From positions 124,001 to 188,000 of the forward strand of contig NZ_LISW01000001.1 of assembly GCF_001905735.1 (NCBI RefSeq): a stretch of DNA of 64,000 bases. The letters are read 5' to 3'. The DNA comes from Streptomyces sp. CB01249. GTDB lineage: Bacteria; Actinomycetota; Actinomycetes; Streptomycetales; Streptomycetaceae. The notes below the pieces were generated by a model. The model had not been told where the DNA came from, ran no database searches, and saw only the letters and a list, made by a program, of their open reading frames with translations. Made by a program: the position numbers and the translations under genes. Positions 1-64,000 of this stretch are shown here, in pieces; within the stretch, counting starts at the first letter, position 1; every line of letters starts with the position of its first letter.

Positions 1-399
1 GTGTTGCCCGGCGTGTCGGGCGTGAGCCCTTGATCGCCGGTATGCCACGGTAGCCCGTACGCAACGCAAAGTGACCGATGGTCACTCCGTGTAGCTGGCC
101 GCCGTGCGATGCCGTGCGCCGCCGGATCGAGTGCCTCCTTCGGCCCCCTCCCGAAGGTTCCGGACGCCCGCTCGGGAGTCCGGCCCCAGGGCTCGCCACA
201 GTACTCCATTCGGGCCATGTGGGTGGACCGCCGCGCCGTCGAAGTTCTCGTGAGGTGCGGGAGTTGGCCTACCCCTCCTGACGCCTCCCGCTCATGATCC
301 GTGTCGTGCTTCACATAATCCACGCAACCGGAACTTTCGGCTTCGCTCACGTGTCCCTAGTTGGTGCATGGTGGGAGAGATGTCAATCAAGGGCTGGAA
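1..399. other. left-edge region without a supported gene
   Basis: I could not support a gene here. The first 33 bases read openly into a TGA and could be the tail of a gene lying left of the window, but too little is visible to name it. Short open frames further in lack a convincing ribosome binding site. The one structured element is the perfect inverted repeat at 70-86, listed separately. Confidence 0.5.
70..86. promoter_or_regulatory. 17-bp perfect inverted repeat, possible regulator site
   Basis: AGTGACC, a 3-nt spacer GAT, then GGTCACT form a perfect inverted repeat. The outer half-sites resemble the tnAC...GTnA arms known for the developmental regulator BldD, but the centre does not match, so the binding protein is unknown. 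No gene start is close by, so the controlled gene is uncertain. Confidence 0.3.
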
Positions 400-1404
400 A
401 TGGTGCAGAAGCCGGAAAGCGACATAGAACCCAAGGAGAGGCGGATCGATCTGAGCCTGCCCCAGGTGGCGGGCAGTGCGGTCGCCGCGGTGGCGGCGGC
501 CGTGGCGGCTTCCCAGCTCGGTGTGTACGGAACCATCGCGGGCGCCGGAGTCATGAGCGTCGTGGCGACCTGCGGCGGCTCGGTCTTCCAGCACTTCTTC
601 CGTCGTACGGGGGAGCAGATCCGCGAGGTCACGGTCCAGGTGAAGCACCCGGACCGCGAGGTGACCGTTTACACCCGCGAGACCGGGGCGCGGCGGCCGG
701 AGCCCTCGCCGCAGGAGACCGTCCTGCTGGGAGCGGTGGACGACGCCACCACGGTGCTGCGCCGGGCGGACCCGCGGCCGGACGAGACGATGCTCCTGCG
801 CCGGGCCGACCCGGACGAGACGACGCTCCTGCGCCGCGTGGAGCCCGACGCGACGACCGTGCTGCGCAGCCCCGCCGCCGGTGCCGGGCGCGACGAGGAG
901 TTCTCCGAGGCGACCACGCACGGCACCCGGCTGCGTGGCTGGAAGCGGTCGGCGATCGGCGCGGCCGTGGTCTTCGCGGTCTCGATGGCCGGCATCACCA
1001 CCTACGAACTGATCTCCGGCGACGACCTGAGCGGCGGCCATGGGACGACCGTGGGCTCCGTCGTACGCGGTGGGCACGGCAGCGGGTCTTCCACGCCCGG
1101 GCCCGCCGAAACCACCGGACCCGGCCAGGACGGGACGAACCCCGGCCGCCAGGACGAGAGCGGCACGGCGACGCCCGGCACCGGCGGCCGGGACGAGGAC
1201 GGCACCGCCCCGCGGCCGGACCGCAGCGGCGCTCCCACCGAAGGGGCGACGCCTTCGCCCACCCCCTCGGACCCGGCGGGCGGCGGCGTCGAGCCCACGC
1301 CCACGCCCACCCCGAGCGCCACGGACGGCGGCGAGAGCGCGACGCCCGACCCGACGGCCACGGACGGCGCTCCGGCGCCCGCGGGCACCGGAGCGGGGGA
1401 GTGA
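400..1404 (+). CDS. membrane protein with repeated T-x-LLR motifs and Pro/Thr/Gly-rich tail
   Basis: Unrecognised protein of 334 residues. A hydrophobic Ala/Gly/Val-rich stretch lies at about residues 22-58. A soluble segment follows in which a unit of the type (D/E)-T-T-(V/L)-L-R-R-x-(D/E)-P recurs about four times (residues 107-157). A likely transmembrane helix lies at about 181-203, and the last 130 residues are Pro/Thr/Gly/Ser-rich and probably extracytoplasmic. The repeated acidic-Thr-Thr-x-Leu-Arg units look like possible phosphothreonine sites, which is inference only. I prefer the ATG at 400; an in-frame TTG at 361 would add 13 residues. It converges on the oxidase gene, leaving only 7 bp between the two stops. 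Function is unknown. Confidence 0.7.
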   Translation: MVQKPESDIEPKERRIDLSLPQVAGSAVAAVAAAVAASQLGVYGTIAGAGVMSVVATCGGSVFQHFFRRTGEQIREVTVQVKHPDREVTVYTRETGARRPEPSPQETVLLGAVDDATTVLRRADPRPDETMLLRRADPDETTLLRRVEPDATTVLRSPAAGAGRDEEFSEATTHGTRLRGWKRSAIGAAVVFAVSMAGITTYELISGDDLSGGHGTTVGSVVRGGHGSGSSTPGPAETTGPGQDGTNPGRQDESGTATPGTGGRDEDGTAPRPDRSGAPTEGATPSPTPSDPAGGGVEPTPTPTPSATDGGESATPDPTATDGAPAPAGTGAGE

Positions 1405-1411
1405 GCCCGGG

Positions 1412-2734
1412 TCAGTCGCCCAGCACCCGGCGCAGGTAGTCGTTGCCGAACAGCCGGTCCGGGTCCAGCCGGTCGCGTACGGCCGTGAACTCGCCGAAAC
1501 GCGGATACACCCCGGAGAGGTACGCGGCGTCCCTGGTGTTGATCTTGCCCCAGTGCGGGCGGCCGCCGTGCGCGGTCATGATCCGCTCCACCGCGGTGAA
1601 GTACGCCTGGTAGGGCGTGCCCCGGTACATGTGGACGGCGATGTACGCGCTCTCCCGGCCCGACGCCGTGGAGAGCGCGATGTCGTCGGCGGGCGCGGTG
1701 CGCACCTCCACCGGGAAGCTGATCCGCAGCGGCGAGCTGTCCACCATCGCCCGGACCTCGCGCAGCGCCTCGACCGCGGCCTCACGCGGCAGTGCGTACT
1801 CCATCTCCACGAACCGCACCCGGCGCGGGCTGGTGAACACCTTGTACGGGATGTCGGTGTACGTACGCGCCGACAGGGCCCGGCTGGAGATCCTGGCGAT
1901 CGAGGGGATCGTGGCGGGTACGGCCCGGCCGAGCGCGCAGGCGACCTGGAAGACGCCGTTGGACAGCAGCTCGTCCTCGACCCAGCCGCTGACCTTGCCG
2001 GGCGGGGCGGCGGGACCGGCGCTGCGGTTGTTGCGCTTGGTGTTGCAGTTCCCGGTGTGCGGGAACCAGTAGAACTCGAAGTGCTCGTTCTCGGTCACGA
2101 GCTGATCGAAGTCGGCCGTCACCCGGTCGAAGCTCATCGGCTCCTCGCGGGCGGTCAGCAGGAAGACCGGCTCCACGGCGAAGGTGATCGCGGTGATGAC
2201 GCCCAGCGCGCCGAGCCCGATCCGCGCCACCGCGAACACATCGGCGTTCTCGGTCTCCGAGCAGGTCAGCACCGTGCCGTCCGCGGTGACCAGCTCCAGG
2301 GCGCGTATCTGCGCGGATATGGACGCCGAGTCACGGCCGGTGCCGTGCGTGCCGGTGGAGGTGGCTCCGGCGACCGTCTGCTCCATGATGTCGCCCATGT
2401 TGGTGAGCGAGAGGCCCTCGCGGGCCAGCGCCGTGTTCAGGCGCTTGAGCGGGGTGCCCGCCTCGACGGTCACCGTCATCGCCTTGCGGTCGATCTCGCG
2501 GATGCCGGTCAGCAGATCGGGCCGGATCAGCAGCCCGTCGGTGGCCGCGGTCGCGGTGAACGAGTGGCCGGTGCCGACCGGCTTCACCCGCAGCCCGTCC
2601 TCGGACGCCCTGCGCAGCGCCTCGGCCAGCTCGTCCACGGAGGCGGGAGACACGGTCCGGGCCGGCCGCGCGGTGACGGTCCCCGCCCAGTTGCGCCACG
2701 GGCCCGTCGCCGTCCGTGCGTAGGTCTCGGTCAT
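1412..2734 (-). CDS. FAD-linked sugar-lactone oxidase (D-arabinono-1,4-lactone oxidase family)
   Basis: Probable flavoprotein oxidase of the D-arabinonolactone/L-gulonolactone oxidase family, 440 residues. The N-terminal half is an FAD-binding type 4 (PCMH) domain: the segment PVGTGHSFT is the usual flavin-binding region, followed by the GTHGTG-type stretch. The C-terminal ALO domain carries HWGK at residues 394-397, equivalent to the HWxK signature of aldonolactone oxidases. The start at 2734 begins MTETYART, just after a GGGCGCGGGGAAG run that can serve as a ribosome binding site; an upstream in-frame start would add 21 residues of low-complexity sequence. The exact substrate (aldonolactone or alditol) cannot be told. 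No linked pathway genes are present. Confidence 0.85.
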   Translation of the reverse strand: MTETYARTATGPWRNWAGTVTARPARTVSPASVDELAEALRRASEDGLRVKPVGTGHSFTATAATDGLLIRPDLLTGIREIDRKAMTVTVEAGTPLKRLNTALAREGLSLTNMGDIMEQTVAGATSTGTHGTGRDSASISAQIRALELVTADGTVLTCSETENADVFAVARIGLGALGVITAITFAVEPVFLLTAREEPMSFDRVTADFDQLVTENEHFEFYWFPHTGNCNTKRNNRSAGPAAPPGKVSGWVEDELLSNGVFQVACALGRAVPATIPSIARISSRALSARTYTDIPYKVFTSPRRVRFVEMEYALPREAAVEALREVRAMVDSSPLRISFPVEVRTAPADDIALSTASGRESAYIAVHMYRGTPYQAYFTAVERIMTAHGGRPHWGKINTRDAAYLSGVYPRFGEFTAVRDRLDPDRLFGNDYLRRVLGD

Positions 2735-2941
2735 CTTCCCCGCGCCCTTCCCTAGGAACCGGCCCACCCAGCCGGCGCTTTCCCGGCCGGAAACCACGGG
2801 TTACCGGCCGGTTGGAGGGGGATCATACTCACGGCTCCCGCATATGCATCCACCCCTCCCGCCACCCCGTGCGGGGACCGGAAGTGCCCGCTCCGGACGT
2901 CGGTGCCACCCCGCCCCCGCGCGGGTGGCAGGATCGACGCC

Positions 2942-4069
2942 ATGTCCGATCTGCGCGATCCCGCCCCCTACGACGCCCTGCTGCTGCTCTCCTTCGGTGG
3001 CCCCGAAGGCCCGGACGACGTGGTCCCGTTCCTCGCGAACGTGACCCGCGGCCGGGGCATCCCCGAGGAACGGCTCAAGGAGGTCGGCAAGCACTACTTC
3101 CTGTTCGGGGGCGTCAGCCCGATCAACGCCCAGAACAGGGCCCTCCTCGACGCGCTGCGCAAGGACTTCTCCGAGCACGGGCTGGACCTGCCCGTGTACT
3201 GGGGCAACCGCAACTGGGCCCCGTACCTCACCGACACCCTGCGCGAGATGGCCGCCGACGGCCACCGCCGCATCGCCGTCCTGGCGACCAGCGCCTACGC
3301 CTCGTACTCCGGCTGCCGGCAGTACCGCGAGAACCTCGCCGAGTCGCTGGCCGCCCTGGAGGCCGAGGGTCTTCCCGTGCCGCGCGTGGACAAACTCCGG
3401 CACTACTTCAATCACCCCGGCTTCGTGGAGCCCATGGTCGAGGGCGTTCTCGCCTCGCTGGCGGACCTGCCCGACGCGGTGCGCCCCGGCGCGCACCTGG
3501 CCTTCACCACGCACTCCATCCCGACCACGGCGGCCGACACCTCGGGCCCCGCGGAGGCGCACGGGGACGGCGGCGCCTATGTCGCCGAGCACCTCGACGT
3601 GGCCCGGCTGATCGTGGACGCGGTGCGCGAGCGGACCGGCACGGCGTACCCCTGGCGGCTGGTCTACCAGTCGCGCAGCGGCGCGCCGCACATCCCGTGG
3701 CTGGAGCCCGACATCTGCGACCACCTCGAAGCGCTCCACGGCGAGGGCGTCCCCGCCGTCGTGATGGCGCCCATCGGCTTCGTCTCGGACCACATGGAGG
3801 TCCTGTACGACCTCGACACCGAGGCCACCGCGAAGGCCGCCGAGCTGGGCCTGCCGGTACGCCGCTCCGCGACGGTCGGCGCCGATCCCCGGTTCGCCGC
3901 CGCCGTGCGCGAGCTCGTCCTGGAACGGGCCGCCGCCGAGCGGGGCCGCGCGCCGCAGCGGTGCGCCCTCGGGACGCTCGGCGCGAGCCACGACCTCTGC
4001 CCGGTGGGCTGCTGCCCGGCCCGGGCGCCCAAGCCCGCCGCCGCGGGGGCCGACAGCCCCTACGCGTAA
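2942..4069 (+). CDS. hemH: coproporphyrin III ferrochelatase
   Basis: Inserts iron into coproporphyrin III in the coproporphyrin-dependent haem pathway of Gram-positive bacteria (also called cpfC); cytoplasmic or membrane-associated. The 375-residue length fits the family. H191 in THSIP is the metal-ligand histidine, and the [10 protein letters not shown] segment carries the conserved glutamate of the active site. C341, C353, C357 and C358 near the C-terminus match the cysteine pattern that holds a [2Fe-2S] cluster in actinobacterial ferrochelatases. The ATG at 2942 begins [11 protein letters not shown], which aligns with the usual N-terminus; the longer reading upstream looks non-coding. No other haem genes are beside it, and the following phosphatase gene starts 48 bp downstream on the same strand. 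Confidence 0.95.
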
Positions 4070-4117
4070 GCCCTCGCTCTTCCCTGTCCACCCCTTCTCA
4101 ACCTCTTAGGGAACGCC

Positions 4118-4948
4118 GTGACCCGAGTCGAACACTCAGTGGAGACCCTGCTCGAACTCGCCCAGGAAGCCGCGGAACTCGCCGGCCGGCTGCTGCGCGA
4201 CGGGCGTCCGGCGGGACTGGGCGTGGCCGCGACCAAGTCCAGCCCGGTCGACGTCGTCACCGAGATGGACCTTGCCGCCGAAAAGCTGATCACCGAGTTC
4301 CTGATCGACTTCCGCCCCCTCGACGGCTACCTCGGCGAGGAGGGCGGTACGACCTCCGAGGGCGTCAGCGGCGTGCGCTGGGTGATCGACCCGCTCGACG
4401 GCACCGTGAACTATCTCTACGGACTCCCGTCCTGGGCCGTCTCCATCGGCATCGAGATGTACGGCGAGCGGGTCGCCGGTGTGGTGGAGGTCCCGATGCG
4501 CGGCGAGACGTACTTCGCGCAGCGCGGCCACGGGGCCTTCGTCACGGGCGGCGCGTACGGCGACCGGCCCGTCCGGCTGCGGTGCCGGGAGACCGCCCCG
4601 CTCTCCGAGGCGCTGGTGGCCACCGGCTTCAACTACGTCGCCGAGGTCCGCGCCCACCAGGCCGAGGTGGCGCGCGACCTCATCCCGCAGGTCCGGGACA
4701 TCCGGCGCGGCGGCTCCGCGGCGATCGACCTCTGCGACGTGGCCGCCGGCCGGCTCGACGGCTACTACGAGCGCGGGCTGCACCCCTGGGACCTGGCCGC
4801 GGGCGACATCATCGCCCGGGAGGCCGGTGCCCTCACCGGCGGGCGCCCGGGCAGGCCGGCCGACGGCGAGCTGACCGTCGCCGCGTCCCCCGGTGTCTTC
4901 GAACCGCTCCAGGCCCTCCTGGACGGGCTGGGCGCCTGGCACGACTGA
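4118..4948 (+). CDS. inositol monophosphatase family protein
   Basis: Mg-dependent sugar/inositol phosphate phosphatase of the IMPase/SuhB fold, 276 residues. The metal-binding motifs are complete: GEEGG at about 73-77, the IDPLDGT signature at 90-96 with D91 and D94, and the C-terminal HPWDLAAGDII motif. The GTG at 4118 follows an AGGGAAC sequence at suitable spacing. It may be co-transcribed with hemH (48-bp gap). The true substrate (inositol-1-phosphate, histidinol phosphate or a NADP-like nucleotide) cannot be decided from sequence. A strong terminator follows at 4981. Confidence 0.9.
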   Translation: MTRVEHSVETLLELAQEAAELAGRLLRDGRPAGLGVAATKSSPVDVVTEMDLAAEKLITEFLIDFRPLDGYLGEEGGTTSEGVSGVRWVIDPLDGTVNYLYGLPSWAVSIGIEMYGERVAGVVEVPMRGETYFAQRGHGAFVTGGAYGDRPVRLRCRETAPLSEALVATGFNYVAEVRAHQAEVARDLIPQVRDIRRGGSAAIDLCDVAAGRLDGYYERGLHPWDLAAGDIIAREAGALTGGRPGRPADGELTVAASPGVFEPLQALLDGLGAWHD

Positions 4949-4980
4949 TACGGGGCGTCGAACCCGTACCGGGGCAGCAG

Positions 4981-5020
4981 AAAGGCCCCGCAGCCGCTGT
5001 ACGGCGGCTGCGGGGCCTTT
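4981..5020. terminator. bidirectional intrinsic terminator
   Basis: A 17-bp perfect stem (4981-4997 with 5004-5020) and a 6-nt loop, with A-rich and T-rich ends. It lies between the phosphatase gene and the convergent small gene, so it can serve both strands. Confidence 0.9.
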
Positions 5021-5035
5021 CGCCCATAGCGACGG

Positions 5036-5212
5036 TCAGGCGTTCGTCGTCGTGCTGATCCGCACACCGTGCTCGGCGGCGAGACGACGGAGGTCGTCCA
5101 GCTCGCTCTGCTCGACGTCCGCGAGGAAGTCGTCGCCCGTCTCGCGGGCCTTCGTGAGGTCGTCCTCGGTCGTCTTGATGCGTTGCAGCAGACCTGCGGT
5201 GAAAGCGTCCAT
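5036..5212 (-). CDS. small helical acidic protein of unknown function
   Basis: Fifty-eight residues starting MDAFTAGLLQ, rich in Asp/Glu/Leu/Arg, and predicted largely helical, possibly a short coiled coil. The ATG at 5212 follows GAGGGGCGC at good spacing, so I reject the longer reading starting at 5332. It resembles small conserved Streptomyces proteins found beside cutRS, but I know of no function. It is transcribed divergently from cutR and ends at the bidirectional terminator. Confidence 0.75.
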   Translation of the reverse strand: MDAFTAGLLQRIKTTEDDLTKARETGDDFLADVEQSELDDLRRLAAEHGVRISTTTNA

Positions 5213-5596
5213 GAAGCGCCCCCTCATCGTGGGTCGGTGGCACGGGGGTGTGCCCGGGTTTCCCTCCGCCGAGGCGGTAGGGCGGGTGATCACGCACTCT
5301 CCGGGGGACGGAGGGGCCTGTGACAACGCCACATGGGAAGACGTGATCGGCGGGTGTGAATGCGTACTCCCCCGCCTGAAGCTCAGAGAAACCTCAACTG
5401 GCCCGGAAATCCCGTAGCTTCCCCGAAGCCGCAGGTCGGGGCGGGACGTCTTACCGCCGGTTTATGCGGGTTACGGGCAGGATGGAGCCGCACAAGTGTG
5501 CCGGGGCCGTGCCCGCGGCGCGGGCGGCCGGGCCGTCCCGGGCGCCCGGCGCCCCGTGGTGCAGACCGCTTGCGAAGTTCTAGGGAAGGAAGCGCC
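5213..5596. promoter_or_regulatory. divergent intergenic region upstream of cutRS
   Basis: This 384-bp stretch separates the small minus-strand gene from cutR and must hold both promoters. I found no clear gene in it. The cutR ribosome binding site is the AAGGAAG just before 5597. I cannot assign a CutR operator. Confidence 0.4.
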
Positions 5597-6250
5597 GTGC
5601 GCGTACTCGTCGTGGAGGACGAGCAGCTGCTCGCCGATGCGGTGGCCACCGGATTGCGCCGTGAGGCCATGGCCGTCGATGTCGTGTACGACGGGGCCGC
5701 GGCGGTGGAGCGCATCGAGGTCAACGACTACGACGTCGTGGTGCTCGACCGCGATCTCCCCGTGGTCCACGGCGACGACGTCTGCCGCCGGATCGTGGAG
5801 CTCGGGATGCCCACCCGGGTCCTCATGCTCACCGCGTCCGGGGACGTCAGCGACCGGGTGGAGGGCCTGGAGCTCGGCGCCGACGACTATCTGCCCAAGC
5901 CCTTCGCGTTCAGCGAGCTGACCGCCCGGGTCCGGGCCCTCGGCCGGCGGACCACCGTCGCCCTGCCGCCCGTCCTGGAGCGGGCCGGGATCAAGCTGGA
6001 CCCCAACCGCCGGGAGGTGTTCCGGGGCGGCCAGGAGGTCCAGCTCGCGCCCAAGGAGTTCGCCGTCCTGGAGGTCCTGATGCGCAGCGAGGGCGCCGTC
6101 GTCTCGGCGGAGCAGCTGCTGGAGAAGGCCTGGGACGAGAACACCGACCCGTTCACCAACGTCGTCCGGGTGACCGTCATGACCCTGCGCCGCAAGCTCG
6201 GTGAGCCGCCCGTGATCGTCACGGTGCCCGGCTCCGGCTACCGGATCTGA
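5597..6250 (+). CDS. cutR: response regulator CutR
   Basis: OmpR/PhoB-type response regulator of the CutRS two-component system, which in Streptomyces has been linked to envelope/secretion-stress control and antibiotic output. It has 217 residues, the known CutR length. The receiver domain begins MRVLVVEDE, with the phospho-acceptor D51 in VVVLDRDLP and the KPF lysine near residue 100. The C-terminal winged-helix domain runs to the end (VTVPGSGYRI). The GTG at 5597 has AAGGAAG upstream; the open frame extending back to 5360 lacks any such signal. Its stop overlaps the cutS start by one base (TGATG), so the pair is translationally coupled. Confidence 0.93.
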   Translation: MRVLVVEDEQLLADAVATGLRREAMAVDVVYDGAAAVERIEVNDYDVVVLDRDLPVVHGDDVCRRIVELGMPTRVLMLTASGDVSDRVEGLELGADDYLPKPFAFSELTARVRALGRRTTVALPPVLERAGIKLDPNRREVFRGGQEVQLAPKEFAVLEVLMRSEGAVVSAEQLLEKAWDENTDPFTNVVRVTVMTLRRKLGEPPVIVTVPGSGYRI

Positions 6251-7485
6251 TGCCCGTGCCCGCCGCCCCGCCGCCCGCACCCCCCAAGCCCACCTGGGAG
6301 CCGAAGCAGCAGGAGCCCTCGTACCCCTGGCTGCGTCCGACGATTCGGATACGGCTCACGCTGCTGTACGGCGGCATGTTCCTGATCGCGGGCATCCTGC
6401 TGCTGTCGATCATCTACATGCTGGCGGCGCAGGCCCTGCACGTGGGCAGCGAGCTGCCTTTCAAGGTCGTCGACGGCTACATGTCCAGCAAGGTCTGCAA
6501 CCTCCTGGAGCACGGCAACTCGCCGAGCGCGGTCAACGCCGCGATGAACTCCTGCGTGAATCACCAGCGCCAGCAGGCCCTGGACACGCTGCTGAACCGG
6601 TCGCTGCTGGCCCTGGTGGGGCTCAGCATCATCGCCTTCGCCTTCGGCTACGGCATGGCGGGCCGGGTGCTCTCGCCGCTGGGCCGGATCACCCGCATCG
6701 CCCGCCGGGTGGCCGGGACCGACCTGTCCAGGCGCATCGAGCTGGACGGGCCGGACGACGAGCTCAAGGAGCTGTCCGACACCTTCGACGACATGCTGGA
6801 CCGGCTGGAGCGGGCCTTCACCGCGCAGCAGCGGTTCGTCGGCAACGCCTCGCACGAGCTGCGCACGCCGCTGGCCATCAACCGCACGCTGCTGGAGGTC
6901 CACCTCTCCGACCCGGAGGCCCCGCCCGAGCTCCAGCAGCTGGGCAAGACGCTGCTGGCCACCAACGAGCGCAGCGAGCAGCTGGTGGAGGGCCTGCTGC
7001 TGCTGGCCCGCAGCGACAACCAGATCATCGAGCGCAAACCCGTCGACCTCGCCGAGGTCGCCTCGCGCGCCATGGACCAGGCGCGCGGCGAGGCCGAGGC
7101 CAAGGGCGTGGAGATGCGCGTGGAGCTGGCCGAGGCCGTCGTCCAGGGCAACGGCGTCCTGCTGGAGCGCATCGCGCTGAACCTCGTACAGAACGCCGTC
7201 CGCTACAACGTCCCGGAGGGCGGCTGGGTCGACGTGAGCACGGAGCTGCTGCCCGGCCAGGCGGTGCTCGTCGTCTCGAACACGGGGCCGGTGGTCCCGG
7301 CGTACGAGATCGACAACCTCTTCGAGCCGTTCAGGCGGCTGCGTACGGAGCGGACGGGCAGCGACAAGGGGGTCGGGCTCGGTCTGTCGATCGCGCGGTC
7401 CGTCGCCCGCGCCCACGGCGGCCGTATCATCGCCGAGCCCCGCGAAGGCGGTGGTCTTGTGATGCGCGTCTCACTGCCGGTCTGA
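6250..7485 (+). CDS. cutS: sensor histidine kinase CutS
   Basis: Membrane sensor kinase that phosphorylates CutR, 411 residues. A Pro-rich cytoplasmic N-terminus leads to TM1 (about 38-60), an extracytoplasmic loop (about 61-118), TM2 (about 119-138), a HAMP domain, a HisKA domain with H202 in ASHELRTPLA, and a HATPase_c domain with the N-box NLVQNAVRYN and the GxGLGLSI G-box. The outside loop holds exactly two cysteines, C83 and C102; a conserved cysteine pair in this loop has been proposed as the redox/disulfide sensor of CutS. It overlaps cutR by one base. A 405-bp non-coding stretch follows. Confidence 0.93.
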   Translation: MPVPAAPPPAPPKPTWEPKQQEPSYPWLRPTIRIRLTLLYGGMFLIAGILLLSIIYMLAAQALHVGSELPFKVVDGYMSSKVCNLLEHGNSPSAVNAAMNSCVNHQRQQALDTLLNRSLLALVGLSIIAFAFGYGMAGRVLSPLGRITRIARRVAGTDLSRRIELDGPDDELKELSDTFDDMLDRLERAFTAQQRFVGNASHELRTPLAINRTLLEVHLSDPEAPPELQQLGKTLLATNERSEQLVEGLLLLARSDNQIIERKPVDLAEVASRAMDQARGEAEAKGVEMRVELAEAVVQGNGVLLERIALNLVQNAVRYNVPEGGWVDVSTELLPGQAVLVVSNTGPVVPAYEIDNLFEPFRRLRTERTGSDKGVGLGLSIARSVARAHGGRIIAEPREGGGLVMRVSLPV

Positions 7486-7569
7486 CCGGCCCGAGAGGAG
7501 CTTTGCGCACCGATTATTTTTTGTTCGCTTTGAGCGGAATTTTCGGGACCTGATCCCGAAGAGACCGTG

Positions 7570-7583
7570 TGTGATCGATCACA
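7570..7583. promoter_or_regulatory. 14-bp perfect palindrome TGTGATCGATCACA
   Basis: A perfect palindrome with TGTGA and TCACA arms separated by 4 bp. The arms resemble CRP/FNR-family half-sites, but the usual CRP spacing is 6 bp. It lies 85 bp after the cutS stop and 307 bp before the next start, so its target is unclear. Confidence 0.4.
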
Positions 7584-7631
7584 GGAGCGAATATCTCCCT
7601 GTCCACGCTCCGTGACCAGGGAACTCACCGG

Positions 7632-7654
7632 AAACCCGGCGAATCGCCGGGTTT
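7632..7654. terminator. hairpin after cutS
   Basis: A 10-bp stem AAACCCGGCG/CGCCGGGTTT with a 3-nt loop, followed by a short T run. It is probably the cutRS terminator, although it lies 147 bp beyond the stop. Confidence 0.6.
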
Positions 7655-7890
7655 TCGGGGGCAGGCATGACGGGAAGTACACGGGGTGGCGCCGGTAAAG
7701 GGCGCCGCCGGGACCGTGTACGGTCCCCATCGCCACCCAAGCTGATCACTCCCGAGCGGTCCTTTTGGGTGTCGATTGAGTAACAGACCTTGATGTGAGG
7801 CAAAATCTCCGCCTCAGGTCGGGCACAAGTCCGGCCTCTCACGCGTTACGAGCGCTGAGACACCGCAGACACCCAGAGGGGGAGAGCGAC

Positions 7891-8187
7891 ATGGCAACGG
7901 ATTACGACACCCCACGCAAGACCGACGACGACGTCGATCAGGACAGCCTTGAAGAGCTGAAGGCGCGCCGGAGCGACAAGACGGCATCCGCCGTCGACGT
8001 CGACGAGTTCGACGCGGCCGAGGGCCTTGAGCTGCCCGGCGCAGACCTGTCCAACGAGGAGCTGGCCGTACGGGTCCTGCCCAAGCAGGCCGACGAGTTC
8101 ACCTGCATGAGCTGCTTCCTCGTGCACCACCGCAGTCAGCTGGCCCGCGAGAAGAACGGCCAGCCGATCTGCCGCGACTGCGACTGA
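7891..8187 (+). CDS. DUF4193 family small zinc-ribbon protein
   Basis: A 98-residue acidic protein with two C-terminal CxxC pairs (CMSC and CRDC, about residues 71-97) that probably bind one zinc ion. The N-terminal two thirds are highly charged. It matches the actinobacterial DUF4193 family, conserved but of unknown function. The ATG at 7891 has a strong GGGGGAGAG ribosome binding site seven bases upstream, so the frame extension back to 7795 is rejected. The next gene begins 13 bp after its stop. Confidence 0.88.
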   Translation: MATDYDTPRKTDDDVDQDSLEELKARRSDKTASAVDVDEFDAAEGLELPGADLSNEELAVRVLPKQADEFTCMSCFLVHHRSQLAREKNGQPICRDCD

Positions 8188-8200
8188 GATCCGGTCGGCC

Positions 8201-9148
8201 GTGGCAGGGGACACACCGTTCCGCAAGCGGCGCCCCTGGGGCAGAAGAAGGCCACCGGAGGCGCACCAGGGCGGTACAGGCCCGGCAGAGGGCGCAGAGG
8301 CGTCTGCCGAGCGGTCCGCCCTGCCACCTTCGCCGGACGGACAGGACGACGAGCGGGGCCTGCAGGCGGCCTCGCTCGAAGCGGCCGAAGTAGCCGTACG
8401 CGCAGCCCGTGAGGCTGCCGGAGTCGACACGGCCGATGGGGCCGGACAGGTCGGCAGGACGGAGCCCGTGACCGGGGCAGGCCGTCTGAGTTCAGTGAAA
8501 CGGGGCGTACGCAAGGGCGGGGAGAGCGCCAAGGAAGCGATCGGTCATATCGCGGACCTGATCATCCACATCGCTCCCCGCGTCCCTGTGCGCGACCTCG
8601 CCACCCTGCGCAAGCACTTTCCCGGCCTCGGGCCGGAGGAGATCGCGGACCGGCTCGTCGTGGGCGCGAGCCGCGCGACCGCCACCGTCGGCGCCGGAAT
8701 CGGCGCGGCGGCCATGATGCCCGTGCCGCCCGCGATGCTCGCCGAGCTGGCCACCGAGGTCACCGGCGTCGCCGCCATAGAGATGAAGCTCGTCGCCGAG
8801 CTGCACGAGGTCTACGGACGGCGTCCCCCGGGCGGCGTCGGCCGGCGTTCCACCGCCTACCTCACCGCATGGACCGAGGAGCGCGGCATCGAGATCACCC
8901 GCCCCGCCACGGTCGACGCGGCGCTGAGCGGCCGGATGAAGCGCGAGCTGCGCCGCCAGATCATGAAGCGCACCGTGCGCAACCTGCCGAGCCTGATCCC
9001 GTTCATGGTCGGCGCCGCGGTCGGCGCGTCCATGAACCGGCGCGACACCAGGAAGCTCGCCGAGCGGGTCAGGAAGGACCTGCGCGAGAAGCAGATCCCC
9101 TGGGACAGCCTCCCGGAGCAGCCCCCGCTGAAACCTGAGGGCTTCTAG
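8201..9148 (+). CDS. conserved actinobacterial protein of unknown function with glycine-rich hydrophobic segments
   Basis: A 315-residue protein. The first ~110 residues are charged, Ala/Pro/Gly-rich and probably disordered. The rest is helical, with Gly/Ala-rich hydrophobic stretches at about 160-185 (VGAGIGAAAMMPVPP) and near 270-285 (SLIPFMVGAAVGASMN) that could insert in or associate with the membrane. The layout is loosely reminiscent of EcsC-like proteins, but I do not claim membership. It starts at a GTG 13 bp after the DUF4193 gene and is probably co-transcribed with it. Its stop overlaps the convergent DUF3093 gene by four bases. Confidence 0.8.
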   Translation: MAGDTPFRKRRPWGRRRPPEAHQGGTGPAEGAEASAERSALPPSPDGQDDERGLQAASLEAAEVAVRAAREAAGVDTADGAGQVGRTEPVTGAGRLSSVKRGVRKGGESAKEAIGHIADLIIHIAPRVPVRDLATLRKHFPGLGPEEIADRLVVGASRATATVGAGIGAAAMMPVPPAMLAELATEVTGVAAIEMKLVAELHEVYGRRPPGGVGRRSTAYLTAWTEERGIEITRPATVDAALSGRMKRELRRQIMKRTVRNLPSLIPFMVGAAVGASMNRRDTRKLAERVRKDLREKQIPWDSLPEQPPLKPEGF

Positions 9149-9603
9149 GCCGGGACCGCCGCGTTCAGCGCCGCCACCAGGGCCTTCGGATCGCGCGTCG
9201 AGAGATAGACGTACGGGGTCGGGTCCTCCGGGTCGGTGATTTCCACCCGGACCGCCGTCGGGATGTAGCTGCGCAGCAGCATGAAGGCCCGGACGTCCGC
9301 CTTGTGCGTGCGCCAGGCGCGCGCCTCCTCGGCGTCCAGCACCTCGGCCTCCCCGAGCGCCGAGACCGGGATCCGGGCGTCCCCGGCGACCAGCGCCCCC
9401 GCCACGACCCGGATGCGGGCGGAGCCGTACGAGCTGACCGCGACGGCCGACAGGACCGTGCCGCCGGCCAGTCCGGCGAGGAGCGGCAGGGTGCCCAGCG
9501 GCAGCAGCATCAGCGCGCACGCGATGCCGATCAGGACGGCGATCAGCCACCATGAACGGGGTGCGGTGAGGCGTTCGTCGTAGGGCGGAGTCGAAGGCTG
9601 CAT
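9145..9603 (-). CDS. DUF3093 family membrane protein
   Basis: A 152-residue protein with two adjacent transmembrane segments at about residues 17-57, then a soluble beta-rich domain. This layout and the sequence fit the actinobacterial DUF3093 family; its function is unknown. The ATG at 9603 gives MQPSTPPYDERL. It converges with the preceding gene (4-bp overlap) and is divergent from the thioesterase gene, leaving 58 bp for both promoters. Confidence 0.85.
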   Translation of the reverse strand: MQPSTPPYDERLTAPRSWWLIAVLIGIACALMLLPLGTLPLLAGLAGGTVLSAVAVSSYGSARIRVVAGALVAGDARIPVSALGEAEVLDAEEARAWRTHKADVRAFMLLRSYIPTAVRVEITDPEDPTPYVYLSTRDPKALVAALNAAVPA

Positions 9604-9661
9604 GGCTCCAGCTTGGCACGGCGCGACCGGCGCCTTACCCGCGCGGGTAAGGTCTGCGCCT

Positions 9662-10246
9662 GTGAGTGGAACATCTGCGGCTCTGACGCCCCCGGCCGAC
9701 GCGGTGAAACCGGTCCGGCACCCCGAAGCCCCGGCCCCCGGCGAGCTCCTCGGCGCGCACTACGAGCACTGCTTCGGCTGCGGCTCCGGCCAGCCCCACG
9801 GACTGCACCTCCAGGCGCGGGCCGGCGAGGGGGTCCGGGTGACCGCCGAGTTCACCGTGAAGGCCGCCCACCAGGGCGCCCCGGGCCTGGCGCACGGCGG
9901 GGTGCTGGCCACGGCGCTGGACGAGACGCTCGGCTCGCTGAACTGGCTGCTGCGGGTCATCGCGGTCACCGGACGGCTGGAGACCGACTTCGTGCGGCCC
10001 GTCCCCGTCGACACCGTGCTGTTCCTCGACGCCGAGGTCACCGCCGTGCACGGGCGGAAGATCTACTCCCGGGCCACCGGCCGGATCGGCGGCCCGGACG
10101 GGCCGGTCGCGGTGCGCGCCGACGCCCTGTTCATCGAGGTCAAGGTCGACCACTTCATCGAGAACGGCCGGCCGGCCGAGATCCAGGCGGCCATGGCCGA
10201 CCCCGACCAGGTCAGGCGTGCCCGCGCCTTCGAGGTGAACCCGTGA
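9662..10246 (+). CDS. PaaI-family hotdog-fold thioesterase
   Basis: Probable acyl-CoA thioesterase of 194 residues. The core has the hotdog signature AHGGVLATALDE (about residues 77-88), where the Gly-Gly and the acidic residue belong to the active-site helix. CFGCG lies just upstream in the N-terminal part, as in many actinobacterial members of this family. The GTG at 9662 is preferred because the frame upstream looks non-coding. The physiological thioester is unknown. Its stop overlaps the dut start by one base, so it forms an operon with dut and the DUF3710 gene. Confidence 0.85.
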   Translation: MSGTSAALTPPADAVKPVRHPEAPAPGELLGAHYEHCFGCGSGQPHGLHLQARAGEGVRVTAEFTVKAAHQGAPGLAHGGVLATALDETLGSLNWLLRVIAVTGRLETDFVRPVPVDTVLFLDAEVTAVHGRKIYSRATGRIGGPDGPVAVRADALFIEVKVDHFIENGRPAEIQAAMADPDQVRRARAFEVNP

Positions 10247-10779
10247 TGCGCCATCCCGTCGACGTCCTGATCCGCCGGGTCGACCCGGATGTTCCGCTTC
10301 CGGCCTACGGGCACCCCGGCGACGCCGGCGCGGACCTCGTGACGACCGAGGCCGCCGAGCTGGCACCGGGGGAGCGGGCCGTACTGCCCACCGGGGTTTC
10401 GATCGCCCTGCCCGACGGGTACGCCGCGTTCGTGCACCCGCGATCCGGTCTCGCCGCCCGCTGCGGAGTCGCCCTGGTGAATGCCCCGGGGACGGTCGAT
10501 GCCGGGTACCGTGGAGAGATCAAAGTGATCGTCGTCAATCTCGACCCGCGCGAGTCCGTGCGGTTCGAGCGGTTCGACCGGATTGCCCAACTGGTCGTGC
10601 AGCAGGTCGAGAAGGTGCGCTTCCACGAGGTGTCGGAGCTTCCCGGCTCGGCGCGGGCCGAAGGGGGCTTCGGGTCCACCGGCGGCCATGCCGCCGTTGA
10701 TGTTGATGGCGTCCGGGGCGGGGTTCCCCAGGGCGGGAACAGCTACGCTTCGGTCGAATCCGACCGGGAAGGACAGTGA
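10246..10779 (+). CDS. dut: deoxyuridine 5'-triphosphate nucleotidohydrolase (dUTPase)
   Basis: Hydrolyses dUTP to dUMP and pyrophosphate, keeping uracil out of DNA and feeding dTMP synthesis; works as a homotrimer. All five family motifs are visible: PGDAGADL (24-31), HPRSGLAAR (64-72), GTVDAGYRGE with catalytic D85, RFDRIAQLV (109-117), and GGFGSTG (140-146) of the C-terminal arm that closes the neighbouring active site. About 30 residues follow the last motif, somewhat longer than in E. coli. The ATG at 10246 overlaps the thioesterase stop; a GTG one codon earlier is also possible. Confidence 0.95.
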   Translation: MRHPVDVLIRRVDPDVPLPAYGHPGDAGADLVTTEAAELAPGERAVLPTGVSIALPDGYAAFVHPRSGLAARCGVALVNAPGTVDAGYRGEIKVIVVNLDPRESVRFERFDRIAQLVVQQVEKVRFHEVSELPGSARAEGGFGSTGGHAAVDVDGVRGGVPQGGNSYASVESDREGQ

Positions 10780-10780
10780 C

Positions 10781-11545
10781 GTGTTCGGACGTCGCAAGAA
10801 CAGTGATGCCGCCGATGACACGGCGGACGAGGCGCGCGAGGCCGAGCAGGTCGTCGACGAGCAGGATGACGCCGAGGGCGAGTCCCGCCGGACGAACCTT
10901 CCGCCGGCGCCGCGCCCGGACGGTCCGTGGGACATCAGCGAGGTGTCCCAGCCCGGCGACGGCCGGGTCGACCTGGGCGGCATCTTCGTGCCCGGCGTCG
11001 AGGGCATGGAGCTGCGCGTGGAGGTCGCCGGTGACGCGATCGTCGCCGCCACCGTCGTGATGCGCGACAGCGCGGTCCAGCTGCAGGCCTTCGCCGCCCC
11101 CAAGAAGGAGGGCATCTGGGGCGAGGTCCGCGAGGAGATCGCCTCGGGCATCACCCAGCAGGGCGGCATCATCGACGAGGTCGAGGGCCCGCTGGGCTGG
11201 GAGCTGCGCGCACAGGTCCCCGTACAGCTTCCCGACGGGGCGAACGGCGTGCAGCTGGTGCGCTTCGTCGGCGTCGACGGCCCGCGCTGGTTCCTGCGCG
11301 GGGTGATCTCCGGCCAGGGCGCCGTGCAGCCGGAGGCCGCCGGGCTCCTGGAGTCGGTCTTCCGGGACACCGTGGTCGTCCGCGGCGAGGGCCCGATGGC
11401 CCCGCGCGACCCGATCGTCCTCAAGCTCCCCAACGACGCCCAGATGGTTCCCGAGGGCGTGCAGCAGGAGGACCAGGAGGGCTCGAAGTTCTCCGGTGGC
11501 ATGGCGGGCCTCCAGCGCGGTCCCGAGATCACCGAGGTGCGCTGA
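10781..11545 (+). CDS. DUF3710 family protein
   Basis: A 254-residue cytoplasmic protein with an acidic, probably disordered first ~45 residues, then a compact alpha/beta domain. The sequence fits the actinobacterial DUF3710 family, whose genes commonly sit beside dut; its function is not established. The GTG at 10781 lies one base after the dut stop, with GGGAAGGACAG upstream as ribosome binding site. A strong terminator at 11565 ends the thioesterase-dut-DUF3710 operon. Confidence 0.9.
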   Translation: MFGRRKNSDAADDTADEAREAEQVVDEQDDAEGESRRTNLPPAPRPDGPWDISEVSQPGDGRVDLGGIFVPGVEGMELRVEVAGDAIVAATVVMRDSAVQLQAFAAPKKEGIWGEVREEIASGITQQGGIIDEVEGPLGWELRAQVPVQLPDGANGVQLVRFVGVDGPRWFLRGVISGQGAVQPEAAGLLESVFRDTVVVRGEGPMAPRDPIVLKLPNDAQMVPEGVQQEDQEGSKFSGGMAGLQRGPEITEVR

Positions 11546-11564
11546 CCCGCACCCGCGGACACCG

Positions 11565-11609
11565 GCCGGTGGGCCGTACCCCTTCCCGGGGTGCGGCCCA
11601 CCGGCTTTT
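11565..11609 (+). terminator. intrinsic terminator of the dut operon
   Basis: A 12-bp stem (11565-11576 with 11594-11605), extended internally by further pairing, followed by TTTT. Confidence 0.88.
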
Positions 11610-11768
11610 GCGTGCGCCGGCGCGTACGGGACGCGTATCGGCGGCGTACAGGCGTCGTCAAGGCCGGGCCCGCTTCCGTAAGGGAGGCATCAACGCAGGT
11701 CACGGCGGTGCCGGGGGGCGGTTTGCTCAAGGGGTCCGATTCATCGACACCTCATTCAGGAGCATCCG

Positions 11769-11852
11769 ATGGCCGATGCGGCCTTCGTCGTCACCACGAT
11801 CGCGGTCTTCGCGCTGGTGGCACTCGTCGCCAAGGGGGTGGCGAAGCTGTGA
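11769..11852 (+). CDS. 27-residue membrane peptide upstream of kdpF
   Basis: A tiny gene. The ATG at 11769 has AGGAG about seven bases upstream, and the peptide begins MADAAFVVTTIAVF and ends KGVAKL. It is a single hydrophobic helix with a basic C-terminus. Its TGA overlaps the kdpF GTG in a GTGA motif (11849-11852), the usual sign of translational coupling inside an operon. By position it is a candidate small subunit or regulator of the Kdp pump, which is inference. Very short open frames can arise by chance, but the ribosome binding site and the coupling overlap argue against that. Confidence 0.65.
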   Translation: MADAAFVVTTIAVFALVALVAKGVAKL

Positions 11853-11938
11853 GCGCGGACAACGTGGCCGGCCTCGTCGTGGCCGCCGCCCTGCTGGGAT
11901 ATCTCGTCCTGGCCCTCCTCTTCCCGGAGAGGTTCTGA
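11849..11938 (+). CDS. kdpF: KdpF, small stabilising subunit of the Kdp potassium ATPase
   Basis: A 29-residue single-helix membrane peptide ([15 protein letters not shown]...LLFPERF) with the size and C-terminal pattern of KdpF, which stabilises the KdpABC complex. It starts at a GTG overlapping the upstream 27-residue gene by four bases and ends eight bases before kdpA. Confidence 0.85.
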
Positions 11939-11945
11939 GCCCGAC

Positions 11946-13610
11946 ATGAGCCCCGTCCTCTCCGCCGTGCTCCAGCTCCTCGCGCTCGTCGTCGCGCTGG
12001 GGCTGGCGTACCGGCCGCTCGGCGACCACATGGCCCGCGTCTACACCTCGCCCCGCCATCTGCGGGCCGAGAAGTGGATCTACCGGGCGATAGGCGTCAC
12101 CCCCGACACGCAGATGCGCCGGGCCGCCTATCTGCGCGGTGTCCTCGCCTTCTCCGCCGTCGGCGTCGTCTTCCTCTACCTGCTGCAACGGCTCCAAGGC
12201 GCCCTGCCCGGCTCGCTCGGCTTCTCCTCGATCAGCCCGGACCAGGCGTTCAACACGGCCGCCTCGTTCGTCGCCAACACCAACTGGCAGTCGTACGCCG
12301 GCGAGCAGGCCATGGGCCACGTCGTGCAGACCGGCGGCCTCGCCGTGCAGAACTTCGTCTCGGCCGCCGTCGGCATGGCCGTCGCGGTGGCCCTCGTACG
12401 GGGGTTCGCCGCCTCCCGCACCGGGGAGCTCGGCAACTTCTGGGCCGACCTGGTGCGCGGCACCGTCCGCATCCTGCTGCCGATCGCGGTCGTCGGCGCG
12501 CTCGTCCTCGTCGCCTGCGGGGCGATCCAGAACTTCTCCGGCATCCACGAGGTCGGGCAGTTCACGGGCGGTGCGCAGCAGTGGAACGGCGGCGCGGTCG
12601 CCTCCCAGGAGGCCATCAAGGAGCTGGGCACCAACGGCGGCGGCTACTTCAACGCCAACTCCGCGCACCCCTTCGAGAACCCCGACGGGCTGTCCAACCT
12701 CTTCGAGATCTTCCTGATCCTGGTCATCCCGTTCGCCCTGACCCGCACCTTCGGCCGCATGGTCGGCTCGGTACGGCAGGGGTACGCGCTGCTCGCCACG
12801 ATGCTCGTCTTCTGGCTCGGGTTCTCCGCGCTGATGATGTGGACCGAGTACGCCCACCACGGCCCCGCCTTCCAGCTCGCGGGCGGGGCGACGGAGGGCA
12901 AGGAGACCCGGTTCGGGGTCGGCGGCTCCGCCCTGTTCTCCGTGGCCACCACCCTCACGTCGACGGGCGCGGTCAACTCCTTCCACTCCTCGTTCACCGG
13001 CCTCGGCGGCGGCATCACGCTGCTCGGCATGCAGCTCGGCGAGATCGCCCCCGGCGGCGTCGGCTCCGGCCTCTACGGCATGCTGATCATGGCGCTCATC
13101 GCGGTGTTCGTCGCCGGGCTGATGGTCGGCCGCACGCCCGAATACCTCGGCAAGAAGATCGGCACCCGCGAGATCAAGCTCGCCGCCTGCTACCTCCTGG
13201 TCACCCCGGCCCTGGTGCTCGGCTTCACCGCCGTGGCCGTCGCGCTGCCCACCCCGCCCCACTCGGTGGCCAACCCGGGGGCGCACGGCTTCTCCGAGAT
13301 CCTGTACGCGTACACCTCCGGCGCCAACAACAACGGCTCGGCGTTCGCCGGGCTCGCCGCCGACACTCCATGGTTCAACACCACCATCGGGCTCGCGATG
13401 CTGCTCGGCCGGTTCCTGCCCATGGTGTTCGTCCTGGCCCTCGCCGGCTCGCTGGCCGAGCAGCGGCCCGTCCCGGCGACCTCGGGCACCCTCCCCACCC
13501 ACACCCCGCTGTTCAGCGGACTGCTGGCCGCGGTCGTCGTGGTCGTGGCCGGCCTGACCTACTTCCCGGCCCTCGCCCTGGGCCCGCTGGCCGAAGGGCT
13601 GGCGTCATGA
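11946..13610 (+). CDS. kdpA: KdpA, potassium-selective channel subunit
   Basis: Potassium-translocating subunit of the high-affinity P-type ATPase KdpFABC, in the plasma membrane; 554 residues with about ten hydrophobic segments. Selectivity-filter-type loops are visible: [26 protein letters not shown] and [10 protein letters not shown], the fourfold pore loops related to potassium channels. The ATG at 11946 follows kdpF closely. Its stop overlaps the kdpB start by the ATGA motif at 13607-13610. Confidence 0.97.
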
Positions 13611-15691
13611 CCCCTCGTACGAAGCAGGAGAGCCCGATGACCGCATCCGTGCGGCAGGGACGTGCCGGCGCCGCGCTGTTCGACCCGAAGACGCTGCTCG
13701 CCGCGCTGCCCGAAGCACTGCGCAAGCTCCACCCCCGCGCGATGGCCGCCTCCCCGGTCATGTTCGTGGTCCTCGTGGGGTCCGTCTTCACCACCGTCCT
13801 CGCCGCCCTGGACCCCGGCGACTGGTTCGGCTGGGCGATCACCGGCTGGCTCTGGCTCACGACGGTCTTCGCCAACCTCGCGGAGGCGGTCGCCGAGGGC
13901 CGCGGCAAGGCCCAGGCGGACACCCTGCGCCGGGCGAAGACGGACACCGTCGCCCGCCGCCTCACCGGCGACCGCGAGGAGCGCGTCGCGGGCACCGACC
14001 TCCGCGTCGGCGACCTGGTCGTCTGCGAGGCGGGGGACATCGTCCCTGGCGACGGGGACGTCGTGGAGGGTGTCGCGGGCGTGGACGAGTCCGCCGTCAC
14101 CGGCGAGTCCGCCCCGGTCATCCGCGAGTCGGGCGGCGACCGCAGTGCCGTCACCGGCGGTACGAAGGTGCTCTCCGACCGGATCGTCATCCGGATCACC
14201 ACCAAGCCCGGAGAAACGTTCATCGACCGGATGATCGCCCTGGTCGAGGGCGCCGCCCGGCAGAAGACGCCCAACGAGATCGCCCTGAACATCCTCCTGG
14301 CGTCCCTCACGATCGTCTTCCTGCTCGCCGTCGTCACCCTCCAGCCCTTCGCCGTGTACGCGGGCGACGCGCAGTCCATGATCGTGCTCACCGCGCTCCT
14401 GGTCTGCCTCATCCCGACCACCATCGGCGCCCTGCTCTCCGCCATCGGCATCGCGGGCATGGACCGGCTCGTGCGGCGCAACGTGCTCGCGATGTCCGGG
14501 CGCGCCGTGGAGGCGGCCGGGGACGTCTCCACGCTGCTGCTCGACAAGACCGGGACCATCACCCTCGGCAACCGCCGCGCCACCGACCTGCTGCCCGTCG
14601 CCGGGGTCACCGGCGCGGAACTCGCGGACGCCGCGCAGCTCGCCTCGCTGGCCGACGAGACGCCCGAGGGCCGGTCCGTGGTCGTCCTCGCCAAGGAGCG
14701 GTACGGGCTGCGCGAACGCCACGCGGGCGAGCTGTCCGGCGCCACCTGGGTCGCCTTCACCGCCCGCACCCGCATGTCGGGCGTGGACGTGGACGGGCGC
14801 AAGGTCCGCAAGGGCGCCACCGGAGCCGTCGTCGCCTGGGTCAAGGAGCGCGGCGGCGGCGTCCCCGAGGAGGCGCGGACCCTCACCGACCGCATCGCCG
14901 CGGCCGGCGGCACCCCGCTCCTGGTGGCCGTGGAGGATGCGGACGGGGCGCGGGTCCTGGGCGTCGTCCACCTCAAGGACGTCGTCAAGGAGGGCATGCC
15001 GGAACGATTCGCCGAGCTGCGTCGCATGGGCATCCGTACCGTCATGATCACCGGCGACAACCCGCTGACCGCGAAGTCCATCGCCGAGGAGGCAGGGGTG
15101 GACGACTTCCTCGCCGAGGCCACGCCCGAGGACAAGATGGCCCTCATCAAGCGCGAGCAGGCCGGCGGCGGGCTCGTCGCGATGACCGGTGACGGCACCA
15201 ACGACGCCCCGGCGCTCGCCCAGGCCGACGTCGGCGTCGCCATGAACACCGGGACCTCGGCCGCCAAGGAGGCCGGGAACATGGTCGACCTGGACTCCGA
15301 CCCGACCAAGCTCATCGAGATCGTGGAGATCGGCAAGCAGCTGCTGATCACGCGCGGGGCGCTCACCACGTTCTCGCTGGCCAACGACGTGGCGAAGTAC
15401 TTCGCGATCATCCCCGCGATGTTCGCCGCGCTCTACCCGGGCCTGGACCGGCTCAACATCATGGACCTGTCCTCACCGCGCACCGCGATCCTCTCCGCGG
15501 TGATCTTCAACGCGCTGATCATCGTCGCGCTCGTCCCGCTCGCCCTCAGGGGCGTCCGCTACCGGCCCGGCGGCGCCGCGTCCATGCTCCGCCGCAACCT
15601 CGCCGTCTACGGCATCGGCGGCCTGATCGCCCCCTTCGCCGGCATCAAGCTCATCGACCTGCTCCTCTCCCTCGTCCCCGGAATCGGCTGA
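13607..15691 (+). CDS. kdpB: KdpB, ATP-hydrolysing P-type subunit
   Basis: Catalytic subunit of the KdpFABC potassium pump, 694 residues with this start. The phosphorylation site is D313 in [10 protein letters not shown]; the TGES actuator loop (VTGESAPV), the nucleotide-binding region and the [10 protein letters not shown] hinge are all present. The start at 13607 overlaps kdpA in ATGA. An alternative ATG at 13637, ten codons on, has a better AGGAG and may be the true start. Regulation is expected through KdpDE encoded downstream. Confidence 0.97.
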
Positions 15692-15697
15692 CCCGCC

Positions 15698-16351
15698 ATG
15701 AACGCATCCGTACGCAACCCCGTCCGCCGCCTCTGGGCCGCCCTGCGCGCCCTGCTCGTCCTCACCCTGGTCTGCGGCGTCCTCTACCCGCTCGCGGTCA
15801 CCGGCGCCGCCCAGCTGCTCATGCCCGGACGCGCCAACGGCTCCGAGGTCACCGAGAGCGGCAAGGTCGTCGGCTCCGCCCTCATCGGCCAGCGCTACGA
15901 GCTGCCGGGCGGGGCCCCGGACCTGAGGTGGTTCCAGCCGCGCCCCTCCGCAGGGCTCGGCACCAACAGCCTCAACACCCAGTACTCGCTGCTGGTCTCC
16001 GGCGCGTCCAACCTCGCCGGTGACAACCCGGAGCTGATCCACCGGGTCACCGACGCCAGGGCGGCCGTCGTCCGGGACAACTCCGTCCCCGGGCATCCGG
16101 TGGACCCCGCCTCGGTGCCGCCCGACGCGGTCACCTCCTCCGGCTCCGGACTCGACCCGGACATCTCGCCCGCGTACGCGGAGCTCCAGGTCCGCCGCGT
16201 CGCCGCACGCAACCACCTCGACGCCGGACAGGTCGCCGCGCTGGTGGAGCGGCACACCGAAGGCCGTGAACTCGGCTTCATCGGGGAACCGCGGGTCAAC
16301 GTCCTCCGGCTCAACATCGCGCTGCGGCAGCTGGTGACCGCGGAGCACTGA
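15698..16351 (+). CDS. kdpC: KdpC, accessory subunit of the potassium ATPase
   Basis: A 217-residue subunit needed for KdpFABC assembly and high potassium affinity. One N-terminal transmembrane helix (about residues 14-37) anchors an extracytoplasmic domain that shows the family's conserved stretches (RWFQPRPSA, SNLA...NPEL, SGSGLDPDISP, EPRVNVLRLN). It begins six bases after kdpB. Confidence 0.96.
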   Translation: MNASVRNPVRRLWAALRALLVLTLVCGVLYPLAVTGAAQLLMPGRANGSEVTESGKVVGSALIGQRYELPGGAPDLRWFQPRPSAGLGTNSLNTQYSLLVSGASNLAGDNPELIHRVTDARAAVVRDNSVPGHPVDPASVPPDAVTSSGSGLDPDISPAYAELQVRRVAARNHLDAGQVAALVERHTEGRELGFIGEPRVNVLRLNIALRQLVTAEH

Positions 16352-16429
16352 CGGGAGGGGCATTGCCCGGTCCCGTGCCACCTGCACATACTGGCGGCCG
16401 ACAGGACCGAGGACCCACGGGGGAACGCC

Positions 16430-17164
<735 letters not shown>

Positions 17165-17307
17165 CCAGCGGCCGGGGGAGCGGTATCAGGGTTGCGTCAA
17201 ATCCCGCCGCTTCCCCACCCCCCGTCCGATATGCCGGAAATTCACCAGGTACTTTCGAACCATGGCTGCCACGGCGGCAGCCGCCTGTTCCGGAAGACAA
17301 TGGGGCC

Positions 17308-19851
17308 ATGGCGCGCGGCAAACTTCGGATCTACCTCGGTGCGGCACCCGGCGTCGGCAAGACGTACGCGATGCTCGCCGAGGCGCACCGGCGCGTCGAA
17401 CGCGGCACCGACTGCGTCGTCGGCTTCGTGGAGCACCACGACCGCCCGCGCACCGAGACCCTGCTGCACGGCCTCGAAGTCGTCCCGCGCCGCGAGATCG
17501 AGCACCGCTCGGCCGTCTTCACCGAGATGGACATCGACGCCGTCCTGGAGCGCGCCCCGGCCGTCGCCCTGGTGGACGAGCTGGCCCACACCAACGTGCC
17601 GGGCTCCCGCAACGCCAAGCGCTGGCAGGACGTCGAGGAACTGCTCCAGGCCGGCATCGACGTCGTCTCGACCGTCAACATCCAGCACCTGGAATCCCTC
17701 GGCGACGTGGTCGAGTCCATAACCGGCGTCCGCCAGCGCGAGACCGTGCCCGACGAGGTCGTCCGCCGGGCCGACCAGCTCGAACTGGTCGACATGTCGC
17801 CCCAGGCCCTGCGCCGCCGCATGGCCCACGGCAACATCTACAAGCCCGACCGGATCGACGCCTCCCTCTCCAACTACTTCCGCCCCGGCAACCTCACCGC
17901 CCTGCGCGAGCTGGCCCTCCTCTGGGTCGCCGACCGGGTGGACGAATACCTCCAGCAGTACCGGGGCGAGCACAACATCCGCACCACCTGGCAGGCCCGC
18001 GAACGCATCGTCGTCGGCCTCACCGGAGGTCCCGAGGGCCGCACCCTCATCCGCCGCGCCGCCCGGATGGCCGCCAAGGGCTCCGGCAGCGAGATCCTGG
18101 CCGTCTACATCGCCCGCAGCGACGGGCTCACCTCCGCCTCGCCCAAGGAGCTGGCCGTCCAGCGCACCCTCGTGGAGGACCTGGGCGGCACCTTCCACCA
18201 CGTCATCGGCGACGACATACCCTCGGCGCTCCTGGAGTTCGCCCGGGGCGTCAACGCCACCCAGATCGTCCTCGGCTCCAGCCGCCGCAAGACCTGGCAG
18301 TACATCTACGGACCCGGCGTCGGCGCCACCGTCGCCCGCGAGTCCGGCACCGACCTCGACGTCCACATCGTCACCCACGACGAGGTCGCCAAGGGCCGGG
18401 GCCTGCCCATCGCCCGGGGCGCCCGCCTCGGCCGGGCCCGCATCATCTGGGGCTGGGCGGTCGGCGTCGGCGGCCCGGTCCTCCTCGCCGTGCTCCTCAA
18501 GGCCCTGGAATCCGGCCCCGGGCTCGCCAACGACGTCCTGCTCTTCCTCTTCATGACCGTCGCCGCCGCCCTGATCGGCGGCCTGCTGCCCGCCCTCGCC
18601 GCGGCCGCCGCCGGCTCCCTGCTCCTGAACTACTGGTTCACCCCGCCCACCCACACGCTCACCGTCCAGGACCCGGAGAACTTCGTCGCCATCGTGATCT
18701 TCTTCGCGGTGGCCGTCGCGGTGGCCTCCGTGGTGGACCTCGCGGCCCGCCGCACCCACCAGGCCGCCCGGCTGCGCGCGGAGTCCGAGATCCTGTCGTT
18801 CCTGGCCGGCAGTGTGCTGCGCGGCGAGACCACGCTCGCCGCCCTCCTGGACCGGGTCCGGGAGACCTTCGGCATGGGCTCCGTCGCCCTGCTGGAACGG
18901 CGCAGCGACGTCGACCCCTGGACCTGCGCCGGGAGCGTCGGCCCGGCCCCGGCCGCCCGGCCAGAGGACGCCGATGTGGACATGCCCGTCGGCGACCACA
19001 TGGCCCTGGCCCTCACCGGCCGGGTGCTGCCCGCCGAGGACCGCCGGGTGCTCGGCGCCTTCGCCGCCCAGGCCGCCGTCGTCCTGGACCGCCAGCGACT
19101 GGTGGACGAGGCCGAGGAGGCCCGCAGACTCGCCGAGGGCAACCGCATCAGGACCGCGCTCCTGGCGGCCGTCAGCCACGACCTGCGCACCCCGCTCGCC
19201 GCGATCAAGGCCGCCGTCTCCTCCCTGCGCTCGGACGACGTCGCCTGGTCCGAGGACGACGAGGCCGAGCTCCTGGAGGGCATCGAGGCCGGCGCCGACC
19301 GCCTCGACCACCTCGTCGGCAACCTCCTGGACATGTCCCGCCTCCAGACCGGCACGGTCACCCCGCTCATCCGCGAGATCGACCTGGACGAGGTGGTCCC
19401 CATGGCCCTGGGCGGCGTCCCCGAGGACAGCGTCGACCTGGACATACCCGAGACGCTGCCCATGGTCGCCGTCGACCCCGGCCTGCTGGAGCGGGCCGTC
19501 GCCAACATCGTGGAGAACGCCGTGAAGTACAGCCCCGACGGCGACCGCGTCACCGTGGCGGCCAGCGCGCTCGGCGCCCGTGTCGAACTCCGGGTGACCG
19601 ACCGCGGCCGGGGCGTCCCCGACGAGGGCAAGGAGCGCATCTTCGAGCCCTTCCAGCGGTACGGGGACGCCCCGCGCGGCGCCGGGGTCGGCCTCGGCCT
19701 CGCGGTGGCCCGGGGCTTCGCCGAGTCCATGGGCGGCACGCTGGACGCCGAGGACACCCCCGGCGGCGGCCTCACCATGGTCCTGACCCTCAGGGCGGCC
19801 CCCGGCCACGCCCCGGCCGCCCCCGGCCTTCCCGCCCGGATCACCTCGTGA
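17308..19851 (+). CDS. kdpD: KdpD sensor histidine kinase
   Basis: Membrane sensor kinase that activates KdpE under potassium limitation, 847 residues. The N-terminal KdpD domain has a Walker A-like GAAPGVGKT at 11-19. A universal-stress-protein-like domain follows (about 230-370), then four closely spaced transmembrane helices (about 385-490), a GAF-like region, HisKA with H624 in AVSHDLRTPLA, and HATPase_c with NIVENAVKY and GVGLGLAV. The ATG at 17308 opens MARGKLRIYLGA, the usual start of the domain. It is separated from the pump genes by an ABC ATPase and followed by kdpE. Confidence 0.95.
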   Translation: MARGKLRIYLGAAPGVGKTYAMLAEAHRRVERGTDCVVGFVEHHDRPRTETLLHGLEVVPRREIEHRSAVFTEMDIDAVLERAPAVALVDELAHTNVPGSRNAKRWQDVEELLQAGIDVVSTVNIQHLESLGDVVESITGVRQRETVPDEVVRRADQLELVDMSPQALRRRMAHGNIYKPDRIDASLSNYFRPGNLTALRELALLWVADRVDEYLQQYRGEHNIRTTWQARERIVVGLTGGPEGRTLIRRAARMAAKGSGSEILAVYIARSDGLTSASPKELAVQRTLVEDLGGTFHHVIGDDIPSALLEFARGVNATQIVLGSSRRKTWQYIYGPGVGATVARESGTDLDVHIVTHDEVAKGRGLPIARGARLGRARIIWGWAVGVGGPVLLAVLLKALESGPGLANDVLLFLFMTVAAALIGGLLPALAAAAAGSLLLNYWFTPPTHTLTVQDPENFVAIVIFFAVAVAVASVVDLAARRTHQAARLRAESEILSFLAGSVLRGETTLAALLDRVRETFGMGSVALLERRSDVDPWTCAGSVGPAPAARPEDADVDMPVGDHMALALTGRVLPAEDRRVLGAFAAQAAVVLDRQRLVDEAEEARRLAEGNRIRTALLAAVSHDLRTPLAAIKAAVSSLRSDDVAWSEDDEAELLEGIEAGADRLDHLVGNLLDMSRLQTGTVTPLIREIDLDEVVPMALGGVPEDSVDLDIPETLPMVAVDPGLLERAVANIVENAVKYSPDGDRVTVAASALGARVELRVTDRGRGVPDEGKERIFEPFQRYGDAPRGAGVGLGLAVARGFAESMGGTLDAEDTPGGGLTMVLTLRAAPGHAPAAPGLPARITS

Positions 19852-19949
19852 ACCGCCCGGAGCTGCCGGACCGCTCTGACGGCCCTGACCGCCCTGACCG
19901 CCCCGACCTCCGCGCACCGACGTACGCCCAGCAGAAAGGCAGGACCCCG

Positions 19950-20642
19950 ATGACCCGGGTGCTTGTGGTCGACGACGAGCCGCAGATCGTACGCGCCCTC
20001 GTGATCAACCTGAAGGCGCGCAAGTACGAGGTGGACGCCGCGCCCGACGGGGCCACCGCCCTCCAGCTCGCCGCCACCCGCCACCCGGACGTCGTCGTCC
20101 TCGACCTCGGGCTGCCCGACATGGACGGCGTCGACGTGATCCGCGGCCTGCGCGGCTGGACCCGGGTTCCGATCCTGGTCCTCTCGGCCCGCCACACCTC
20201 CGACGAGAAGGTCGAGGCGCTGGACGCGGGGGCCGACGACTACGTGACCAAGCCCTTCGGCATGGACGAGCTGCTGGCCCGGCTGCGGGCCGCGGTGCGC
20301 CGGGCCGAGCCGGTCGGCCAGGACGGGGGCGACCAGGTCGTCGTCGTGGAGACCGAGGGCTTCACCGTCGACCTCGCCGCGAAGAAGGTCCACCGCGACG
20401 GCCGCGACGTACGGCTCACGCCGACCGAGTGGCACCTGCTGGAGGTCCTGGTCCGCAACGGCGGCCGGCTCGTCAGCCAGCGCCAGCTGCTCCAGGAGGT
20501 CTGGGGGCCCTCGTACGGCACCGAGACCAACTACCTGCGCGTCTACATGGCCCAGCTCCGGCGGAAGCTGGAGGCGGACCCGTCCCACCCCCGCCACTTC
20601 GTCACCGAACCCGGCATGGGTTACCGCTTCGAGCGCGCCTGA
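19950..20642 (+). CDS. kdpE: KdpE response regulator
   Basis: OmpR-type response regulator that turns on kdpFABC, 230 residues. The receiver domain begins MTRVLVVDDEP, with phospho-acceptor aspartate in VVVLDLGLP (about residue 52) and KPFGMDEL; the winged-helix DNA-binding domain ends TEPGMGYRFERA. The ATG at 19950 follows an AAAGGCAGG sequence. Between kdpD and this gene is a short direct repeat of the unit CTGACCGCC (about 19872-19905). Confidence 0.95.
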   Translation: MTRVLVVDDEPQIVRALVINLKARKYEVDAAPDGATALQLAATRHPDVVVLDLGLPDMDGVDVIRGLRGWTRVPILVLSARHTSDEKVEALDAGADDYVTKPFGMDELLARLRAAVRRAEPVGQDGGDQVVVVETEGFTVDLAAKKVHRDGRDVRLTPTEWHLLEVLVRNGGRLVSQRQLLQEVWGPSYGTETNYLRVYMAQLRRKLEADPSHPRHFVTEPGMGYRFERA

Positions 20643-20729
20643 AACCGGCGTACGGGCGCGCACGCGTCCTCCGTACGGGTGAGACGGCGGCCACCCGCCA
20701 TGACCTCGCGGGACCGGTACCCTTCGGGT

Positions 20730-21146
20730 ATGAGTGCTGTTCCTCGATCCGAGAAGCTCCACAAGGGCGACCGGCCCTCCGGGCGCTTCCGGCGCATGCT
20801 CGACCGGCTTTCCAGCTCCCAGGAGGACCTGGAGTGCGAGGAGCTGGAGGAGGACTCGCAGGCATCGGGGTGCACCCGGATCTCCGAATGCACCGACCGC
20901 CAGATCGTGAAGGTCACTGGTACCTTGCGGACGGTCACCCTGCGGCCGCGCGCCGGAGTGCCCGCCCTGGAGGCGGAGCTCTTCGACGGCACCGCACCGC
21001 TCGACGTGGTCTGGCTCGGCCGCCGCTCCATCCAGGGCATAGAACCGGGCCGCAAGCTCATCGCCTCCGGCCGGATCGCCATGAGCCACGGCCGCCGGGT
21101 GCTGTTCAACCCCAAATACGAACTCCGACCGCTCGGCAAGGAGTAG
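20730..21146 (+). CDS. OB-fold nucleic-acid-binding-like protein
   Basis: A 138-residue protein. The first ~45 residues are charged; the rest reads as a single OB fold of the tRNA-anticodon/RecG-wedge type (VKVTGTLRTVTLRPRAG ... ELFDGTAPLDVVWLGRR ... GRIAMSHGRRVLFNPKYEL). No catalytic motif is present. The ATG at 20730 is preferred to the longer upstream reading. It is tightly linked to the following DUF3159 gene (3-bp gap), suggesting a two-gene operon. Confidence 0.8.
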   Translation: MSAVPRSEKLHKGDRPSGRFRRMLDRLSSSQEDLECEELEEDSQASGCTRISECTDRQIVKVTGTLRTVTLRPRAGVPALEAELFDGTAPLDVVWLGRRSIQGIEPGRKLIASGRIAMSHGRRVLFNPKYELRPLGKE

Positions 21147-21149
21147 CCG

Positions 21150-21908
21150 GTGACGTCTCTCGACAAGCCGACGTCCGACACGGACCGCACCACCGACCAG
21201 CAGGAGGCCGCCGACAGCAGGGCGGTCACCGAGGCCGCGCTCTTCGAAGCCTTCGGCGGCGTGAGGGGCATGGTGGAGACGGTCCTGCCCGGGCTGCTCT
21301 TCGTCACGATCTTCACGATCAACAAGAACCTCACCTACTCGGCCATCGCGGCCCTGGCGGTGTCGCTCGCGCTCGTGGTTGTCCGGCTGATCCGCAAGGA
21401 CACCGTCAAGCACGCCTTCAGCGGTGTCTTCGGTGTGGCCTTCGGCGTGGTCTTCGCCAAGATGACGGGCAACGCCAAGGACTTCTACCTCCCGGGCATG
21501 CTCTACACCCTGGGCCTCGCCCTGGCCTATCTGGTCACCGCCGTCGCCGGCCTGCCGCTGATCGGCCTGATCCTGGGCCCGGTGTTCAAGGAGAACCTCT
21601 CCTGGCGCACCCGTAACCCCGGCCGCAAGAAGGCGTACACCAAGGCCAGCTACGCCTGGGGGCTGATCCTGCTCGCCAAGTGCGCGATCCTCTTCCCGCT
21701 GTACTGGTGGGCCGACACCACCCAGTTCGGCTGGGTGCTGGTCGCGCTGAAGATCCCGCCGTTCCTGCTGGCGGTCTACCTGACCTGGGTCTTCCTCGCC
21801 AAGGCCCCGCCACCGATCGACGTCTTCGCCGAGATGGAGGCGGAGGAGGAGGCCGAGAAGGCCCGCAAGACGGCCGCCGCCGAAGCGGCCAGGGGCCAGG
21901 AGTTCTGA
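21150..21908 (+). CDS. DUF3159 family membrane protein
   Basis: A 252-residue integral membrane protein with about five to six hydrophobic helices (from ~45 to 222), an acidic N-terminus and a Glu/Ala/Lys-rich C-terminal tail. It fits the actinobacterial DUF3159 family, whose function is unknown. It starts at a GTG three bases after the OB-fold gene. The genes are bounded by potassium uptake genes on both sides, but no direct link is shown. A perfect bidirectional terminator follows. Confidence 0.85.
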   Translation: MTSLDKPTSDTDRTTDQQEAADSRAVTEAALFEAFGGVRGMVETVLPGLLFVTIFTINKNLTYSAIAALAVSLALVVVRLIRKDTVKHAFSGVFGVAFGVVFAKMTGNAKDFYLPGMLYTLGLALAYLVTAVAGLPLIGLILGPVFKENLSWRTRNPGRKKAYTKASYAWGLILLAKCAILFPLYWWADTTQFGWVLVALKIPPFLLAVYLTWVFLAKAPPPIDVFAEMEAEEEAEKARKTAAAEAARGQEF

Positions 21909-21915
21909 GCCGTAC

Positions 21916-21957
21916 GAGAGGGGGCCCCGTCACCAGCCGGTGACGGGGCCCCCTCTC
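21916..21957. terminator. bidirectional intrinsic terminator
   Basis: A perfect 19-bp stem (21916-21934 with 21939-21957) and a 4-nt loop AGCC, between two convergent genes. Confidence 0.92.
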
Positions 21958-21965
21958 CGTATGCC

Positions 21966-22643
21966 TTACGCCTCCGAGTCGCCCCGGCGCACCGACAGCA
22001 GGTCCTCCAGCTGCTCCTCGCGCGCCTGCGCGGCCACGAACAGCAGCTCGTCACCGGCCTCCAGGCTCTCCTCCGGGCTCGGCGTCAGCACTCGCTGGCC
22101 CCGGATGATCGTCACCAGCGAGGTGTCCTCCGGCCAGGCGACCTCCCCGACCTGGGTCCCCGCCAGCGCCGACTCCGGCGGCAGCGTCAGCTCCACCAGG
22201 TTCGCGTCACCGTGGCTGAAGCGCAGCAGCCGGACCAGATCGCCGACGCTCACCGCCTCCTCGACCAGCGCCGACATCAGACGCGGCGTGGACACCGCCA
22301 CATCGACGCCCCACGACTCGTTGAACAGCCACTCGTTCTTCGGGTTGTTCACCCGGGCGACGACCCTCGGCACGCCGTACTCGGTCTTCGCCAGCAGCGA
22401 GACGACCAGGTTCACCTTGTCGTCGCCCGTCGCCGCGATCACGACGTTGCAGCGCTGCAGCGCCGCCTCGTCCAGCGACGTGATCTCACAGGCGTCCGCG
22501 AGCAGCCACTCGGCCATCGGCACCCGCTCCACCGAGATGGCGGTCGGCGCCTTGTCCACGAGCAGCACCTCGTGCCCGTTCTCCAGCAGCTCGCCCGCGA
22601 TGGAACGCCCCACCGCACCGGCCCCGGCAATCGCGACACGCAT
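21966..22643 (-). CDS. TrkA-type potassium uptake regulatory subunit (second of pair)
   Basis: A 225-residue cytoplasmic protein with an N-terminal Rossmann RCK/TrkA-N domain (AGAGAVGRSIAGELLENGHEV, NAD-binding glycines at about 6-11) and a C-terminal TrkA-C domain from about 140. Such proteins gate Trk/Ktr-type potassium channels; in mycobacteria the comparable pair is called CeoB/CeoC. It overlaps the upstream paralogue by one base (TGATG). No TrkH/KtrB membrane subunit is visible in the window; the divergent KimA-type importer is the nearest transporter. Confidence 0.92.
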   Translation of the reverse strand: MRVAIAGAGAVGRSIAGELLENGHEVLLVDKAPTAISVERVPMAEWLLADACEITSLDEAALQRCNVVIAATGDDKVNLVVSLLAKTEYGVPRVVARVNNPKNEWLFNESWGVDVAVSTPRLMSALVEEAVSVGDLVRLLRFSHGDANLVELTLPPESALAGTQVGEVAWPEDTSLVTIIRGQRVLTPSPEESLEAGDELLFVAAQAREEQLEDLLSVRRGDSEA

Positions 22644-23311
22644 CAGTGACCGCCCTCCTCGGGGCCCTCGGCGAAGGCCGCCTCGACCTTCGCGATCTCG
22701 TCCGTACGCATCATCACGTGGACGAGGTCGCCCTCCTGGAGCACCGTCTGCGACGACGGCAGAATCGCTTCGCCCAACCGGGTGAGGAACGCGACGCGCA
22801 CGCCCGTCTCTTCCTGGAGCGTGCTGATCTTGTGGCCGATCCAGGACGGCGTGGTGTGCACCTCCGCGAGCTGCACCCCGCCGCTCGGGTCGCGCCACAG
22901 CGGCTCCGCCCCCGACGGCAGCAGCCGGCGCAGCATCTGGTCCGCCGTCCACCGCACGGTCGCGACCGTCGGGATGCCCAGCCGCTGGTACACCTCGGCG
23001 CGCCGGGGGTCGTAGATCCGGGCTGCGACGTTCTCGATGCCGAACATCTCGCGGGCCACCCGGGCCGCAATGATGTTGGAGTTGTCGCCGGAGCTCACCG
23101 CCGCGAACGCGCCGGCCTCCTCGATCCCCGATTCGCGCAGCGTGTCCTGGTCGAAACCGACCCCGGTGACGCGACGGCCGCCGAACCCGGAGCCGAGGCG
23201 CCGGAACGCCGTGGGGTCCTGGTCGATGACGGCGACCGTGTGCCCCTGCTGCTCCAGGGTCTGCGCGAGAGCGGCTCCCACTCGCCCGCAGCCCATGATG
23301 ACGATGTGCAC
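22643..23311 (-). CDS. TrkA-type potassium uptake regulatory subunit (first of pair)
   Basis: A 222-residue TrkA-N/TrkA-C protein beginning MHIVIMGCGRVGAAL, with the Rossmann GxGxxG and an acidic residue at the end of the second strand (VIDQDP). It forms an operon with the second TrkA-type gene (one-base overlap), so a heteromeric RCK ring is likely. The gene is divergent from the kimA-like gene, which supports a shared role in potassium balance. Confidence 0.92.
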   Translation of the reverse strand: MHIVIMGCGRVGAALAQTLEQQGHTVAVIDQDPTAFRRLGSGFGGRRVTGVGFDQDTLRESGIEEAGAFAAVSSGDNSNIIAARVAREMFGIENVAARIYDPRRAEVYQRLGIPTVATVRWTADQMLRRLLPSGAEPLWRDPSGGVQLAEVHTTPSWIGHKISTLQEETGVRVAFLTRLGEAILPSSQTVLQEGDLVHVMMRTDEIAKVEAAFAEGPEEGGH

Positions 23312-23642
23312 CTTGCGCCTACCTCGCAGTCCTGGTCGTCCGGCTGACCTGCGAAAACACCCTGCTCACACTCTTTCCTCGGCTGGCCGGGCAAACAACG
23401 GGGCAACGGTGTGTCCCGTCGCCCGGTTACGAGCTTATGCGGCGCGGGTCGCGTCGCCTCATCCGAGTGTGCGCATCGCGGCGCGGGAGTGGCAAAGACG
23501 ACGTGCCCGGGGCGCTTTCCGGCGGCGTGGCGCAAGGATTGCGTTAAGGATTCCGTGGCGTTTCCGGCCGAGTGCAGGACATTGGCGGGCCACGCCGTTA
23601 CAGCGGGGGCGGGCCCCATACGGAACCCTTACGATCCTCTGC
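23312..23642. promoter_or_regulatory. divergent promoter region between the TrkA pair and the KimA-type importer
   Basis: A 331-bp region without a gene. On the plus strand a TACGAT -10-like hexamer at 23630-23635 lies seven bases before the GTG of the importer, and no Shine-Dalgarno sequence is present, which points to a leaderless transcript. I looked for conserved ydaO-type (cyclic-di-AMP) riboswitch blocks, which control kimA in Bacillus, and saw none. Confidence 0.5.
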
Positions 23643-25691
23643 GTGTCCAAACTGACCGACGTGCCCAAACGGATCCTGATCGGGCGGGCCCTGCGCAGCG
23701 ACAAGCTGGGGGAGACGCTCCTCCCCAAGCGCATCGCGCTTCCCGTCTTCGCATCCGACCCGCTGTCCTCGGTGGCGTACGCACCCGGAGAAGTCCTCCT
23801 CGTGCTGTCCATCGCGGGTGTGTCGGCGTACCACTTCAGTCCCTGGATCGCGGTCGCGGTCGTGGTCCTGATGTTCACGGTCGTCGCCTCCTACCGGCAG
23901 AACGTCCACGCCTACCCGAGCGGCGGCGGCGACTACGAGGTCGCCACCACCAACCTCGGCCCCAAGGCCGGGCTGACCGTCGCCAGCGCGCTGCTGGTCG
24001 ACTACGTCCTGACCGTGGCCGTGTCGATCGCCTCCGGCGTGGAGAACCTGGGCTCCGCGATCCCCTTCGTGGTCGAGCACAAGACGGGGTGCGCGGTCGC
24101 CGCCATCGTCCTGCTGACCCTGATGAACCTGCGCGGCGTCAAGGAGTCCGGGAAGCTCTTCGCCATCCCCACGTACCTCTTCGTGGCCGGCGTCTTCATC
24201 ATGATCATCTGGGGCGCCTTCCGCGGGCTCGTCCTCGGCGACACGATGCACGCCCCGACCTCCGCGTACACGATCAGGCCCGAGCACCAGGGGCTGGCCG
24301 GCTTCGCGCTCGTCTTCCTGCTGCTGCGCGCCTTCTCCTCCGGCTGTGCGGCGCTCACCGGTGTCGAGGCGATCAGCAACGGCGTGCCCGCGTTCCGCAA
24401 GCCGAAGAGCAAGAACGCCGCGACCACGCTCGCGATGATGGGCCTGCTCGCCGTCACCATGTTCTGCGGCATCATCGGGCTGGCCATGGCCACCGACGTC
24501 AAGATGGCGGAGAACCCGGCGAAGGACCTGATCAGCAACGGCCGCCCGGTCGGCTCCGGCTTCACCCAGGACCCGGTCATCTCGCAGGTCGCGGCCGCGG
24601 TCTTCGGCGACGGCACGTTCTTCTTCGTGATCCTCGCCGCCGCCACCGCCCTCGTGCTCTTCCTGGCCGCGAACACCGCGTACAACGGCTTCCCGCTGCT
24701 CGGCTCGATCCTGGCCCAGGACCGCTACCTGCCCCGCCAGCTGCACACCCGCGGCGACCGGCTCGCCTTCTCCAACGGCATCGTGCTGCTGGCCGGCGCC
24801 GCGATCCTGCTGGTCGTGATCTACGGGGCCGACTCGACCCGGCTCATCCAGCTGTACATCGTCGGCGTGTTCGTCTCCTTCACGCTGAGCCAGACCGGCA
24901 TGGTCCGGCACTGGAACCGCCATCTGGCCGTCGAGAAGGACCCGGCCAAGCGCCGCCACATGATCCGCTCCCGGGCGATCAACACCTTCGGCGCGTTCTT
25001 CACGGGCCTGGTGCTCGTCGTCGTCCTCGCCACGAAGTTCACCCACGGCGCCTGGGTGGCGCTCCTCGGGATGGTCATCTTCTTCGGCACGATGACCGCG
25101 ATCCGCAAGCACTACGACCGGGTCGCCGAGGAGATCGCCGCCGACGAGACCGCCCCGGACGAGTCGATCCGCCCCTCCCGGGTCCACTCGATCGTCCTGG
25201 TCTCCAAGCTCCACCGCCCCACCCTGCGCGCCCTCGCCTACGCCAAGCTGATCCGCACGGACCACCTGGAGGCGCTCTCCATCAGCGTGGACCCGGCCGA
25301 GACGAAGGCCCTCAGGGAGGACTGGGAGCGGCGCGGCATCAACGTACCGCTGAAGATCCTCGACTCCCCGTACCGCGAGGTGACCCGCCCGGTCATCGAG
25401 TACGTCAAGAGCCTGCGCCGGGAGAGCCCGCGCGACGTCGTGAGCGTCTACATCCCGGAGTACGTCGTCGGGCACTGGTACGAGCACCTGCTGCACAACC
25501 AGAGCGCCCTGAGGCTCAAGGGCCGGCTGCTCTTCACGCCCGGTGTGATGGTCACCTCGGTCCCGTACCAGCTGGAATCCTCCGAGGCCGCGAAGAAGCG
25601 CGCCCGCAGGCGTGCCGACTGGAGCGCTCCGGGTTCGGTGCGCCGGGGCCCGGTGGAGCGCAGGCAGAAGGAACCGACGCCGAAGGGCTGA
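23643..25691 (+). CDS. kimA: KimA-type potassium importer (APC superfamily)
   Basis: A 682-residue membrane transporter with about 12 transmembrane helices and a cytoplasmic C-terminal domain of about 200 residues. The match to Bacillus subtilis KimA is clear in several stretches: SDPLSSVAYAPGE, YRQNVHAYPSGGGDYEV, ALLVDYVLTVAVSIASG, AFSSGCAALTGVEAISN, GDRLAFSNGI, and HNQSALRLKGRLLF near the end. KimA is a high-affinity potassium-proton symporter inhibited by cyclic di-AMP through its C-terminal domain. It is often annotated only as an amino acid permease. The GTG at 23643 is probably leaderless. It stands divergent to two TrkA genes. Confidence 0.88.
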   Translation: MSKLTDVPKRILIGRALRSDKLGETLLPKRIALPVFASDPLSSVAYAPGEVLLVLSIAGVSAYHFSPWIAVAVVVLMFTVVASYRQNVHAYPSGGGDYEVATTNLGPKAGLTVASALLVDYVLTVAVSIASGVENLGSAIPFVVEHKTGCAVAAIVLLTLMNLRGVKESGKLFAIPTYLFVAGVFIMIIWGAFRGLVLGDTMHAPTSAYTIRPEHQGLAGFALVFLLLRAFSSGCAALTGVEAISNGVPAFRKPKSKNAATTLAMMGLLAVTMFCGIIGLAMATDVKMAENPAKDLISNGRPVGSGFTQDPVISQVAAAVFGDGTFFFVILAAATALVLFLAANTAYNGFPLLGSILAQDRYLPRQLHTRGDRLAFSNGIVLLAGAAILLVVIYGADSTRLIQLYIVGVFVSFTLSQTGMVRHWNRHLAVEKDPAKRRHMIRSRAINTFGAFFTGLVLVVVLATKFTHGAWVALLGMVIFFGTMTAIRKHYDRVAEEIAADETAPDESIRPSRVHSIVLVSKLHRPTLRALAYAKLIRTDHLEALSISVDPAETKALREDWERRGINVPLKILDSPYREVTRPVIEYVKSLRRESPRDVVSVYIPEYVVGHWYEHLLHNQSALRLKGRLLFTPGVMVTSVPYQLESSEAAKKRARRRADWSAPGSVRRGPVERRQKEPTPKG

Positions 25692-25798
25692 GGCGGGGGA
25701 CCGCCGCGTGTGGTCGGCGGCCGGGCGACACCGACGTAGACTCGTAGGTTGTTGTCCGGCCGCCGGCCGTCCCCTTCCCTCCCTGGAGCCCGCCCCTC

Positions 25799-27145
25799 AT
25801 GCAGAACGAATCCACGTCGCCGCAGACCGGGGAGACACAGCCGGAGTCGCTGGTCGGGCGGGAGTACGAGGTCGAGGTCGGCCCGGTCGCGCACGGCGGC
25901 CACTGCATCGCCCGCACGGACGAGGGCCGGGTGCTGTTCGTACGCCACACCCTGCCGGGCGAGAAGGTCGTCGCGCGGATCACCGACGGCGCCGAGGACT
26001 CGCGCTTCCTGCGCGCGGACGCGGTGGAGATCATCGAGGCGTCCAAGGACCGGGTACCGGCCCCCTGCCCGTTCGCCGGTCCCGGCAAGTGCGGCGGCTG
26101 CGACTGGCAGCACGCCAAGCCGGGCGCCCAGCGCCGCCTGAAGGGCGAGGTCATCGCCGAACAGCTCCAGCGCCTCGCGGGCCTCACGCCGGAGGAGGCG
26201 GGCTGGGACGGCACGGTCATGCCGGCCGAGGGCGACAAGCTCCCCGCGGGCGAGGTCCCGGCCTGGCGGACCCGGGTCCAGTACGCGATCGACGAGGACG
26301 GCCGCGTCGGCCTGCGCAAGCACCGCTCGCACGACATCGAGATCATCGATCACTGCATGATCGCCGCGCCCGGGGTCTCCGAGCTGGGCGTCGAGCAGCA
26401 GGACTGGCCCCAGATGGCCACGGTGGAGGCCATCGCCGCCACCGGCTCCCACGACCGCCAGGTCATCCTGACGCCCCGCCCGGGCGGCCGGCTGCCCCTG
26501 GTCGAGCTCGACAAGCCGGTCTCCGTCCTCCGCGTGGACGAACGCGACGGCGGCGTGCACCGGGTCCACGGCCGCGGCTTCGTCCGCGAGCGCGCCGACG
26601 ACCGCACGTACCGCGTCGGCTCCGGCGGCTTCTGGCAGGTCCACCCGCAGGCCGCGAACACCCTGGTCCGCGCGGTCATGCAGGGCCTGCTGCCTCGTAA
26701 GAACGACACGGCCCTCGACCTCTACTGCGGCGTCGGCCTCTTCGCCGGTGCCATCGGCCAGCGCATCGGCGAGAAGGGCGCGGTCCTGGGCATCGAGTCC
26801 GGCAAGCGCGCGGTCGAGGACGCCCGCCACAACCTGGCGGACCTGGACCGCGTCCGCATCGAACACGGCAAGGTCGACCAGGTCCTGCCCCGCACGGGCA
26901 TCACCGAATGCGACCTCATCGTCCTGGACCCGCCCCGCGCGGGCGCCGGCCGCGCCACGGTGAAGCAGCTCGTCGCCCTGGGCGCCCGCCGCATCGCCTA
27001 CGTGGCCTGCGACCCGGCAGCGTTGGCCCGGGACCTGGGGTACTTCCGGGACGGGGGGTACCGGGTGCGGACGTTGCGGGCGTTCGATCTGTTTCCGATG
27101 ACCCACCACGTGGAGTGCGTGGCGATTCTGGAGCCGGTGAAGTAA
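25799..27145 (+). CDS. TrmA/RlmD-type RNA (uracil-5-)-methyltransferase
   Basis: SAM-dependent methyltransferase of the TrmA/RlmC/RlmD family, 448 residues. An N-terminal TRAM domain (about 18-80) precedes a cysteine cluster (CPFAGPGKCGGC, about 90-101, plus HC near 186) expected to hold a [4Fe-4S] cluster. The SAM-binding motif is LDLYCGVGLFAG; the catalytic cysteine lies in YVACDPAALARDL; the conserved end is FPMTHHVECVAIL. The target is probably 23S rRNA or tRNA uridine, which cannot be settled here. The 3' end of this gene is partly repeated at about 27241 and 44797, marking it as the probable integration point of the following island. Confidence 0.93.
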   Translation: MQNESTSPQTGETQPESLVGREYEVEVGPVAHGGHCIARTDEGRVLFVRHTLPGEKVVARITDGAEDSRFLRADAVEIIEASKDRVPAPCPFAGPGKCGGCDWQHAKPGAQRRLKGEVIAEQLQRLAGLTPEEAGWDGTVMPAEGDKLPAGEVPAWRTRVQYAIDEDGRVGLRKHRSHDIEIIDHCMIAAPGVSELGVEQQDWPQMATVEAIAATGSHDRQVILTPRPGGRLPLVELDKPVSVLRVDERDGGVHRVHGRGFVRERADDRTYRVGSGGFWQVHPQAANTLVRAVMQGLLPRKNDTALDLYCGVGLFAGAIGQRIGEKGAVLGIESGKRAVEDARHNLADLDRVRIEHGKVDQVLPRTGITECDLIVLDPPRAGAGRATVKQLVALGARRIAYVACDPAALARDLGYFRDGGYRVRTLRAFDLFPMTHHVECVAILEPVK

Positions 27146-27679
27146 GGGCTCTGACCTGCAAGTCTGCGGATGTGCTTGTGGTGCGGTGTGGGCGCCATAG
27201 GTGATATCTCGAGCGCGGAATGCGGGCCGCTCCGCAGCGCTGGAATGTGTGGCTGTCTCCGGTAGCGGAACGGCCGACTTCCGGCGAGCAGTAGTCAGTC
27301 CGCGCTGTGGAAAGACAGTTCGTGAAGCGGGCCACGGACGGCGGTGAGTGGTGCCAGGGCCTGAGGCCGGGTACCAGAATGGGCCGCAGGCGAGTTCGCC
27401 AATGCAGCTGCGCAGGAAGTCAGCGATCAAGAGACGGCCGTCCGCCATCCTATGGTTGAGCCACTCGATGCCAGGCCCGCCCGAGGTAGGGATGGTGGCG
27501 ATGAGTGGCCGGGGCTGTCGCAGGGCCACGCCCGTACCTTCATGCGTGGGTAAAACTGTGAACAAAGTCAACATGCGTTAGCCTGACTCGGGATCGGGAA
27601 GGCGCGAGGGGCCGCCTGCTCAAGTGCTCCCGGAAGCCGGCACTCCCGTTCCCGTCCGGCCGACGCCTCTGGAGAATCG
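27146..27679. other. intergenic region at the left end of the island
   Basis: No supported gene in 534 bp. The first ~110 bases include a degenerate copy of the RNA methyltransferase 3' end (repeat at 27241-27258). Minus-strand frames over 27400-27570 look protein-like for short stretches but have no start or binding site I trust. Close to the methylase gene, CATGCGT occurs twice (27541-27547, 27572-27578), and the segment 27551-27580 is unusually A/T-rich, so the methylase promoter is likely here. Confidence 0.45.
27241..27258. repeat. left degenerate copy of the RNA methyltransferase 3' end (att-like)
   Basis: TGGAATGTGTGGCTGTCT here matches 16 of 18 positions in TGGAGTGCGTGGCTGTCT at 44797-44814, and both resemble bases 27111-27126 inside the intact gene. 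The shared 10-mer GTGGCTGTCT is exact. The two copies bracket the 17.5-kb methylase/kinase/pPIWI-RE/SARP segment. Confidence 0.5.
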
Positions 27680-29713
27680 ATGAACTCGCCCCCCGCCGTA
27701 CCGGTGACTCTGGCCGAGATCGCTCGGCTCGCGGGAGTGGGACGAGCCGCTGTGAGCAACTGGCGCCGCCGGCACGACACGTTCCCGCCACGAATCGGGG
27801 GCACCGACGCGAGCCCGCACTTTTCCCTGACGGACATCGAAATGTGGCTCAGGGACAACGGGAAGCGGGGGAAGGGTAGGAGTCGCGAGTGGCTCTGGCC
27901 CCGGTTCGAGGCCTTGGGCGACCGTGACGAGACCGGGCTCGCCATTGCCGCGGTGGGACGACTGCTCGCCGGCGAGCAGAATGACGGCGACGGATCCGGC
28001 GGTGCCGCGCCGGCACCGGGGCCGGTGCGGGCCGCTGTGGAGCTGGGGCGGCGCGAGGGTTCGTCCGAGGTCCTCATGTTTCTCTTGCGCCGCTGGCTGG
28101 ACACGCACGTACGCCAGATCCCCACCACCCCCGAGCCGCTGGCCGATCTCATGGCCGATCTGGCCCTGCGAACGTGTAAGCCGTTCGTCGGCGGGCACCC
28201 CGACGATCCCCTCAGGGTGCTCGACCCGGCGTGCGGAGTGGGCAATCTCCTGGCCGCCGCGGCGACAGCCGTTCCGACCGAGCTGAACCGGCCCGCCGCG
28301 CTTCTCGGCTGCGATCGCGATCCGGTGCTCACTGCTCTTGCCGACGTGCGACTCGCCCTGCTGCCGGGCCCCGAGACCCGAGGGCTCGCACCCGTGATGA
28401 CGCCGGGAGACTCCCTCCGCGCGGATCCCCTGATCGGTACGCAGGCGGACATGGTGCTCTGCAACCCGCCGGCCAACGAGCGGGACTGGGGGTACGAGGA
28501 TCTTGCCGCGGACACCCGGTGGGCGCACGGCACCCCGCCCCGCACTGAGCCCGAACTCGCTTGGGTGCAGCACTGCCTGTCCCGGCTTCGCCCCGGCGGC
28601 AGCGCGGTCCTGTTGCTGCCACCGACCGTGGCCGCGCGCAAGGCCGGACGGCGAATCCGCAGATCGCTGCTGCGGACCGGTGCTTTGCGGGCCGTGGTGG
28701 CGCTTCCGCCCGGATCCGCCGCGCCACACAGTCTCTCTCTGCACCTGTGGGTGCTGCGGCGGCCCGCTCCGGGGGAAGGTCCGCAGGGACCGGGAGAGTT
28801 CTTGTTCGTCGACGCCGCCGCCCGTTTTCCCCGGTCCACCGCTCGGGACAGCGGTCCTGACTGGGGTGAACTCGGGGCCTTCATCCGGTCCGTCGTCGGC
28901 GCGGCCGGGGGGGCAAGGCGTGGGCGGGCGACCGAGGAATCCGGCGCGATCGTGTGGGCCGCGACTGTCCCCGTCATCGACCTCCTCGACGACGAGGTGG
29001 ACCTCACCCCTGGTCGCCATACCACGTCGGCTTCGGGGCATGCCGGACCCCGGCTCGCGGCTGGCTGGAGGGAGGTCGGCGAATTGCTCGATGGTCTCCG
29101 GGCTGAAAGCGCCTCTCTGGCAGCCCTCGAGCTCGCTCTCGGTAGGGAGGGCCAGCCGAGTGCGACCGTCGCCGAACTTGCCCGGGCGGAGGCGCTTACT
29201 TTGCGCTCGGGCCGCCTTCCGGATGAAGCGGTTGTACCGGAGCCCGGGCGCGCGAGAGTTCCGCTACTGACCATCTCCGATCTGCTGCTGGACGTATCCC
29301 CCAGCGGATGGGCGTATCCGGACGACGCCGTCGTTGTGGAACCCGGAGACGTGGTGGTCGTCGGTGTGGCCAGGGAGTTCTCGGCCTGGGTGCATGAAGG
29401 CCCGCCGATGGCGGTGGGTTCGCAGATCCATGCACTCCGGGTCGATCCGGATGTACTCGACCCTTGGTTCGTGGCGGGTTCGCTCAAGGCACCGACCAAC
29501 GCCCGCCACGCTGGCACCCACGCGTCAAGTTCATCCCGGATCGACGTGCGCCGCCTCCAGGTGCGCCGGATCGAGCTGCCGGAACAGCAGCGATACAGCG
29601 AGGCTTTCCGGCACTTGGCAGCCTTTGAGAGACTGGCCGATCGCTTGCGGATCGTTGCCAAGGCGGTGGGGCAGGACCTCAGCGACGAACTTGCGGCGGG
29701 ACACCTGGCGTAG
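27680..29713 (+). CDS. N6-adenine-type DNA methyltransferase with N-terminal helix-turn-helix
   Basis: A 677-residue protein. An N-terminal HTH (about 7-50: EIARLAGVGRAAVSNWRRR) is followed by a Type I-like M domain. SAM motif I is LDPACGVGNLL (from about 181). Catalytic motif IV reads NPPAN, with A265 where the family normally has Phe or Tyr. The last ~230 residues look like a target-recognition region of HsdS type (half a specificity subunit plus coiled helix: SASLAALELALGR ... VRRIELPEQQRYSEAFRHL). No separate HsdR is beside it. It converges on the kinase gene. In context it may mark host DNA for the neighbouring nucleases. The alanine in NPPA may reduce or abolish catalysis. Confidence 0.88.
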   Translation: MNSPPAVPVTLAEIARLAGVGRAAVSNWRRRHDTFPPRIGGTDASPHFSLTDIEMWLRDNGKRGKGRSREWLWPRFEALGDRDETGLAIAAVGRLLAGEQNDGDGSGGAAPAPGPVRAAVELGRREGSSEVLMFLLRRWLDTHVRQIPTTPEPLADLMADLALRTCKPFVGGHPDDPLRVLDPACGVGNLLAAAATAVPTELNRPAALLGCDRDPVLTALADVRLALLPGPETRGLAPVMTPGDSLRADPLIGTQADMVLCNPPANERDWGYEDLAADTRWAHGTPPRTEPELAWVQHCLSRLRPGGSAVLLLPPTVAARKAGRRIRRSLLRTGALRAVVALPPGSAAPHSLSLHLWVLRRPAPGEGPQGPGEFLFVDAAARFPRSTARDSGPDWGELGAFIRSVVGAAGGARRGRATEESGAIVWAATVPVIDLLDDEVDLTPGRHTTSASGHAGPRLAAGWREVGELLDGLRAESASLAALELALGREGQPSATVAELARAEALTLRSGRLPDEAVVPEPGRARVPLLTISDLLLDVSPSGWAYPDDAVVVEPGDVVVVGVAREFSAWVHEGPPMAVGSQIHALRVDPDVLDPWFVAGSLKAPTNARHAGTHASSSSRIDVRRLQVRRIELPEQQRYSEAFRHLAAFERLADRLRIVAKAVGQDLSDELAAGHLA

Positions 29714-29787
29714 GGGCATCGACCCGGCCCCGCGGGCGGAGGCCTGCCAGGGAATGCTCGTCCGGGTGCGTGGCCCGGCCCGTGATG

Positions 29788-31299
29788 TCATTCCCGCTCG
29801 GGCTTCGCAGTGGGATCCAGCCTGCCATCCCGTTCGGCGAGCAGTTCGGAGATGCGATCCGCTACCTCGCGGCGCTCCGCCTCTACCCGGCCGGCGTACG
29901 GCTCGGGCAGTGCCGCTGCCACGTATCCGGCCTCGGCCACCACCTCGACGGTCGCCTCGATGTCCCCCTCGGACTCCAGTCGGCACCAGGCCGCGCGCAG
30001 ACCGAGCATCGTCCGGTCGGCCCGCCCCTGAGGCCCCCCTCCGCGTACCAGCTCGTCCGCGATGCCCTCGTAGAGCTGTGCGGCCGCATCGAAGTCTCCC
30101 GCGAGCCAGAACCCCCCAGCGGTCAGTTCCCAGACCCTCCGGACCAGCGGGCGGCGTCCCCACTCCTCGCGAACACGAGATGCGAGCCCGGCAAGTTCGC
30201 TCACCGCGCCCCCTGGTCCTCCCTCTGTCAACTCCTGTTCGGCTGCCGTGCAGAGCAGCGTGACCACGTCCGGGTCCAGCCACCCCCCATGCTCGTCGCC
30301 TTCGATGCTCCTGGTGGTCTCCTGCTGGGGCGATTCTTCTTTCTCCACGGTGGTCTCGATGAACCGGAAGGGGCGTGTGGGGTCGTGCAGGATCTGTGGA
30401 AGGGGCTCGGGGTCACCGGGCCGGGGGGTGAACTTGACCAGAACATCGAGGATTTCCCTCATGGTCGGGCGCTGTTCCGGCTTCTTGGAGAGCCCCCAGA
30501 GCACCAGCTTGTCCAAGGCATCCGGGATTCCCGCCGCGAGGTCGCCCGGGCGTAAGGGCATCTCGCGCAGGTGCTGGCGCTCCACCGATCCGTCACGGTT
30601 GTTGGTGATGAACGGAGGCCTTCCGGTGAGGAGTTCGTAGAGGACGCAGCAGAACGAGTAGACGTCTGAAGCTGCGGTGACCTCCTCGCCCTGAATCTGT
30701 TCCGGCGCCTGATAACCCCGCGTGCCGAGGGTTGAACCCGGTTGGGTGAGAGTTGACTCGATTGCGAGATCCTTGCCGATGCCGAAATCGATCACGAACC
30801 CCACACCCCGTTCGGAGATCATCGTGTTGTCCGGCTTCAGATCTCGGTGAAGCACACGGAGCTCATGGGCGTGCACGAAGGCGGCGGCGATCTGCGCGGC
30901 GGCGGAGATGGCGACGAGAGGCGCGAGCGGTGCGTACTGGTTGAGGAAGGCGCGCAGATTGATTCCCACCACGTAGGACATGACCAGGTAGGGCACACCG
31001 TGATGTGTTCCGAAGGCGTACTGCGCGGGGATGTTGGGGTGTCGCAGGCGTGCGAGGAGTTGTGCCTCGCGATAGAACCTGAGGCGCCGGAAGTGGAGTT
31101 CATCCTCCTGGTCCCGGGCGTCGAGTTGGAGGAGATCTTCGGAGTCCAGGCGCAGAAACTTCACGGCGACCTGTCGACCGGTTGTCCGGTCGCGGGCCCG
31201 CCAGATCTGGGCCATTGCTCCCTTGCCGGCCAGGTCGACCAGTTCGTAACGCTCGTCGATCAACTCCCCTGCCCGTACGTCCTCCCAGTCCGCTTCCAC
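29788..31299 (-). CDS. Ser/Thr protein kinase with C-terminal helical extension
   Basis: A 503-residue Hanks-type kinase without a transmembrane segment. Glycine-rich loop AGKGAMAQIW (24-33), VAVK lysine K47, HRDLKPDN (151-158) with catalytic D153, DFG at 171-173, and the APEQ segment are all intact, so it should be active. The last ~170 residues are helical and Glu/Ala-rich, perhaps TPR-like, and may bind a partner. It starts at a GTG (31299) preceded by GAGGGG. The gene is convergent with the DNA methylase and divergent from the pPIWI-RE operon, so it shares a 179-bp promoter region with the latter. Kinase-methylase pairing recalls Pgl/BREX-type phage defence. Confidence 0.9.
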   Translation of the reverse strand: MEADWEDVRAGELIDERYELVDLAGKGAMAQIWRARDRTTGRQVAVKFLRLDSEDLLQLDARDQEDELHFRRLRFYREAQLLARLRHPNIPAQYAFGTHHGVPYLVMSYVVGINLRAFLNQYAPLAPLVAISAAAQIAAAFVHAHELRVLHRDLKPDNTMISERGVGFVIDFGIGKDLAIESTLTQPGSTLGTRGYQAPEQIQGEEVTAASDVYSFCCVLYELLTGRPPFITNNRDGSVERQHLREMPLRPGDLAAGIPDALDKLVLWGLSKKPEQRPTMREILDVLVKFTPRPGDPEPLPQILHDPTRPFRFIETTVEKEESPQQETTRSIEGDEHGGWLDPDVVTLLCTAAEQELTEGGPGGAVSELAGLASRVREEWGRRPLVRRVWELTAGGFWLAGDFDAAAQLYEGIADELVRGGGPQGRADRTMLGLRAAWCRLESEGDIEATVEVVAEAGYVAAALPEPYAGRVEAERREVADRISELLAERDGRLDPTAKPERE

Positions 31300-31478
31300 C
31301 CTCTGCGCCCCTCTGTAGTCGACCCGAATGCCTCGTCAGAAGGCGCAGCGTACCGTGTACTTGCCGGGATGCATGACACGCAACGACATAGTTCACAACC
31401 TGTGCCATGCTGTTTGGTGTTTCGGTGGCCCGGGTTTCTCGGTTCACCCCGTACGTGCCGCCCTGAGCAGGGGGAACC

Positions 31479-33248
31479 ATGGAGAATCCGCTCGGAACCA
31501 CCGGCGAGAGCTGGCTGGTCAAGGTCAGTACGACCCACGCCCGAACCGACCCCCACGCCTGCCCGTCTCATCTGAGCACCGCAGTGCGGCCCCTGCTCGG
31601 CGCGGAGGCCCCGGGTGCCGCCGGTGTGCCACGTGTACCCCTGATGGGTGAACGGCCCAAACTCCTGGAGGACTTCGGTGCCGGTCCTCTCTTTGCCGCG
31701 CTGGACCTATGGGAGCACGAGCGCTGGCAACCCGGCCGGGTAGTCGACGAATTGAGCCAGACATCTGGCGTGTTCCGTGGGCGCAGCGCGCCTGCGCATC
31801 CCTCTCTCATTGCCTGGACCATCCATGCGTTCGAACGGTATGTCGCCGCCCGAATGCGGGAGCAGCGCGTCGCACAAGCCGCCGGGTTGCCCCCTACCGC
31901 CCCCGTACGGCTGGACTGGACCGTGCGTACCGCGCTTCGACAGCGTTCCGACGCCCGGGGCGCCCGGCAGTACGAGCACAGGACCTGGGGCCGCCAGTAC
32001 GCTTCGGCGGACGGCGCGGTGAGGGATCTGTGGATCCCCTCCTTCGGTCGTGCGAAGCCCGATCGAGCGGCGGCGGAGAAGGCTGCGATTGCCTATGTCG
32101 TCGCACATGGCCTGCCCGCCCGGAGGCGTCCTCGTCAGGCTCGCCCGCCGGAGACCTCCCTGGTGAACCCCACGCCACCGGAGCGAGTGCGGGTCTTCGA
32201 CTTCGGCTGTGCGGACGGCAGTGTCACCCGCCTGCTCGACTGGGGGCCGGATACCGTGCGCGAGCGGTTCGGGCGGGATGCCGCCCCCGCCTTCGCCGCC
32301 GTCGCCGCCGGCACCGAAGTGCGCCCGGGCGGCAGTTGTGTCGACTGCAAGGTCATCGGGCAGTGCGCCGAACTGCCGCGTACTCCGCGTTTGTGGGGGC
32401 CGTTTCGGGGCGCCACGCCGTTCCATGCCAGGCGCCGCTCCATCTCCGCCTGGGACCTACGACTTCATGGAGACTGCCCCGCCCAATACCACCTCGTGCG
32501 TCGGCTGTATCTCAACGACCTGACTCCGGAGAACCCTGGGGCGCGCCGGGGTCGGGTGGTGGACGCCGTCCTGAACGCGCGGCACGAGCGGCCTCTCCCC
32601 GGCGGCTGCAGGGAACTTCCCCAGGCGCACGAGGGCATGCTGCCCCCGGGGCACTCGTTGGAGGAACCGCTGGCCCAGAGCGCTCTGCGGATGTTGGATG
32701 AACACCGAGCGCTCTGTCCGCTGGACGGGCTGGCGCGGGACGAGAAGGTGCTTCCGCAGCACCGGGTCACGGCATACGTCCCCGAGCTGGACGTTGTCGT
32801 CCACGCTGTGCCGGATCTGCTCCATACCCGGCGGGGGCGGTGGATCTGGCGGGAGACCAAGACCGCCGCCGCACCCCTGTGGGAAGGTCGCCCGCTGCTG
32901 CGATCCTTCCCTCAACTTGCTCTGGCTGTGCTGCTGTTTGACAAGGGTGCGGTGGGGGGAGGGTCGCGCCGCGGTCGTGTCGAGTTGGAGCATCTACGGG
33001 AGTACGCGGGGGCAAGTCGTCTCGAAGCCATCGACCCCAGCCGCCGCGCGACGGTGGCGGAGGCACGTGAGGTGATCGCGGATCTCGCCGAACCTCTGCT
33101 CCGGGACACCTCGTACGAGCCTCGCACCGGTCGCCACTGCCGCTCCTGCCAAGTGCGTACCTGGTGCGCCCCCGGCACCGCGTTCGTCTCCGCCTCCCTG
33201 CCGGTCTCCGCCCCCGACGCCAGGCCGGGATCGGTCGAGCCGGCGTGA
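31479..33248 (+). CDS. Cas4/AddB-like PD-(D/E)XK nuclease with Fe-S cysteines
   Basis: First gene of a four-gene operon, 589 residues. It shows the iron-staple nuclease layout: an early Cys, C333 (GDCPAQYHL), then the active site D446 (VPDLL), E459 and K461 (ETK), then C554, C557 and C563 (CRSCQVRTWC). That order is typical of Cas4, AddB and related exonucleases with a [4Fe-4S] cluster. A second Cys set C287, C290, C296 (CVDCKVIGQC) lies just upstream. The N-terminal 280 residues are unrecognised. The ATG at 31479 has GGGGGAACC before it. Its stop overlaps the next gene by GTGA. It probably processes DNA ends for the pPIWI-RE system (inference). Confidence 0.8.
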   Translation: MENPLGTTGESWLVKVSTTHARTDPHACPSHLSTAVRPLLGAEAPGAAGVPRVPLMGERPKLLEDFGAGPLFAALDLWEHERWQPGRVVDELSQTSGVFRGRSAPAHPSLIAWTIHAFERYVAARMREQRVAQAAGLPPTAPVRLDWTVRTALRQRSDARGARQYEHRTWGRQYASADGAVRDLWIPSFGRAKPDRAAAEKAAIAYVVAHGLPARRRPRQARPPETSLVNPTPPERVRVFDFGCADGSVTRLLDWGPDTVRERFGRDAAPAFAAVAAGTEVRPGGSCVDCKVIGQCAELPRTPRLWGPFRGATPFHARRRSISAWDLRLHGDCPAQYHLVRRLYLNDLTPENPGARRGRVVDAVLNARHERPLPGGCRELPQAHEGMLPPGHSLEEPLAQSALRMLDEHRALCPLDGLARDEKVLPQHRVTAYVPELDVVVHAVPDLLHTRRGRWIWRETKTAAAPLWEGRPLLRSFPQLALAVLLFDKGAVGGGSRRGRVELEHLREYAGASRLEAIDPSRRATVAEAREVIADLAEPLLRDTSYEPRTGRHCRSCQVRTWCAPGTAFVSASLPVSAPDARPGSVEPA

Positions 33249-34435
33249 GTGAAGATGCCGGGCCGATTCCGGACTGGCTGGAGAACCCCGACGTGGTCCT
33301 TCTCCGCGACGTCGCCACGGCCGTTGCGCGATTGGACGAGGTCGGCCAGCTGGAATCCTTCGCCCTTCCGTACCCTCCTGACGCTCAGCGCGCCTTGGAC
33401 CGAGTGGTCCTCGCCTGTCTGCGCAGCGGGGCGCAGCCACCCACGGGGGTGCCGGAGATGATCGGGTGGTGCCGGACCCGCCCCTTGCGGAGCTGGCCCC
33501 TGGACGCGCTGCCTCTGGATCTCTTCAGGGGGGACAACCGGCTCGTCGACCCGCACTCCGGGAGGCCGACACAGCTCTGCGGCGAGCTCGAGGTCGAAGG
33601 GTTCGGGAACAGCACCGGCCGCCAGTACGCCCAGCTGGTGATCGGCGAAGCCATGAACGCCTGCCGTGCGGCGAACGTGCCCGAGTCGTACACGGCGTTC
33701 CGGCGGCTGTTGGTCACCCGGCCCTTGCTGACCGAGGCGGAGTGGCCCGACGTCAGCACGGACCTCTACCTCGAACCGGTCCAGTTCCTTGTCGACGAGG
33801 TCTACGCGCCTGTGCCGGCGGGCTATGACAGGGACGGTGTCAGCCTTGCTTGCGACCGCTGCCTCACACTACTCGTCCCCTTGGTTGATGGCGGCTGGTG
33901 GTGCGAACGTGAACACTGCCGGCGCCTAGGTTCTCCTCCCCCCGGCCGGCGACTGCCCGCTGATGAGGTGGGGGGACTGTGGCAGCTCCGGCGCCCGCTC
34001 CGGCAGTTCGTCACCGGGCCTGGACACGCCGAGGTGGATCTGGAGAGGAAGCTGCGCCGTATCGGCCTCGCCGTCGAGATGTGGCCAGGCTATGACGCGT
34101 ACGACCTGAGGATCACCTTTCCCGACGGCCACATCTGGGCAATCGACGTGAAGGACTGGACCCATCCGGGGTTTCTGGGCCGGGCCGCCGACACCGTACG
34201 CCCCGAGCCGCCGTACGACGAGGCGTGCTGGGCCGTGCCGCGATTCCGGGTCCGCGAGCGCGGCGACTACCTGGAGACCTTCGCCCGGGAGCGCCCCGCC
34301 CACGTGGCCGGGCTGCGCCTGCTCACCGACGACCAGGTGGTCGCGGCCGCCCGGAAACGCCTGCGCGGCGAACGAGGTCCGGACGCACACATTGCACCGG
34401 GGCCGCATAGGAGGGAGGGGGCGGATCGTGCGTGA
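33245..34435 (+). CDS. pPIWI-RE-associated restriction endonuclease-fold protein
   Basis: A 396-residue protein. A treble-clef/zinc-ribbon-like set C203, C206, C220, C225 (CDRC...CEREHC) precedes a compact PD-(D/E)XK domain with D287 (YDLRI), D301 and K303 (IDVKDW). This zinc ribbon plus REase arrangement fits the nuclease gene described beside pPIWI-RE genes. It overlaps the upstream gene by four bases (GTGA) and the helicase by eight, so translation of the operon is tightly coupled. Expected to be the DNA-cutting effector or a partner of the helicase; target unknown. Confidence 0.8.
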   Translation: MSEDAGPIPDWLENPDVVLLRDVATAVARLDEVGQLESFALPYPPDAQRALDRVVLACLRSGAQPPTGVPEMIGWCRTRPLRSWPLDALPLDLFRGDNRLVDPHSGRPTQLCGELEVEGFGNSTGRQYAQLVIGEAMNACRAANVPESYTAFRRLLVTRPLLTEAEWPDVSTDLYLEPVQFLVDEVYAPVPAGYDRDGVSLACDRCLTLLVPLVDGGWWCEREHCRRLGSPPPGRRLPADEVGGLWQLRRPLRQFVTGPGHAEVDLERKLRRIGLAVEMWPGYDAYDLRITFPDGHIWAIDVKDWTHPGFLGRAADTVRPEPPYDEACWAVPRFRVRERGDYLETFARERPAHVAGLRLLTDDQVVAAARKRLRGERGPDAHIAPGPHRREGADRA

Positions 34436-37400
34436 CCGCAGCGTCTGGTATCAGGGGCTGGTCAAGGACCTGAGACCGTGGCCGACGGAGTACCGCGGCA
34501 TCAAACCCGCTCTGCTCTGCCAGGTCGAACTGGGCCTGCGACTGTTGGAGAGGCTGGAGCCCGGACGGGCAGCGGACGGAGTCTGGGCGCTCCTCGGCGG
34601 CTACCCCTTCGCCTCCGCCGCCGGGCTGGCGAGAACCCCCGAAGATCAGCTCGCCATGACGGCGGCCCGCCACCTCCTGTGGCCCATGAGACGACGGCGC
34701 CTGTGGCAACAGAGCCTGGAAAGCTATCGGCAGCTTCCCGAGCAGCTGCGCGGCTACCGGGTCCCGGCCGGTGGCGGACCCGCACGCCGGGTCGCGCACC
34801 CGGTGGCCGCCCATCGCTTCGATGTCTATGACAGTGCGCTCGGACGGGTCCCGGGCTTTGCGACGAATCCGCTTCCGTACGCGAGGGAGGGGACACACCG
34901 TTTCAACGAGCATCGCCGTTATTCCTCCGTCACCATCCCCTCGGAGTTCGTGTTCGATCCCCCGCCGGGGCACGACCTCGCCGCTCCCCGTCCCCGCCCC
35001 GGCGGCCTCATCGAGGTTCCCCTGGCCGAACTCGAGGAGACCGCGAGGTGGATGGAGACGCGGCAGCTCCAGCTAGGTAGGCCGTCCGGCCAATGGTGTG
35101 AGCGGCTGGCCAGCCTCGAATTGGACGTTCGTACGGCAGACGGAAAGGACTTCGAGAAGGCAGAGGTGCTCGTCTTGGACGGGCTGAGGCACTTGGTGGG
35201 CATGGTCGGGGCCGGGAAGTCGACCCTCATGATCCTGCTCGCGGTCTGGGCGCACCAGCGGAATCTGCGCACCACGCTGGTGGTCGGCGACGTCGCTGAG
35301 CAGCTCAGCCAGACCCAGCTTCTTCAGGGGCTCGGTCTGCGGGTGGCGCTCGTCCAAGGCGCCACCACCCGGCCCAAGCACACCCAGCGCCTGCACCGGC
35401 GGCTCGCCGCACGCGGCAAGCGCTCGCTGCTGGACCACACCGATCCGGCCTTCGCCCACTTGAGCACGGCCTGTCCGCTCGACGCGCTGCGGGCCCTGGA
35501 AGTCGACGCGCCGCTGCGCTTCGCCGATGCGCCCTGCGGTTCCTTGTATCCGGTGGACCGTCGTGCGGACGAACCCGACCAGGAGGAGAACGCACGCTCG
35601 CGTGCCGCCCGTGTCACCCGGGAACTCCGGTACGCCCGAGGGGTCGGCCCGGTCGGGGCCGATGGCGGTCCCGAGTCCGGTGATGTTGAGGAAAGGGAGG
35701 ACCCGGGGAAGCGGCACGCCTGCTCGCTGTGGAGCGTCTGCCCCCGTCATTCCTCCTCGCGCGACCTCGTCGACGCGCTCATCTGGGTCGCCAACCCGGC
35801 GAGCTTGGTCCAGACTTCCGTGCCGCGTCAGCTCAACGCCGAGCGCCTGCGGTATCTGGAACTCGCCTGCCTGCGCAGCGACATCATCGTCGTGGACGAA
35901 GCTGACCGCGTTCAGATGCAGCTCGATCAGATGTTCGCCCCCACGGCCACGCTGGTCACCACAGGCCCTGAATCGTGGCTCGACCGGCTCCAGACCCATG
36001 AGATCGCCGAACTCTCCCGGCAGGGCCGGCTGCAACTCTCCGATCAGGATGTCGAACGTTGGTCGGCCGCCCTGGACGTCGTCGGATCCGCCGCCGATCG
36101 GCTCTACGCCATGCTCATCGACACCCCGGCCCTGCGGAACTGGGCACAGATCGACTACTTCAGCCCATGGACACTTCAGGAGCGCCTTCTCAGCGCCTGG
36201 TTTCCGCAGCACCAACCGGCCGTCGAGGACGACGACGCGTTGGACGAAGCCGCACTCTACGACGACGAGGAGGCCCTGCACGGTCCTTCCGAGCACACAC
36301 CCGTTGTGGAGGACACTCCCTGGGCCGCTCGCCGGGACCGGCTCACCAAGATCTTCGACGTCTTCCGTGACGACCCGCTCGGTGATGGTGGGCCGTATGG
36401 CACCTTCGCCGACGACCTGGCGAGGCTGGCCCACGACGTCCTGCACACGCTTCAGGAGAAGCGGACGCGTGGGCGCGTGCGAGTTCTGCTCGATGCCCTT
36501 CTCGACGGTGCGCCCAGGCCCTTCGAGCGACCGCCGCTTTTCAGCGAGGCACCACGGAACGAATCCGAGTTCACCGAGGAGTGGCTCGAACTTCAGGCGG
36601 AGAGGCTGGAGTTCACCCTGGTACTCGCGGCCCTGAACCAGCGGCTCGAACGCGTGACCTTCCTTTGGCCGCAGGTCGAGGCAGCCCTCCGGCTCGACCC
36701 CGGAGAACACGAGCTGACCAGGCGCCCGCCCCTGGACTACGCACCCCTGCTGCCCGAGTCCCCCATGGGCAATGTGCTTGGCTTTCAGTTCCTGCTCGAC
36801 GAGCGCGACAGCCGGGACGGACGGCGCACGGGCACCCTTCGCTTCTTCCGGTGCGCCGGGGTGGGCCGCGAACTTCTCCTCTCTCTGCCCAGGCTGGGCG
36901 CTGACGCCAACCGGGGCACGACGGGCCCGAACGTCCTGCTCATGTCCGGGACCAGTTGGGCGGGAACCTCCACCCGGGCCCACGTGGTCGCACCCGTCCA
37001 GGCAGTGCTCAAACCACAGCCGGAGGCACTGCGCTCGATCGGTGAGTCGCTGTTCCGCACCGAGTTCATGTACGACGACGCCGGGCAGCCCATCCGTATC
37101 TCCGGGCAGAACCCGGAGACGCGAGAGGCAGTCCTGCGCCTGCTCGTGGAGAAGCTGGCACGCCCCCCTCGGGACCGCACGCGTAGTCCCCTTCAACGAG
37201 AACTGGCGCAGATTCCCGATCCGCGTCGTCGACGAGCCCTTCTGCTCGTGGGCAGCTACCGGGAGGCCGCGCTGGTGGCCGCGACTCTCTCGGAGATGTC
37301 CGCCTGGCGGGAACGCGTACGGGTGCTCGCCGCGGACGACGCCGCGCTGGAGGCATCCCTCGCCGCGGAGGCGAGTTCCGTGGGAGCGTACACGGCGACC

Positions 37401-38126
37401 GCCGTGCGCCGGGGCGATCTGGCCGATTTCGCGACCGACAAGAGTGCCCAGATCCTGGTCGCGCCCCTGCTCGCGGTCGAACGCGGACACAACATCCTCA
37501 CCCCCTTCCAGAGCCCCGGCGAGGAGCGAGTGGCCGCGTTCGGCACCGTGTTCTTCCTCGTTCGCCCCCACCCCCGCCCGGATGACCTCTTCCTCTCCGT
37601 CTTCGCCATCAACGACTGGGCGGCGCGGTTCGTCCGCGACCACCCAGGGCTGGCGGAGGGTACATTCACCGGACTGGTCGGCGACGGTGCAGATCTCGAC
37701 GGAGCGGGCAGCGCCTTCCGTACGGTCGCGCGTGGGGTGTGGCGCCGTCTGCTCTCCCGCTCCTACATGTACTCCAGACTCTCCGACCCTGAGAAGGAGT
37801 CGTTCGCCTGGGACCAGCTAGTCACCCTCTGGCAGGTGATCGGCCGCCTGGTCCGCGGCGGTGTTCCCGCCAGAGTCGTCTTCGTCGACGCGGCGTTCGC
37901 CCCCCGGCTCGCGGCGGCCGGTGCCCGCGCGACCGACCAGCGACGACCGCGCTGGCAGAACGATCCCGGCTTGCTGGTCCACCTGCGCGACGTGCTGGCC
38001 CCCTACTTCGCCGAAGACCCCGGACCCTGCGCCGACCCGGCCGATCCATCCCTGGTCAGGCTGCTCTACCGGCCTCTGTACAACGCGCTGTGCGGGATCG
38101 ACACCTCGCCGCCCAGAGACCGCTGA
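34428..38126 (+). CDS. DinG/XPD-like Fe-S superfamily 2 helicase of the pPIWI-RE system
   Basis: A 1232-residue helicase. Walker A is VGAGKST (about 260-266) and motif II is VDEAD (489-493). Between them lie four cysteines, C349, C370, C432 and C438 (CSLWSVC), in the place where DinG/XPD helicases carry a [4Fe-4S] cluster. C-terminal helicase motifs include ALLLVGSYREA, a GHNI stretch and VTLWQVIGRLVRGG (motif VI). The N-terminal ~240 residues are specific to this family. GTG at 34428 with a purine-rich AGGAGGGAGGGG upstream. DinG-type enzymes unwind DNA or RNA-DNA hybrids 5' to 3', which fits the proposed R-loop targeting of pPIWI-RE systems. Confidence 0.87.
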   Translation: MRDRSVWYQGLVKDLRPWPTEYRGIKPALLCQVELGLRLLERLEPGRAADGVWALLGGYPFASAAGLARTPEDQLAMTAARHLLWPMRRRRLWQQSLESYRQLPEQLRGYRVPAGGGPARRVAHPVAAHRFDVYDSALGRVPGFATNPLPYAREGTHRFNEHRRYSSVTIPSEFVFDPPPGHDLAAPRPRPGGLIEVPLAELEETARWMETRQLQLGRPSGQWCERLASLELDVRTADGKDFEKAEVLVLDGLRHLVGMVGAGKSTLMILLAVWAHQRNLRTTLVVGDVAEQLSQTQLLQGLGLRVALVQGATTRPKHTQRLHRRLAARGKRSLLDHTDPAFAHLSTACPLDALRALEVDAPLRFADAPCGSLYPVDRRADEPDQEENARSRAARVTRELRYARGVGPVGADGGPESGDVEEREDPGKRHACSLWSVCPRHSSSRDLVDALIWVANPASLVQTSVPRQLNAERLRYLELACLRSDIIVVDEADRVQMQLDQMFAPTATLVTTGPESWLDRLQTHEIAELSRQGRLQLSDQDVERWSAALDVVGSAADRLYAMLIDTPALRNWAQIDYFSPWTLQERLLSAWFPQHQPAVEDDDALDEAALYDDEEALHGPSEHTPVVEDTPWAARRDRLTKIFDVFRDDPLGDGGPYGTFADDLARLAHDVLHTLQEKRTRGRVRVLLDALLDGAPRPFERPPLFSEAPRNESEFTEEWLELQAERLEFTLVLAALNQRLERVTFLWPQVEAALRLDPGEHELTRRPPLDYAPLLPESPMGNVLGFQFLLDERDSRDGRRTGTLRFFRCAGVGRELLLSLPRLGADANRGTTGPNVLLMSGTSWAGTSTRAHVVAPVQAVLKPQPEALRSIGESLFRTEFMYDDAGQPIRISGQNPETREAVLRLLVEKLARPPRDRTRSPLQRELAQIPDPRRRRALLLVGSYREAALVAATLSEMSAWRERVRVLAADDAALEASLAAEASSVGAYTATAVRRGDLADFATDKSAQILVAPLLAVERGHNILTPFQSPGEERVAAFGTVFFLVRPHPRPDDLFLSVFAINDWAARFVRDHPGLAEGTFTGLVGDGADLDGAGSAFRTVARGVWRRLLSRSYMYSRLSDPEKESFAWDQLVTLWQVIGRLVRGGVPARVVFVDAAFAPRLAAAGARATDQRRPRWQNDPGLLVHLRDVLAPYFAEDPGPCADPADPSLVRLLYRPLYNALCGIDTSPPRDR

Positions 38127-38180
38127 CCCACGCCGGACAGACACCGGCTCCTATTGCACAGTCCCCGAGGGAGTATTGCC

Positions 38181-41100
38181 GTGTACCGAGAGATCCGCCG
38201 ATCCGCCTACCACCTCGCCGATCCCGCCGCACCATGGACCCAGGACTACCGGGCCCTGCGCTTCCCCGAACACTGGCAAAGCCCACTTCTGGCGCTCCAC
38301 AACCACGGTCGGCCCGAGGCCGAGTGGCAGCGGACCCTGCCCACCAAGAGCCTGGACATCGCGCTGCAGACCCTCGCTCCCGAAGTGATCGTGCGGCCGC
38401 GGGCTCGCCCTCCGGTCGGTGAGGGGCCGCTGCCACCCGAGGACTTCTGGATGTACGTGCCCGCGGACGCGCCCGACCCTTTTCCCATCCGGGCGGGCGG
38501 TCAGGTGTTCAATGCCTGGCTGCGCACGCTGCTGCCCCGGCGAACCGAGCCCACCCCGGAGCTGCGTGCCCTCCTCCTGCGATGCGGCGACGAACTGTCG
38601 GGCACCCCGTTGAACTGGGAGAGTGTGCCGGGGATCGACCTTATCGGCGCGCACCTCACCGACGGCGGGACGGCCGCACCGGAGCCCCGACAGTTCCAAC
38701 TCGCCACCGATGCGCTCGCCCGCCGCGTCCGGGGCCTTGACCCCTACCCGTACGACGGGGGTGAACTGCGCTTCCAAGCGCTGCCCCGAGGCTCTCGGGA
38801 CCAAGGCGCGGAGCTCATGTCGCAACCGCTGTGCCGCACCATCAAACGCAAGGAGTGGTGGTTCTCGATCACGCTCAACATCTCACTGCACACCACGCCC
38901 TTCGACCCGCGGCCGCGGCTGCATCTGCACTGGGGGGTACGTCGCTGGGCCACCCACACGAGGTCCGACACCGGACGGCTGCCGCTGCCGTACGGACATT
39001 CCACCACGGTGTATCTGCGCCCAAAGATTCCTTGGCTGCCAGGAGTGCCCGCGTCTGAACGCGGGGCGCTGGCCCGGCTGCGGCGCGACCGCGCCTCCAA
39101 CGGCTTCACCTGGGTCGAGAACGACCCTGCTGGCATCCTGCACCAGCTCAGCGTCGTAGGACAGTTCCCCGCTCCCGAACACCTGCTCGCAAGCCCGGAA
39201 GACTGGATCGGTGACGGCCCCGGCGTTCGGGCCGCCGTCGTCCACAGCAACCACATGGGCGCCCATGAGGTCGGCCCGGGACTCATGCCGCATCAGAGGT
39301 CCCAGCTCACCGCGTGGGCGGAGACGGCGCTGCCGCCGGGCGTGGTCCGGCTGCCCGATCTGGTGCGCGGACGCGGAAAGGGCATCGGAGCCCCGGCCAA
39401 TCGGCGTGCAAAGCCGTTGGGCGAGCCGGCGAAGAGGGCCGAGGAATCGCGCGCGGCGCTCGCCCGGCGCCGCGCCATCGCGATGCTCGAGGACCGTGCC
39501 GGGCTCACGTCCGATTCGGAAGTCGAGCGGACGCATGTGACGGCCCGGCTGCTCTGGCGGACCGCGGAACTACGCCGCCACGCGATCCGGGAGTTTGCCA
39601 GGACGTTGGGCCTCGACGGCGATGGCGGAGCGCACGACCTGTCGGAACAGGCATTTGACGACGCCCGTCCAGGCCGGCCCGTGATGCTCGAATGGCGGAG
39701 CCCGGAACTCGTCGCGCGGCTGCGCTGCCTACCGCTCACCGACGGGCTCGCGGACGGGCTCGTTCTCGATCCGGCCATCGGACGCCGGGGAGAGCGAGCG
39801 GCCCGTGCTGTGACGGCGCGCCGTCGGGAGCTGAGCGGCTGGCTGCGTGCGGACGGCGCCGACCCGAGCCGTCCCGGCCTCGCCCTGGTCGAGATCGGCC
39901 ACCGGACGACCTTCCGAGAGGCGGACACCGACCCCAAGTTCGCCCAGCGCCTCGGGTGCGCCGACGCGGGAGTGCTGACTCAGTTCGTCGTCACGCCCTC
40001 TGAAGAACGTCGGGTAGCCAACGCGGACACGGTCGAACACAGGGTTCACCAGGCCTGGTTGGACGGCTTCCGTCAGCTCGGCGTACGTGTCCTGCCGGAA
40101 CATACCCTGGGCGGTGACCTGCCGGACGGTCTTCAGTACGCCGCCCTCTGGATGGTCAAGCGGCGTAAGGACGGACCTACCCGGCTGCCGAGGCATCTGC
40201 CGGTCGCCGTGCTCGTCACTCCGCTCGCCGAGGGCGGTGGACTCTGCGTCGTCCGTGGGTGGGACGACGACACCCGTACCTGGATCCCTTATCCGCACTT
40301 CCTGCTCGCGCTGGTGAAGAAGGCCGAGGTCGACCCGTCCGCTCCGGACGAGCCCGGCGCCGACGGCGCGCCGCGTATCACCGCGAAGGCGCGGCGGACC
40401 AATCTGTCAGAGCAGCGTAAGGACACCGCGAGCTTCCTCCAGCGCATGCTGCACTCGCTCCGCCATCAGCCGACCGTTCTCATCACCCATGCGCAGAACA
40501 GCAGGTCGCACTGGCCTTGGCTGCAGGACGGGCAGATCGAGCCCGATGCGATCAGGGTCGGTCACGCCCCACCGGGAGGCATCGACGACGAACTCCGGCT
40601 GGTCCGGGTGCGTGGGCGAGCCAGCCATGAGACGGCTCAGTGGTGGGGCCTGGCGGAGCCGGGCAAGGCCCACGGCCAGCCAGCGGGGTTCTGGGCGGTA
40701 CCACCAAGGGGCGGGGAATGCGATGACATTGCTGGGCGTGTGTTCTACAGCAGCACGGAACGTCCCGGAACCTTCGCGGTCTCACCGGCACTCGACAGGC
40801 TCGCCGCTCGGGTCAACGCCGCGGGAAAGCTTACCTCCCAGGCAGGCACCGGAGCCTGGAACCCGACCTTGGTCGAGATCGCTGTGCTCGGCTGCCATGC
40901 GGAGCGGGACGTGGAGTTGTCATCATCTTCCACGCCTGACGAACCCGAGGCCATCGCTCTCGCTATGCATCAACTGCGCATGGCTCCCGACTATCCGGTC
41001 GCGCTCGCTCTTCCGCTTCCCCTGCACCTCGCCGGATTGGCTCAGGCATACGTCCTTCCTACCGTCGCGGCGGAAGAACCGGGAGCGGAGGCCACAGACG

Positions 41101-41234
41101 GGGAGATCATGCCGGAGCGTTCCGACGAGGAGACCGGAAGCCTGCCCGACGACCGAAAGCGGGCCCCGGATGCCGCCGGCATGCCGATTCCAGCTCCGCG
41201 TCGCGAGGCGCCGGACCGGTCAACTATTTTCTGA
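38181..41234 (+). CDS. pPIWI-RE Argonaute-like protein
   Basis: A 1017-residue protein that I read as a prokaryotic PIWI of the RE class. It has the family's layout: an N-terminal all-new region (YREIRRSAYHL...), a MID-like central part with a charged helical segment (about 380-480), and a C-terminal RNase H/PIWI-like half. The C-terminal half shows the expected conserved Arg and Glu (R806, R809, R811 and E817 in ELRLVRVRGRASHET) and the late PLPLHLAGLAQAY motif. No PAZ domain is seen. GTG at 38181 follows GAGGGAG; 54 bp after the helicase. The last ~60 residues are acidic and Pro-rich. The class is predicted to use RNA or R-loops to direct nucleases against plasmids and phages. Function here is inferred from family and neighbours. 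Confidence 0.82.
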   Translation: MYREIRRSAYHLADPAAPWTQDYRALRFPEHWQSPLLALHNHGRPEAEWQRTLPTKSLDIALQTLAPEVIVRPRARPPVGEGPLPPEDFWMYVPADAPDPFPIRAGGQVFNAWLRTLLPRRTEPTPELRALLLRCGDELSGTPLNWESVPGIDLIGAHLTDGGTAAPEPRQFQLATDALARRVRGLDPYPYDGGELRFQALPRGSRDQGAELMSQPLCRTIKRKEWWFSITLNISLHTTPFDPRPRLHLHWGVRRWATHTRSDTGRLPLPYGHSTTVYLRPKIPWLPGVPASERGALARLRRDRASNGFTWVENDPAGILHQLSVVGQFPAPEHLLASPEDWIGDGPGVRAAVVHSNHMGAHEVGPGLMPHQRSQLTAWAETALPPGVVRLPDLVRGRGKGIGAPANRRAKPLGEPAKRAEESRAALARRRAIAMLEDRAGLTSDSEVERTHVTARLLWRTAELRRHAIREFARTLGLDGDGGAHDLSEQAFDDARPGRPVMLEWRSPELVARLRCLPLTDGLADGLVLDPAIGRRGERAARAVTARRRELSGWLRADGADPSRPGLALVEIGHRTTFREADTDPKFAQRLGCADAGVLTQFVVTPSEERRVANADTVEHRVHQAWLDGFRQLGVRVLPEHTLGGDLPDGLQYAALWMVKRRKDGPTRLPRHLPVAVLVTPLAEGGGLCVVRGWDDDTRTWIPYPHFLLALVKKAEVDPSAPDEPGADGAPRITAKARRTNLSEQRKDTASFLQRMLHSLRHQPTVLITHAQNSRSHWPWLQDGQIEPDAIRVGHAPPGGIDDELRLVRVRGRASHETAQWWGLAEPGKAHGQPAGFWAVPPRGGECDDIAGRVFYSSTERPGTFAVSPALDRLAARVNAAGKLTSQAGTGAWNPTLVEIAVLGCHAERDVELSSSSTPDEPEAIALAMHQLRMAPDYPVALALPLPLHLAGLAQAYVLPTVAAEEPGAEATDGEIMPERSDEETGSLPDDRKRAPDAAGMPIPAPRREAPDRSTIF

Positions 41235-41316
41235 TGTGGGGGATTCGGATGGTTTCGGGGGAAGAGCTCCAGGAGAGCCGCCGCCCGGGTAAGCGGCGGC
41301 GTACCCGTTGCATCGG

Positions 41317-41358
41317 CCGGAGGCGGGCCGAGGCTCTCTTGCCAGGGCCCGCCTCCGG
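41317..41358. terminator. 13-bp inverted repeat after the pPIWI-RE operon
   Basis: CCGGAGGCGGGCC (41317-41329) pairs perfectly with 41346-41358 across a 16-nt loop. There is no T tract, so it may be a factor-assisted terminator between the convergent pPIWI-RE gene and the small minus-strand gene. Confidence 0.55.
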
Positions 41359-41366
41359 CGGTGCCG

Positions 41367-41567
41367 CTACTCGAATTCGGAGAACAGCGCCCATTCGCGT
41401 GCGAGTTCAGCCGCCGGACGGATGGGCTTCCATACGCGGCCGTGCCAGGCGGCGGAGTCCATACCGGAGGTCAGACGGGCATCGTGCCGCCGGGTGGAGT
41501 TCGTCCCGTTGATGCAGCGCCTCGGGGTGGGCCGGGGGGTACGGCGTTCGATGTAATTTCGGGGCAT
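41367..41567 (-). CDS. 66-residue basic protein of unknown function
   Basis: Starts MPRNYIERRTPRPTPRR and ends WALFSEFE. AGGAG lies seven bases before the ATG at 41567, and about 78% of third codon positions are G or C, which supports real coding on this strand. The N-terminal half is Arg/Pro-rich, with one Cys; three Trp are in the C-terminal half. No domain is recognised. It is divergent from the SARP regulator, with which it shares a 269-bp A/T-richer region, so it may be the regulator's target. It could also be a ribosomally made peptide precursor; no modifying enzyme is adjacent. Confidence 0.6.
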   Translation of the reverse strand: MPRNYIERRTPRPTPRRCINGTNSTRRHDARLTSGMDSAAWHGRVWKPIRPAAELAREWALFSEFE

Positions 41568-41741
41568 GAGCTTCTCCTAGCCTTGAGTTTCTTGATCGAC
41601 TGCTGGGTCGGATTCTCTCGCAATTGATGATCAATTCGAGGTGATCGAAAAAAATGACCCAGTGATCCCCGTCCCGTCAGGCCGACCGGATCGGGGTGCT
41701 CGAAGATTGTCAGGCCGGGCCCGTCGAAGCCAAGTGGCAAG

Positions 41742-41759
41742 CGTTAGCTGAACGTTAAA
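41742..41759 (+). promoter_or_regulatory. two CGTTA-type heptamers at 11-bp pitch (SARP-like box)
   Basis: CGTTAGC and CGTTAAA are separated by four bases, so their starts are 11 bp apart. SARP regulators bind such heptameric direct repeats with one-turn spacing. The site is 78 bp upstream of the SARP gene and could mediate autoregulation. Confidence 0.45.
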
Positions 41760-41836
41760 TGCCGCTCGATGGGATGTGTCATGCTTTTGCTCCGGTGGTC
41801 GCGGATCCACCGCGAACGGGAAGAAGGCGAGGCGTC

Positions 41837-44551
41837 ATGGAGTTCCGGTTACTGGGTCCGGTGACAGTCCTCAGGGCGGGCCAAGCCGTCGGAGTGAGGT
41901 CTCGAAAGGCCTTGGAGTTGCTGGTCGTTCTCCTCGCTTCGCCGGGCCTTCGCGCGTCCCACGACGAGATCATGCGTTACCTTTGGCCTCACGAGCCATT
42001 GAGTCCGAATCGCATTCGGCAGACCTTTCACCAGCTTCGGAAGTCTGTGCCGGAAATTTGCCTCGAGAGCAACGAGAGGGGGTCTTGCCGGGTTCATGTT
42101 GAGCCGGAGAAGGTTGACTACCTGCGCTTCCGTAAACTAATGCGGACTGCGGAGTCCACCCCCGACTCCTCGGTGCGGCTCGATTCGCTTCGCGACGCGA
42201 CAGGTGAGTGGCGCGGGATTCTCTTTGATGGGATGCAAGGAGTCGCTTTCGATCGGAGACGGGATGAACTTATGGGGGAGCTCCGGGAGGCCACGACCGC
42301 CTGTGTCCAAGCGGAACTGGAGTGCGCTCAGCTGCGGGCTGCCCTCGGCCGGGTCGACTCTGCCCTGGTGCATTGGCCGACGAGTGAGGCATTGCTCGAA
42401 CTCAAGGTGCGCGCGCTGCGTACGCTCGGCAGGGAGGGCGATATTCCGCCTCTTTTGGCAGAGTGGGAGCGAGAATGCGGACGCTCCACCGCCCACCTGC
42501 TGCTCGCACGCGCGACAGGTGAATACGACCAGCGGACTGCCGCCTCTCTCCACGCCATGATCCCGCCGAGGCCTCGTCAGCTTCCGCTCGGGTCGTCCTC
42601 GCTGGTGGGGCGCCGTCGGCAGCGCGACCGGATGACCGAGGTACTTCTGGGGCGATCCCCGGAGCGGTCCCGGCTGGTCGCCCTGTCGGGGCTGCCCGGC
42701 GTCGGGAAGTCCGCGCTCGCGATCGAGGTCGCGGTGGCGCTCGACCAGTACTTCGCCGACGGCATCCTGCATGTTGATCTCGGAGGGGTCGCCCCTGAGG
42801 GCCTTCTGAGTCACGAGCACGTCATCGCCCGGCTTTTGAACGATCTCGGCGTGCGCCCAGCCACGCCGACGTCGGACGGCATGCTGTCCGCGTACCGCAC
42901 CGCGCTCGCGGACCGTTCGGTCCTCTTGATCCTGGACAACGCGCGGGACGAGGCGCACGTCCGCCGGCTGCTCACCCCGGCCGGGGCCAGCGCGACGATC
43001 GTTACTGGCCGCCGCTATCTGGATGGGCTGCAGATCCGGGAGCACGCTGAACTCATCCCTCTCGAACCCCTGAATCGTGCGGACGCCACCGCACTCCTCG
43101 GCGAGCGGCTCGGCGAGGACCACATGCGTACAGCCGCTCCCTTCGTACCCGACATCGTGGAACATTGTTCCGGGCTGCCGCTGGCGCTCGGAATCATGGC
43201 TGCGCGCATCAAACGGCGTCCACGGGCATTGCCGGACATCGTGCGCGAACTGCGAGTGGAAAGCACTCGGCTGCGCTCACTCGACCTGGGCTCCGAGGAT
43301 CTGAGCGTACGTCTGTCGCTGGACGCTTCCCGCCGGCAGCTCTCCGCTCCGGCGGCAAGACTGCTCGAACGGCTGGCGATCCATCCGGGGCCGACGATCA
43401 GTTGGGCGGCGGTGCGGGCGATCGAGCCCGAGGACAGCCCTCACATCAGTAATGCGGTCGACGAGCTTGTGGGGATGGGCCTGGCGCTCGAACCCTCGGA
43501 CGAGCGGTATGCCCTGCATGATTTGGTCCGGGTCTACGCCGAGGCACTGACCTGCGAGTGGGCCGAAGCCGAGCGTATGCGCGTAGTGAGGCGAGTGCTG
43601 CACTACATGCTGCACCAGGCGTGGTCCTGCGACCGGCGGTTGGAGCCCGGGCGGCGATTGCCGATCGGCCGGCCCGGCACACTCGTAGTCATGGTCCCGG
43701 CCGACGCGGCAGCGGCGATGACGTGGTTCGAGGAGGAGTACTCGACGCTGACCGCCGCGGTCGCACTGGCCCAGCGGCACGGGCTCGACCGCTACACATG
43801 GTTGTTGTCGATGACCTTGGTCACCTTCCAGTGGCGGTCCGGTCGACATCTGGACGCTCTCGCCGGTCTCCAGCGCGCTCTCCCCGCGGCGACGCGGGAG
43901 TCCGGCCCGGCCGACGTGGCCATGGTGCACCGGATGATCGCTGGGACCCACCGAGCCCTGGGCAACGTCGAGGCTGCCGTGCGGGAGCTGAACGGGGCGG
44001 TGCGGATCAGTGACGACGACGGAGACACGCTGGGAGCCGCCTTGGGGCGCCATACCCTCGGGGTCCTGCTCCAGGAGAGTGGTGCCACCGGTGAGGCGCT
44101 GGATCACTTCGGTGCGGCCCTGCCCGCCTTCGTAGAACTTCAGGACGTCCTTGGGCAGGCGGCTGTACTGAGCGGCATCGGGAGCGCGCGATACGACCTC
44201 GGGCAGTACGAGGAGGCGGCCGAGTGCTGCTTGCGGGCCCTGTCCCTGCTGAGGGACACGGGTGATGTCAATGGGCAGGCGCACGCGCACTTCAGTCTGG
44301 GCCGCATCCGGATGGCGTGGGAAGATCCCGAAGCTGCCGTCGTCGAGTTGGTGCGTGCCCGCGTGCTGTACCGATCACTGACCTACGGCAGCAGGGAGGC
44401 CCGGACGCTGGTGTGGCTCGCGAAGGCGCTCAAGGCTGCAGGAAGGGCGGCCGAGTCGACTGAGGCGATGGGGCAGGCCACGGCTGTGCTGAGAAGGGCG
44501 GGGGAGAGGGACCTCGACACGGCCCTCGACCGGCTTGCCCGCCTTCCGTGA
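41837..44551 (+). CDS. AfsR/SARP-family transcriptional regulator with NB-ARC and TPR domains
   Basis: A 904-residue three-part regulator. An N-terminal winged-helix SARP domain (MEFRLLGPVTV..., about 1-90) is followed by a BTAD domain (about 94-240), then an NB-ARC ATPase with Walker A GLPGVGKSA (about 285-293) and Walker B LLILDNARDE. The last ~280 residues are TPR-like repeats. AfsR-type proteins activate genes for secondary metabolism or development after ATP binding. The ATG at 41837 follows GAAGGCGAGG. No biosynthetic cluster is beside it; the nearest candidate targets are the small divergent gene and itself. It lies inside the proposed island. Confidence 0.92.
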   Translation: MEFRLLGPVTVLRAGQAVGVRSRKALELLVVLLASPGLRASHDEIMRYLWPHEPLSPNRIRQTFHQLRKSVPEICLESNERGSCRVHVEPEKVDYLRFRKLMRTAESTPDSSVRLDSLRDATGEWRGILFDGMQGVAFDRRRDELMGELREATTACVQAELECAQLRAALGRVDSALVHWPTSEALLELKVRALRTLGREGDIPPLLAEWERECGRSTAHLLLARATGEYDQRTAASLHAMIPPRPRQLPLGSSSLVGRRRQRDRMTEVLLGRSPERSRLVALSGLPGVGKSALAIEVAVALDQYFADGILHVDLGGVAPEGLLSHEHVIARLLNDLGVRPATPTSDGMLSAYRTALADRSVLLILDNARDEAHVRRLLTPAGASATIVTGRRYLDGLQIREHAELIPLEPLNRADATALLGERLGEDHMRTAAPFVPDIVEHCSGLPLALGIMAARIKRRPRALPDIVRELRVESTRLRSLDLGSEDLSVRLSLDASRRQLSAPAARLLERLAIHPGPTISWAAVRAIEPEDSPHISNAVDELVGMGLALEPSDERYALHDLVRVYAEALTCEWAEAERMRVVRRVLHYMLHQAWSCDRRLEPGRRLPIGRPGTLVVMVPADAAAAMTWFEEEYSTLTAAVALAQRHGLDRYTWLLSMTLVTFQWRSGRHLDALAGLQRALPAATRESGPADVAMVHRMIAGTHRALGNVEAAVRELNGAVRISDDDGDTLGAALGRHTLGVLLQESGATGEALDHFGAALPAFVELQDVLGQAAVLSGIGSARYDLGQYEEAAECCLRALSLLRDTGDVNGQAHAHFSLGRIRMAWEDPEAAVVELVRARVLYRSLTYGSREARTLVWLAKALKAAGRAAESTEAMGQATAVLRRAGERDLDTALDRLARLP

Positions 44552-44779
44552 CAGGTCTGATCGGCATCCGGTGAACGGGCAGAGCCTGAGCCGGGGTGCG
44601 AGGGGCTGGTTCGCGCACTCTGGTCACTTGCGCAGTGCCATCGAGCCGCACAGGCTCCGACTGCACCCACTCGGACTCACCGGTCGCCCCACCCTGCGGC
44701 ACGAGGCTGTGTCACGGACCCGAACGCGGTATCTGCGGCCCGGACCACCGCCCCTCCGTCTTCTTGCGTCGCACGTGAT

Positions 44780-44830
44780 ACCGATGGCGCATCATGTGGA
44801 GTGCGTGGCTGTCTGGAAGCGCAAGGAAGG
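44780..44830 (+). pseudogene. fragment of a TrmA/RlmD-type methyltransferase 3' end
   Basis: One frame reads IPMAHHVECVAVWKR, matching the conserved FPMTHHVECVAILEP end of the intact gene (25799-27145). DNA similarity continues past the stop: GGCCTCTGGCCTGC here against GGCTCTGACCTGC at about 27149. This is best explained as the displaced original end, or a duplicated end, of the host gene after insertion of the island. No other part of the gene is present here. Confidence 0.6.
44797..44814. repeat. right copy of the island-flanking repeat (att-like)
   Basis: TGGAGTGCGTGGCTGTCT matches 27241-27258 at 16 of 18 positions, and its first 14 bases match 27111-27124 in the intact methyltransferase gene exactly. 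Confidence 0.5.
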
Positions 44831-44884
44831 GGGCCTCTGGCCTGCGGTTTTGTTGCTCTGGTGGTTTGCTCGACCTTGTTTTCC

Positions 44885-45079
44885 ATGGTGATGACACTCC
44901 GACTCCCCGACGACCTCGACGCGAAGCTCACCGAGCGTGCTCGTCGGGAGGGGCGCAGCAAGCAGGAGCTTGCCATTGAGGCCATCCGTGAGGCCCAGAG
45001 CCGGGCCGAGCTGAAGGTTGACGACGTTCTGGCCGAGCTCTTGGACAGCGACGCGGAGATCCTGGACTACCTGAAGTGA
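44885..45079 (+). CDS. ribbon-helix-helix (CopG-type) antitoxin
   Basis: A 64-residue protein starting MVMTLRLPDDLDAKLTERA; a second ATG two codons later (44891) may be the true start. It has the ribbon-helix-helix pattern (TLRLPDDLDAKL...GRSKQELAIEAIREA) used for DNA binding and autorepression, then a C-terminal tail that would bind the toxin. Its stop overlaps the toxin gene by GTGA. No ribosome binding site is obvious, so translation may be leaderless. Confidence 0.85.
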   Translation: MVMTLRLPDDLDAKLTERARREGRSKQELAIEAIREAQSRAELKVDDVLAELLDSDAEILDYLK

Positions 45080-45468
45080 CGGACGTTCGCTCTATCCAGA
45101 TCGACGAGATCCTGACCATCGCACGCACGGTCAACGGGACCGAGCACAGCGTGCGTGACATGGGTCTTCTGGTGTCGGCGATCGAGCGGCCCCGGACGAA
45201 CGTGTTCGGAGCCGAGCTGTATCCCGCGCTGCACGAGAAGGCTGCGGCACTGCTGCACTCCGTCGCCCGCAATCACGCGCTGATCGACGGCAACAAGCCC
45301 ACCGCCTGGCTCGCCATGCGTGTCTTTCTGCGGTTCAACGGCGTCAGCGCGAGTGTCGTTCCGCCGCCCGTTTCCGTGGCCGGGCCGTTCGTCGAGGAAG
45401 TCGCGCAGGACAACGTCGACGTACCGACGATCGCCAAGCGCCTCGCGACCTGGTTTCCCGTTTCCTGA
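45076..45468 (+). CDS. Doc-type (Fic fold) toxin
   Basis: A 130-residue protein of the death-on-curing family, which phosphorylates EF-Tu in the known P1 case. The Fic motif reads HALIDGNKPTA, with H67, D71, N73 and K74 in place but P75 where Arg is usual. That arginine contacts the nucleotide phosphates, so activity may be altered. The GTG overlaps the antitoxin stop by four bases. Together they form a type II toxin-antitoxin module just outside the right end of the island. Confidence 0.87.
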   Translation: MTDVRSIQIDEILTIARTVNGTEHSVRDMGLLVSAIERPRTNVFGAELYPALHEKAAALLHSVARNHALIDGNKPTAWLAMRVFLRFNGVSASVVPPPVSVAGPFVEEVAQDNVDVPTIAKRLATWFPVS

Positions 45469-45489
45469 CGTTCGACGCGGCACAAGGGA

Positions 45490-45530
45490 ACCGCCGGGGA
45501 GCGGCAGACGGGCTGTCGCTCCCCGGCGGT
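45490..45530. terminator. bidirectional intrinsic terminator
   Basis: An 18-bp stem (45490-45507 with 45513-45530, one G-U pair) and a 5-nt loop, between the convergent toxin and GH16 genes. Confidence 0.85.
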
Positions 45531-45547
45531 GACTTCGCTTCGGCGGA

Positions 45548-46327
45548 TCAGTACTTGGTGTACTTCATCCAGTCGTAGCGGGCCGTCAGCGGCGTGCCCG
45601 GGTAGTTGAACGGGCCGAGCCAGCTGTCGACCCCGGTGCCGGGCCACAGGTTGGTCATGATGCGCATCGGGTGGGTGGGGAGTGCGCCGCGCGAGCCGTC
45701 CTCCTGGTGGACGAGTTTGCCGTCCACGAACCAGTTGATGGTTCCCTGGTTCCACCACTCGATGGCGTAGTCGTGGTACCCGGCGGAGGCGTCGAACCCG
45801 AGGTTGATGACGGTCTCGTGGCCGCCGACGCCGTTGGTGAAGTAGTTGGTCTGCATCTGGTTGGTGTTCTTGCCCAGGATCTCGACGTCGATCTCGTCCC
45901 AGGGCTGGCCGTCGCTCGGGCCGGTGTAGGTGAAGAAGCCGGTCACGGTGCCTTCGCGCTTGACCGCCTGGAGGCGGGTCTCGAAGCGGCCGTACGAGTA
46001 CAGGTCGTTGGTGCGGTACTCGCCGGAGGCGTAGGGCTTGCCCGAGCAGCCGGAGGGGCAGCTCGCGGTGTCGAGGTTCTGGCCCATGACACCGCCGCTG
46101 AACCAGGTGTGGTCGGCGCGCCAGCCGGCGTTGAACATGCCGCCGTTGGACCAGCCGTCGGACTTGCTCCAGAGGCCGGTGTTGTACGAGTCGAAGTTGT
46201 CGGTGAAGCTGTTGCCGGCGGCGTACGCCGGGGTGGAAACCGGGTTGAGGATCAGCGCGAGAGCGGCGGCCGGGGCGAGTAGCCAGCGGTACTTGCGGAA
46301 CCGCCGTGAAGCCGTGCGGGATTGCAT
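45548..46327 (-). CDS. secreted GH16 beta-glucanase (lichenase/laminarinase type)
   Basis: A 259-residue exported glycoside hydrolase. The signal peptide has a basic Arg-rich start, hydrophobic core at about 15-30 and an AYA-A-type cleavage site near 36-37. The GH16 domain has the catalytic motif DEIDVE with nucleophile E145 and acid/base E149, preceded by the YGRFETR strand. The uninterrupted E-I-D-x-E form is the one of beta-1,3-1,4-glucanases, so mixed-linkage glucan is a likely substrate. No carbohydrate-binding module. ATG at 46327 with AGGAGG upstream. Two LacI-type operators lie just downstream of a good promoter in front of it. Confidence 0.92.
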   Translation of the reverse strand: MQSRTASRRFRKYRWLLAPAAALALILNPVSTPAYAAGNSFTDNFDSYNTGLWSKSDGWSNGGMFNAGWRADHTWFSGGVMGQNLDTASCPSGCSGKPYASGEYRTNDLYSYGRFETRLQAVKREGTVTGFFTYTGPSDGQPWDEIDVEILGKNTNQMQTNYFTNGVGGHETVINLGFDASAGYHDYAIEWWNQGTINWFVDGKLVHQEDGSRGALPTHPMRIMTNLWPGTGVDSWLGPFNYPGTPLTARYDWMKYTKY

Positions 46328-46532
46328 GACTGCCTCCTTGGGGGGCGCGAATGCGGCAGGCGGGAGAGGTTCGGCGTCCACCGGCGACACAACGTGCGGG
46401 GACAGGACGCCTGTGGTGCGGGGACGTGCACTCGACCACGATCTTCCGTGCACCACCGGTGGGGGGAACCGAGAGTCGCGGTGTGGTACAGGCCCGACGG
46501 CGCATGGGTGGTGCGCCGCGAACGGGAAGGGC

Positions 46533-46546
46533 TGGGAACGCTTCCA
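46533..46546. promoter_or_regulatory. LacI-type operator, GH16 promoter (proximal)
   Basis: TGGGAACGCTTCCA, a near-palindrome closely related to the CebR box TGGGAGCGCTCCCA. It lies just downstream of the predicted GH16 transcription start. Confidence 0.75.
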
Positions 46547-46549
46547 GAC

Positions 46550-46563
46550 TGGGAACGCTTCCA
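46550..46563. promoter_or_regulatory. LacI-type operator, GH16 promoter (distal)
   Basis: A second TGGGAACGCTTCCA exactly 17 bp from the first. It abuts the -10 element, so binding would block transcription. Confidence 0.75.
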
Positions 46564-46564
46564 A

Positions 46565-46593
46565 AAAGTAGCAGCGCTGTAGCGGGCCGACAA
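46565..46593 (-). promoter_or_regulatory. predicted promoter of the GH16 gene
   Basis: On the minus strand TTGTCG, a 17-bp spacer and TACTTT form a housekeeping-type promoter directly followed by the two operators. Confidence 0.55.
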
Positions 46594-46754
46594 GGGGTCG
46601 GGGCGCCTCGGTGCATCATGGAGGAAACCTTCCGTTCACACCGCAGGGGCGGCCGGCGATGCGCCGCGGTGCGGGGCAAGTGCCCAGCGCTGTCTGCCTC
46701 TTCTGCTGACTTGGCTGGTCGGAAGGGGTGCGGCAATGAGTCGCTGAACGGCTA

Positions 46755-46784
46755 TTGACATGCCCGTAACGCGGGCCTCAGCAT
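46755..46784 (+). promoter_or_regulatory. predicted promoter of the GH6 gene
   Basis: TTGACA (46755-46760), an 18-bp spacer and CAGCAT (46779-46784). The operator at 46818 lies about 30 bp downstream of the expected start. Confidence 0.5.
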
Positions 46785-46817
46785 GTGCCCACGAAAGCGC
46801 TGGGCTTTGCCGAAATC

Positions 46818-46831
46818 TGGAAGCGCTCCCA
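46818..46831. promoter_or_regulatory. LacI-type operator upstream of the GH6 gene
   Basis: TGGAAGCGCTCCCA, one mismatch from the CebR box, in the GH6 leader 52 bp before the ATG. Confidence 0.75.
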
Positions 46832-46882
46832 AAAATTGGGTCCGCACCGGCGAATCAGCCTGCACAAAGGAGACTTCACCTC

Positions 46883-48166
46883 ATGAGCAGAGTGCGACGG
46901 TTGCTCGTCTCGGTTGCCTGCGCGGCGCTCGCCGCCGGCACGCTGGGCGGTGGCGGCGAGGCAGCTGCCTCGCCCGGCCCCGCGGCGGCCGACCATACGC
47001 TGCCCAGGAACACCCGCTTCTACGTCGACCCCGAGGCCGGGGCCGCTCAGCAGGCGGTCGCCGATCTCAAGGCCGGCAAGGTCGACGACGCCGTGCGGAT
47101 GGCCAAGTTGGCGTCCTGGCCGCAGGCGATCTGGCTCGACTACGGCACACCTGCCGAGATCAAGAAGGTCGTTCAGAAGAAGATGCTGGCGGCCAGGCTG
47201 ACCGGCACCGTTCCCGTGTTCGTCCTCTACAACGTCACCGGCCGAGACTGCAGCTTCTACTCGGCCGGTGGCGCGGACAGCCCCGAGGAGTACCGCGCCT
47301 GGGTCCAGGGTGTGGCCGACGGCATCGGCACCGGCCGTGCCGCGGTCGTCGTCGAACCGGACGGGCTGGCCCTGCTTCCCAAGGAGTGCCCCGAGGGCGA
47401 CGCGGACGGCAGCCGGACCGAGGAGCGGTACGCCAACATCCGCACCGCGGTCGACCTCATGAGGTCGAAGCCCAAGACGTCCGTGTACCTCGACGGAGGC
47501 AGCAGCAACTGGCAGCCGGTCGGTGAGCTCGCCGGCCGGCTGATCAAGGCCGGCCTGGCCGACACCCAGGGCTTCGCCCTGAACGTCTCCAACTACCAGC
47601 CCACCGACCAGCTCAACCGGTACGCCACCTGGGTCTCCAAGTGCGTCTGGTACACCACCGAAGGCCCGGAGGAGGCCCGCGGCAAGACGGACAGCTGCGC
47701 CAGCCAGTACTACTCGCCGGCCGCCCCCAACGACGGGCAGCCCGGCAACGCGGTGGACTTCTACGACCCGTCCACCTGGAAGTGGACCGACGCCTGGTTC
47801 GACCGGACGGTGGGCCGGCCCCCGCTCAAGGACCTCTCGCACTACGTCCTGGACAACAGCCGCAACGGCCTCGGCGCCTGGATCCCCCCGGCGGGCAAGT
47901 ACACCGACGCCGAACCCTGGTGCAACGCTCCCGGGCGCGGCATCGGCGCAAGGCCCACCGCCGACACCGGTCAGCCCCTGGCCGACGCGTACTTGTACGT
48001 GAAGACCATTGGCGAGTCGGACGGCACCTGCCACCGGGGCACGGCGGGGCCCGCCGACCCGGAGTACGGGAGCGAGGACCCGGCGGCCGGCGCGTGGTGG
48101 CCGGACTTCGCGCACACCCTGGCCAGGAACGCGAAGCCCGCGCTCACGTTCAACATCGGCCGCTAG
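46883..48166 (+). CDS. secreted GH6 cellulase
   Basis: A 427-residue exported glycoside hydrolase family 6 enzyme (endoglucanase or cellobiohydrolase) acting on beta-1,4-glucan. The signal peptide is about 30 residues (RRLLVSVACAALAAGT...). Family motifs include VLYNVTGRDCS with probable acid D122, VVEPD with D160, and the LNVSNY strand. There is no carbohydrate-binding module, unlike many Streptomyces cellulases. ATG at 46883 with AAAGGAGA upstream. It is divergent from the GH16 gene and carries its own LacI-type operator, so both are likely induced together by cello-oligosaccharides. Confidence 0.92.
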   Translation: MSRVRRLLVSVACAALAAGTLGGGGEAAASPGPAAADHTLPRNTRFYVDPEAGAAQQAVADLKAGKVDDAVRMAKLASWPQAIWLDYGTPAEIKKVVQKKMLAARLTGTVPVFVLYNVTGRDCSFYSAGGADSPEEYRAWVQGVADGIGTGRAAVVVEPDGLALLPKECPEGDADGSRTEERYANIRTAVDLMRSKPKTSVYLDGGSSNWQPVGELAGRLIKAGLADTQGFALNVSNYQPTDQLNRYATWVSKCVWYTTEGPEEARGKTDSCASQYYSPAAPNDGQPGNAVDFYDPSTWKWTDAWFDRTVGRPPLKDLSHYVLDNSRNGLGAWIPPAGKYTDAEPWCNAPGRGIGARPTADTGQPLADAYLYVKTIGESDGTCHRGTAGPADPEYGSEDPAAGAWWPDFAHTLARNAKPALTFNIGR

Positions 48167-48169
48167 CAG

Positions 48170-48212
48170 AAAGGCGCTCGCCCGTCCGGCATCGGACGGG
48201 CGAGCGCCTTTT
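48170..48212. terminator. bidirectional intrinsic terminator
   Basis: A perfect 19-bp stem (48170-48188 with 48193-48211) and a 4-nt loop, flanked by A and T residues, between convergent genes. Confidence 0.92.
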
Positions 48213-48229
48213 CGGACCGGTGTGCTCGG

Positions 48230-49864
48230 TCAGGAGCTCCCTCCGGTGATCGCGCGGGACATGTAGAGGGCATCCGGCCCGTAGCCGTCCGGCAGGGCGA
48301 CCTCGGGGTGCGGCCGGTATCCGTGCCTGGACCAGAATCCGGCCGTACCGCTCACGGCGATCAGGGATATCCGCTCGTACCGCAGCGCTCTGGCCGCGTC
48401 CGTCAGATGGCGCACCATGCGGGTGGCCCAGCCACGGTTGCGGGACTCGCTCCCGATGACGAGGTCATGCAGGTGCAGGTTCGACGAGCTGAAGACCTCG
48501 CTCTCCTGAACGTCCGGATCGGGGAACCGGAACCGTGGATAGGGAAGAGCGAGGAGGTATCCGCCGACCCGTTCCCCGGCGTCCAGGACGAACGATGTCG
48601 CCGGAGAGGCCGAGGCCCGGGACTGAAGAACGCCGCGGTCCTCGGACAGGCCGCGTTCCGCGTACGCGTGTGACTCCAGCTCCGTGATGGTGTCCCAGTC
48701 GTCGGCCTCGATCGGCCGGATCCGCTCCGCGCGCACGGCCACGTAAGGCAGCGGTTCGTAGCCGTTGAAGCCGCGGGTGGTGTAGCTGACCGCGTACGCG
48801 CCGACCGACCGGATCCACACGGGATCACCCGAGGCGAGGTCCTGCGGCACCGGCACCAGGGCGTTGCCGAGCGTGTCGTCGCTGTCGCAGGTGGGTCCGG
48901 CGACGATCGCGGGTACACGCGGGCTGTCGCCGCGGGTGGGAAAGACGAGCGGATACCGGAGCTGGTCGCCTTCGTACAGCCCGTTGAACCGGCCGCAGGT
49001 CAGGTACAGCCACCTCTGGTGACGTTCGGTCAGTCGGGACACATGGGCGCGGATCGTGCCGTGGTCGGCGACGAGGTGCCGCCCCGGCTCGATGACGAAG
49101 TCGAGTGCGCCCCCTGCCACTTCCCGCAGCCGGTGGATGCCTGCCCGGATGCTTCTGAAGATCTCCGCGGTGGGCGGTGTGAGGGGGGTGCCGTCGGCGG
49201 CGAGGTAGCCGTGAGCGGGCAGTCCGCCACCGAGGTTGATGTGGTCGAGGTGAATTCCTCGCGTGGCGAGCGTCGACAGGGTGGCCGCGAGTGTTTCGAT
49301 GGCCGCTTCCCACCCGCTGACGGTCATCTGCTGGGATCCCACATGGACGGACAGTCCCGCCGGGATGAGCCCGAGCCCGCGCGCCTCCTCCAGGACGCCG
49401 ACGGCGTCGTGGGTGCCGCATTTGCTGGTGAGCCCCCACAGCGCACCGTGGCCGCTGGTGGCCACGCGGCAGAACACTCTCGCACCGGGAGCGTGCCGGG
49501 CGATCGCGCGCACGTCCTCGACACAGTCCGTGGCGAACGTGGTGATACCCAGGTGGAAGGCTGTCGCGATTTCCCGGTCGGACTTGACCGTGTTGCCGTA
49601 ATGCACCTGGTGCGGCGCCACTCCCGTCCGCAGTGCCTGGCGGACTTCGCCAGGGCTGGCCGCATCGAAACCGGCGCCCCGGTCGGCCAGGCAGGTGAGC
49701 ACTTCGGGCAGCGGGCATGCCTTCAACGCGAACCGCACCGCGACCCCGGGAAGTTCGGACCGTAACGTGTCGTACTGGGACTCCATGCCGGTCAGGTCGT
49801 AGACGAGTTGGTCCTGGCCACCGTTCGCGAGAGCGGCCAGTATGTGCGCGGGCTCATCATCCAT
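48230..49864 (-). CDS. PLP-dependent amino acid decarboxylase fused to a GNAT acetyltransferase
   Basis: A two-domain protein of 544 residues. Residues ~1-385 form an ornithine/diaminopimelate-type (fold III) decarboxylase: PLP lysine K48 in FALKAC, HVGSQ, the glycine loop NLGGGLP, EPGRHLVAD, and a CDSDD motif from the partner subunit's active site. Residues ~395-544 form a GNAT N-acyltransferase domain (RNRGWATRMVRHL). The fusion would make an amine from an amino acid and then acylate it. The start is chosen at 49864 (8-bp overlap with the upstream gene); starts at 49873 or 49891 are possible. Substrate unknown. It may modify a peptide or make a small metabolite with the two upstream genes. 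Confidence 0.85.
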   Translation of the reverse strand: MDDEPAHILAALANGGQDQLVYDLTGMESQYDTLRSELPGVAVRFALKACPLPEVLTCLADRGAGFDAASPGEVRQALRTGVAPHQVHYGNTVKSDREIATAFHLGITTFATDCVEDVRAIARHAPGARVFCRVATSGHGALWGLTSKCGTHDAVGVLEEARGLGLIPAGLSVHVGSQQMTVSGWEAAIETLAATLSTLATRGIHLDHINLGGGLPAHGYLAADGTPLTPPTAEIFRSIRAGIHRLREVAGGALDFVIEPGRHLVADHGTIRAHVSRLTERHQRWLYLTCGRFNGLYEGDQLRYPLVFPTRGDSPRVPAIVAGPTCDSDDTLGNALVPVPQDLASGDPVWIRSVGAYAVSYTTRGFNGYEPLPYVAVRAERIRPIEADDWDTITELESHAYAERGLSEDRGVLQSRASASPATSFVLDAGERVGGYLLALPYPRFRFPDPDVQESEVFSSSNLHLHDLVIGSESRNRGWATRMVRHLTDAARALRYERISLIAVSGTAGFWSRHGYRPHPEVALPDGYGPDALYMSRAITGGSS

Positions 49865-51089
49865 GGCGGACATCCGTGACACGACTCGCATCCATCAGCG
49901 GCCCCCAGGCCTCGATGAGCTGCACATAATCATCGATGTCCCGGCGGGCTTCAGTGAGCAGACTTTCCCTGCGCTCCACTATCTGGTCCGCCACCGCGGC
50001 GAACTTCCCCCCGATTCTGCGGTATACGCGTTCCATCCGGTCCAGTTTGACTGCGTTCGGCTCTCCGCTCTGCCATGCGCTCTCGCGGACGAGGGCGGCG
50101 ATCGAAGCCGGAGTGGAGTTCGTCATGCGCCGATAGATGAAATGGAAGTAGTGCATGGACAGAATGAACTTCACGAAGCGCATCTGATAGGCGAGGAACC
50201 CGGCGGGGCTCTTCCTCTCCCGCGTATGGAAGTTGACGATGTGCCGATTGTGCAGCACGCCCGGCAGCCGGGCCTTGTCGGCGACGTGGATCAGGAAGTA
50301 GTCGCTGCCGATGGTGTCCTTGGCCGGCGGCAACGGAATTCTCTCGTGGAGGCCGTGAAAGCTGATGTTGTGCATGTCCACCCGCATCGGATCGACCACC
50401 GTGAGGACGGACCAGTCGCCGGCGAACGGCTCCGATCCCATGAAGGACTCCCTGACTAGGGCCTCCTTCTCCTGTTCCGAACTGCCCTCGGCCGCCCAGA
50501 GGCCGACGAGGTCGCCGTAGGCTTCGTGGTCGCGGATGTCACCGAGGTCCACTGACATTTCGCCTACGAATGACGCACCGACCATGGATACCGTGGCGTC
50601 CCGCAGCGCGGGGTCCAGCTTGTTCTCGGTGGTCACCGCCATATGGGCCGGTTTGCCGAGCGACAGGAGTTCCGCGTGGATCGGGAACACCCGGTCGCCG
50701 TCGTGGGTCTGGAAATAGCTGTCCGAGTCACGGCGGTGCACCGACTCGCATCCCAGCGCGACGGCCACGCAGAACGCGCGGTTGGTGCAGGCGCCGTACG
50801 AGAGGCCCTGAGGAAGCATGAGGTCGGCCATGAGGCCGGGCCGGGTGACACCGGAACGCCGGATGACCCGCTGTAAGAATTCCCCCTGCGCTGCCTCGTC
50901 CAGATGCCAGACGCGTTCCGTCCCCCGCAGCACCTGGGCATGTGCGGCGAAGTCGGCGGATGAATCCAGCACCACGAGGTGTACCTCGACATCGAAGTGC
51001 TCTTCGGCGTAAGCGGCCTCCGCGAGTACTTCGGTGAGCGTGGCAGCACACTCCCGGTTCGTCGGGACCGTCAGACAGATGCGCCGCAT
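49857..51089 (-). CDS. glycosyltransferase-like protein (DUF6271-like)
   Basis: A 410-residue protein starting MRRICLTVPTNRE. The N-terminal half has the alternating strands of a GT-A nucleotide-sugar fold and an RRDSDSYF segment where a DxD motif would sit. I believe it fits the poorly studied DUF6271 group but cannot confirm this. It has a strong GGGGAGGTGGGG binding site that lies inside the end of the upstream small gene. Its stop overlaps the decarboxylase-GNAT gene. The three genes form a compact operon with no obvious link to glucan use. Confidence 0.7.
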   Translation of the reverse strand: MRRICLTVPTNRECAATLTEVLAEAAYAEEHFDVEVHLVVLDSSADFAAHAQVLRGTERVWHLDEAAQGEFLQRVIRRSGVTRPGLMADLMLPQGLSYGACTNRAFCVAVALGCESVHRRDSDSYFQTHDGDRVFPIHAELLSLGKPAHMAVTTENKLDPALRDATVSMVGASFVGEMSVDLGDIRDHEAYGDLVGLWAAEGSSEQEKEALVRESFMGSEPFAGDWSVLTVVDPMRVDMHNISFHGLHERIPLPPAKDTIGSDYFLIHVADKARLPGVLHNRHIVNFHTRERKSPAGFLAYQMRFVKFILSMHYFHFIYRRMTNSTPASIAALVRESAWQSGEPNAVKLDRMERVYRRIGGKFAAVADQIVERRESLLTEARRDIDDYVQLIEAWGPLMDASRVTDVRHG

Positions 51090-51277
51090 ATCCCCACCTC
51101 CCCAGCGATTTCGCCCGGCGTGCGGATTTCGTCCGGTTCGGCCGCCATCGACTCGAATTGTGTCCGACCGGTGGCGGCCAGGTGTTCATGGGTGGAGAAA
51201 AACTGCGAATTCACAACTTCTCCCTTTGGGTTGAGACGTTCGGCATTCGCAGGAGGAAGCCGACTGGCGATTTCCAT
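51071..51277 (-). CDS. 68-residue small protein, possible peptide precursor
   Basis: Begins MEIASRLPPANAERL and ends GEIAGEVGICGASV. About 70% of third positions are G/C. The C-terminus has one Cys next to small residues, which a RiPP core could have, but no recognised modifying enzyme is present. It overlaps the next gene by 19 bases, so translation is probably coupled. No good ribosome binding site precedes the ATG at 51277, and a shorter internal start is possible, so the call is tentative. Confidence 0.45.
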   Translation of the reverse strand: MEIASRLPPANAERLNPKGEVVNSQFFSTHEHLAATGRTQFESMAAEPDEIRTPGEIAGEVGICGASV

Positions 51278-51317
51278 GATGGCGCACAGCGCGGACTCCG
51301 GATTGGCGCCTGCCGGC

Positions 51318-52532
51318 TCACCAATCGTGAATCGTGCCGTCCTGCAGCCGGTTGACCGGCAGGTACGCCGCCTCGTACGGGTGCGCTGCCGCCAGTTCCT
51401 CGTCGAGCTCCACACCGAGTCCGGACTCGTGGCCGGGGTGCAGGTGGCCGTCGGTGAAGGTGTACGCGTGCGGGAAGACCTCCGCGGTGAGCGGAGTGTG
51501 GCCCGAGTACTCCTGGATGCCGAAGTTGTGCACCGCCAGGTCGAGGTGGAGGGCCGCCGCCATCCCTACCGGCGAGATGTCCTCGGGGCCGTGGATCGCG
51601 CTCTTGATCTGGTGCTGCGCGGCGAAGTCGAAGAGCTTGCGCAGCGGGGTGACCCCGCCGAAGTGGGTGACCGCGCTGCGCACGTAGTCGATCAGCTGCT
51701 CGGTGATCAGCGTCCGGTAGTCGTGCACGGTGTTGAAGACCTCGCCGATCGCCAGCGGCGTCGTGGAGTGCCGGCGGACGAGCCTCAGACTCTCCTGGTT
51801 CTCCGCGGGCGTGCAGTCCTCCAGCCAGAAGGGCCGGTAGGGCTCCAGGTCCTTGGCGAGGCGGGCGGCCTGAATCGGGGTGAGCCGGTGGTGCGCGTCG
51901 TGCAGGAGCGGCAGCTCGGGCCCGAACTCCGCCCTCACCGCCTCGAACACGGTCGGTACGTGCCGCAGGTAGGCGTCGGTGTCCCAGTCCTCCACCATCG
52001 GGCGAGCCTGCTGGTGGAGCACCGGGATGCCGTCGCTGCCCGTGCTCTGCACGCCGTAGACGGCTTTGAGGCCCGGGACACCGGACTGGATGCGCACGGC
52101 GGGATAGCCCTCGGCAAGGCGGGCGCGGACCGAATCGAGGAGCTCCGGAAGGTCGCGGCCGTGGGCGTGACCGTACGTGCGCACCCGCTCCCGGCTCGCG
52201 CCGCCGAGGAGTTGGTACAGCGGGAGGCCCGCCACCTTGGCCTTGATGTCCCACAAGGCGGTGTCCACGGCGGCGATCGCGGCCATCGTCACCGGCCCGC
52301 GTCGCCAGTAGGCGCCGCGGTAGAGGTACTGCCACGTGTCCTCGATCCGATGAGGATCACGGCCGGTCAGCAGCGGGGCCACGTGATCGTTCAGATAGCT
52401 GACGACGGCGAGTTCCCGCCCGTTGAGGGTCGCGTCCCCCAGGCCGGTGACCCCCTCGTCGGTCGTCAGCTTGAGCGTGACGAAATTGCGGCCGGGACTG
52501 GTGACGACGACCTTCGCGTCGACGATCTTCAT
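51318..52532 (-). CDS. manD: enolase-superfamily D-mannonate dehydratase
   Basis: A 404-residue enolase-superfamily enzyme of the ManD/RspA group, which dehydrates D-mannonate (or D-gluconate) to 2-keto-3-deoxygluconate. An N-terminal capping domain ([21 protein letters not shown]) is followed by the barrel, with metal ligands in [17 protein letters not shown] and AIGEVFNT and the conserved HGPEDISPV loop. ATG at 52532 with AAGGGAA upstream. It lies 55 bp downstream of the broken LacI gene on the same strand and is probably co-transcribed with it. No uronate isomerase or KDG kinase is close, so its pathway is incomplete here. Confidence 0.9.
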
Positions 52533-52587
52533 GCGATGTTCCCTTCGGACCGGATCGGGCTGCTCACCCGGCCTTGCTCATGCCTGC

Positions 52588-53628
52588 TCAGGCCGACCCG
52601 CGGCGCGTCAGGGTGGTGGCGGTGATGACGGCGCCCTGGGTCCGTGTGCCGGAGCCCTGCTCGCGGAGCTTGCGCAACAGCAGCCTGGCCATGGTGCGGC
52701 CCATGCCCTCGATGTCCTGCCGGACCGTGGTGAGCGGCGGGTCGGTGGACGTGGACACGGAGGTGAGGTCGTCGAAACCGACCACGGCCACGTCGTGCGG
52801 CACGGTGCGGCCTCGTGTGTGCAGGGTGCGCAGCGCGCCCTTGGCCATCAGGTCGCTGGCGACGAAGACCGCGTCCAGGCCGGGGTGGCGGTCGAGGAGC
52901 TGGGCCATCGCGCGCTCGCCGCTCTCGTCGGTGAAGTCGCCCTGCGCGACGAGCGAGGGATCGGCGTCGAACAGCACGTCCCGGTAGCCGTCCAGCCGGT
53001 CGATCCCCGCCGCCAGGCCGATCGGACCGGCGATGTGCGCGATCTGCCGGCGGCCCTGGGAGGCGAGGTAGCGCACGGCCTCCCTGGCCCCGCCCCGGTT
53101 GTCGGCATCGACGTACGCCAGGGCGGCCTCCCCGGGGATCGGTTCCCAGTGGGGTCTGCCGCCGTAGACGGTCGGCAGGCCGAGGCGTCTGACGATGCCG
53201 GGCAGCGGATCGTCACGGTGTACGGAGAAGGCCAGCGCGCCGTCGATGTGGCCGCCGGACAGGTAGCGGTCGACCCGCTCCCGGTCGCCGGCCCCTTCTG
53301 CGAGGAGGAGGACCAGCTGGAGGTCGTGCGCGTCCAACTCCTAGCTGATGCCGCGGATCTGGAGCCCGAAGTAGGGATCGGAGAAGACGCGGCCCTCGGG
53401 TTCGGCGATCATCACCGCGATGTTTCCGGTACGCCGGGTGACCAGCGTGCGAGCGGCTCGGTTGGGGACGTACCCCAGCTCTTCGATGGCCCCTTCGACT
53501 TTGGCCATCACGTGTGGGCTGACACTGGCCCCGCCGTTGATGACGCGGGACACCGTTGAGCGGGAAACGCCCGCGTGGGCGGCGACCGCCTCCAGGGTCG
53601 GGCGGACAGCCACGGACGGTTCGGGCAC
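52588..53628 (-). pseudogene. LacI-family repressor interrupted by an in-frame amber codon
   Basis: Reading from the GTG at 53628 (AAGGAG upstream), an intact LacI DNA-binding domain appears (LEAVAAHAGVSRSTVSRVING) and then the first strand of the sugar-binding domain (DPYFGLQIRGIS). Codon 96 is TAG at 53343-53341. After it the same frame continues without shift for 250 codons as a normal LacI effector domain (ELDAHDLQLVLLLAEG ... TRRGSA). A CAG to TAG change of a glutamine codon is the simplest cause. A 95-residue HTH-bearing fragment might still be made. A sequencing error must be excluded. It has its own operator at 53735 and precedes manD. Confidence 0.85.
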
Positions 53629-53730
53629 GACGCACTCCTTGAGGGAAGGGGAGGGGCGGCCGGCGAGCGGGGCAAGGGCGGTGACCCGGCCCTTCGACGA
53701 CAGGAACGAACGCCGCGCTCCGTGGCTCTC

Positions 53731-53760
53731 ATATTGGTAGCGCTCCCAAATAGTGTGCAA
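53731..53760 (-). promoter_or_regulatory. predicted promoter of the LacI-manD unit
   Basis: On the minus strand TTGCAC, an 18-bp spacer and CAATAT. The LacI-type operator at 53735-53748 fills the spacer and overlaps the -10 element. Confidence 0.5.
53735..53748. promoter_or_regulatory. LacI-type operator of the LacI-manD unit
   Basis: TGGTAGCGCTCCCA, one mismatch from the CebR box and placed between the predicted -35 and -10 elements. Confidence 0.72.
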
Positions 53761-53913
53761 GTCATCCAGCAGTGTCAAGCGACGAGTAGGTCGCTGGGGG
53801 AGGGAAGATCCGTCGTGTTCGCCGAGCTCTCGGGGCGATATATACAGCCAAAACCTACCTATTCGCCCCGATGGCCCTCGACCACCGACAGGAGGCACCC
53901 TTGACGCGGGCCC

Positions 53914-53942
53914 TTGACAAAGGTGAACGGCACCCCCATCTT
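53914..53942 (+). promoter_or_regulatory. predicted promoter of the GH1-ABC operon
   Basis: TTGACA at 53914-53919, a 17-bp spacer and a weak CATCTT. The operator at 53945 begins immediately after it. Confidence 0.45.
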
Positions 53943-53944
53943 CT

Positions 53945-53958
53945 TGGAAGCGCTCCCA
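53945..53958. promoter_or_regulatory. LacI-type operator of the GH1 gene
   Basis: TGGAAGCGCTCCCA, identical to the GH6 operator, at the expected transcription start. Confidence 0.78.
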
Positions 53959-54031
53959 GTTTGCCGCCCGGTAGTCACTCGCACACGCGGCGGCCCCTTC
54001 CCGCATCTCACCGCTGTTGGAGAAGCACCCC

Positions 54032-55453
<1,422 letters not shown>

Positions 55454-55524
55454 GGTCTCCGCCTGCACCACCTTTTGTACGCACATACGCCACCCCCGGG
55501 CGCGAGGCCCCGCCTCACGCCGAG

Positions 55525-55538
55525 TGGGAGCGCTTCCA
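55525..55538. promoter_or_regulatory. LacI-type operator upstream of the substrate-binding protein gene
   Basis: TGGGAGCGCTTCCA, one mismatch from the CebR box, 34 bp before the ATG of the binding-protein gene. The importer genes therefore probably have a second, separately repressed promoter. Confidence 0.75.
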
Positions 55539-55571
55539 CCCCACCCATGACGAAGTCCTAGGAGCCTTCCC

Positions 55572-56870
55572 ATGTCCCTCGCACGAGCCGCGAGAAGAAC
55601 CCTCATCCGCCTGGGCGCCGTCGCCGTGGCCGGCACCCTGCTGGCCGCCTGCGGATCGGGCTCGACCGATGCCCAGGACAGCAACGGCAAGGTCACCCTG
55701 ACCGTCGACCTGTTCGGCACGTTCGGCTTCAAGGAGGCCGGGCTCTACAAGGAGTACGAGAAGAGCCACCCGAACATCACGATCAAGCAGACCGACACCC
55801 AGGAGGAGAAGAACTACTGGAAGGCGCTGCAGACCCGGCTCGCCGGCGGCGGCGGCCTCGCCGACGTCCAGGGCATCGAGATCGGCCGCATCGCCTCCGT
55901 GGCCCAGCGCCAGAGCGACAAGTTCGAGGACCTCAACCAGTACGGGGCCGGCAAGCTCAAGGCGAACTTCACCGACTCCAAGTGGGGCGCCGCCACAACC
56001 AAGAGCGGCCAGGTCATGGGCCTGGGAACGGACAACGGCCCCGGCGCCATCTGCTACCGCACCGACCTGCTCAAGAAGGCCGGACTCCCCACCGACCGCG
56101 ACGAACTCGCCAAGAAGTGGTCCACCTGGGACGGCTACCTGGACCTCGGCAAGCAGTACATGAAGAACGCTCCCGCCAAGACCGCCTGGATCGACAGCAT
56201 CCGCAGCATCTACACCAACGTGGCCGGCCAGTACAAGGAGCGCTATTACGACTCCTCCGGCAAGCTCATCTACCAGGACAGCCCGGCGGTCAAGGAAGCC
56301 TGGGACCTGTCCGTCAAGGCCGACCGCGCGGGTGTGAGCGCCGAGCTGGCCCAGTGGACGCCGCCCTGGAACCAGGCCTTCGCCGCGGGTTCCTTCGCCA
56401 CCCTGCCGTGCCCGGCCTGGATGCTCGGCTACATCAAGGGCCAGGCGGGCGACGCGGGCAAGGGCAAGTGGGACATCGCCAAGATGCCCGGTGTGCCGGG
56501 CAACTGGGGCGGCTCGTACCTCTCCATCCCCAAGGCCGCCAAGCACAAGAAGGAGGCCTACGCGCTCATCGAGTGGCTGACCGCCCCCGAGCAGCAGGCC
56601 AAGCTCTTCACCGAGATCGGCAACTTCCCCTCCAGCGTCCCGGCCCTCGCGAAGGTGGCGGACACCAAGGACCCCTACTTCTCCGGTGCGCCCATCGGAA
56701 AGATCTTCGGCGACGCGGCCAAGCAGGCGCCGGTCCAGGTGCTCGGCGTCAACGACCAGGACATCCAGGAACAGATCACCGCCGGGCTGTTCGAGATCGA
56801 GAAGAAGGGCACCTCCCCCGACACGGCCTGGAAGCACGCCGAAAAGGGCATCGAGAACGCCATCGGCTGA
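55572..56870 (+). CDS. extracellular sugar-binding lipoprotein of an ABC importer
   Basis: A 432-residue family 1 solute-binding protein. The signal ends with the lipobox LLAAC (C27), so it is tethered to the membrane outside. The rest is a typical two-lobed binding fold (VDLFGTFGFKEAGLYKEYEKSHP ... YALIEWLTAPEQQAKLFT). It resembles CebE-type cellobiose/cello-oligosaccharide binders in context, but the ligand could also be a mixed-linkage or laminari-oligosaccharide. It is followed by two permease genes. No ATPase gene is in the cluster; such systems normally share MsiK encoded elsewhere. Confidence 0.9.
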   Translation: MSLARAARRTLIRLGAVAVAGTLLAACGSGSTDAQDSNGKVTLTVDLFGTFGFKEAGLYKEYEKSHPNITIKQTDTQEEKNYWKALQTRLAGGGGLADVQGIEIGRIASVAQRQSDKFEDLNQYGAGKLKANFTDSKWGAATTKSGQVMGLGTDNGPGAICYRTDLLKKAGLPTDRDELAKKWSTWDGYLDLGKQYMKNAPAKTAWIDSIRSIYTNVAGQYKERYYDSSGKLIYQDSPAVKEAWDLSVKADRAGVSAELAQWTPPWNQAFAAGSFATLPCPAWMLGYIKGQAGDAGKGKWDIAKMPGVPGNWGGSYLSIPKAAKHKKEAYALIEWLTAPEQQAKLFTEIGNFPSSVPALAKVADTKDPYFSGAPIGKIFGDAAKQAPVQVLGVNDQDIQEQITAGLFEIEKKGTSPDTAWKHAEKGIENAIG

Positions 56871-56985
56871 TCACGCCGCGGGGGCGGGCCGGGTGCTTCG
56901 CCACGCCCCGGCCCGCCCCCGGCCCCCTCCTTCCAGCCCACCCGCCGAGGCCCCGGCCTCCCCGCACACCCGAAGGGCCGCCCCC

Positions 56986-57942
56986 GTGACCGTCACCGCT
57001 CCCGCGCCTCCGGCCGCGCCGGCGCGCAGTGCCCAGCTCCCACCAGGGCGCCGGGCCTGGCGCACCCTCTCGCCGTACACCTACATAGCGCCGTTCTTCG
57101 TGCTGTTCGGTGCCTTCGGCCTCTTCCCGCTGATCTACACCGCGTTCATCTCGCTGTACCGGATCGAGTTGCAGACCCCCGGCGAGATGGAATGGCGCGG
57201 CTTCGGCAACTACACCGCGATCTTCACCGACCCGTTCTTCTGGGGCGCCCTGCGCAACACCTTCACCCTCGGGGTGCTGTCCACCGTCCCGCAGCTCCTG
57301 ATCGCCCTGGGACTCGCGCACCTGCTCAACTACAAGCTCCGCGGGCGCACCTTCTTCCGCACCATGATGCTGATGCCGTACGCCACCTCGGTGGCCGCCG
57401 CGACACTCGTGTTCGCCCAGCTCTTCGGCCACGACTTCGGTCTGATCAACTACGTCATCGGACTCGTCGGCATCGGGCCCGTGGACTGGCAGACGGGAAC
57501 CCTCGCCTCCCAGACCGCCATCGCCTGCATCGTCGTCTGGCGCTGGACCGGCTACAACGCACTGATCTTCCTGGCCGGCATGCAGTCCATTCCCAGCGAT
57601 CTGTACGAGGCCGCCGAAATGGACGGCGCCTCCCGCTGGCGGCAGTTCCTGCACGTGACGCTGCCGGGCCTGCGCCCCACCATCGTCTTCTCGGTCATCA
57701 TGTCGACCATCGGCGCCACCCAGCTCTTCGGCGAGCCGCTGCTGTTCGAGGGCAACGCGGGCGGCGGCATCACGCACCAGTACCAGACCCTCGGCCTGTA
57801 CATGTACGAGCAGGGCTGGTCCTTCTTCCACCTGGGCCGGGCCGCCGCCATCGCCTGGGTCATGTTCCTGCTCATCCTGGTGCTCGTCGGGCTCAACGCC
57901 CTCCTCGCGCGCCGACGCATGGCCAAGGAGGCCGGCCGGTGA
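56986..57942 (+). CDS. sugar ABC transporter permease (CebF-like)
   Basis: A 318-residue permease with six transmembrane helices and the MalF-type EAA loop (YEAAEMDGASRWRQFLHVTLPGL). It belongs with the second permease to the importer of the binding protein upstream. GTG at 56986 is chosen because the residues before it are shadows of the intergenic region; no strong binding site is seen. Its stop overlaps the next gene by GTGA. Confidence 0.9.
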   Translation: MTVTAPAPPAAPARSAQLPPGRRAWRTLSPYTYIAPFFVLFGAFGLFPLIYTAFISLYRIELQTPGEMEWRGFGNYTAIFTDPFFWGALRNTFTLGVLSTVPQLLIALGLAHLLNYKLRGRTFFRTMMLMPYATSVAAATLVFAQLFGHDFGLINYVIGLVGIGPVDWQTGTLASQTAIACIVVWRWTGYNALIFLAGMQSIPSDLYEAAEMDGASRWRQFLHVTLPGLRPTIVFSVIMSTIGATQLFGEPLLFEGNAGGGITHQYQTLGLYMYEQGWSFFHLGRAAAIAWVMFLLILVLVGLNALLARRRMAKEAGR

Positions 57943-58850
57943 CCATACTCGCCGATCCGAAGACCGCGCGGGCCGGGCAGCCGTCCGCCCTCACCGAGTC
58001 CCGCCCCCGAGGGCCGAGGCGCCGTGCGGGACGCACCATGCAGGGCAGTCGCCTCACCTACACGTTCCTCATCTTCGCGGTGCTCGTCTCCGCCTTCCCG
58101 TTCTACTACACGATCGTGGCGGCCAGCCGCTCCAACGCGGACATCGCGAAGGTCCCGCCGACGCTGATTCCCGGGCCGAACCTGCTGCACAACTTCCAAC
58201 AGGCCCTGGACCAGGCCGACATCGGGAAAGCCCTGGTCAACTCCCTGATCGTGTCCGGCTCCATCACCGTCGGCACCGTGCTGTGCTCCACGCTCGCCGG
58301 GTTCGCCTTCGCCAAACTGCGCTTCAAGGGAAGCAACGCGCTGCTCGCGTTCACCGTCGGCACCATGATGATCCCGCCGCAGCTCGGCGTGATCCCTCTG
58401 TTCATGGTGATCGCGAAGCTCGAGTGGGCCAATCAGCTGCAGGCGGTGATCCTGCCCAGCCTGGTCTCCGCCTTCGGGGTGTTCTTCATGCGGCAGTACA
58501 TCGCCCAGTCACTGCCCGACGAACTCATCGAGGCCGCCCGTGTGGACGGCGCCTCCACGGCCCGGATCTTCTGGCAGATCGTCGTCCCCATCGCGCGCCC
58601 CGCCATGGCGGTCCTCGCCCTGGTCACCTTCATGACGGCCTGGAACGACTTCTTCTGGCCGATCATCGCGCTCTCCTCCCAGGAGCCCACCGTGCAGGTC
58701 GCCCTGCGCCAGCTCGGCGGCGGCTACGTCCAGGACCAGTCCGTCGTCATGGCGGGCACCCTCCTGGGCACCCTGCCGGTCCTGGTCGTCTTCGGCCTGC
58801 TCGGCCGGCAGATCGTCGGCGGCATCATGCAGGGCGCCGTCAAGGGGTGA
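57939..58850 (+). CDS. sugar ABC transporter permease (CebG-like)
   Basis: A 303-residue permease of the MalG type with six helices and the EAA loop EAARVDGASTARIFWQIVVPIARP. It is translationally coupled to the first permease (4-bp overlap). The N-terminal 40 residues are a charged cytoplasmic extension. It ends the operon GH1-binding protein-permease-permease. Confidence 0.9.
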   Translation: MTILADPKTARAGQPSALTESRPRGPRRRAGRTMQGSRLTYTFLIFAVLVSAFPFYYTIVAASRSNADIAKVPPTLIPGPNLLHNFQQALDQADIGKALVNSLIVSGSITVGTVLCSTLAGFAFAKLRFKGSNALLAFTVGTMMIPPQLGVIPLFMVIAKLEWANQLQAVILPSLVSAFGVFFMRQYIAQSLPDELIEAARVDGASTARIFWQIVVPIARPAMAVLALVTFMTAWNDFFWPIIALSSQEPTVQVALRQLGGGYVQDQSVVMAGTLLGTLPVLVVFGLLGRQIVGGIMQGAVKG

Positions 58851-59028
58851 ACGGCCCCCCGACGAGCCGTACCGCGCGCGATCCGGCCCGGAGCCCGTCT
58901 CCCGGCGATCGCCCATGAGCGGTGGTGTGCGGCCCGCCTCCGGGCAGGCAACCGGTATTCGCTCCCCGCCCGGCCGCCTCCCGGTGGCCAGCGGTTGCCG
59001 GCCGCGCACCACTCACCCCGTCCGCCCG

Positions 59029-60042
59029 TCAGGTACTGGAGCGCTTGACCAGATGGGTGGGCAGGATCAGCGGGCTGGAGGTACGGCCCGCGATCAGCCC
59101 GGCGAGCATCCGGGCCATCTCGCGGCCCAGATCCCGGACCGGCTGGTGGATCGTGGTGAGCGTGGGTTCCGCGAGCTGCGCGACGGCGAGATCGTCGAAC
59201 CCCACCACGGCCACGTCCACGGGCACGGTGCGCCCGGCGCCGCGCAACGCGCGCAGCGCGCCCGCCGCCATGTTGTCGTTGGCCGCGAACACCCCGTCCA
59301 GATCCGGATGCGCCTCCAGCAGACGGGCCATGGCGGCGGCCCCGGACGCTTCCGTGAAGTCCCCCTGCTCGGGCGGGCGGGGCTTCAGACCGGCAAGCGT
59401 CATCGCTTCCCGGTAGCCGCGGTGCCGGGAGGCGCCCACCTCGGTGTCCAGCGGGCCGCAGATCGTGACCACGCGGGTCCGCCCGCGCTTGAGCAGGTGA
59501 TCGGTCGCCTCCCGTGCGCCGCCGACGTTGTCGATGTCCACGTACCAGCGCGGCTCGAAGTCCACCGGTCGCCCGCCGAAGACGACCGGGATCCGACTCT
59601 CCTTGGCGATCCGTGCCAGGGGGTCGTCCTCGTGCAACGCCATCAGCATCACCCCGTCCACGACACGGGAGCGCACGAGCTGTTCGACCCGCTCCCGCCC
59701 GCGCGGGCTGGCGGCGACGCACAGCATCATGTGCAGGTCGGCGTCCTCCAGCGCACTGGCCACCCCGGCGACGACCTGCGCGAAGAAGGGGTCCGTCAGG
59801 ACCTCCGGGTCGTCCTGCGAGATGACGAGCGCGGCCGCCCCCGCCTGCCGCGTGGCCAGGGCACGCGCCTTCGGATTGGGTACGTAGCCGAGTTTCCTGA
59901 TCGCCCTCTCGACGGCCTCACGCTTGGCCCGGCTGACATGGGGTGCGTTGTTGATCACCCGGGAAGCCACCGATCGCGACACACCGGCCAGCGCGGCCAC
60001 CTCATCGAGCGTGGCGTGCCGATGGGGCAGTTCCTCAGTCAT
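59029..60042 (-). CDS. LacI-family transcriptional repressor (intact)
   Basis: A 337-residue repressor with an N-terminal HTH (LDEVAALAGVSRSVASRVINN) and a hinge (KARALAT), then a periplasmic-binding-protein-like effector domain running to the end. It is a paralogue of the broken LacI gene at 52588-53628 and the likely working regulator of the glucan genes, in the role that CebR has in other Streptomyces. It carries an operator-like site 28 bp upstream, suggesting autoregulation. It lies downstream of the P450 gene on the same strand. Confidence 0.9.
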   Translation of the reverse strand: MTEELPHRHATLDEVAALAGVSRSVASRVINNAPHVSRAKREAVERAIRKLGYVPNPKARALATRQAGAAALVISQDDPEVLTDPFFAQVVAGVASALEDADLHMMLCVAASPRGRERVEQLVRSRVVDGVMLMALHEDDPLARIAKESRIPVVFGGRPVDFEPRWYVDIDNVGGAREATDHLLKRGRTRVVTICGPLDTEVGASRHRGYREAMTLAGLKPRPPEQGDFTEASGAAAMARLLEAHPDLDGVFAANDNMAAGALRALRGAGRTVPVDVAVVGFDDLAVAQLAEPTLTTIHQPVRDLGREMARMLAGLIAGRTSSPLILPTHLVKRSST

Positions 60043-60070
60043 GAACGCGGGCCTTCTCTCGCGACAGTTA

Positions 60071-60084
60071 TGGAAGCCCTTCCA
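60071..60084. promoter_or_regulatory. LacI-type operator of the intact repressor gene
   Basis: TGGAAGCCCTTCCA: perfect 6-bp arms around a CC centre instead of the usual CG, just upstream of the repressor gene. Confidence 0.6.
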
Positions 60085-60158
60085 TTGTCACCTGTGAGCG
60101 TGACATATGGATACGGAGGGGGAATCCCTGCCGCTGCCGCTCTCGGGCAGCTGATTTT

Positions 60159-60172
60159 TGGGAGCGCTCTCA
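60159..60172. promoter_or_regulatory. LacI-type operator between the P450 and repressor genes
   Basis: TGGGAGCGCTCTCA, one mismatch from the CebR box, 88 bp upstream of the proximal operator. Confidence 0.62.
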
Positions 60173-60201
60173 TGCCTGAACGCGGGGTCGCGGCCCGAGT
60201 C

Positions 60202-61446
60202 TCAGCTCCTCAGCCGTACCGGCAGTCTCCGCACGCTGTTGCCCACGAACGAGCGGACGCTGGGGAGTTCCGGCTCCGGGACGGCGAGGTCCAGGGCCGG
60301 GAAGCGGGTGAAGAGCTGTTCCAGGGCCGTGGTGGCTTCCAGACGGGCCAGGGGGGTGCCCAGGCAGTAGTGGGGGCCGTGGCCCAGGGAGAGGTGGCGG
60401 GGTCCGGTGCGGGTGAGGTCGAAGGCGGCCGCGTCCGGGCCGTGGGCCCGCGGGTCGCGCCCGGCCGCGGAGTACCCCGCGAGGACCGGGGTGCCCCGGG
60501 GGATCAGGGTGCCGTCGAGGGTCAGGTCGCGGGTCGGGTAGCGGAAGGGGAAGTAGCTGACCGGGCTGTCCCAGCGCAGGGTCTCCTCCACCACGTCCGA
60601 CCAGGTGGCCCCGCCGGAGAGGACCAGGTCGAGCTGGTCCCGGTGGGCGCACAGGGCGCGTACGGCGTTGGTGATCAGGTTCATCGTCGTCTCGTGGCCC
60701 GCGATGACGGTCAGCATCAGGGTGCCGATCAGCTCGTGCGGGCTGAACCGGTCGCCGTCCTCCTCGCGGGCGGCGATCATCGCGCTGGTGAGGTCGTCCC
60801 CCGGATCGGCCGCCCGGGCCGCCGTGACCGCGCTCAGGATCTCCCCCATCTCCCGGTTGGCCGCCATCGCCTCGGCCGGTCCGATGTCCGTGGCCACGAT
60901 CTGGCTGGAGAGGGCATGGAGCCGGTCGTGGTGGACCTCGTCCACGCCGAGCAGTTCGCAGATCACGCCCATCGGGAGCGGCAGCGCGAAGTGGGTGCGC
61001 AGATCGGCCACCCCGTCCCCGTCGGCGGCCGCCTCCAGGCCGTCCAGCAGTCGGCCCGTCAGCTCGACCACGGAAGGCCGCAGTTCCTCGACCCGGCGGG
61101 CGGTGAAGGCCCGGCCCATCAGCGCGCGCAGCCGCCGGTGGTCGTCGCCGTCCGCGGTCGTCATGCCCTGCACCGTGGCGAACGTCTTCAACGGCCAGCC
61201 GTCGGGTATCTCCCCGGCCCGGAGCGCCGCGAAGTGCCGTGCGTCCTTGGCGACGTCGGGGTGCGCGAGGAACTCCTTCAGCGCCTCGTGGCCCAGCACC
61301 GCCATCCCGCGCACCTCGCCGGGAAGGACCACCGGGACGACCGAACCCCGTTCCAGCAGGCGGGCGTTGGCCGCGTGGGGGCAGCCTCCGGTCGGGTCCA
61401 TGCGGTGCGGAGGGCCGGCCGCGGGGTTCACCGGTGACGTGTTCAA
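60202..61446 (-). CDS. cytochrome P450
   Basis: A 414-residue soluble bacterial P450. I-helix motif AGHETT, K-helix EETLRW (ExxR) and the haem loop SLGHGPHYCLG with ligand C361 are intact. The TTG at 61446 is supported by GGAG six bases upstream; an internal ATG at 61401 lacks such a site. No ferredoxin gene or biosynthetic cluster is adjacent, so the substrate is unknown. It sits upstream of the LacI gene on the same strand and is divergent from nothing; the helicase-nuclease gene ends 82 bp before its start. Confidence 0.92.
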   Translation of the reverse strand: MNTSPVNPAAGPPHRMDPTGGCPHAANARLLERGSVVPVVLPGEVRGMAVLGHEALKEFLAHPDVAKDARHFAALRAGEIPDGWPLKTFATVQGMTTADGDDHRRLRALMGRAFTARRVEELRPSVVELTGRLLDGLEAAADGDGVADLRTHFALPLPMGVICELLGVDEVHHDRLHALSSQIVATDIGPAEAMAANREMGEILSAVTAARAADPGDDLTSAMIAAREEDGDRFSPHELIGTLMLTVIAGHETTMNLITNAVRALCAHRDQLDLVLSGGATWSDVVEETLRWDSPVSYFPFRYPTRDLTLDGTLIPRGTPVLAGYSAAGRDPRAHGPDAAAFDLTRTGPRHLSLGHGPHYCLGTPLARLEATTALEQLFTRFPALDLAVPEPELPSVRSFVGNSVRRLPVRLRS

Positions 61447-61528
61447 CGGAGCTCCAGGTCTGCGGAGGGACGGCGTACGGGCGGGCCAGTGTGGCCAGCG
61501 CCGACGTCCCTGCGCAAGGGCCCCGGCT

Positions 61529-64000
61529 TCAGCGGCCGCCGCCGCGCAGGCGGATGTCCTGGGTCCAGGCGTTCGAGCGTCCGGAAGCGGTCGTCTTGCA
61601 CGCGGTGGCGTAGCAGCGCCAGAACCAGTTGCCGTTCTTCCGGCGCCGGATCTCGATCTCCGCGCCCCCGCACCGGCCGCACTTCGGCGGGCGGGCGAAG
61701 ACCTTCGCGTGTTCGTGCGCGAGCAGCTTCCGGGCGAAGTACGCGCCGCGCATCGTCACCATCACCTCCCGGGTCCAGCTCTGGGAGAGGGCGTTCAGGC
61801 TGCCGAGCAGCACGGTCTGCTCGTCGAAGACCGCGATCTTCTGGTGCATGACGTTCATCGGGACCACGGTGTGGGCCACGGCGCGGAGATCGGCGATCAG
61901 GGCCTGGTTCGCGGGCTTGCGCTGCAGGGTGTCGGTGTCGTCGCGGATGAAGACCGTGATCCGTACGCCTCGGCCGGAGGCGGCCGCGAGGGCGGGAAGC
62001 AGGGAACGGAGCCGACTGGCGACCCATGGGGCCCAGAGCCACAGGGAGTGCCGGGCGCGGTTGATCTCCTCGGCGAAGGTGTCGAAGAACGTCGTCTCGT
62101 CGTGGACGTCGGCCACCTCCACGTGCCGGCCCAGGACCTCCGCCAGAGCCGTGCCGAACGCGCCGCGGAACGGGACCGGGGCCGATGGCGGGGCGATGAG
62201 GTGCTTGGCCTTGAGGATCCGGACGCCGGGGGTGTTGATCAGCCCGGCGAGGCGCGCCAGGGCCGTTCCGGGCTTGGCGTTCCGGACGCGGGCGCCGCCC
62301 GCTACGACGTACAGCCGGGTCTTCGTCCTGGTCACCGCCACGTTGAACAGGCGCAGGCCGTTGCGCTGCCAGGCGTCGGCCCCCGGCTGCCGGTGAGCGA
62401 GGGCCATCCACAGCTCCCGGCTGTCGCCGCTGCCCTCCACCGTGTCGAAGACGACGATGTCGAACTCCCGGCCCTGGAACCGGTGGGCCGTGCCGACCTC
62501 CGCGAGCGGGTGCCCCGCGTTCTCGACGTCGCGCAGCGCCTCCAGGGTGGCCTCGGCCTGGACTCCGTATGGCGTGACGATGCCCGCGTCCTCGCCCTGC
62601 TCGCGGTGGAGCTCCACGAGGGCGCGGGCGATGAGCGATCCGGCGGGCCACCACCCCTTGCGGCTGCCGGTCAGATGGGCGCGTGCCAGCTCGTCCAGGC
62701 CGTCGGTGTCGATGAGGACGATCTCGGGGTCGTTCTCCAGCCGCTTCCGCCGCACCTGAGGGCCGCCCGTCAGGACTCCGCCGTACGCGAGGTCGTTGGC
62801 CAGGCGCATGACGGCGGGGCCGAACCGGTGCTGCTGGGTGAGCGTGACGCACGACGGGTGTGCCTCGGCGTCCGCCGGTTCGTGGATGCCGCAGTGCTGG
62901 AAGACGTCCGGGTGCAGCCACCGCTTGATGTCCGGACGTTCGTTGTTGCCGAGGGCCGGCGGGACCACCGGTCCGAGCTGCATGAAGTCCCCGAGCAGGA
63001 CGGCCGCCCGGTCCGCCTTGCCGGTGGCGAGCAGGACCTCGGGCAGCGTTGCGGCACCCGCCTCGTCCACGAGGACCACGTCGTACGGCCCCTCCAGGAC
63101 CGTCCGGTTGGTGCGGAACCTGGCCAGGGTCGTGGCGACCAGCTTGGCGGACTTGATGATCTCGCCCTGGGCGTTGCGGGCGAGCCGGTCGTACTCCTCC
63201 TGGGCCAGCTTGTACTGCTTCTCCAGCTCAGGGCGGCGGGTGCGGTCGGCGGCCGCCTCGGGACGCAGCCGTTCGGCCCGGTCGTGGAGGGCGGGCAGGC
63301 CCTGTTCGGCGGCCTGTACGGTCAGCTCCCGGGCCTCCCGGGCGCGCGCCGCGGTTTTGGAGGCGCGGATGGCGTCCTGCTCCAGGGTGAGCGTCCGCGT
63401 TTCGGCCGCCCGGACCTCGGCCCTGAGCGACGCGGCGTCGGCTTCGAGGCGGGCGATCTGTTCCCGGGTGAGCGGGATCGCCTCGGTCACCGCGTCGATG
63501 CGGGCGTGGATGCGGGCGGTGTGCGCGGCGGCGGTGGCACGGGCCTCCTGCGCCGCGATGCGGGCGTCGGTGGCCGCCTGCCGGGCGTTGGCCAGTTCGT
63601 CCTGAAGGTCCAGGATCGCGTCGCGCTGCTTCCACCTGCCGACGATGCCCTTGGCCGTGAGGTCCTTCAGTCTCAGCTCCAGCGCGCGGCGGTGATCGTC
63701 CGCCAGCAGCGCGTCGGCCTCCTTGTTCTCCGCGGCCTCGCGTACGCGGGTGATCTCCTCGGCGAGCTGGTCGGCCTCGGCCCAGCGGGCCTTCGCCGCC
63801 TCGGCGGCCTCAAGGCGCGCGCGGGCCGTCCCGATGGCGTCGGCGAGGCTTTCCAGGTGGTGAGCGGCCTCGACGAGGCGCTCCTCGGCCGCCATGGCCC
63901 GGTCCCGCGTCGCCGCCACGTCCTGCCCGGGTGTCCGTACGAACTTCAGCGCCTCGAAGTACGCCGTGGCGTCGAAGCCCTGGAGACGGCTTTCCAGCGC
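61529..64000 (-). CDS. superfamily 1 helicase-PLD nuclease-zinc ribbon fusion (5' part missing)
   Basis: Open from the right edge of the window; at least 823 codons are visible and the start lies outside. A long Glu/Arg/Ala coiled coil (about 63990-63200) sits inside an Upf1-like superfamily 1 helicase. Visible helicase motifs are VVLVDEAGA (motif II, near 63070), GDFMQLGP (III), QQHRFG (IV), HRFQGREFD (V) and VAVTRTK (VI); Walker A must be in the missing part. After it comes a phospholipase-D-type nuclease domain with HQKIAVFDE...GSLN (H-x-K-x4-D, near 61820-61850), and a C-terminal zinc ribbon CGRC...C...C (about 61600-61680). Such helicase-PLD fusions are common in defence loci; here the role is inference. 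Confidence 0.88.
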   Translation of the reverse strand, partial: ALESRLQGFDATAYFEALKFVRTPGQDVAATRDRAMAAEERLVEAAHHLESLADAIGTARARLEAAEAAKARWAEADQLAEEITRVREAAENKEADALLADDHRRALELRLKDLTAKGIVGRWKQRDAILDLQDELANARQAATDARIAAQEARATAAAHTARIHARIDAVTEAIPLTREQIARLEADAASLRAEVRAAETRTLTLEQDAIRASKTAARAREARELTVQAAEQGLPALHDRAERLRPEAAADRTRRPELEKQYKLAQEEYDRLARNAQGEIIKSAKLVATTLARFRTNRTVLEGPYDVVLVDEAGAATLPEVLLATGKADRAAVLLGDFMQLGPVVPPALGNNERPDIKRWLHPDVFQHCGIHEPADAEAHPSCVTLTQQHRFGPAVMRLANDLAYGGVLTGGPQVRRKRLENDPEIVLIDTDGLDELARAHLTGSRKGWWPAGSLIARALVELHREQGEDAGIVTPYGVQAEATLEALRDVENAGHPLAEVGTAHRFQGREFDIVVFDTVEGSGDSRELWMALAHRQPGADAWQRNGLRLFNVAVTRTKTRLYVVAGGARVRNAKPGTALARLAGLINTPGVRILKAKHLIAPPSAPVPFRGAFGTALAEVLGRHVEVADVHDETTFFDTFAEEINRARHSLWLWAPWVASRLRSLLPALAAASGRGVRITVFIRDDTDTLQRKPANQALIADLRAVAHTVVPMNVMHQKIAVFDEQTVLLGSLNALSQSWTREVMVTMRGAYFARKLLAHEHAKVFARPPKCGRCGGAEIEIRRRKNGNWFWRCYATACKTTASGRSNAWTQDIRLRGGGR

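What the first reader, a model, noticed from the sequence alone, without database searches (positions are those of the whole stretch)
27680..31299. DNA methylase and Ser/Thr kinase next to the pPIWI-RE operon: a Pgl/BREX-like layout
A methylase convergent with an intact kinase, the kinase divergent from a nuclease/helicase/PIWI operon, recalls phage growth limitation and BREX, which join a methylase, a kinase and effectors. The methylase could protect host DNA and the kinase could control the effectors. This composite would extend known pPIWI-RE systems.
Basis: inference. Interest (0 to 1): 0.6.

Follow-up and report, generated by a model that had tools for sequence, protein, structure and literature searches.

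The report
Methylase-regulator and kinase beside pPIWI-RE defence
A DNA-methylase-like protein and a signalling kinase travel with a bacterial Argonaute-like defence operon in many soil bacteria, and a shared DNA switch sequence suggests that the methylase-like protein acts as the on/off regulator of several defence systems rather than simply protecting the host's own DNA.

Summary
In detail: an N6-methylase-like gene (27680-29713 +) is convergent with an intact Ser/Thr kinase (29788-31299 -), which is divergent from a PD-(D/E)XK/REase/DinG/pPIWI-RE operon. It is a conserved unit: both genes are in 31 of 33 testable close relatives and in 25 of 51 loci of a Streptomyces sample. In 12 more a SARP-NB-ARC-TPR regulator fills the methylase's slot.

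It is not Pgl/BREX (no PglZ over cut-off; kinase not PglW-like). The same methylase clade, with two kinases, also flanks 14 of 34 class 1 DISARM loci.

New: the methylase has an N-terminal winged helix-turn-helix. A 17-bp near-palindrome, TGTTGACTNNGTTCACA, lies at the promoters of the methylase, the pPIWI-RE operon (weak in the window itself), DISARM and a Druantia-like helicase. Its only two exact copies in the 7.6-Mb genome precede HTH-methylase genes. The window's catalytic motif IV is NPPA, not NPPF, yet the gene is under purifying selection.

Best reading: an autoregulated HTH-methylase that regulates defence operons, the kinase being its probable signal input. Binding, regulation and phosphorylation are inferred, not shown.

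The parts
27557..27573 (-). Exact copy of the 17-bp near-palindrome TGTTGACTNNGTTCACA, 106 bp before the methylase ATG: predicted autoregulatory operator
   Evidence: one of only two exact copies in the 7.64-Mb genome; the other precedes the paralogous HTH-methylase on contig C11.
27680..29713 (+). HTH-methylase: N-terminal winged HTH (about residues 8-60), HsdM-like N6-adenine methyltransferase (150-386), target-recognition-like region, long C-terminal helix (633-672); motif I DPACGVG intact, motif IV NPPA
   Evidence: Pfam N6_Mtase 6.2e-25; PADLOC MTase_I PDLC03037 291 bits; AlphaFold2 model pLDDT 86.4, pTM 0.70, nearest PDB entries mostly type I and other N6-adenine MTases; motifs.
29788..31299 (-). 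Soluble-looking PknB-like Ser/Thr kinase with C-terminal alpha-helical (TPR-like) half
   Evidence: Pkinase 1.3e-43; K, HRD and DFG invariant in 39 of 39 of its clade; model pLDDT 86.6, pTM 0.62. 'TPR-like' is a reading of the helix pattern.
31381..31397 (+). Decayed copy of the operator in the kinase/nuclease divergent promoter (CAACGACATAGTTCACA: right half intact, 5 mismatches in the left half)
   Evidence: position matches the conserved site of the other class A loci; the window is the only one of 46 without a copy at 3 mismatches or fewer (two more failed only through reading-frame coordinates; their sites are).
31479..33248 (+). PD-(D/E)XK nuclease (PprPDDEXK), Cys-rich; D444, E457, K459 and several cysteines invariant
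   Evidence: PADLOC 558.6 bits, Pfam PDDEXK_1 2.5e-21; residues.
33164..34435 (+). pPIWI_RE_Y + pPIWI_RE_REase protein (longest ORF; the true start may lie downstream)
   Evidence: Pfam PF18156, PF18154.
34392..38126 (+). DinG-type helicase with pPIWI_RE_Z domain
   Evidence: PADLOC PprDinG 983 bits.
38154..41234 (+). pPIWI-RE protein (X, MID and RNase H domains)
   Evidence: Pfam PF13111, PF18157, PF13032; PADLOC PprPIWI 1183 bits.
41759..44551 (+). SARP/BTAD-NB-ARC-TPR (AfsR-like STAND) regulator, related to the protein that fills the methylase slot in class B loci
   Evidence: matches in 12 of 12 class B loci (31-61% identity) and 76% in L152.

Best explanation
The locus is an extended, regulated pPIWI-RE system. 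The effector part is the PD-(D/E)XK nuclease, REase, DinG helicase and pPIWI-RE protein. The methylase-like protein is mainly a DNA-binding regulator: its winged HTH, as a dimer, binds the near-palindrome TGTTGACTNNGTTCACA at its own promoter and at the divergent promoter of kinase and nucleases. There the site overlaps the putative -35 element, so repression is the likeliest sign. The MTase fold lets it sense AdoMet, DNA or modification state; in many relatives it may also methylate, but in this window motif IV is NPPA and catalysis is doubtful. The kinase receives an infection or stress signal and phosphorylates the regulator (or the SARP-STAND protein) to switch the effectors. The same regulator family controls class 1 DISARM and a Druantia-like helicase operon in related genomes. 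Shown: gene association, co-inheritance, operator distribution, motif IV loss, purifying selection. Inferred: binding, repression, signal, phosphorylation, antiphage function.
For: Association: 31 of 33, 25 of 51. Slot exchange: in 12 of 51 loci an AfsR-like SARP-NB-ARC-TPR protein stands convergent with the kinase where the methylase would be. Site at the effector promoter: 45 of 46 class A loci at 3 mismatches or fewer (43 by the script, plus L057 and L105 seen), 0 of 12 class B, 0 of 2 kinase-only loci, 2 of 14 loci without kinase, both of which (L165, L171) have an HTH-methylase; shuffled promoters 0 of 370. Site at the methylase promoter: 34 of 40. DISARM: 14 of 14 with methylase, 1 of 20 without. 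Genome: 2 exact copies in 7.64 Mb, both before HTH-methylases. 150 genomes: 37 of 42 exact copies lie within 1.2 kb upstream of a methylase match; exact copies in 36 of 95 methylase-positive and 0 of 55 methylase-negative genomes. Motif IV without aromatic in 12 of 48, with dN/dS 0.12-0.26 in five pairs that lack it against 0.16-0.31 in seven NPPF pairs.
Against: No binding, expression or phosphorylation data. The motif was first read off class A promoters, so the 45 of 46 is partly circular; the methylase-promoter, DISARM and genome-wide counts are the more independent ones. In the window itself the effector-promoter site is decayed. 35 of 51 one-mismatch sites and 5 of 42 exact sites are not before a listed methylase; about eight of these 40 lie in defence islands, but L246, L247, L248, L250 and L251 look like ordinary genes. 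22 of the top 70 methylase matches have no copy at one mismatch or fewer upstream. Most relatives keep NPPF, so methylation probably matters there. Another regulator in trans could own the site. Genomes are related, so the Fisher values only describe.
Confidence: 0.6

Rival explanations
1. Restriction-modification reading: the methylase marks host DNA so that the nuclease/pPIWI-RE complex spares it, and the kinase tunes activity.
For: The protein has an HsdM-like fold and a target-recognition-like region; 36 of 48 pPIWI-linked and 13 of 13 DISARM-linked copies keep F or Y in motif IV; the methylase is nearly always present in the close clade.
Against: 12 of 48 copies, the window's among them, lack the aromatic residue while staying intact and constrained. 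The methylase is absent in 23 of 51 Streptomyces loci whose effector genes are all there (12 class B and 11 four-gene loci) and in L114 (no close relative in that genome).
Confidence: 0.22
2. A trans-acting regulator elsewhere in the genome binds the operator; the HTH-methylase is only one of its targets.
For: Sites also lie before operons that are not next to a methylase (L242-L245).
Against: Exact copies are missing from all 55 methylase-negative genomes of the sample. MT-less pPIWI-RE (class B) and MT-less DISARM loci lack sites (0 of 12, 1 of 20). Rearranged loci keep the site at the promoter that drives the methylase (L071).
Confidence: 0.12
3. Mere defence-island neighbourhood: methylase and kinase are independent systems that happen to lie there.
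For: Defence genes cluster, and related methylases and kinases occur elsewhere.
Against: Fixed order and orientation across Streptomyces, Nocardia, Umezawaea, Micromonospora and Wenjunlia; distance correlation 0.98 with PIWI; shared operator.
Confidence: 0.03

Closest known systems
pPIWI-RE three-gene system (Burroughs, Iyer and Aravind 2013, PMC3702460: abstract and passages seen) and PADLOC's Ppr models (PprPIWI, PprDinG, PprRE, PprPDDEXK)
   Same: All four effector genes are strong members.
   Different: The paper describes gene triads with an REase but without an associated methylase; here an HTH-methylase and a kinase are part of the unit.
Pgl / BREX (Hoskisson 2015, PMC4365076: abstract and section list seen; PMC11842806: passages)
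   Same: A methylase, a Ser/Thr kinase and effectors in one locus; a kinase-to-methylase signalling idea.
   Different: No PglZ over cut-off, no PglX-like methylase family match and no PglW-like kinase; different effectors.
MADS (methylation-associated defence; family names from PADLOC and NCBIfam, the system itself recalled, no paper found)
   Same: Methylase matches mad2 (68.5 bits), its HTH matches mad1 (25 bits), kinase matches mad6 (216 bits) in PADLOC.
   Different: Far below NCBIfam cut-offs (MADS2 23.4 of 720, MADS6 123.7 of 460); the other MADS genes were not sought one by one.
Class 1 DISARM
   Same: In relatives the same methylase clade, two kinases and the same operator flank DrmD-DrmMI; DrmA and DrmB confirmed in G475.
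   Different: The window has no DISARM; the HTH-methylase is not one of DISARM's own methylases.
AfsK/AfsR (PMC10936776: abstract and passages)
   Same: Ser/Thr kinase paired with a SARP-NOD-TPR regulator, as in class B loci and with window gene 41759-44551.
   Different: AfsR regulates antibiotic synthesis; here the pair flanks nucleases. The paper reports that phosphorylation affects AfsR's activity only weakly in vitro.
Defence-island repressors RptR, BrxR/CapW, CapR and C proteins (PMC12255303: abstract and passages); C5-methylases with HTH that repress their own promoter (recalled)
   Same: DNA-binding regulators with conserved palindromic sites at defence promoters.
   Different: Here the regulator is an N6-adenine-methylase fold protein and its site spans several unrelated defence systems.

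Membership tests
pPIWI-RE system | pPIWI-RE protein with X, MID and RNase H domains | tested here: met
   PF13111, PF18157, PF13032
pPIWI-RE system | REase gene (Y + REase domains) and DinG helicase with Z domain in the operon | tested here: met
pPIWI-RE system | RNA-guided activity against invading DNA | not testable with these tools
   No experiment; PMC10991935 (passages) reports guided cleavage for a relative
BREX/Pgl | PglZ protein | tested here: not met
   Best match in the genome 23 bits, under the cut-off of 25, outside the window
BREX/Pgl | PglW-type kinase | tested here: not met
   66.7 bits against cut-off 990; PknB model 259 bits
BREX/Pgl | PglX/BrxX methylase | tested here: not met
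   None of 18 PADLOC families matched is PglX/BrxX
BREX/Pgl | PglY/BrxC ATPase | not tested
   Not sought by its own model; no match among the seven proteins scanned
MADS | MAD2 methylase and MAD6 kinase above curated cut-offs | tested here: not met
   23.4 of 720 bits and 123.7 of 460 bits
Class 1 DISARM | DrmD (with DrmMI) at the locus | tested here: not met
   None of the seven proteins scanned matches Drm models; best DrmD match in G000 is 4.4e-12
Active N6-adenine methyltransferase | Motif I and motif IV [DNS]PP[YFW] | tested here: not met
   Motif I intact, motif IV NPPA in the window. That NPPA abolishes activity is inferred from recalled EcoKI mutants.
Autoregulated defence regulator | DNA-binding domain and a conserved site at its own promoter | tested here: met
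   wHTH in model; site at 34 of 40 methylase promoters
Autoregulated defence regulator | Direct binding and change of expression | not testable with these tools
   Needs bench work

The most novel reading that the evidence does not exclude
An adenine-methylase fold has been turned into a master transcription regulator (in some lineages catalytically dead) that, through one operator sequence and attached Ser/Thr kinases, jointly controls pPIWI-RE, class 1 DISARM and a Druantia-like helicase operon in actinomycetes. In compound loci (L105, G475, G624) one methylase gene serves two defence systems.
Probability: 0.4. Interest if true: 0.86.

Novelty: new variant of a known kind. Interest (0 to 1): 0.74.

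Why it matters
pPIWI-RE systems have no known regulation and no known way to spare the host. A conserved HTH-methylase with its own operator, exchangeable with a SARP-STAND regulator and shared with DISARM, would give a testable answer: the effectors are held by a dedicated regulator with kinase input. It would also show a methylase fold kept for DNA recognition after its catalytic motif decayed, and a common control layer over unrelated antiphage systems. The sites are short and precise, so EMSA and reporter tests are easy.

Tried and rejected
Pgl/BREX membership: rejected. MADS membership: rejected cut-offs. Active protective methylase in this window: made doubtful by NPPA, not excluded. Extra methylase-kinase co-evolution beyond shared inheritance: looked for and not found (partial correlation -0.08 given PIWI and DinG). 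Sequence search of solved structures with the pPIWI-RE protein gave nothing at E <= 0.01. A common motif in class B kinase/nuclease promoters: the alignment was not informative, no claim made. PMC7641849 came up for 'PIWI-RE' but means 'Piwi-related'. Literature; none of these listings shows a paper on a methylase or kinase with pPIWI-RE, or on kinases with DISARM, but the library lacks most subscription journals and preprints.

Rows dropped before counts: hits under 400 bits (partial or distant, 21 of 71 genomes) were not followed; G420's gene split over two contigs counts once. In one search, only DrmD hits over 1300 bits (34) were followed; G475's and G763's partial ones were not counted. 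Duplicates of one record (L093/L050, L110/L056, L139/L100, L141/L092, L142/L091, L143/L102, L144/L111, L150/L103) count once. The listing was capped, so some methylases may be missing's comparison. In one search the PIWI catalytic residues were only listed as conserved columns, not assigned.

Genome-wide Fisher values ignore relatedness and were not used as proof.
Full report
1. What is there. The window (contig C1:124001-188000 of a 7.64-Mb genome; relatives found by search are mostly Streptomyces) carries an HTH-methylase gene 27680-29713 (+), a kinase gene 29788-31299 (-), and an operon on + of PD-(D/E)XK nuclease, REase, DinG helicase and pPIWI-RE protein (31479-41234), followed by a SARP-NB-ARC-TPR gene 41759-44551 (+). 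Left of the methylase come genes for an amino-acid permease-like protein and a TRAM/tRNA-U5-methyltransferase-like protein, which look like ordinary chromosome.

2. Association. A scan of genome contigs with the pPIWI-RE protein gave 35 loci. Profile searches found the methylase in 31 and the kinase in 32 of the 33 that hold the stretch, in Streptomyces, Nocardia, Umezawaea, Micromonospora, Wenjunlia and others. The exceptions are L114 (kinase, no methylase) and L119 (neither, operon truncated). L121 keeps methylase and kinase although the REase and DinG genes are gone. In an unselected draw of 392 genomes of the genus, 71 have a PprPIWI match. I followed the 51 loci over 400 bits, in 50 genomes. 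All 51 have the PD-(D/E)XK gene; 25 have methylase and kinase (23 in the window's layout or close to it; G163 and G517 with both genes on one strand). Twelve have the kinase with a SARP-NB-ARC-TPR gene convergent with it, three have an HTH-methylase alone, and 11 have instead a four-gene module. So an accessory, mostly divergent set is found in every case, and the methylase-kinase pair is one of several versions.

3. Co-inheritance. Over 35 loci, pairwise distances of methylase and kinase correlate 0.98 each with those of PIWI; there is no extra methylase-kinase correlation once PIWI and DinG are taken out (-0.08). The methylase tree puts 43 rows in one clade (SH-aLRT 99): 35 from pPIWI-RE loci, 3 from DISARM loci, 3 from loci marked as both, 2 others. 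The kinases of pPIWI-RE loci group together, apart from two separate groups of DISARM-linked kinases; these are 'quick' trees with some long branches, and L071 falls outside in both.

4. DISARM. In 14 of 34 loci with full-length DrmD the same methylase clade stands with two kinases before DrmD-DrmMI; the other 20 lack the methylase (one, L200, has a kinase). In L105, G475 (L057, L133) and G624 (L151, L176) one methylase lies between a pPIWI-RE operon and a DISARM operon; DrmA and DrmB were confirmed by PADLOC in G475. L103 has the methylase and two DISARM-type kinases but only a 76-residue DrmD remnant. In L103 and L105 the place next to the pPIWI-RE kinase is empty and the DISARM-side methylase is the only close copy (G494 and G495).

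5. The methylase protein. AlphaFold2 (pLDDT 86.4, pTM 0.70) shows a winged HTH at residues 8-60, an MTase core, a beta-rich target-recognition-like part and a 40-residue C-terminal helix. The best PDB matches are N6-adenine methyltransferases, chiefly of type I systems, with TM-scores of about 0.4 because only part of the protein aligns. Motif I is intact. Motif IV is NPPF in most relatives but lacks F/Y/W in 12 of 48 readable pPIWI-linked copies, the window's among them (NPPA); 13 of 13 DISARM-only copies keep NPPF. The closest locus, L152 (75-85% identity over the seven genes), has NPPS. The pair has dN/dS 0.21 for the methylase, against 0.17-0.31 for the five operon and kinase genes compared. 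Other pairs without the aromatic give 0.12-0.26, NPPF pairs 0.16-0.31. So a probably impaired methylase is still under selection. That loss of the aromatic impairs N6 methylation is recalled from EcoKI mutants, not tested.

6. The operator. Kinase/nuclease intergenic regions of class A loci share the near-palindrome TGTGRACTNAGTTCACA, 18 bp upstream of a CATGCT -10-like box if its left half is read as -35. A wider scan of 2.75 Mb of fetched loci found related sites before the methylase genes (window 27557-27573), between kinase and DrmD in 14 of 14 methylase-bearing DISARM loci, and between an extra kinase and a Druantia-E-like helicase (L139-L141, L154-L156; also L245, L249). At the effector promoter it is present at 3 mismatches or fewer in 45 of 46 class A loci, the window being the exception (5 mismatches, all in the left half); 0 of 12 class B loci; 0 of 2 kinase-only loci; 2 of 14 loci without kinase, both with an HTH-methylase; shuffled promoters gave 0 of 370. 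At the methylase's own promoter: 34 of 40. MT-less DISARM: 1 of 20 (L200, beside its kinase).

7. Genome-wide. In the window's genome TGTTGACTNNGTTCACA has two exact copies, before the window's methylase and before its paralogue on C11, and three at two mismatches or fewer; the reversed control has none. In 150 relatives there are 93 sites at one mismatch or fewer in 60 genomes; the control gives three. Of 42 exact sites 37, and of 51 one-mismatch sites 16, lie within 1.2 kb upstream of a methylase match. Exact sites occur in 36 of 95 methylase-positive and 0 of 55 methylase-negative genomes; one-mismatch sites in 58 of 95 and 2 of 55. Of the 40 other sites, those in L241-L245 and L249 stand before operons that look defensive (DrmA-DrmB by likeness to the proteins, a GajB-like UvrD helicase, a large AAA protein, the Druantia-E-like helicase). 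L246, L247, L248, L250 and L251 look unrelated; the rest were not read.

8. Rearranged loci. In L071 (methylase and kinase in one operon) a one-mismatch copy lies in the single methylase/nuclease divergent promoter; L164, L165 and L171 (methylase without kinase) have a variant there at 3-4 mismatches. The site follows the methylase, not the kinase.

9. Mechanism. I infer an autoregulated HTH-methylase regulator at promoters of defence operons. Overlap with the -35 suggests repression. The kinase is the likely signal input, because the slot exchange with an AfsR-like SARP-STAND protein parallels AfsK/AfsR (PMC10936776, abstract and passages; that paper reports only a weak effect of phosphorylation in vitro). 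In the window both regulators are present, the methylase has lost motif IV and the effector site is decayed. One may guess that control is passing to the SARP-STAND protein; this is a guess.

10. Known or new. The effector genes are a known system (PMC3702460; PADLOC). That paper describes the triads as lacking an associated methylase. Within the open-licence library searched I found no paper that joins a methylase or kinase to pPIWI-RE, or this operator to defence genes. Precedents for palindrome-binding defence repressors exist (RptR, BrxR/CapW, CapR; PMC12255303, abstract and passages). Novelty: new variant of a known kind, with a regulatory layer that looks new.

Noticed in passing
window 41759-44551; L145-L149, L153, L157-L161, L163: A SARP-NB-ARC-TPR (STAND) regulator fills the methylase slot in 12 of 12 class B pPIWI-RE loci; the window and L152 carry both it and the methylase.
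   Followed up: partly
L166 2105-7246; also L075, L076, L167-L170, L172-L175: Eleven pPIWI-RE loci have, in place of kinase and methylase, a four-gene divergent module (about 291, 374, 503 and 447 aa; the first three gave no Pfam match, the last is a helicase-like ATPase; L075 shows three of the four, its fourth lying beyond the stretch).
   Followed up: partly
L139 17225-18355, L140 1631-2761, L154 16483-20000, L245 10576-17065, L249 3725-10120: An extra kinase divergent from a large Druantia-E-like helicase (PADLOC DruE models), with the same operator between them, often near class A loci.
   Followed up: partly
G000:C11:110163-112375 (L067): Paralogous HTH-methylase with HPPF motif IV, a nearby kinase and an exact operator copy; similar pairs in G417 and G458 (L068, L069) suggest an older chromosomal member of the family.
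   Followed up: partly
L054 (G421:C16): A DISARM-type HTH-methylase without DISARM in the 20-kb stretch held, sister to that of L053: perhaps left behind after loss of DISARM.
   Followed up: no
L121 5326-11992: Nocardia locus with methylase and kinase intact but PD-(D/E)XK and PIWI parts in one reading frame and REase/DinG missing: an apparent internal deletion.
   Followed up: no
L241-L244 (G456, G424, G402): Operator copies before other operons of DISARM islands: a GajB-like UvrD helicase // DrmA-DrmB, and a ParB-like gene // large AAA protein.
   Followed up: partly
window 31479-33248: The PD-(D/E)XK protein has several invariant cysteines near its C terminus, as in Cas4/AddB-type iron-sulphur nucleases (likeness recalled, not tested).
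   Followed up: no
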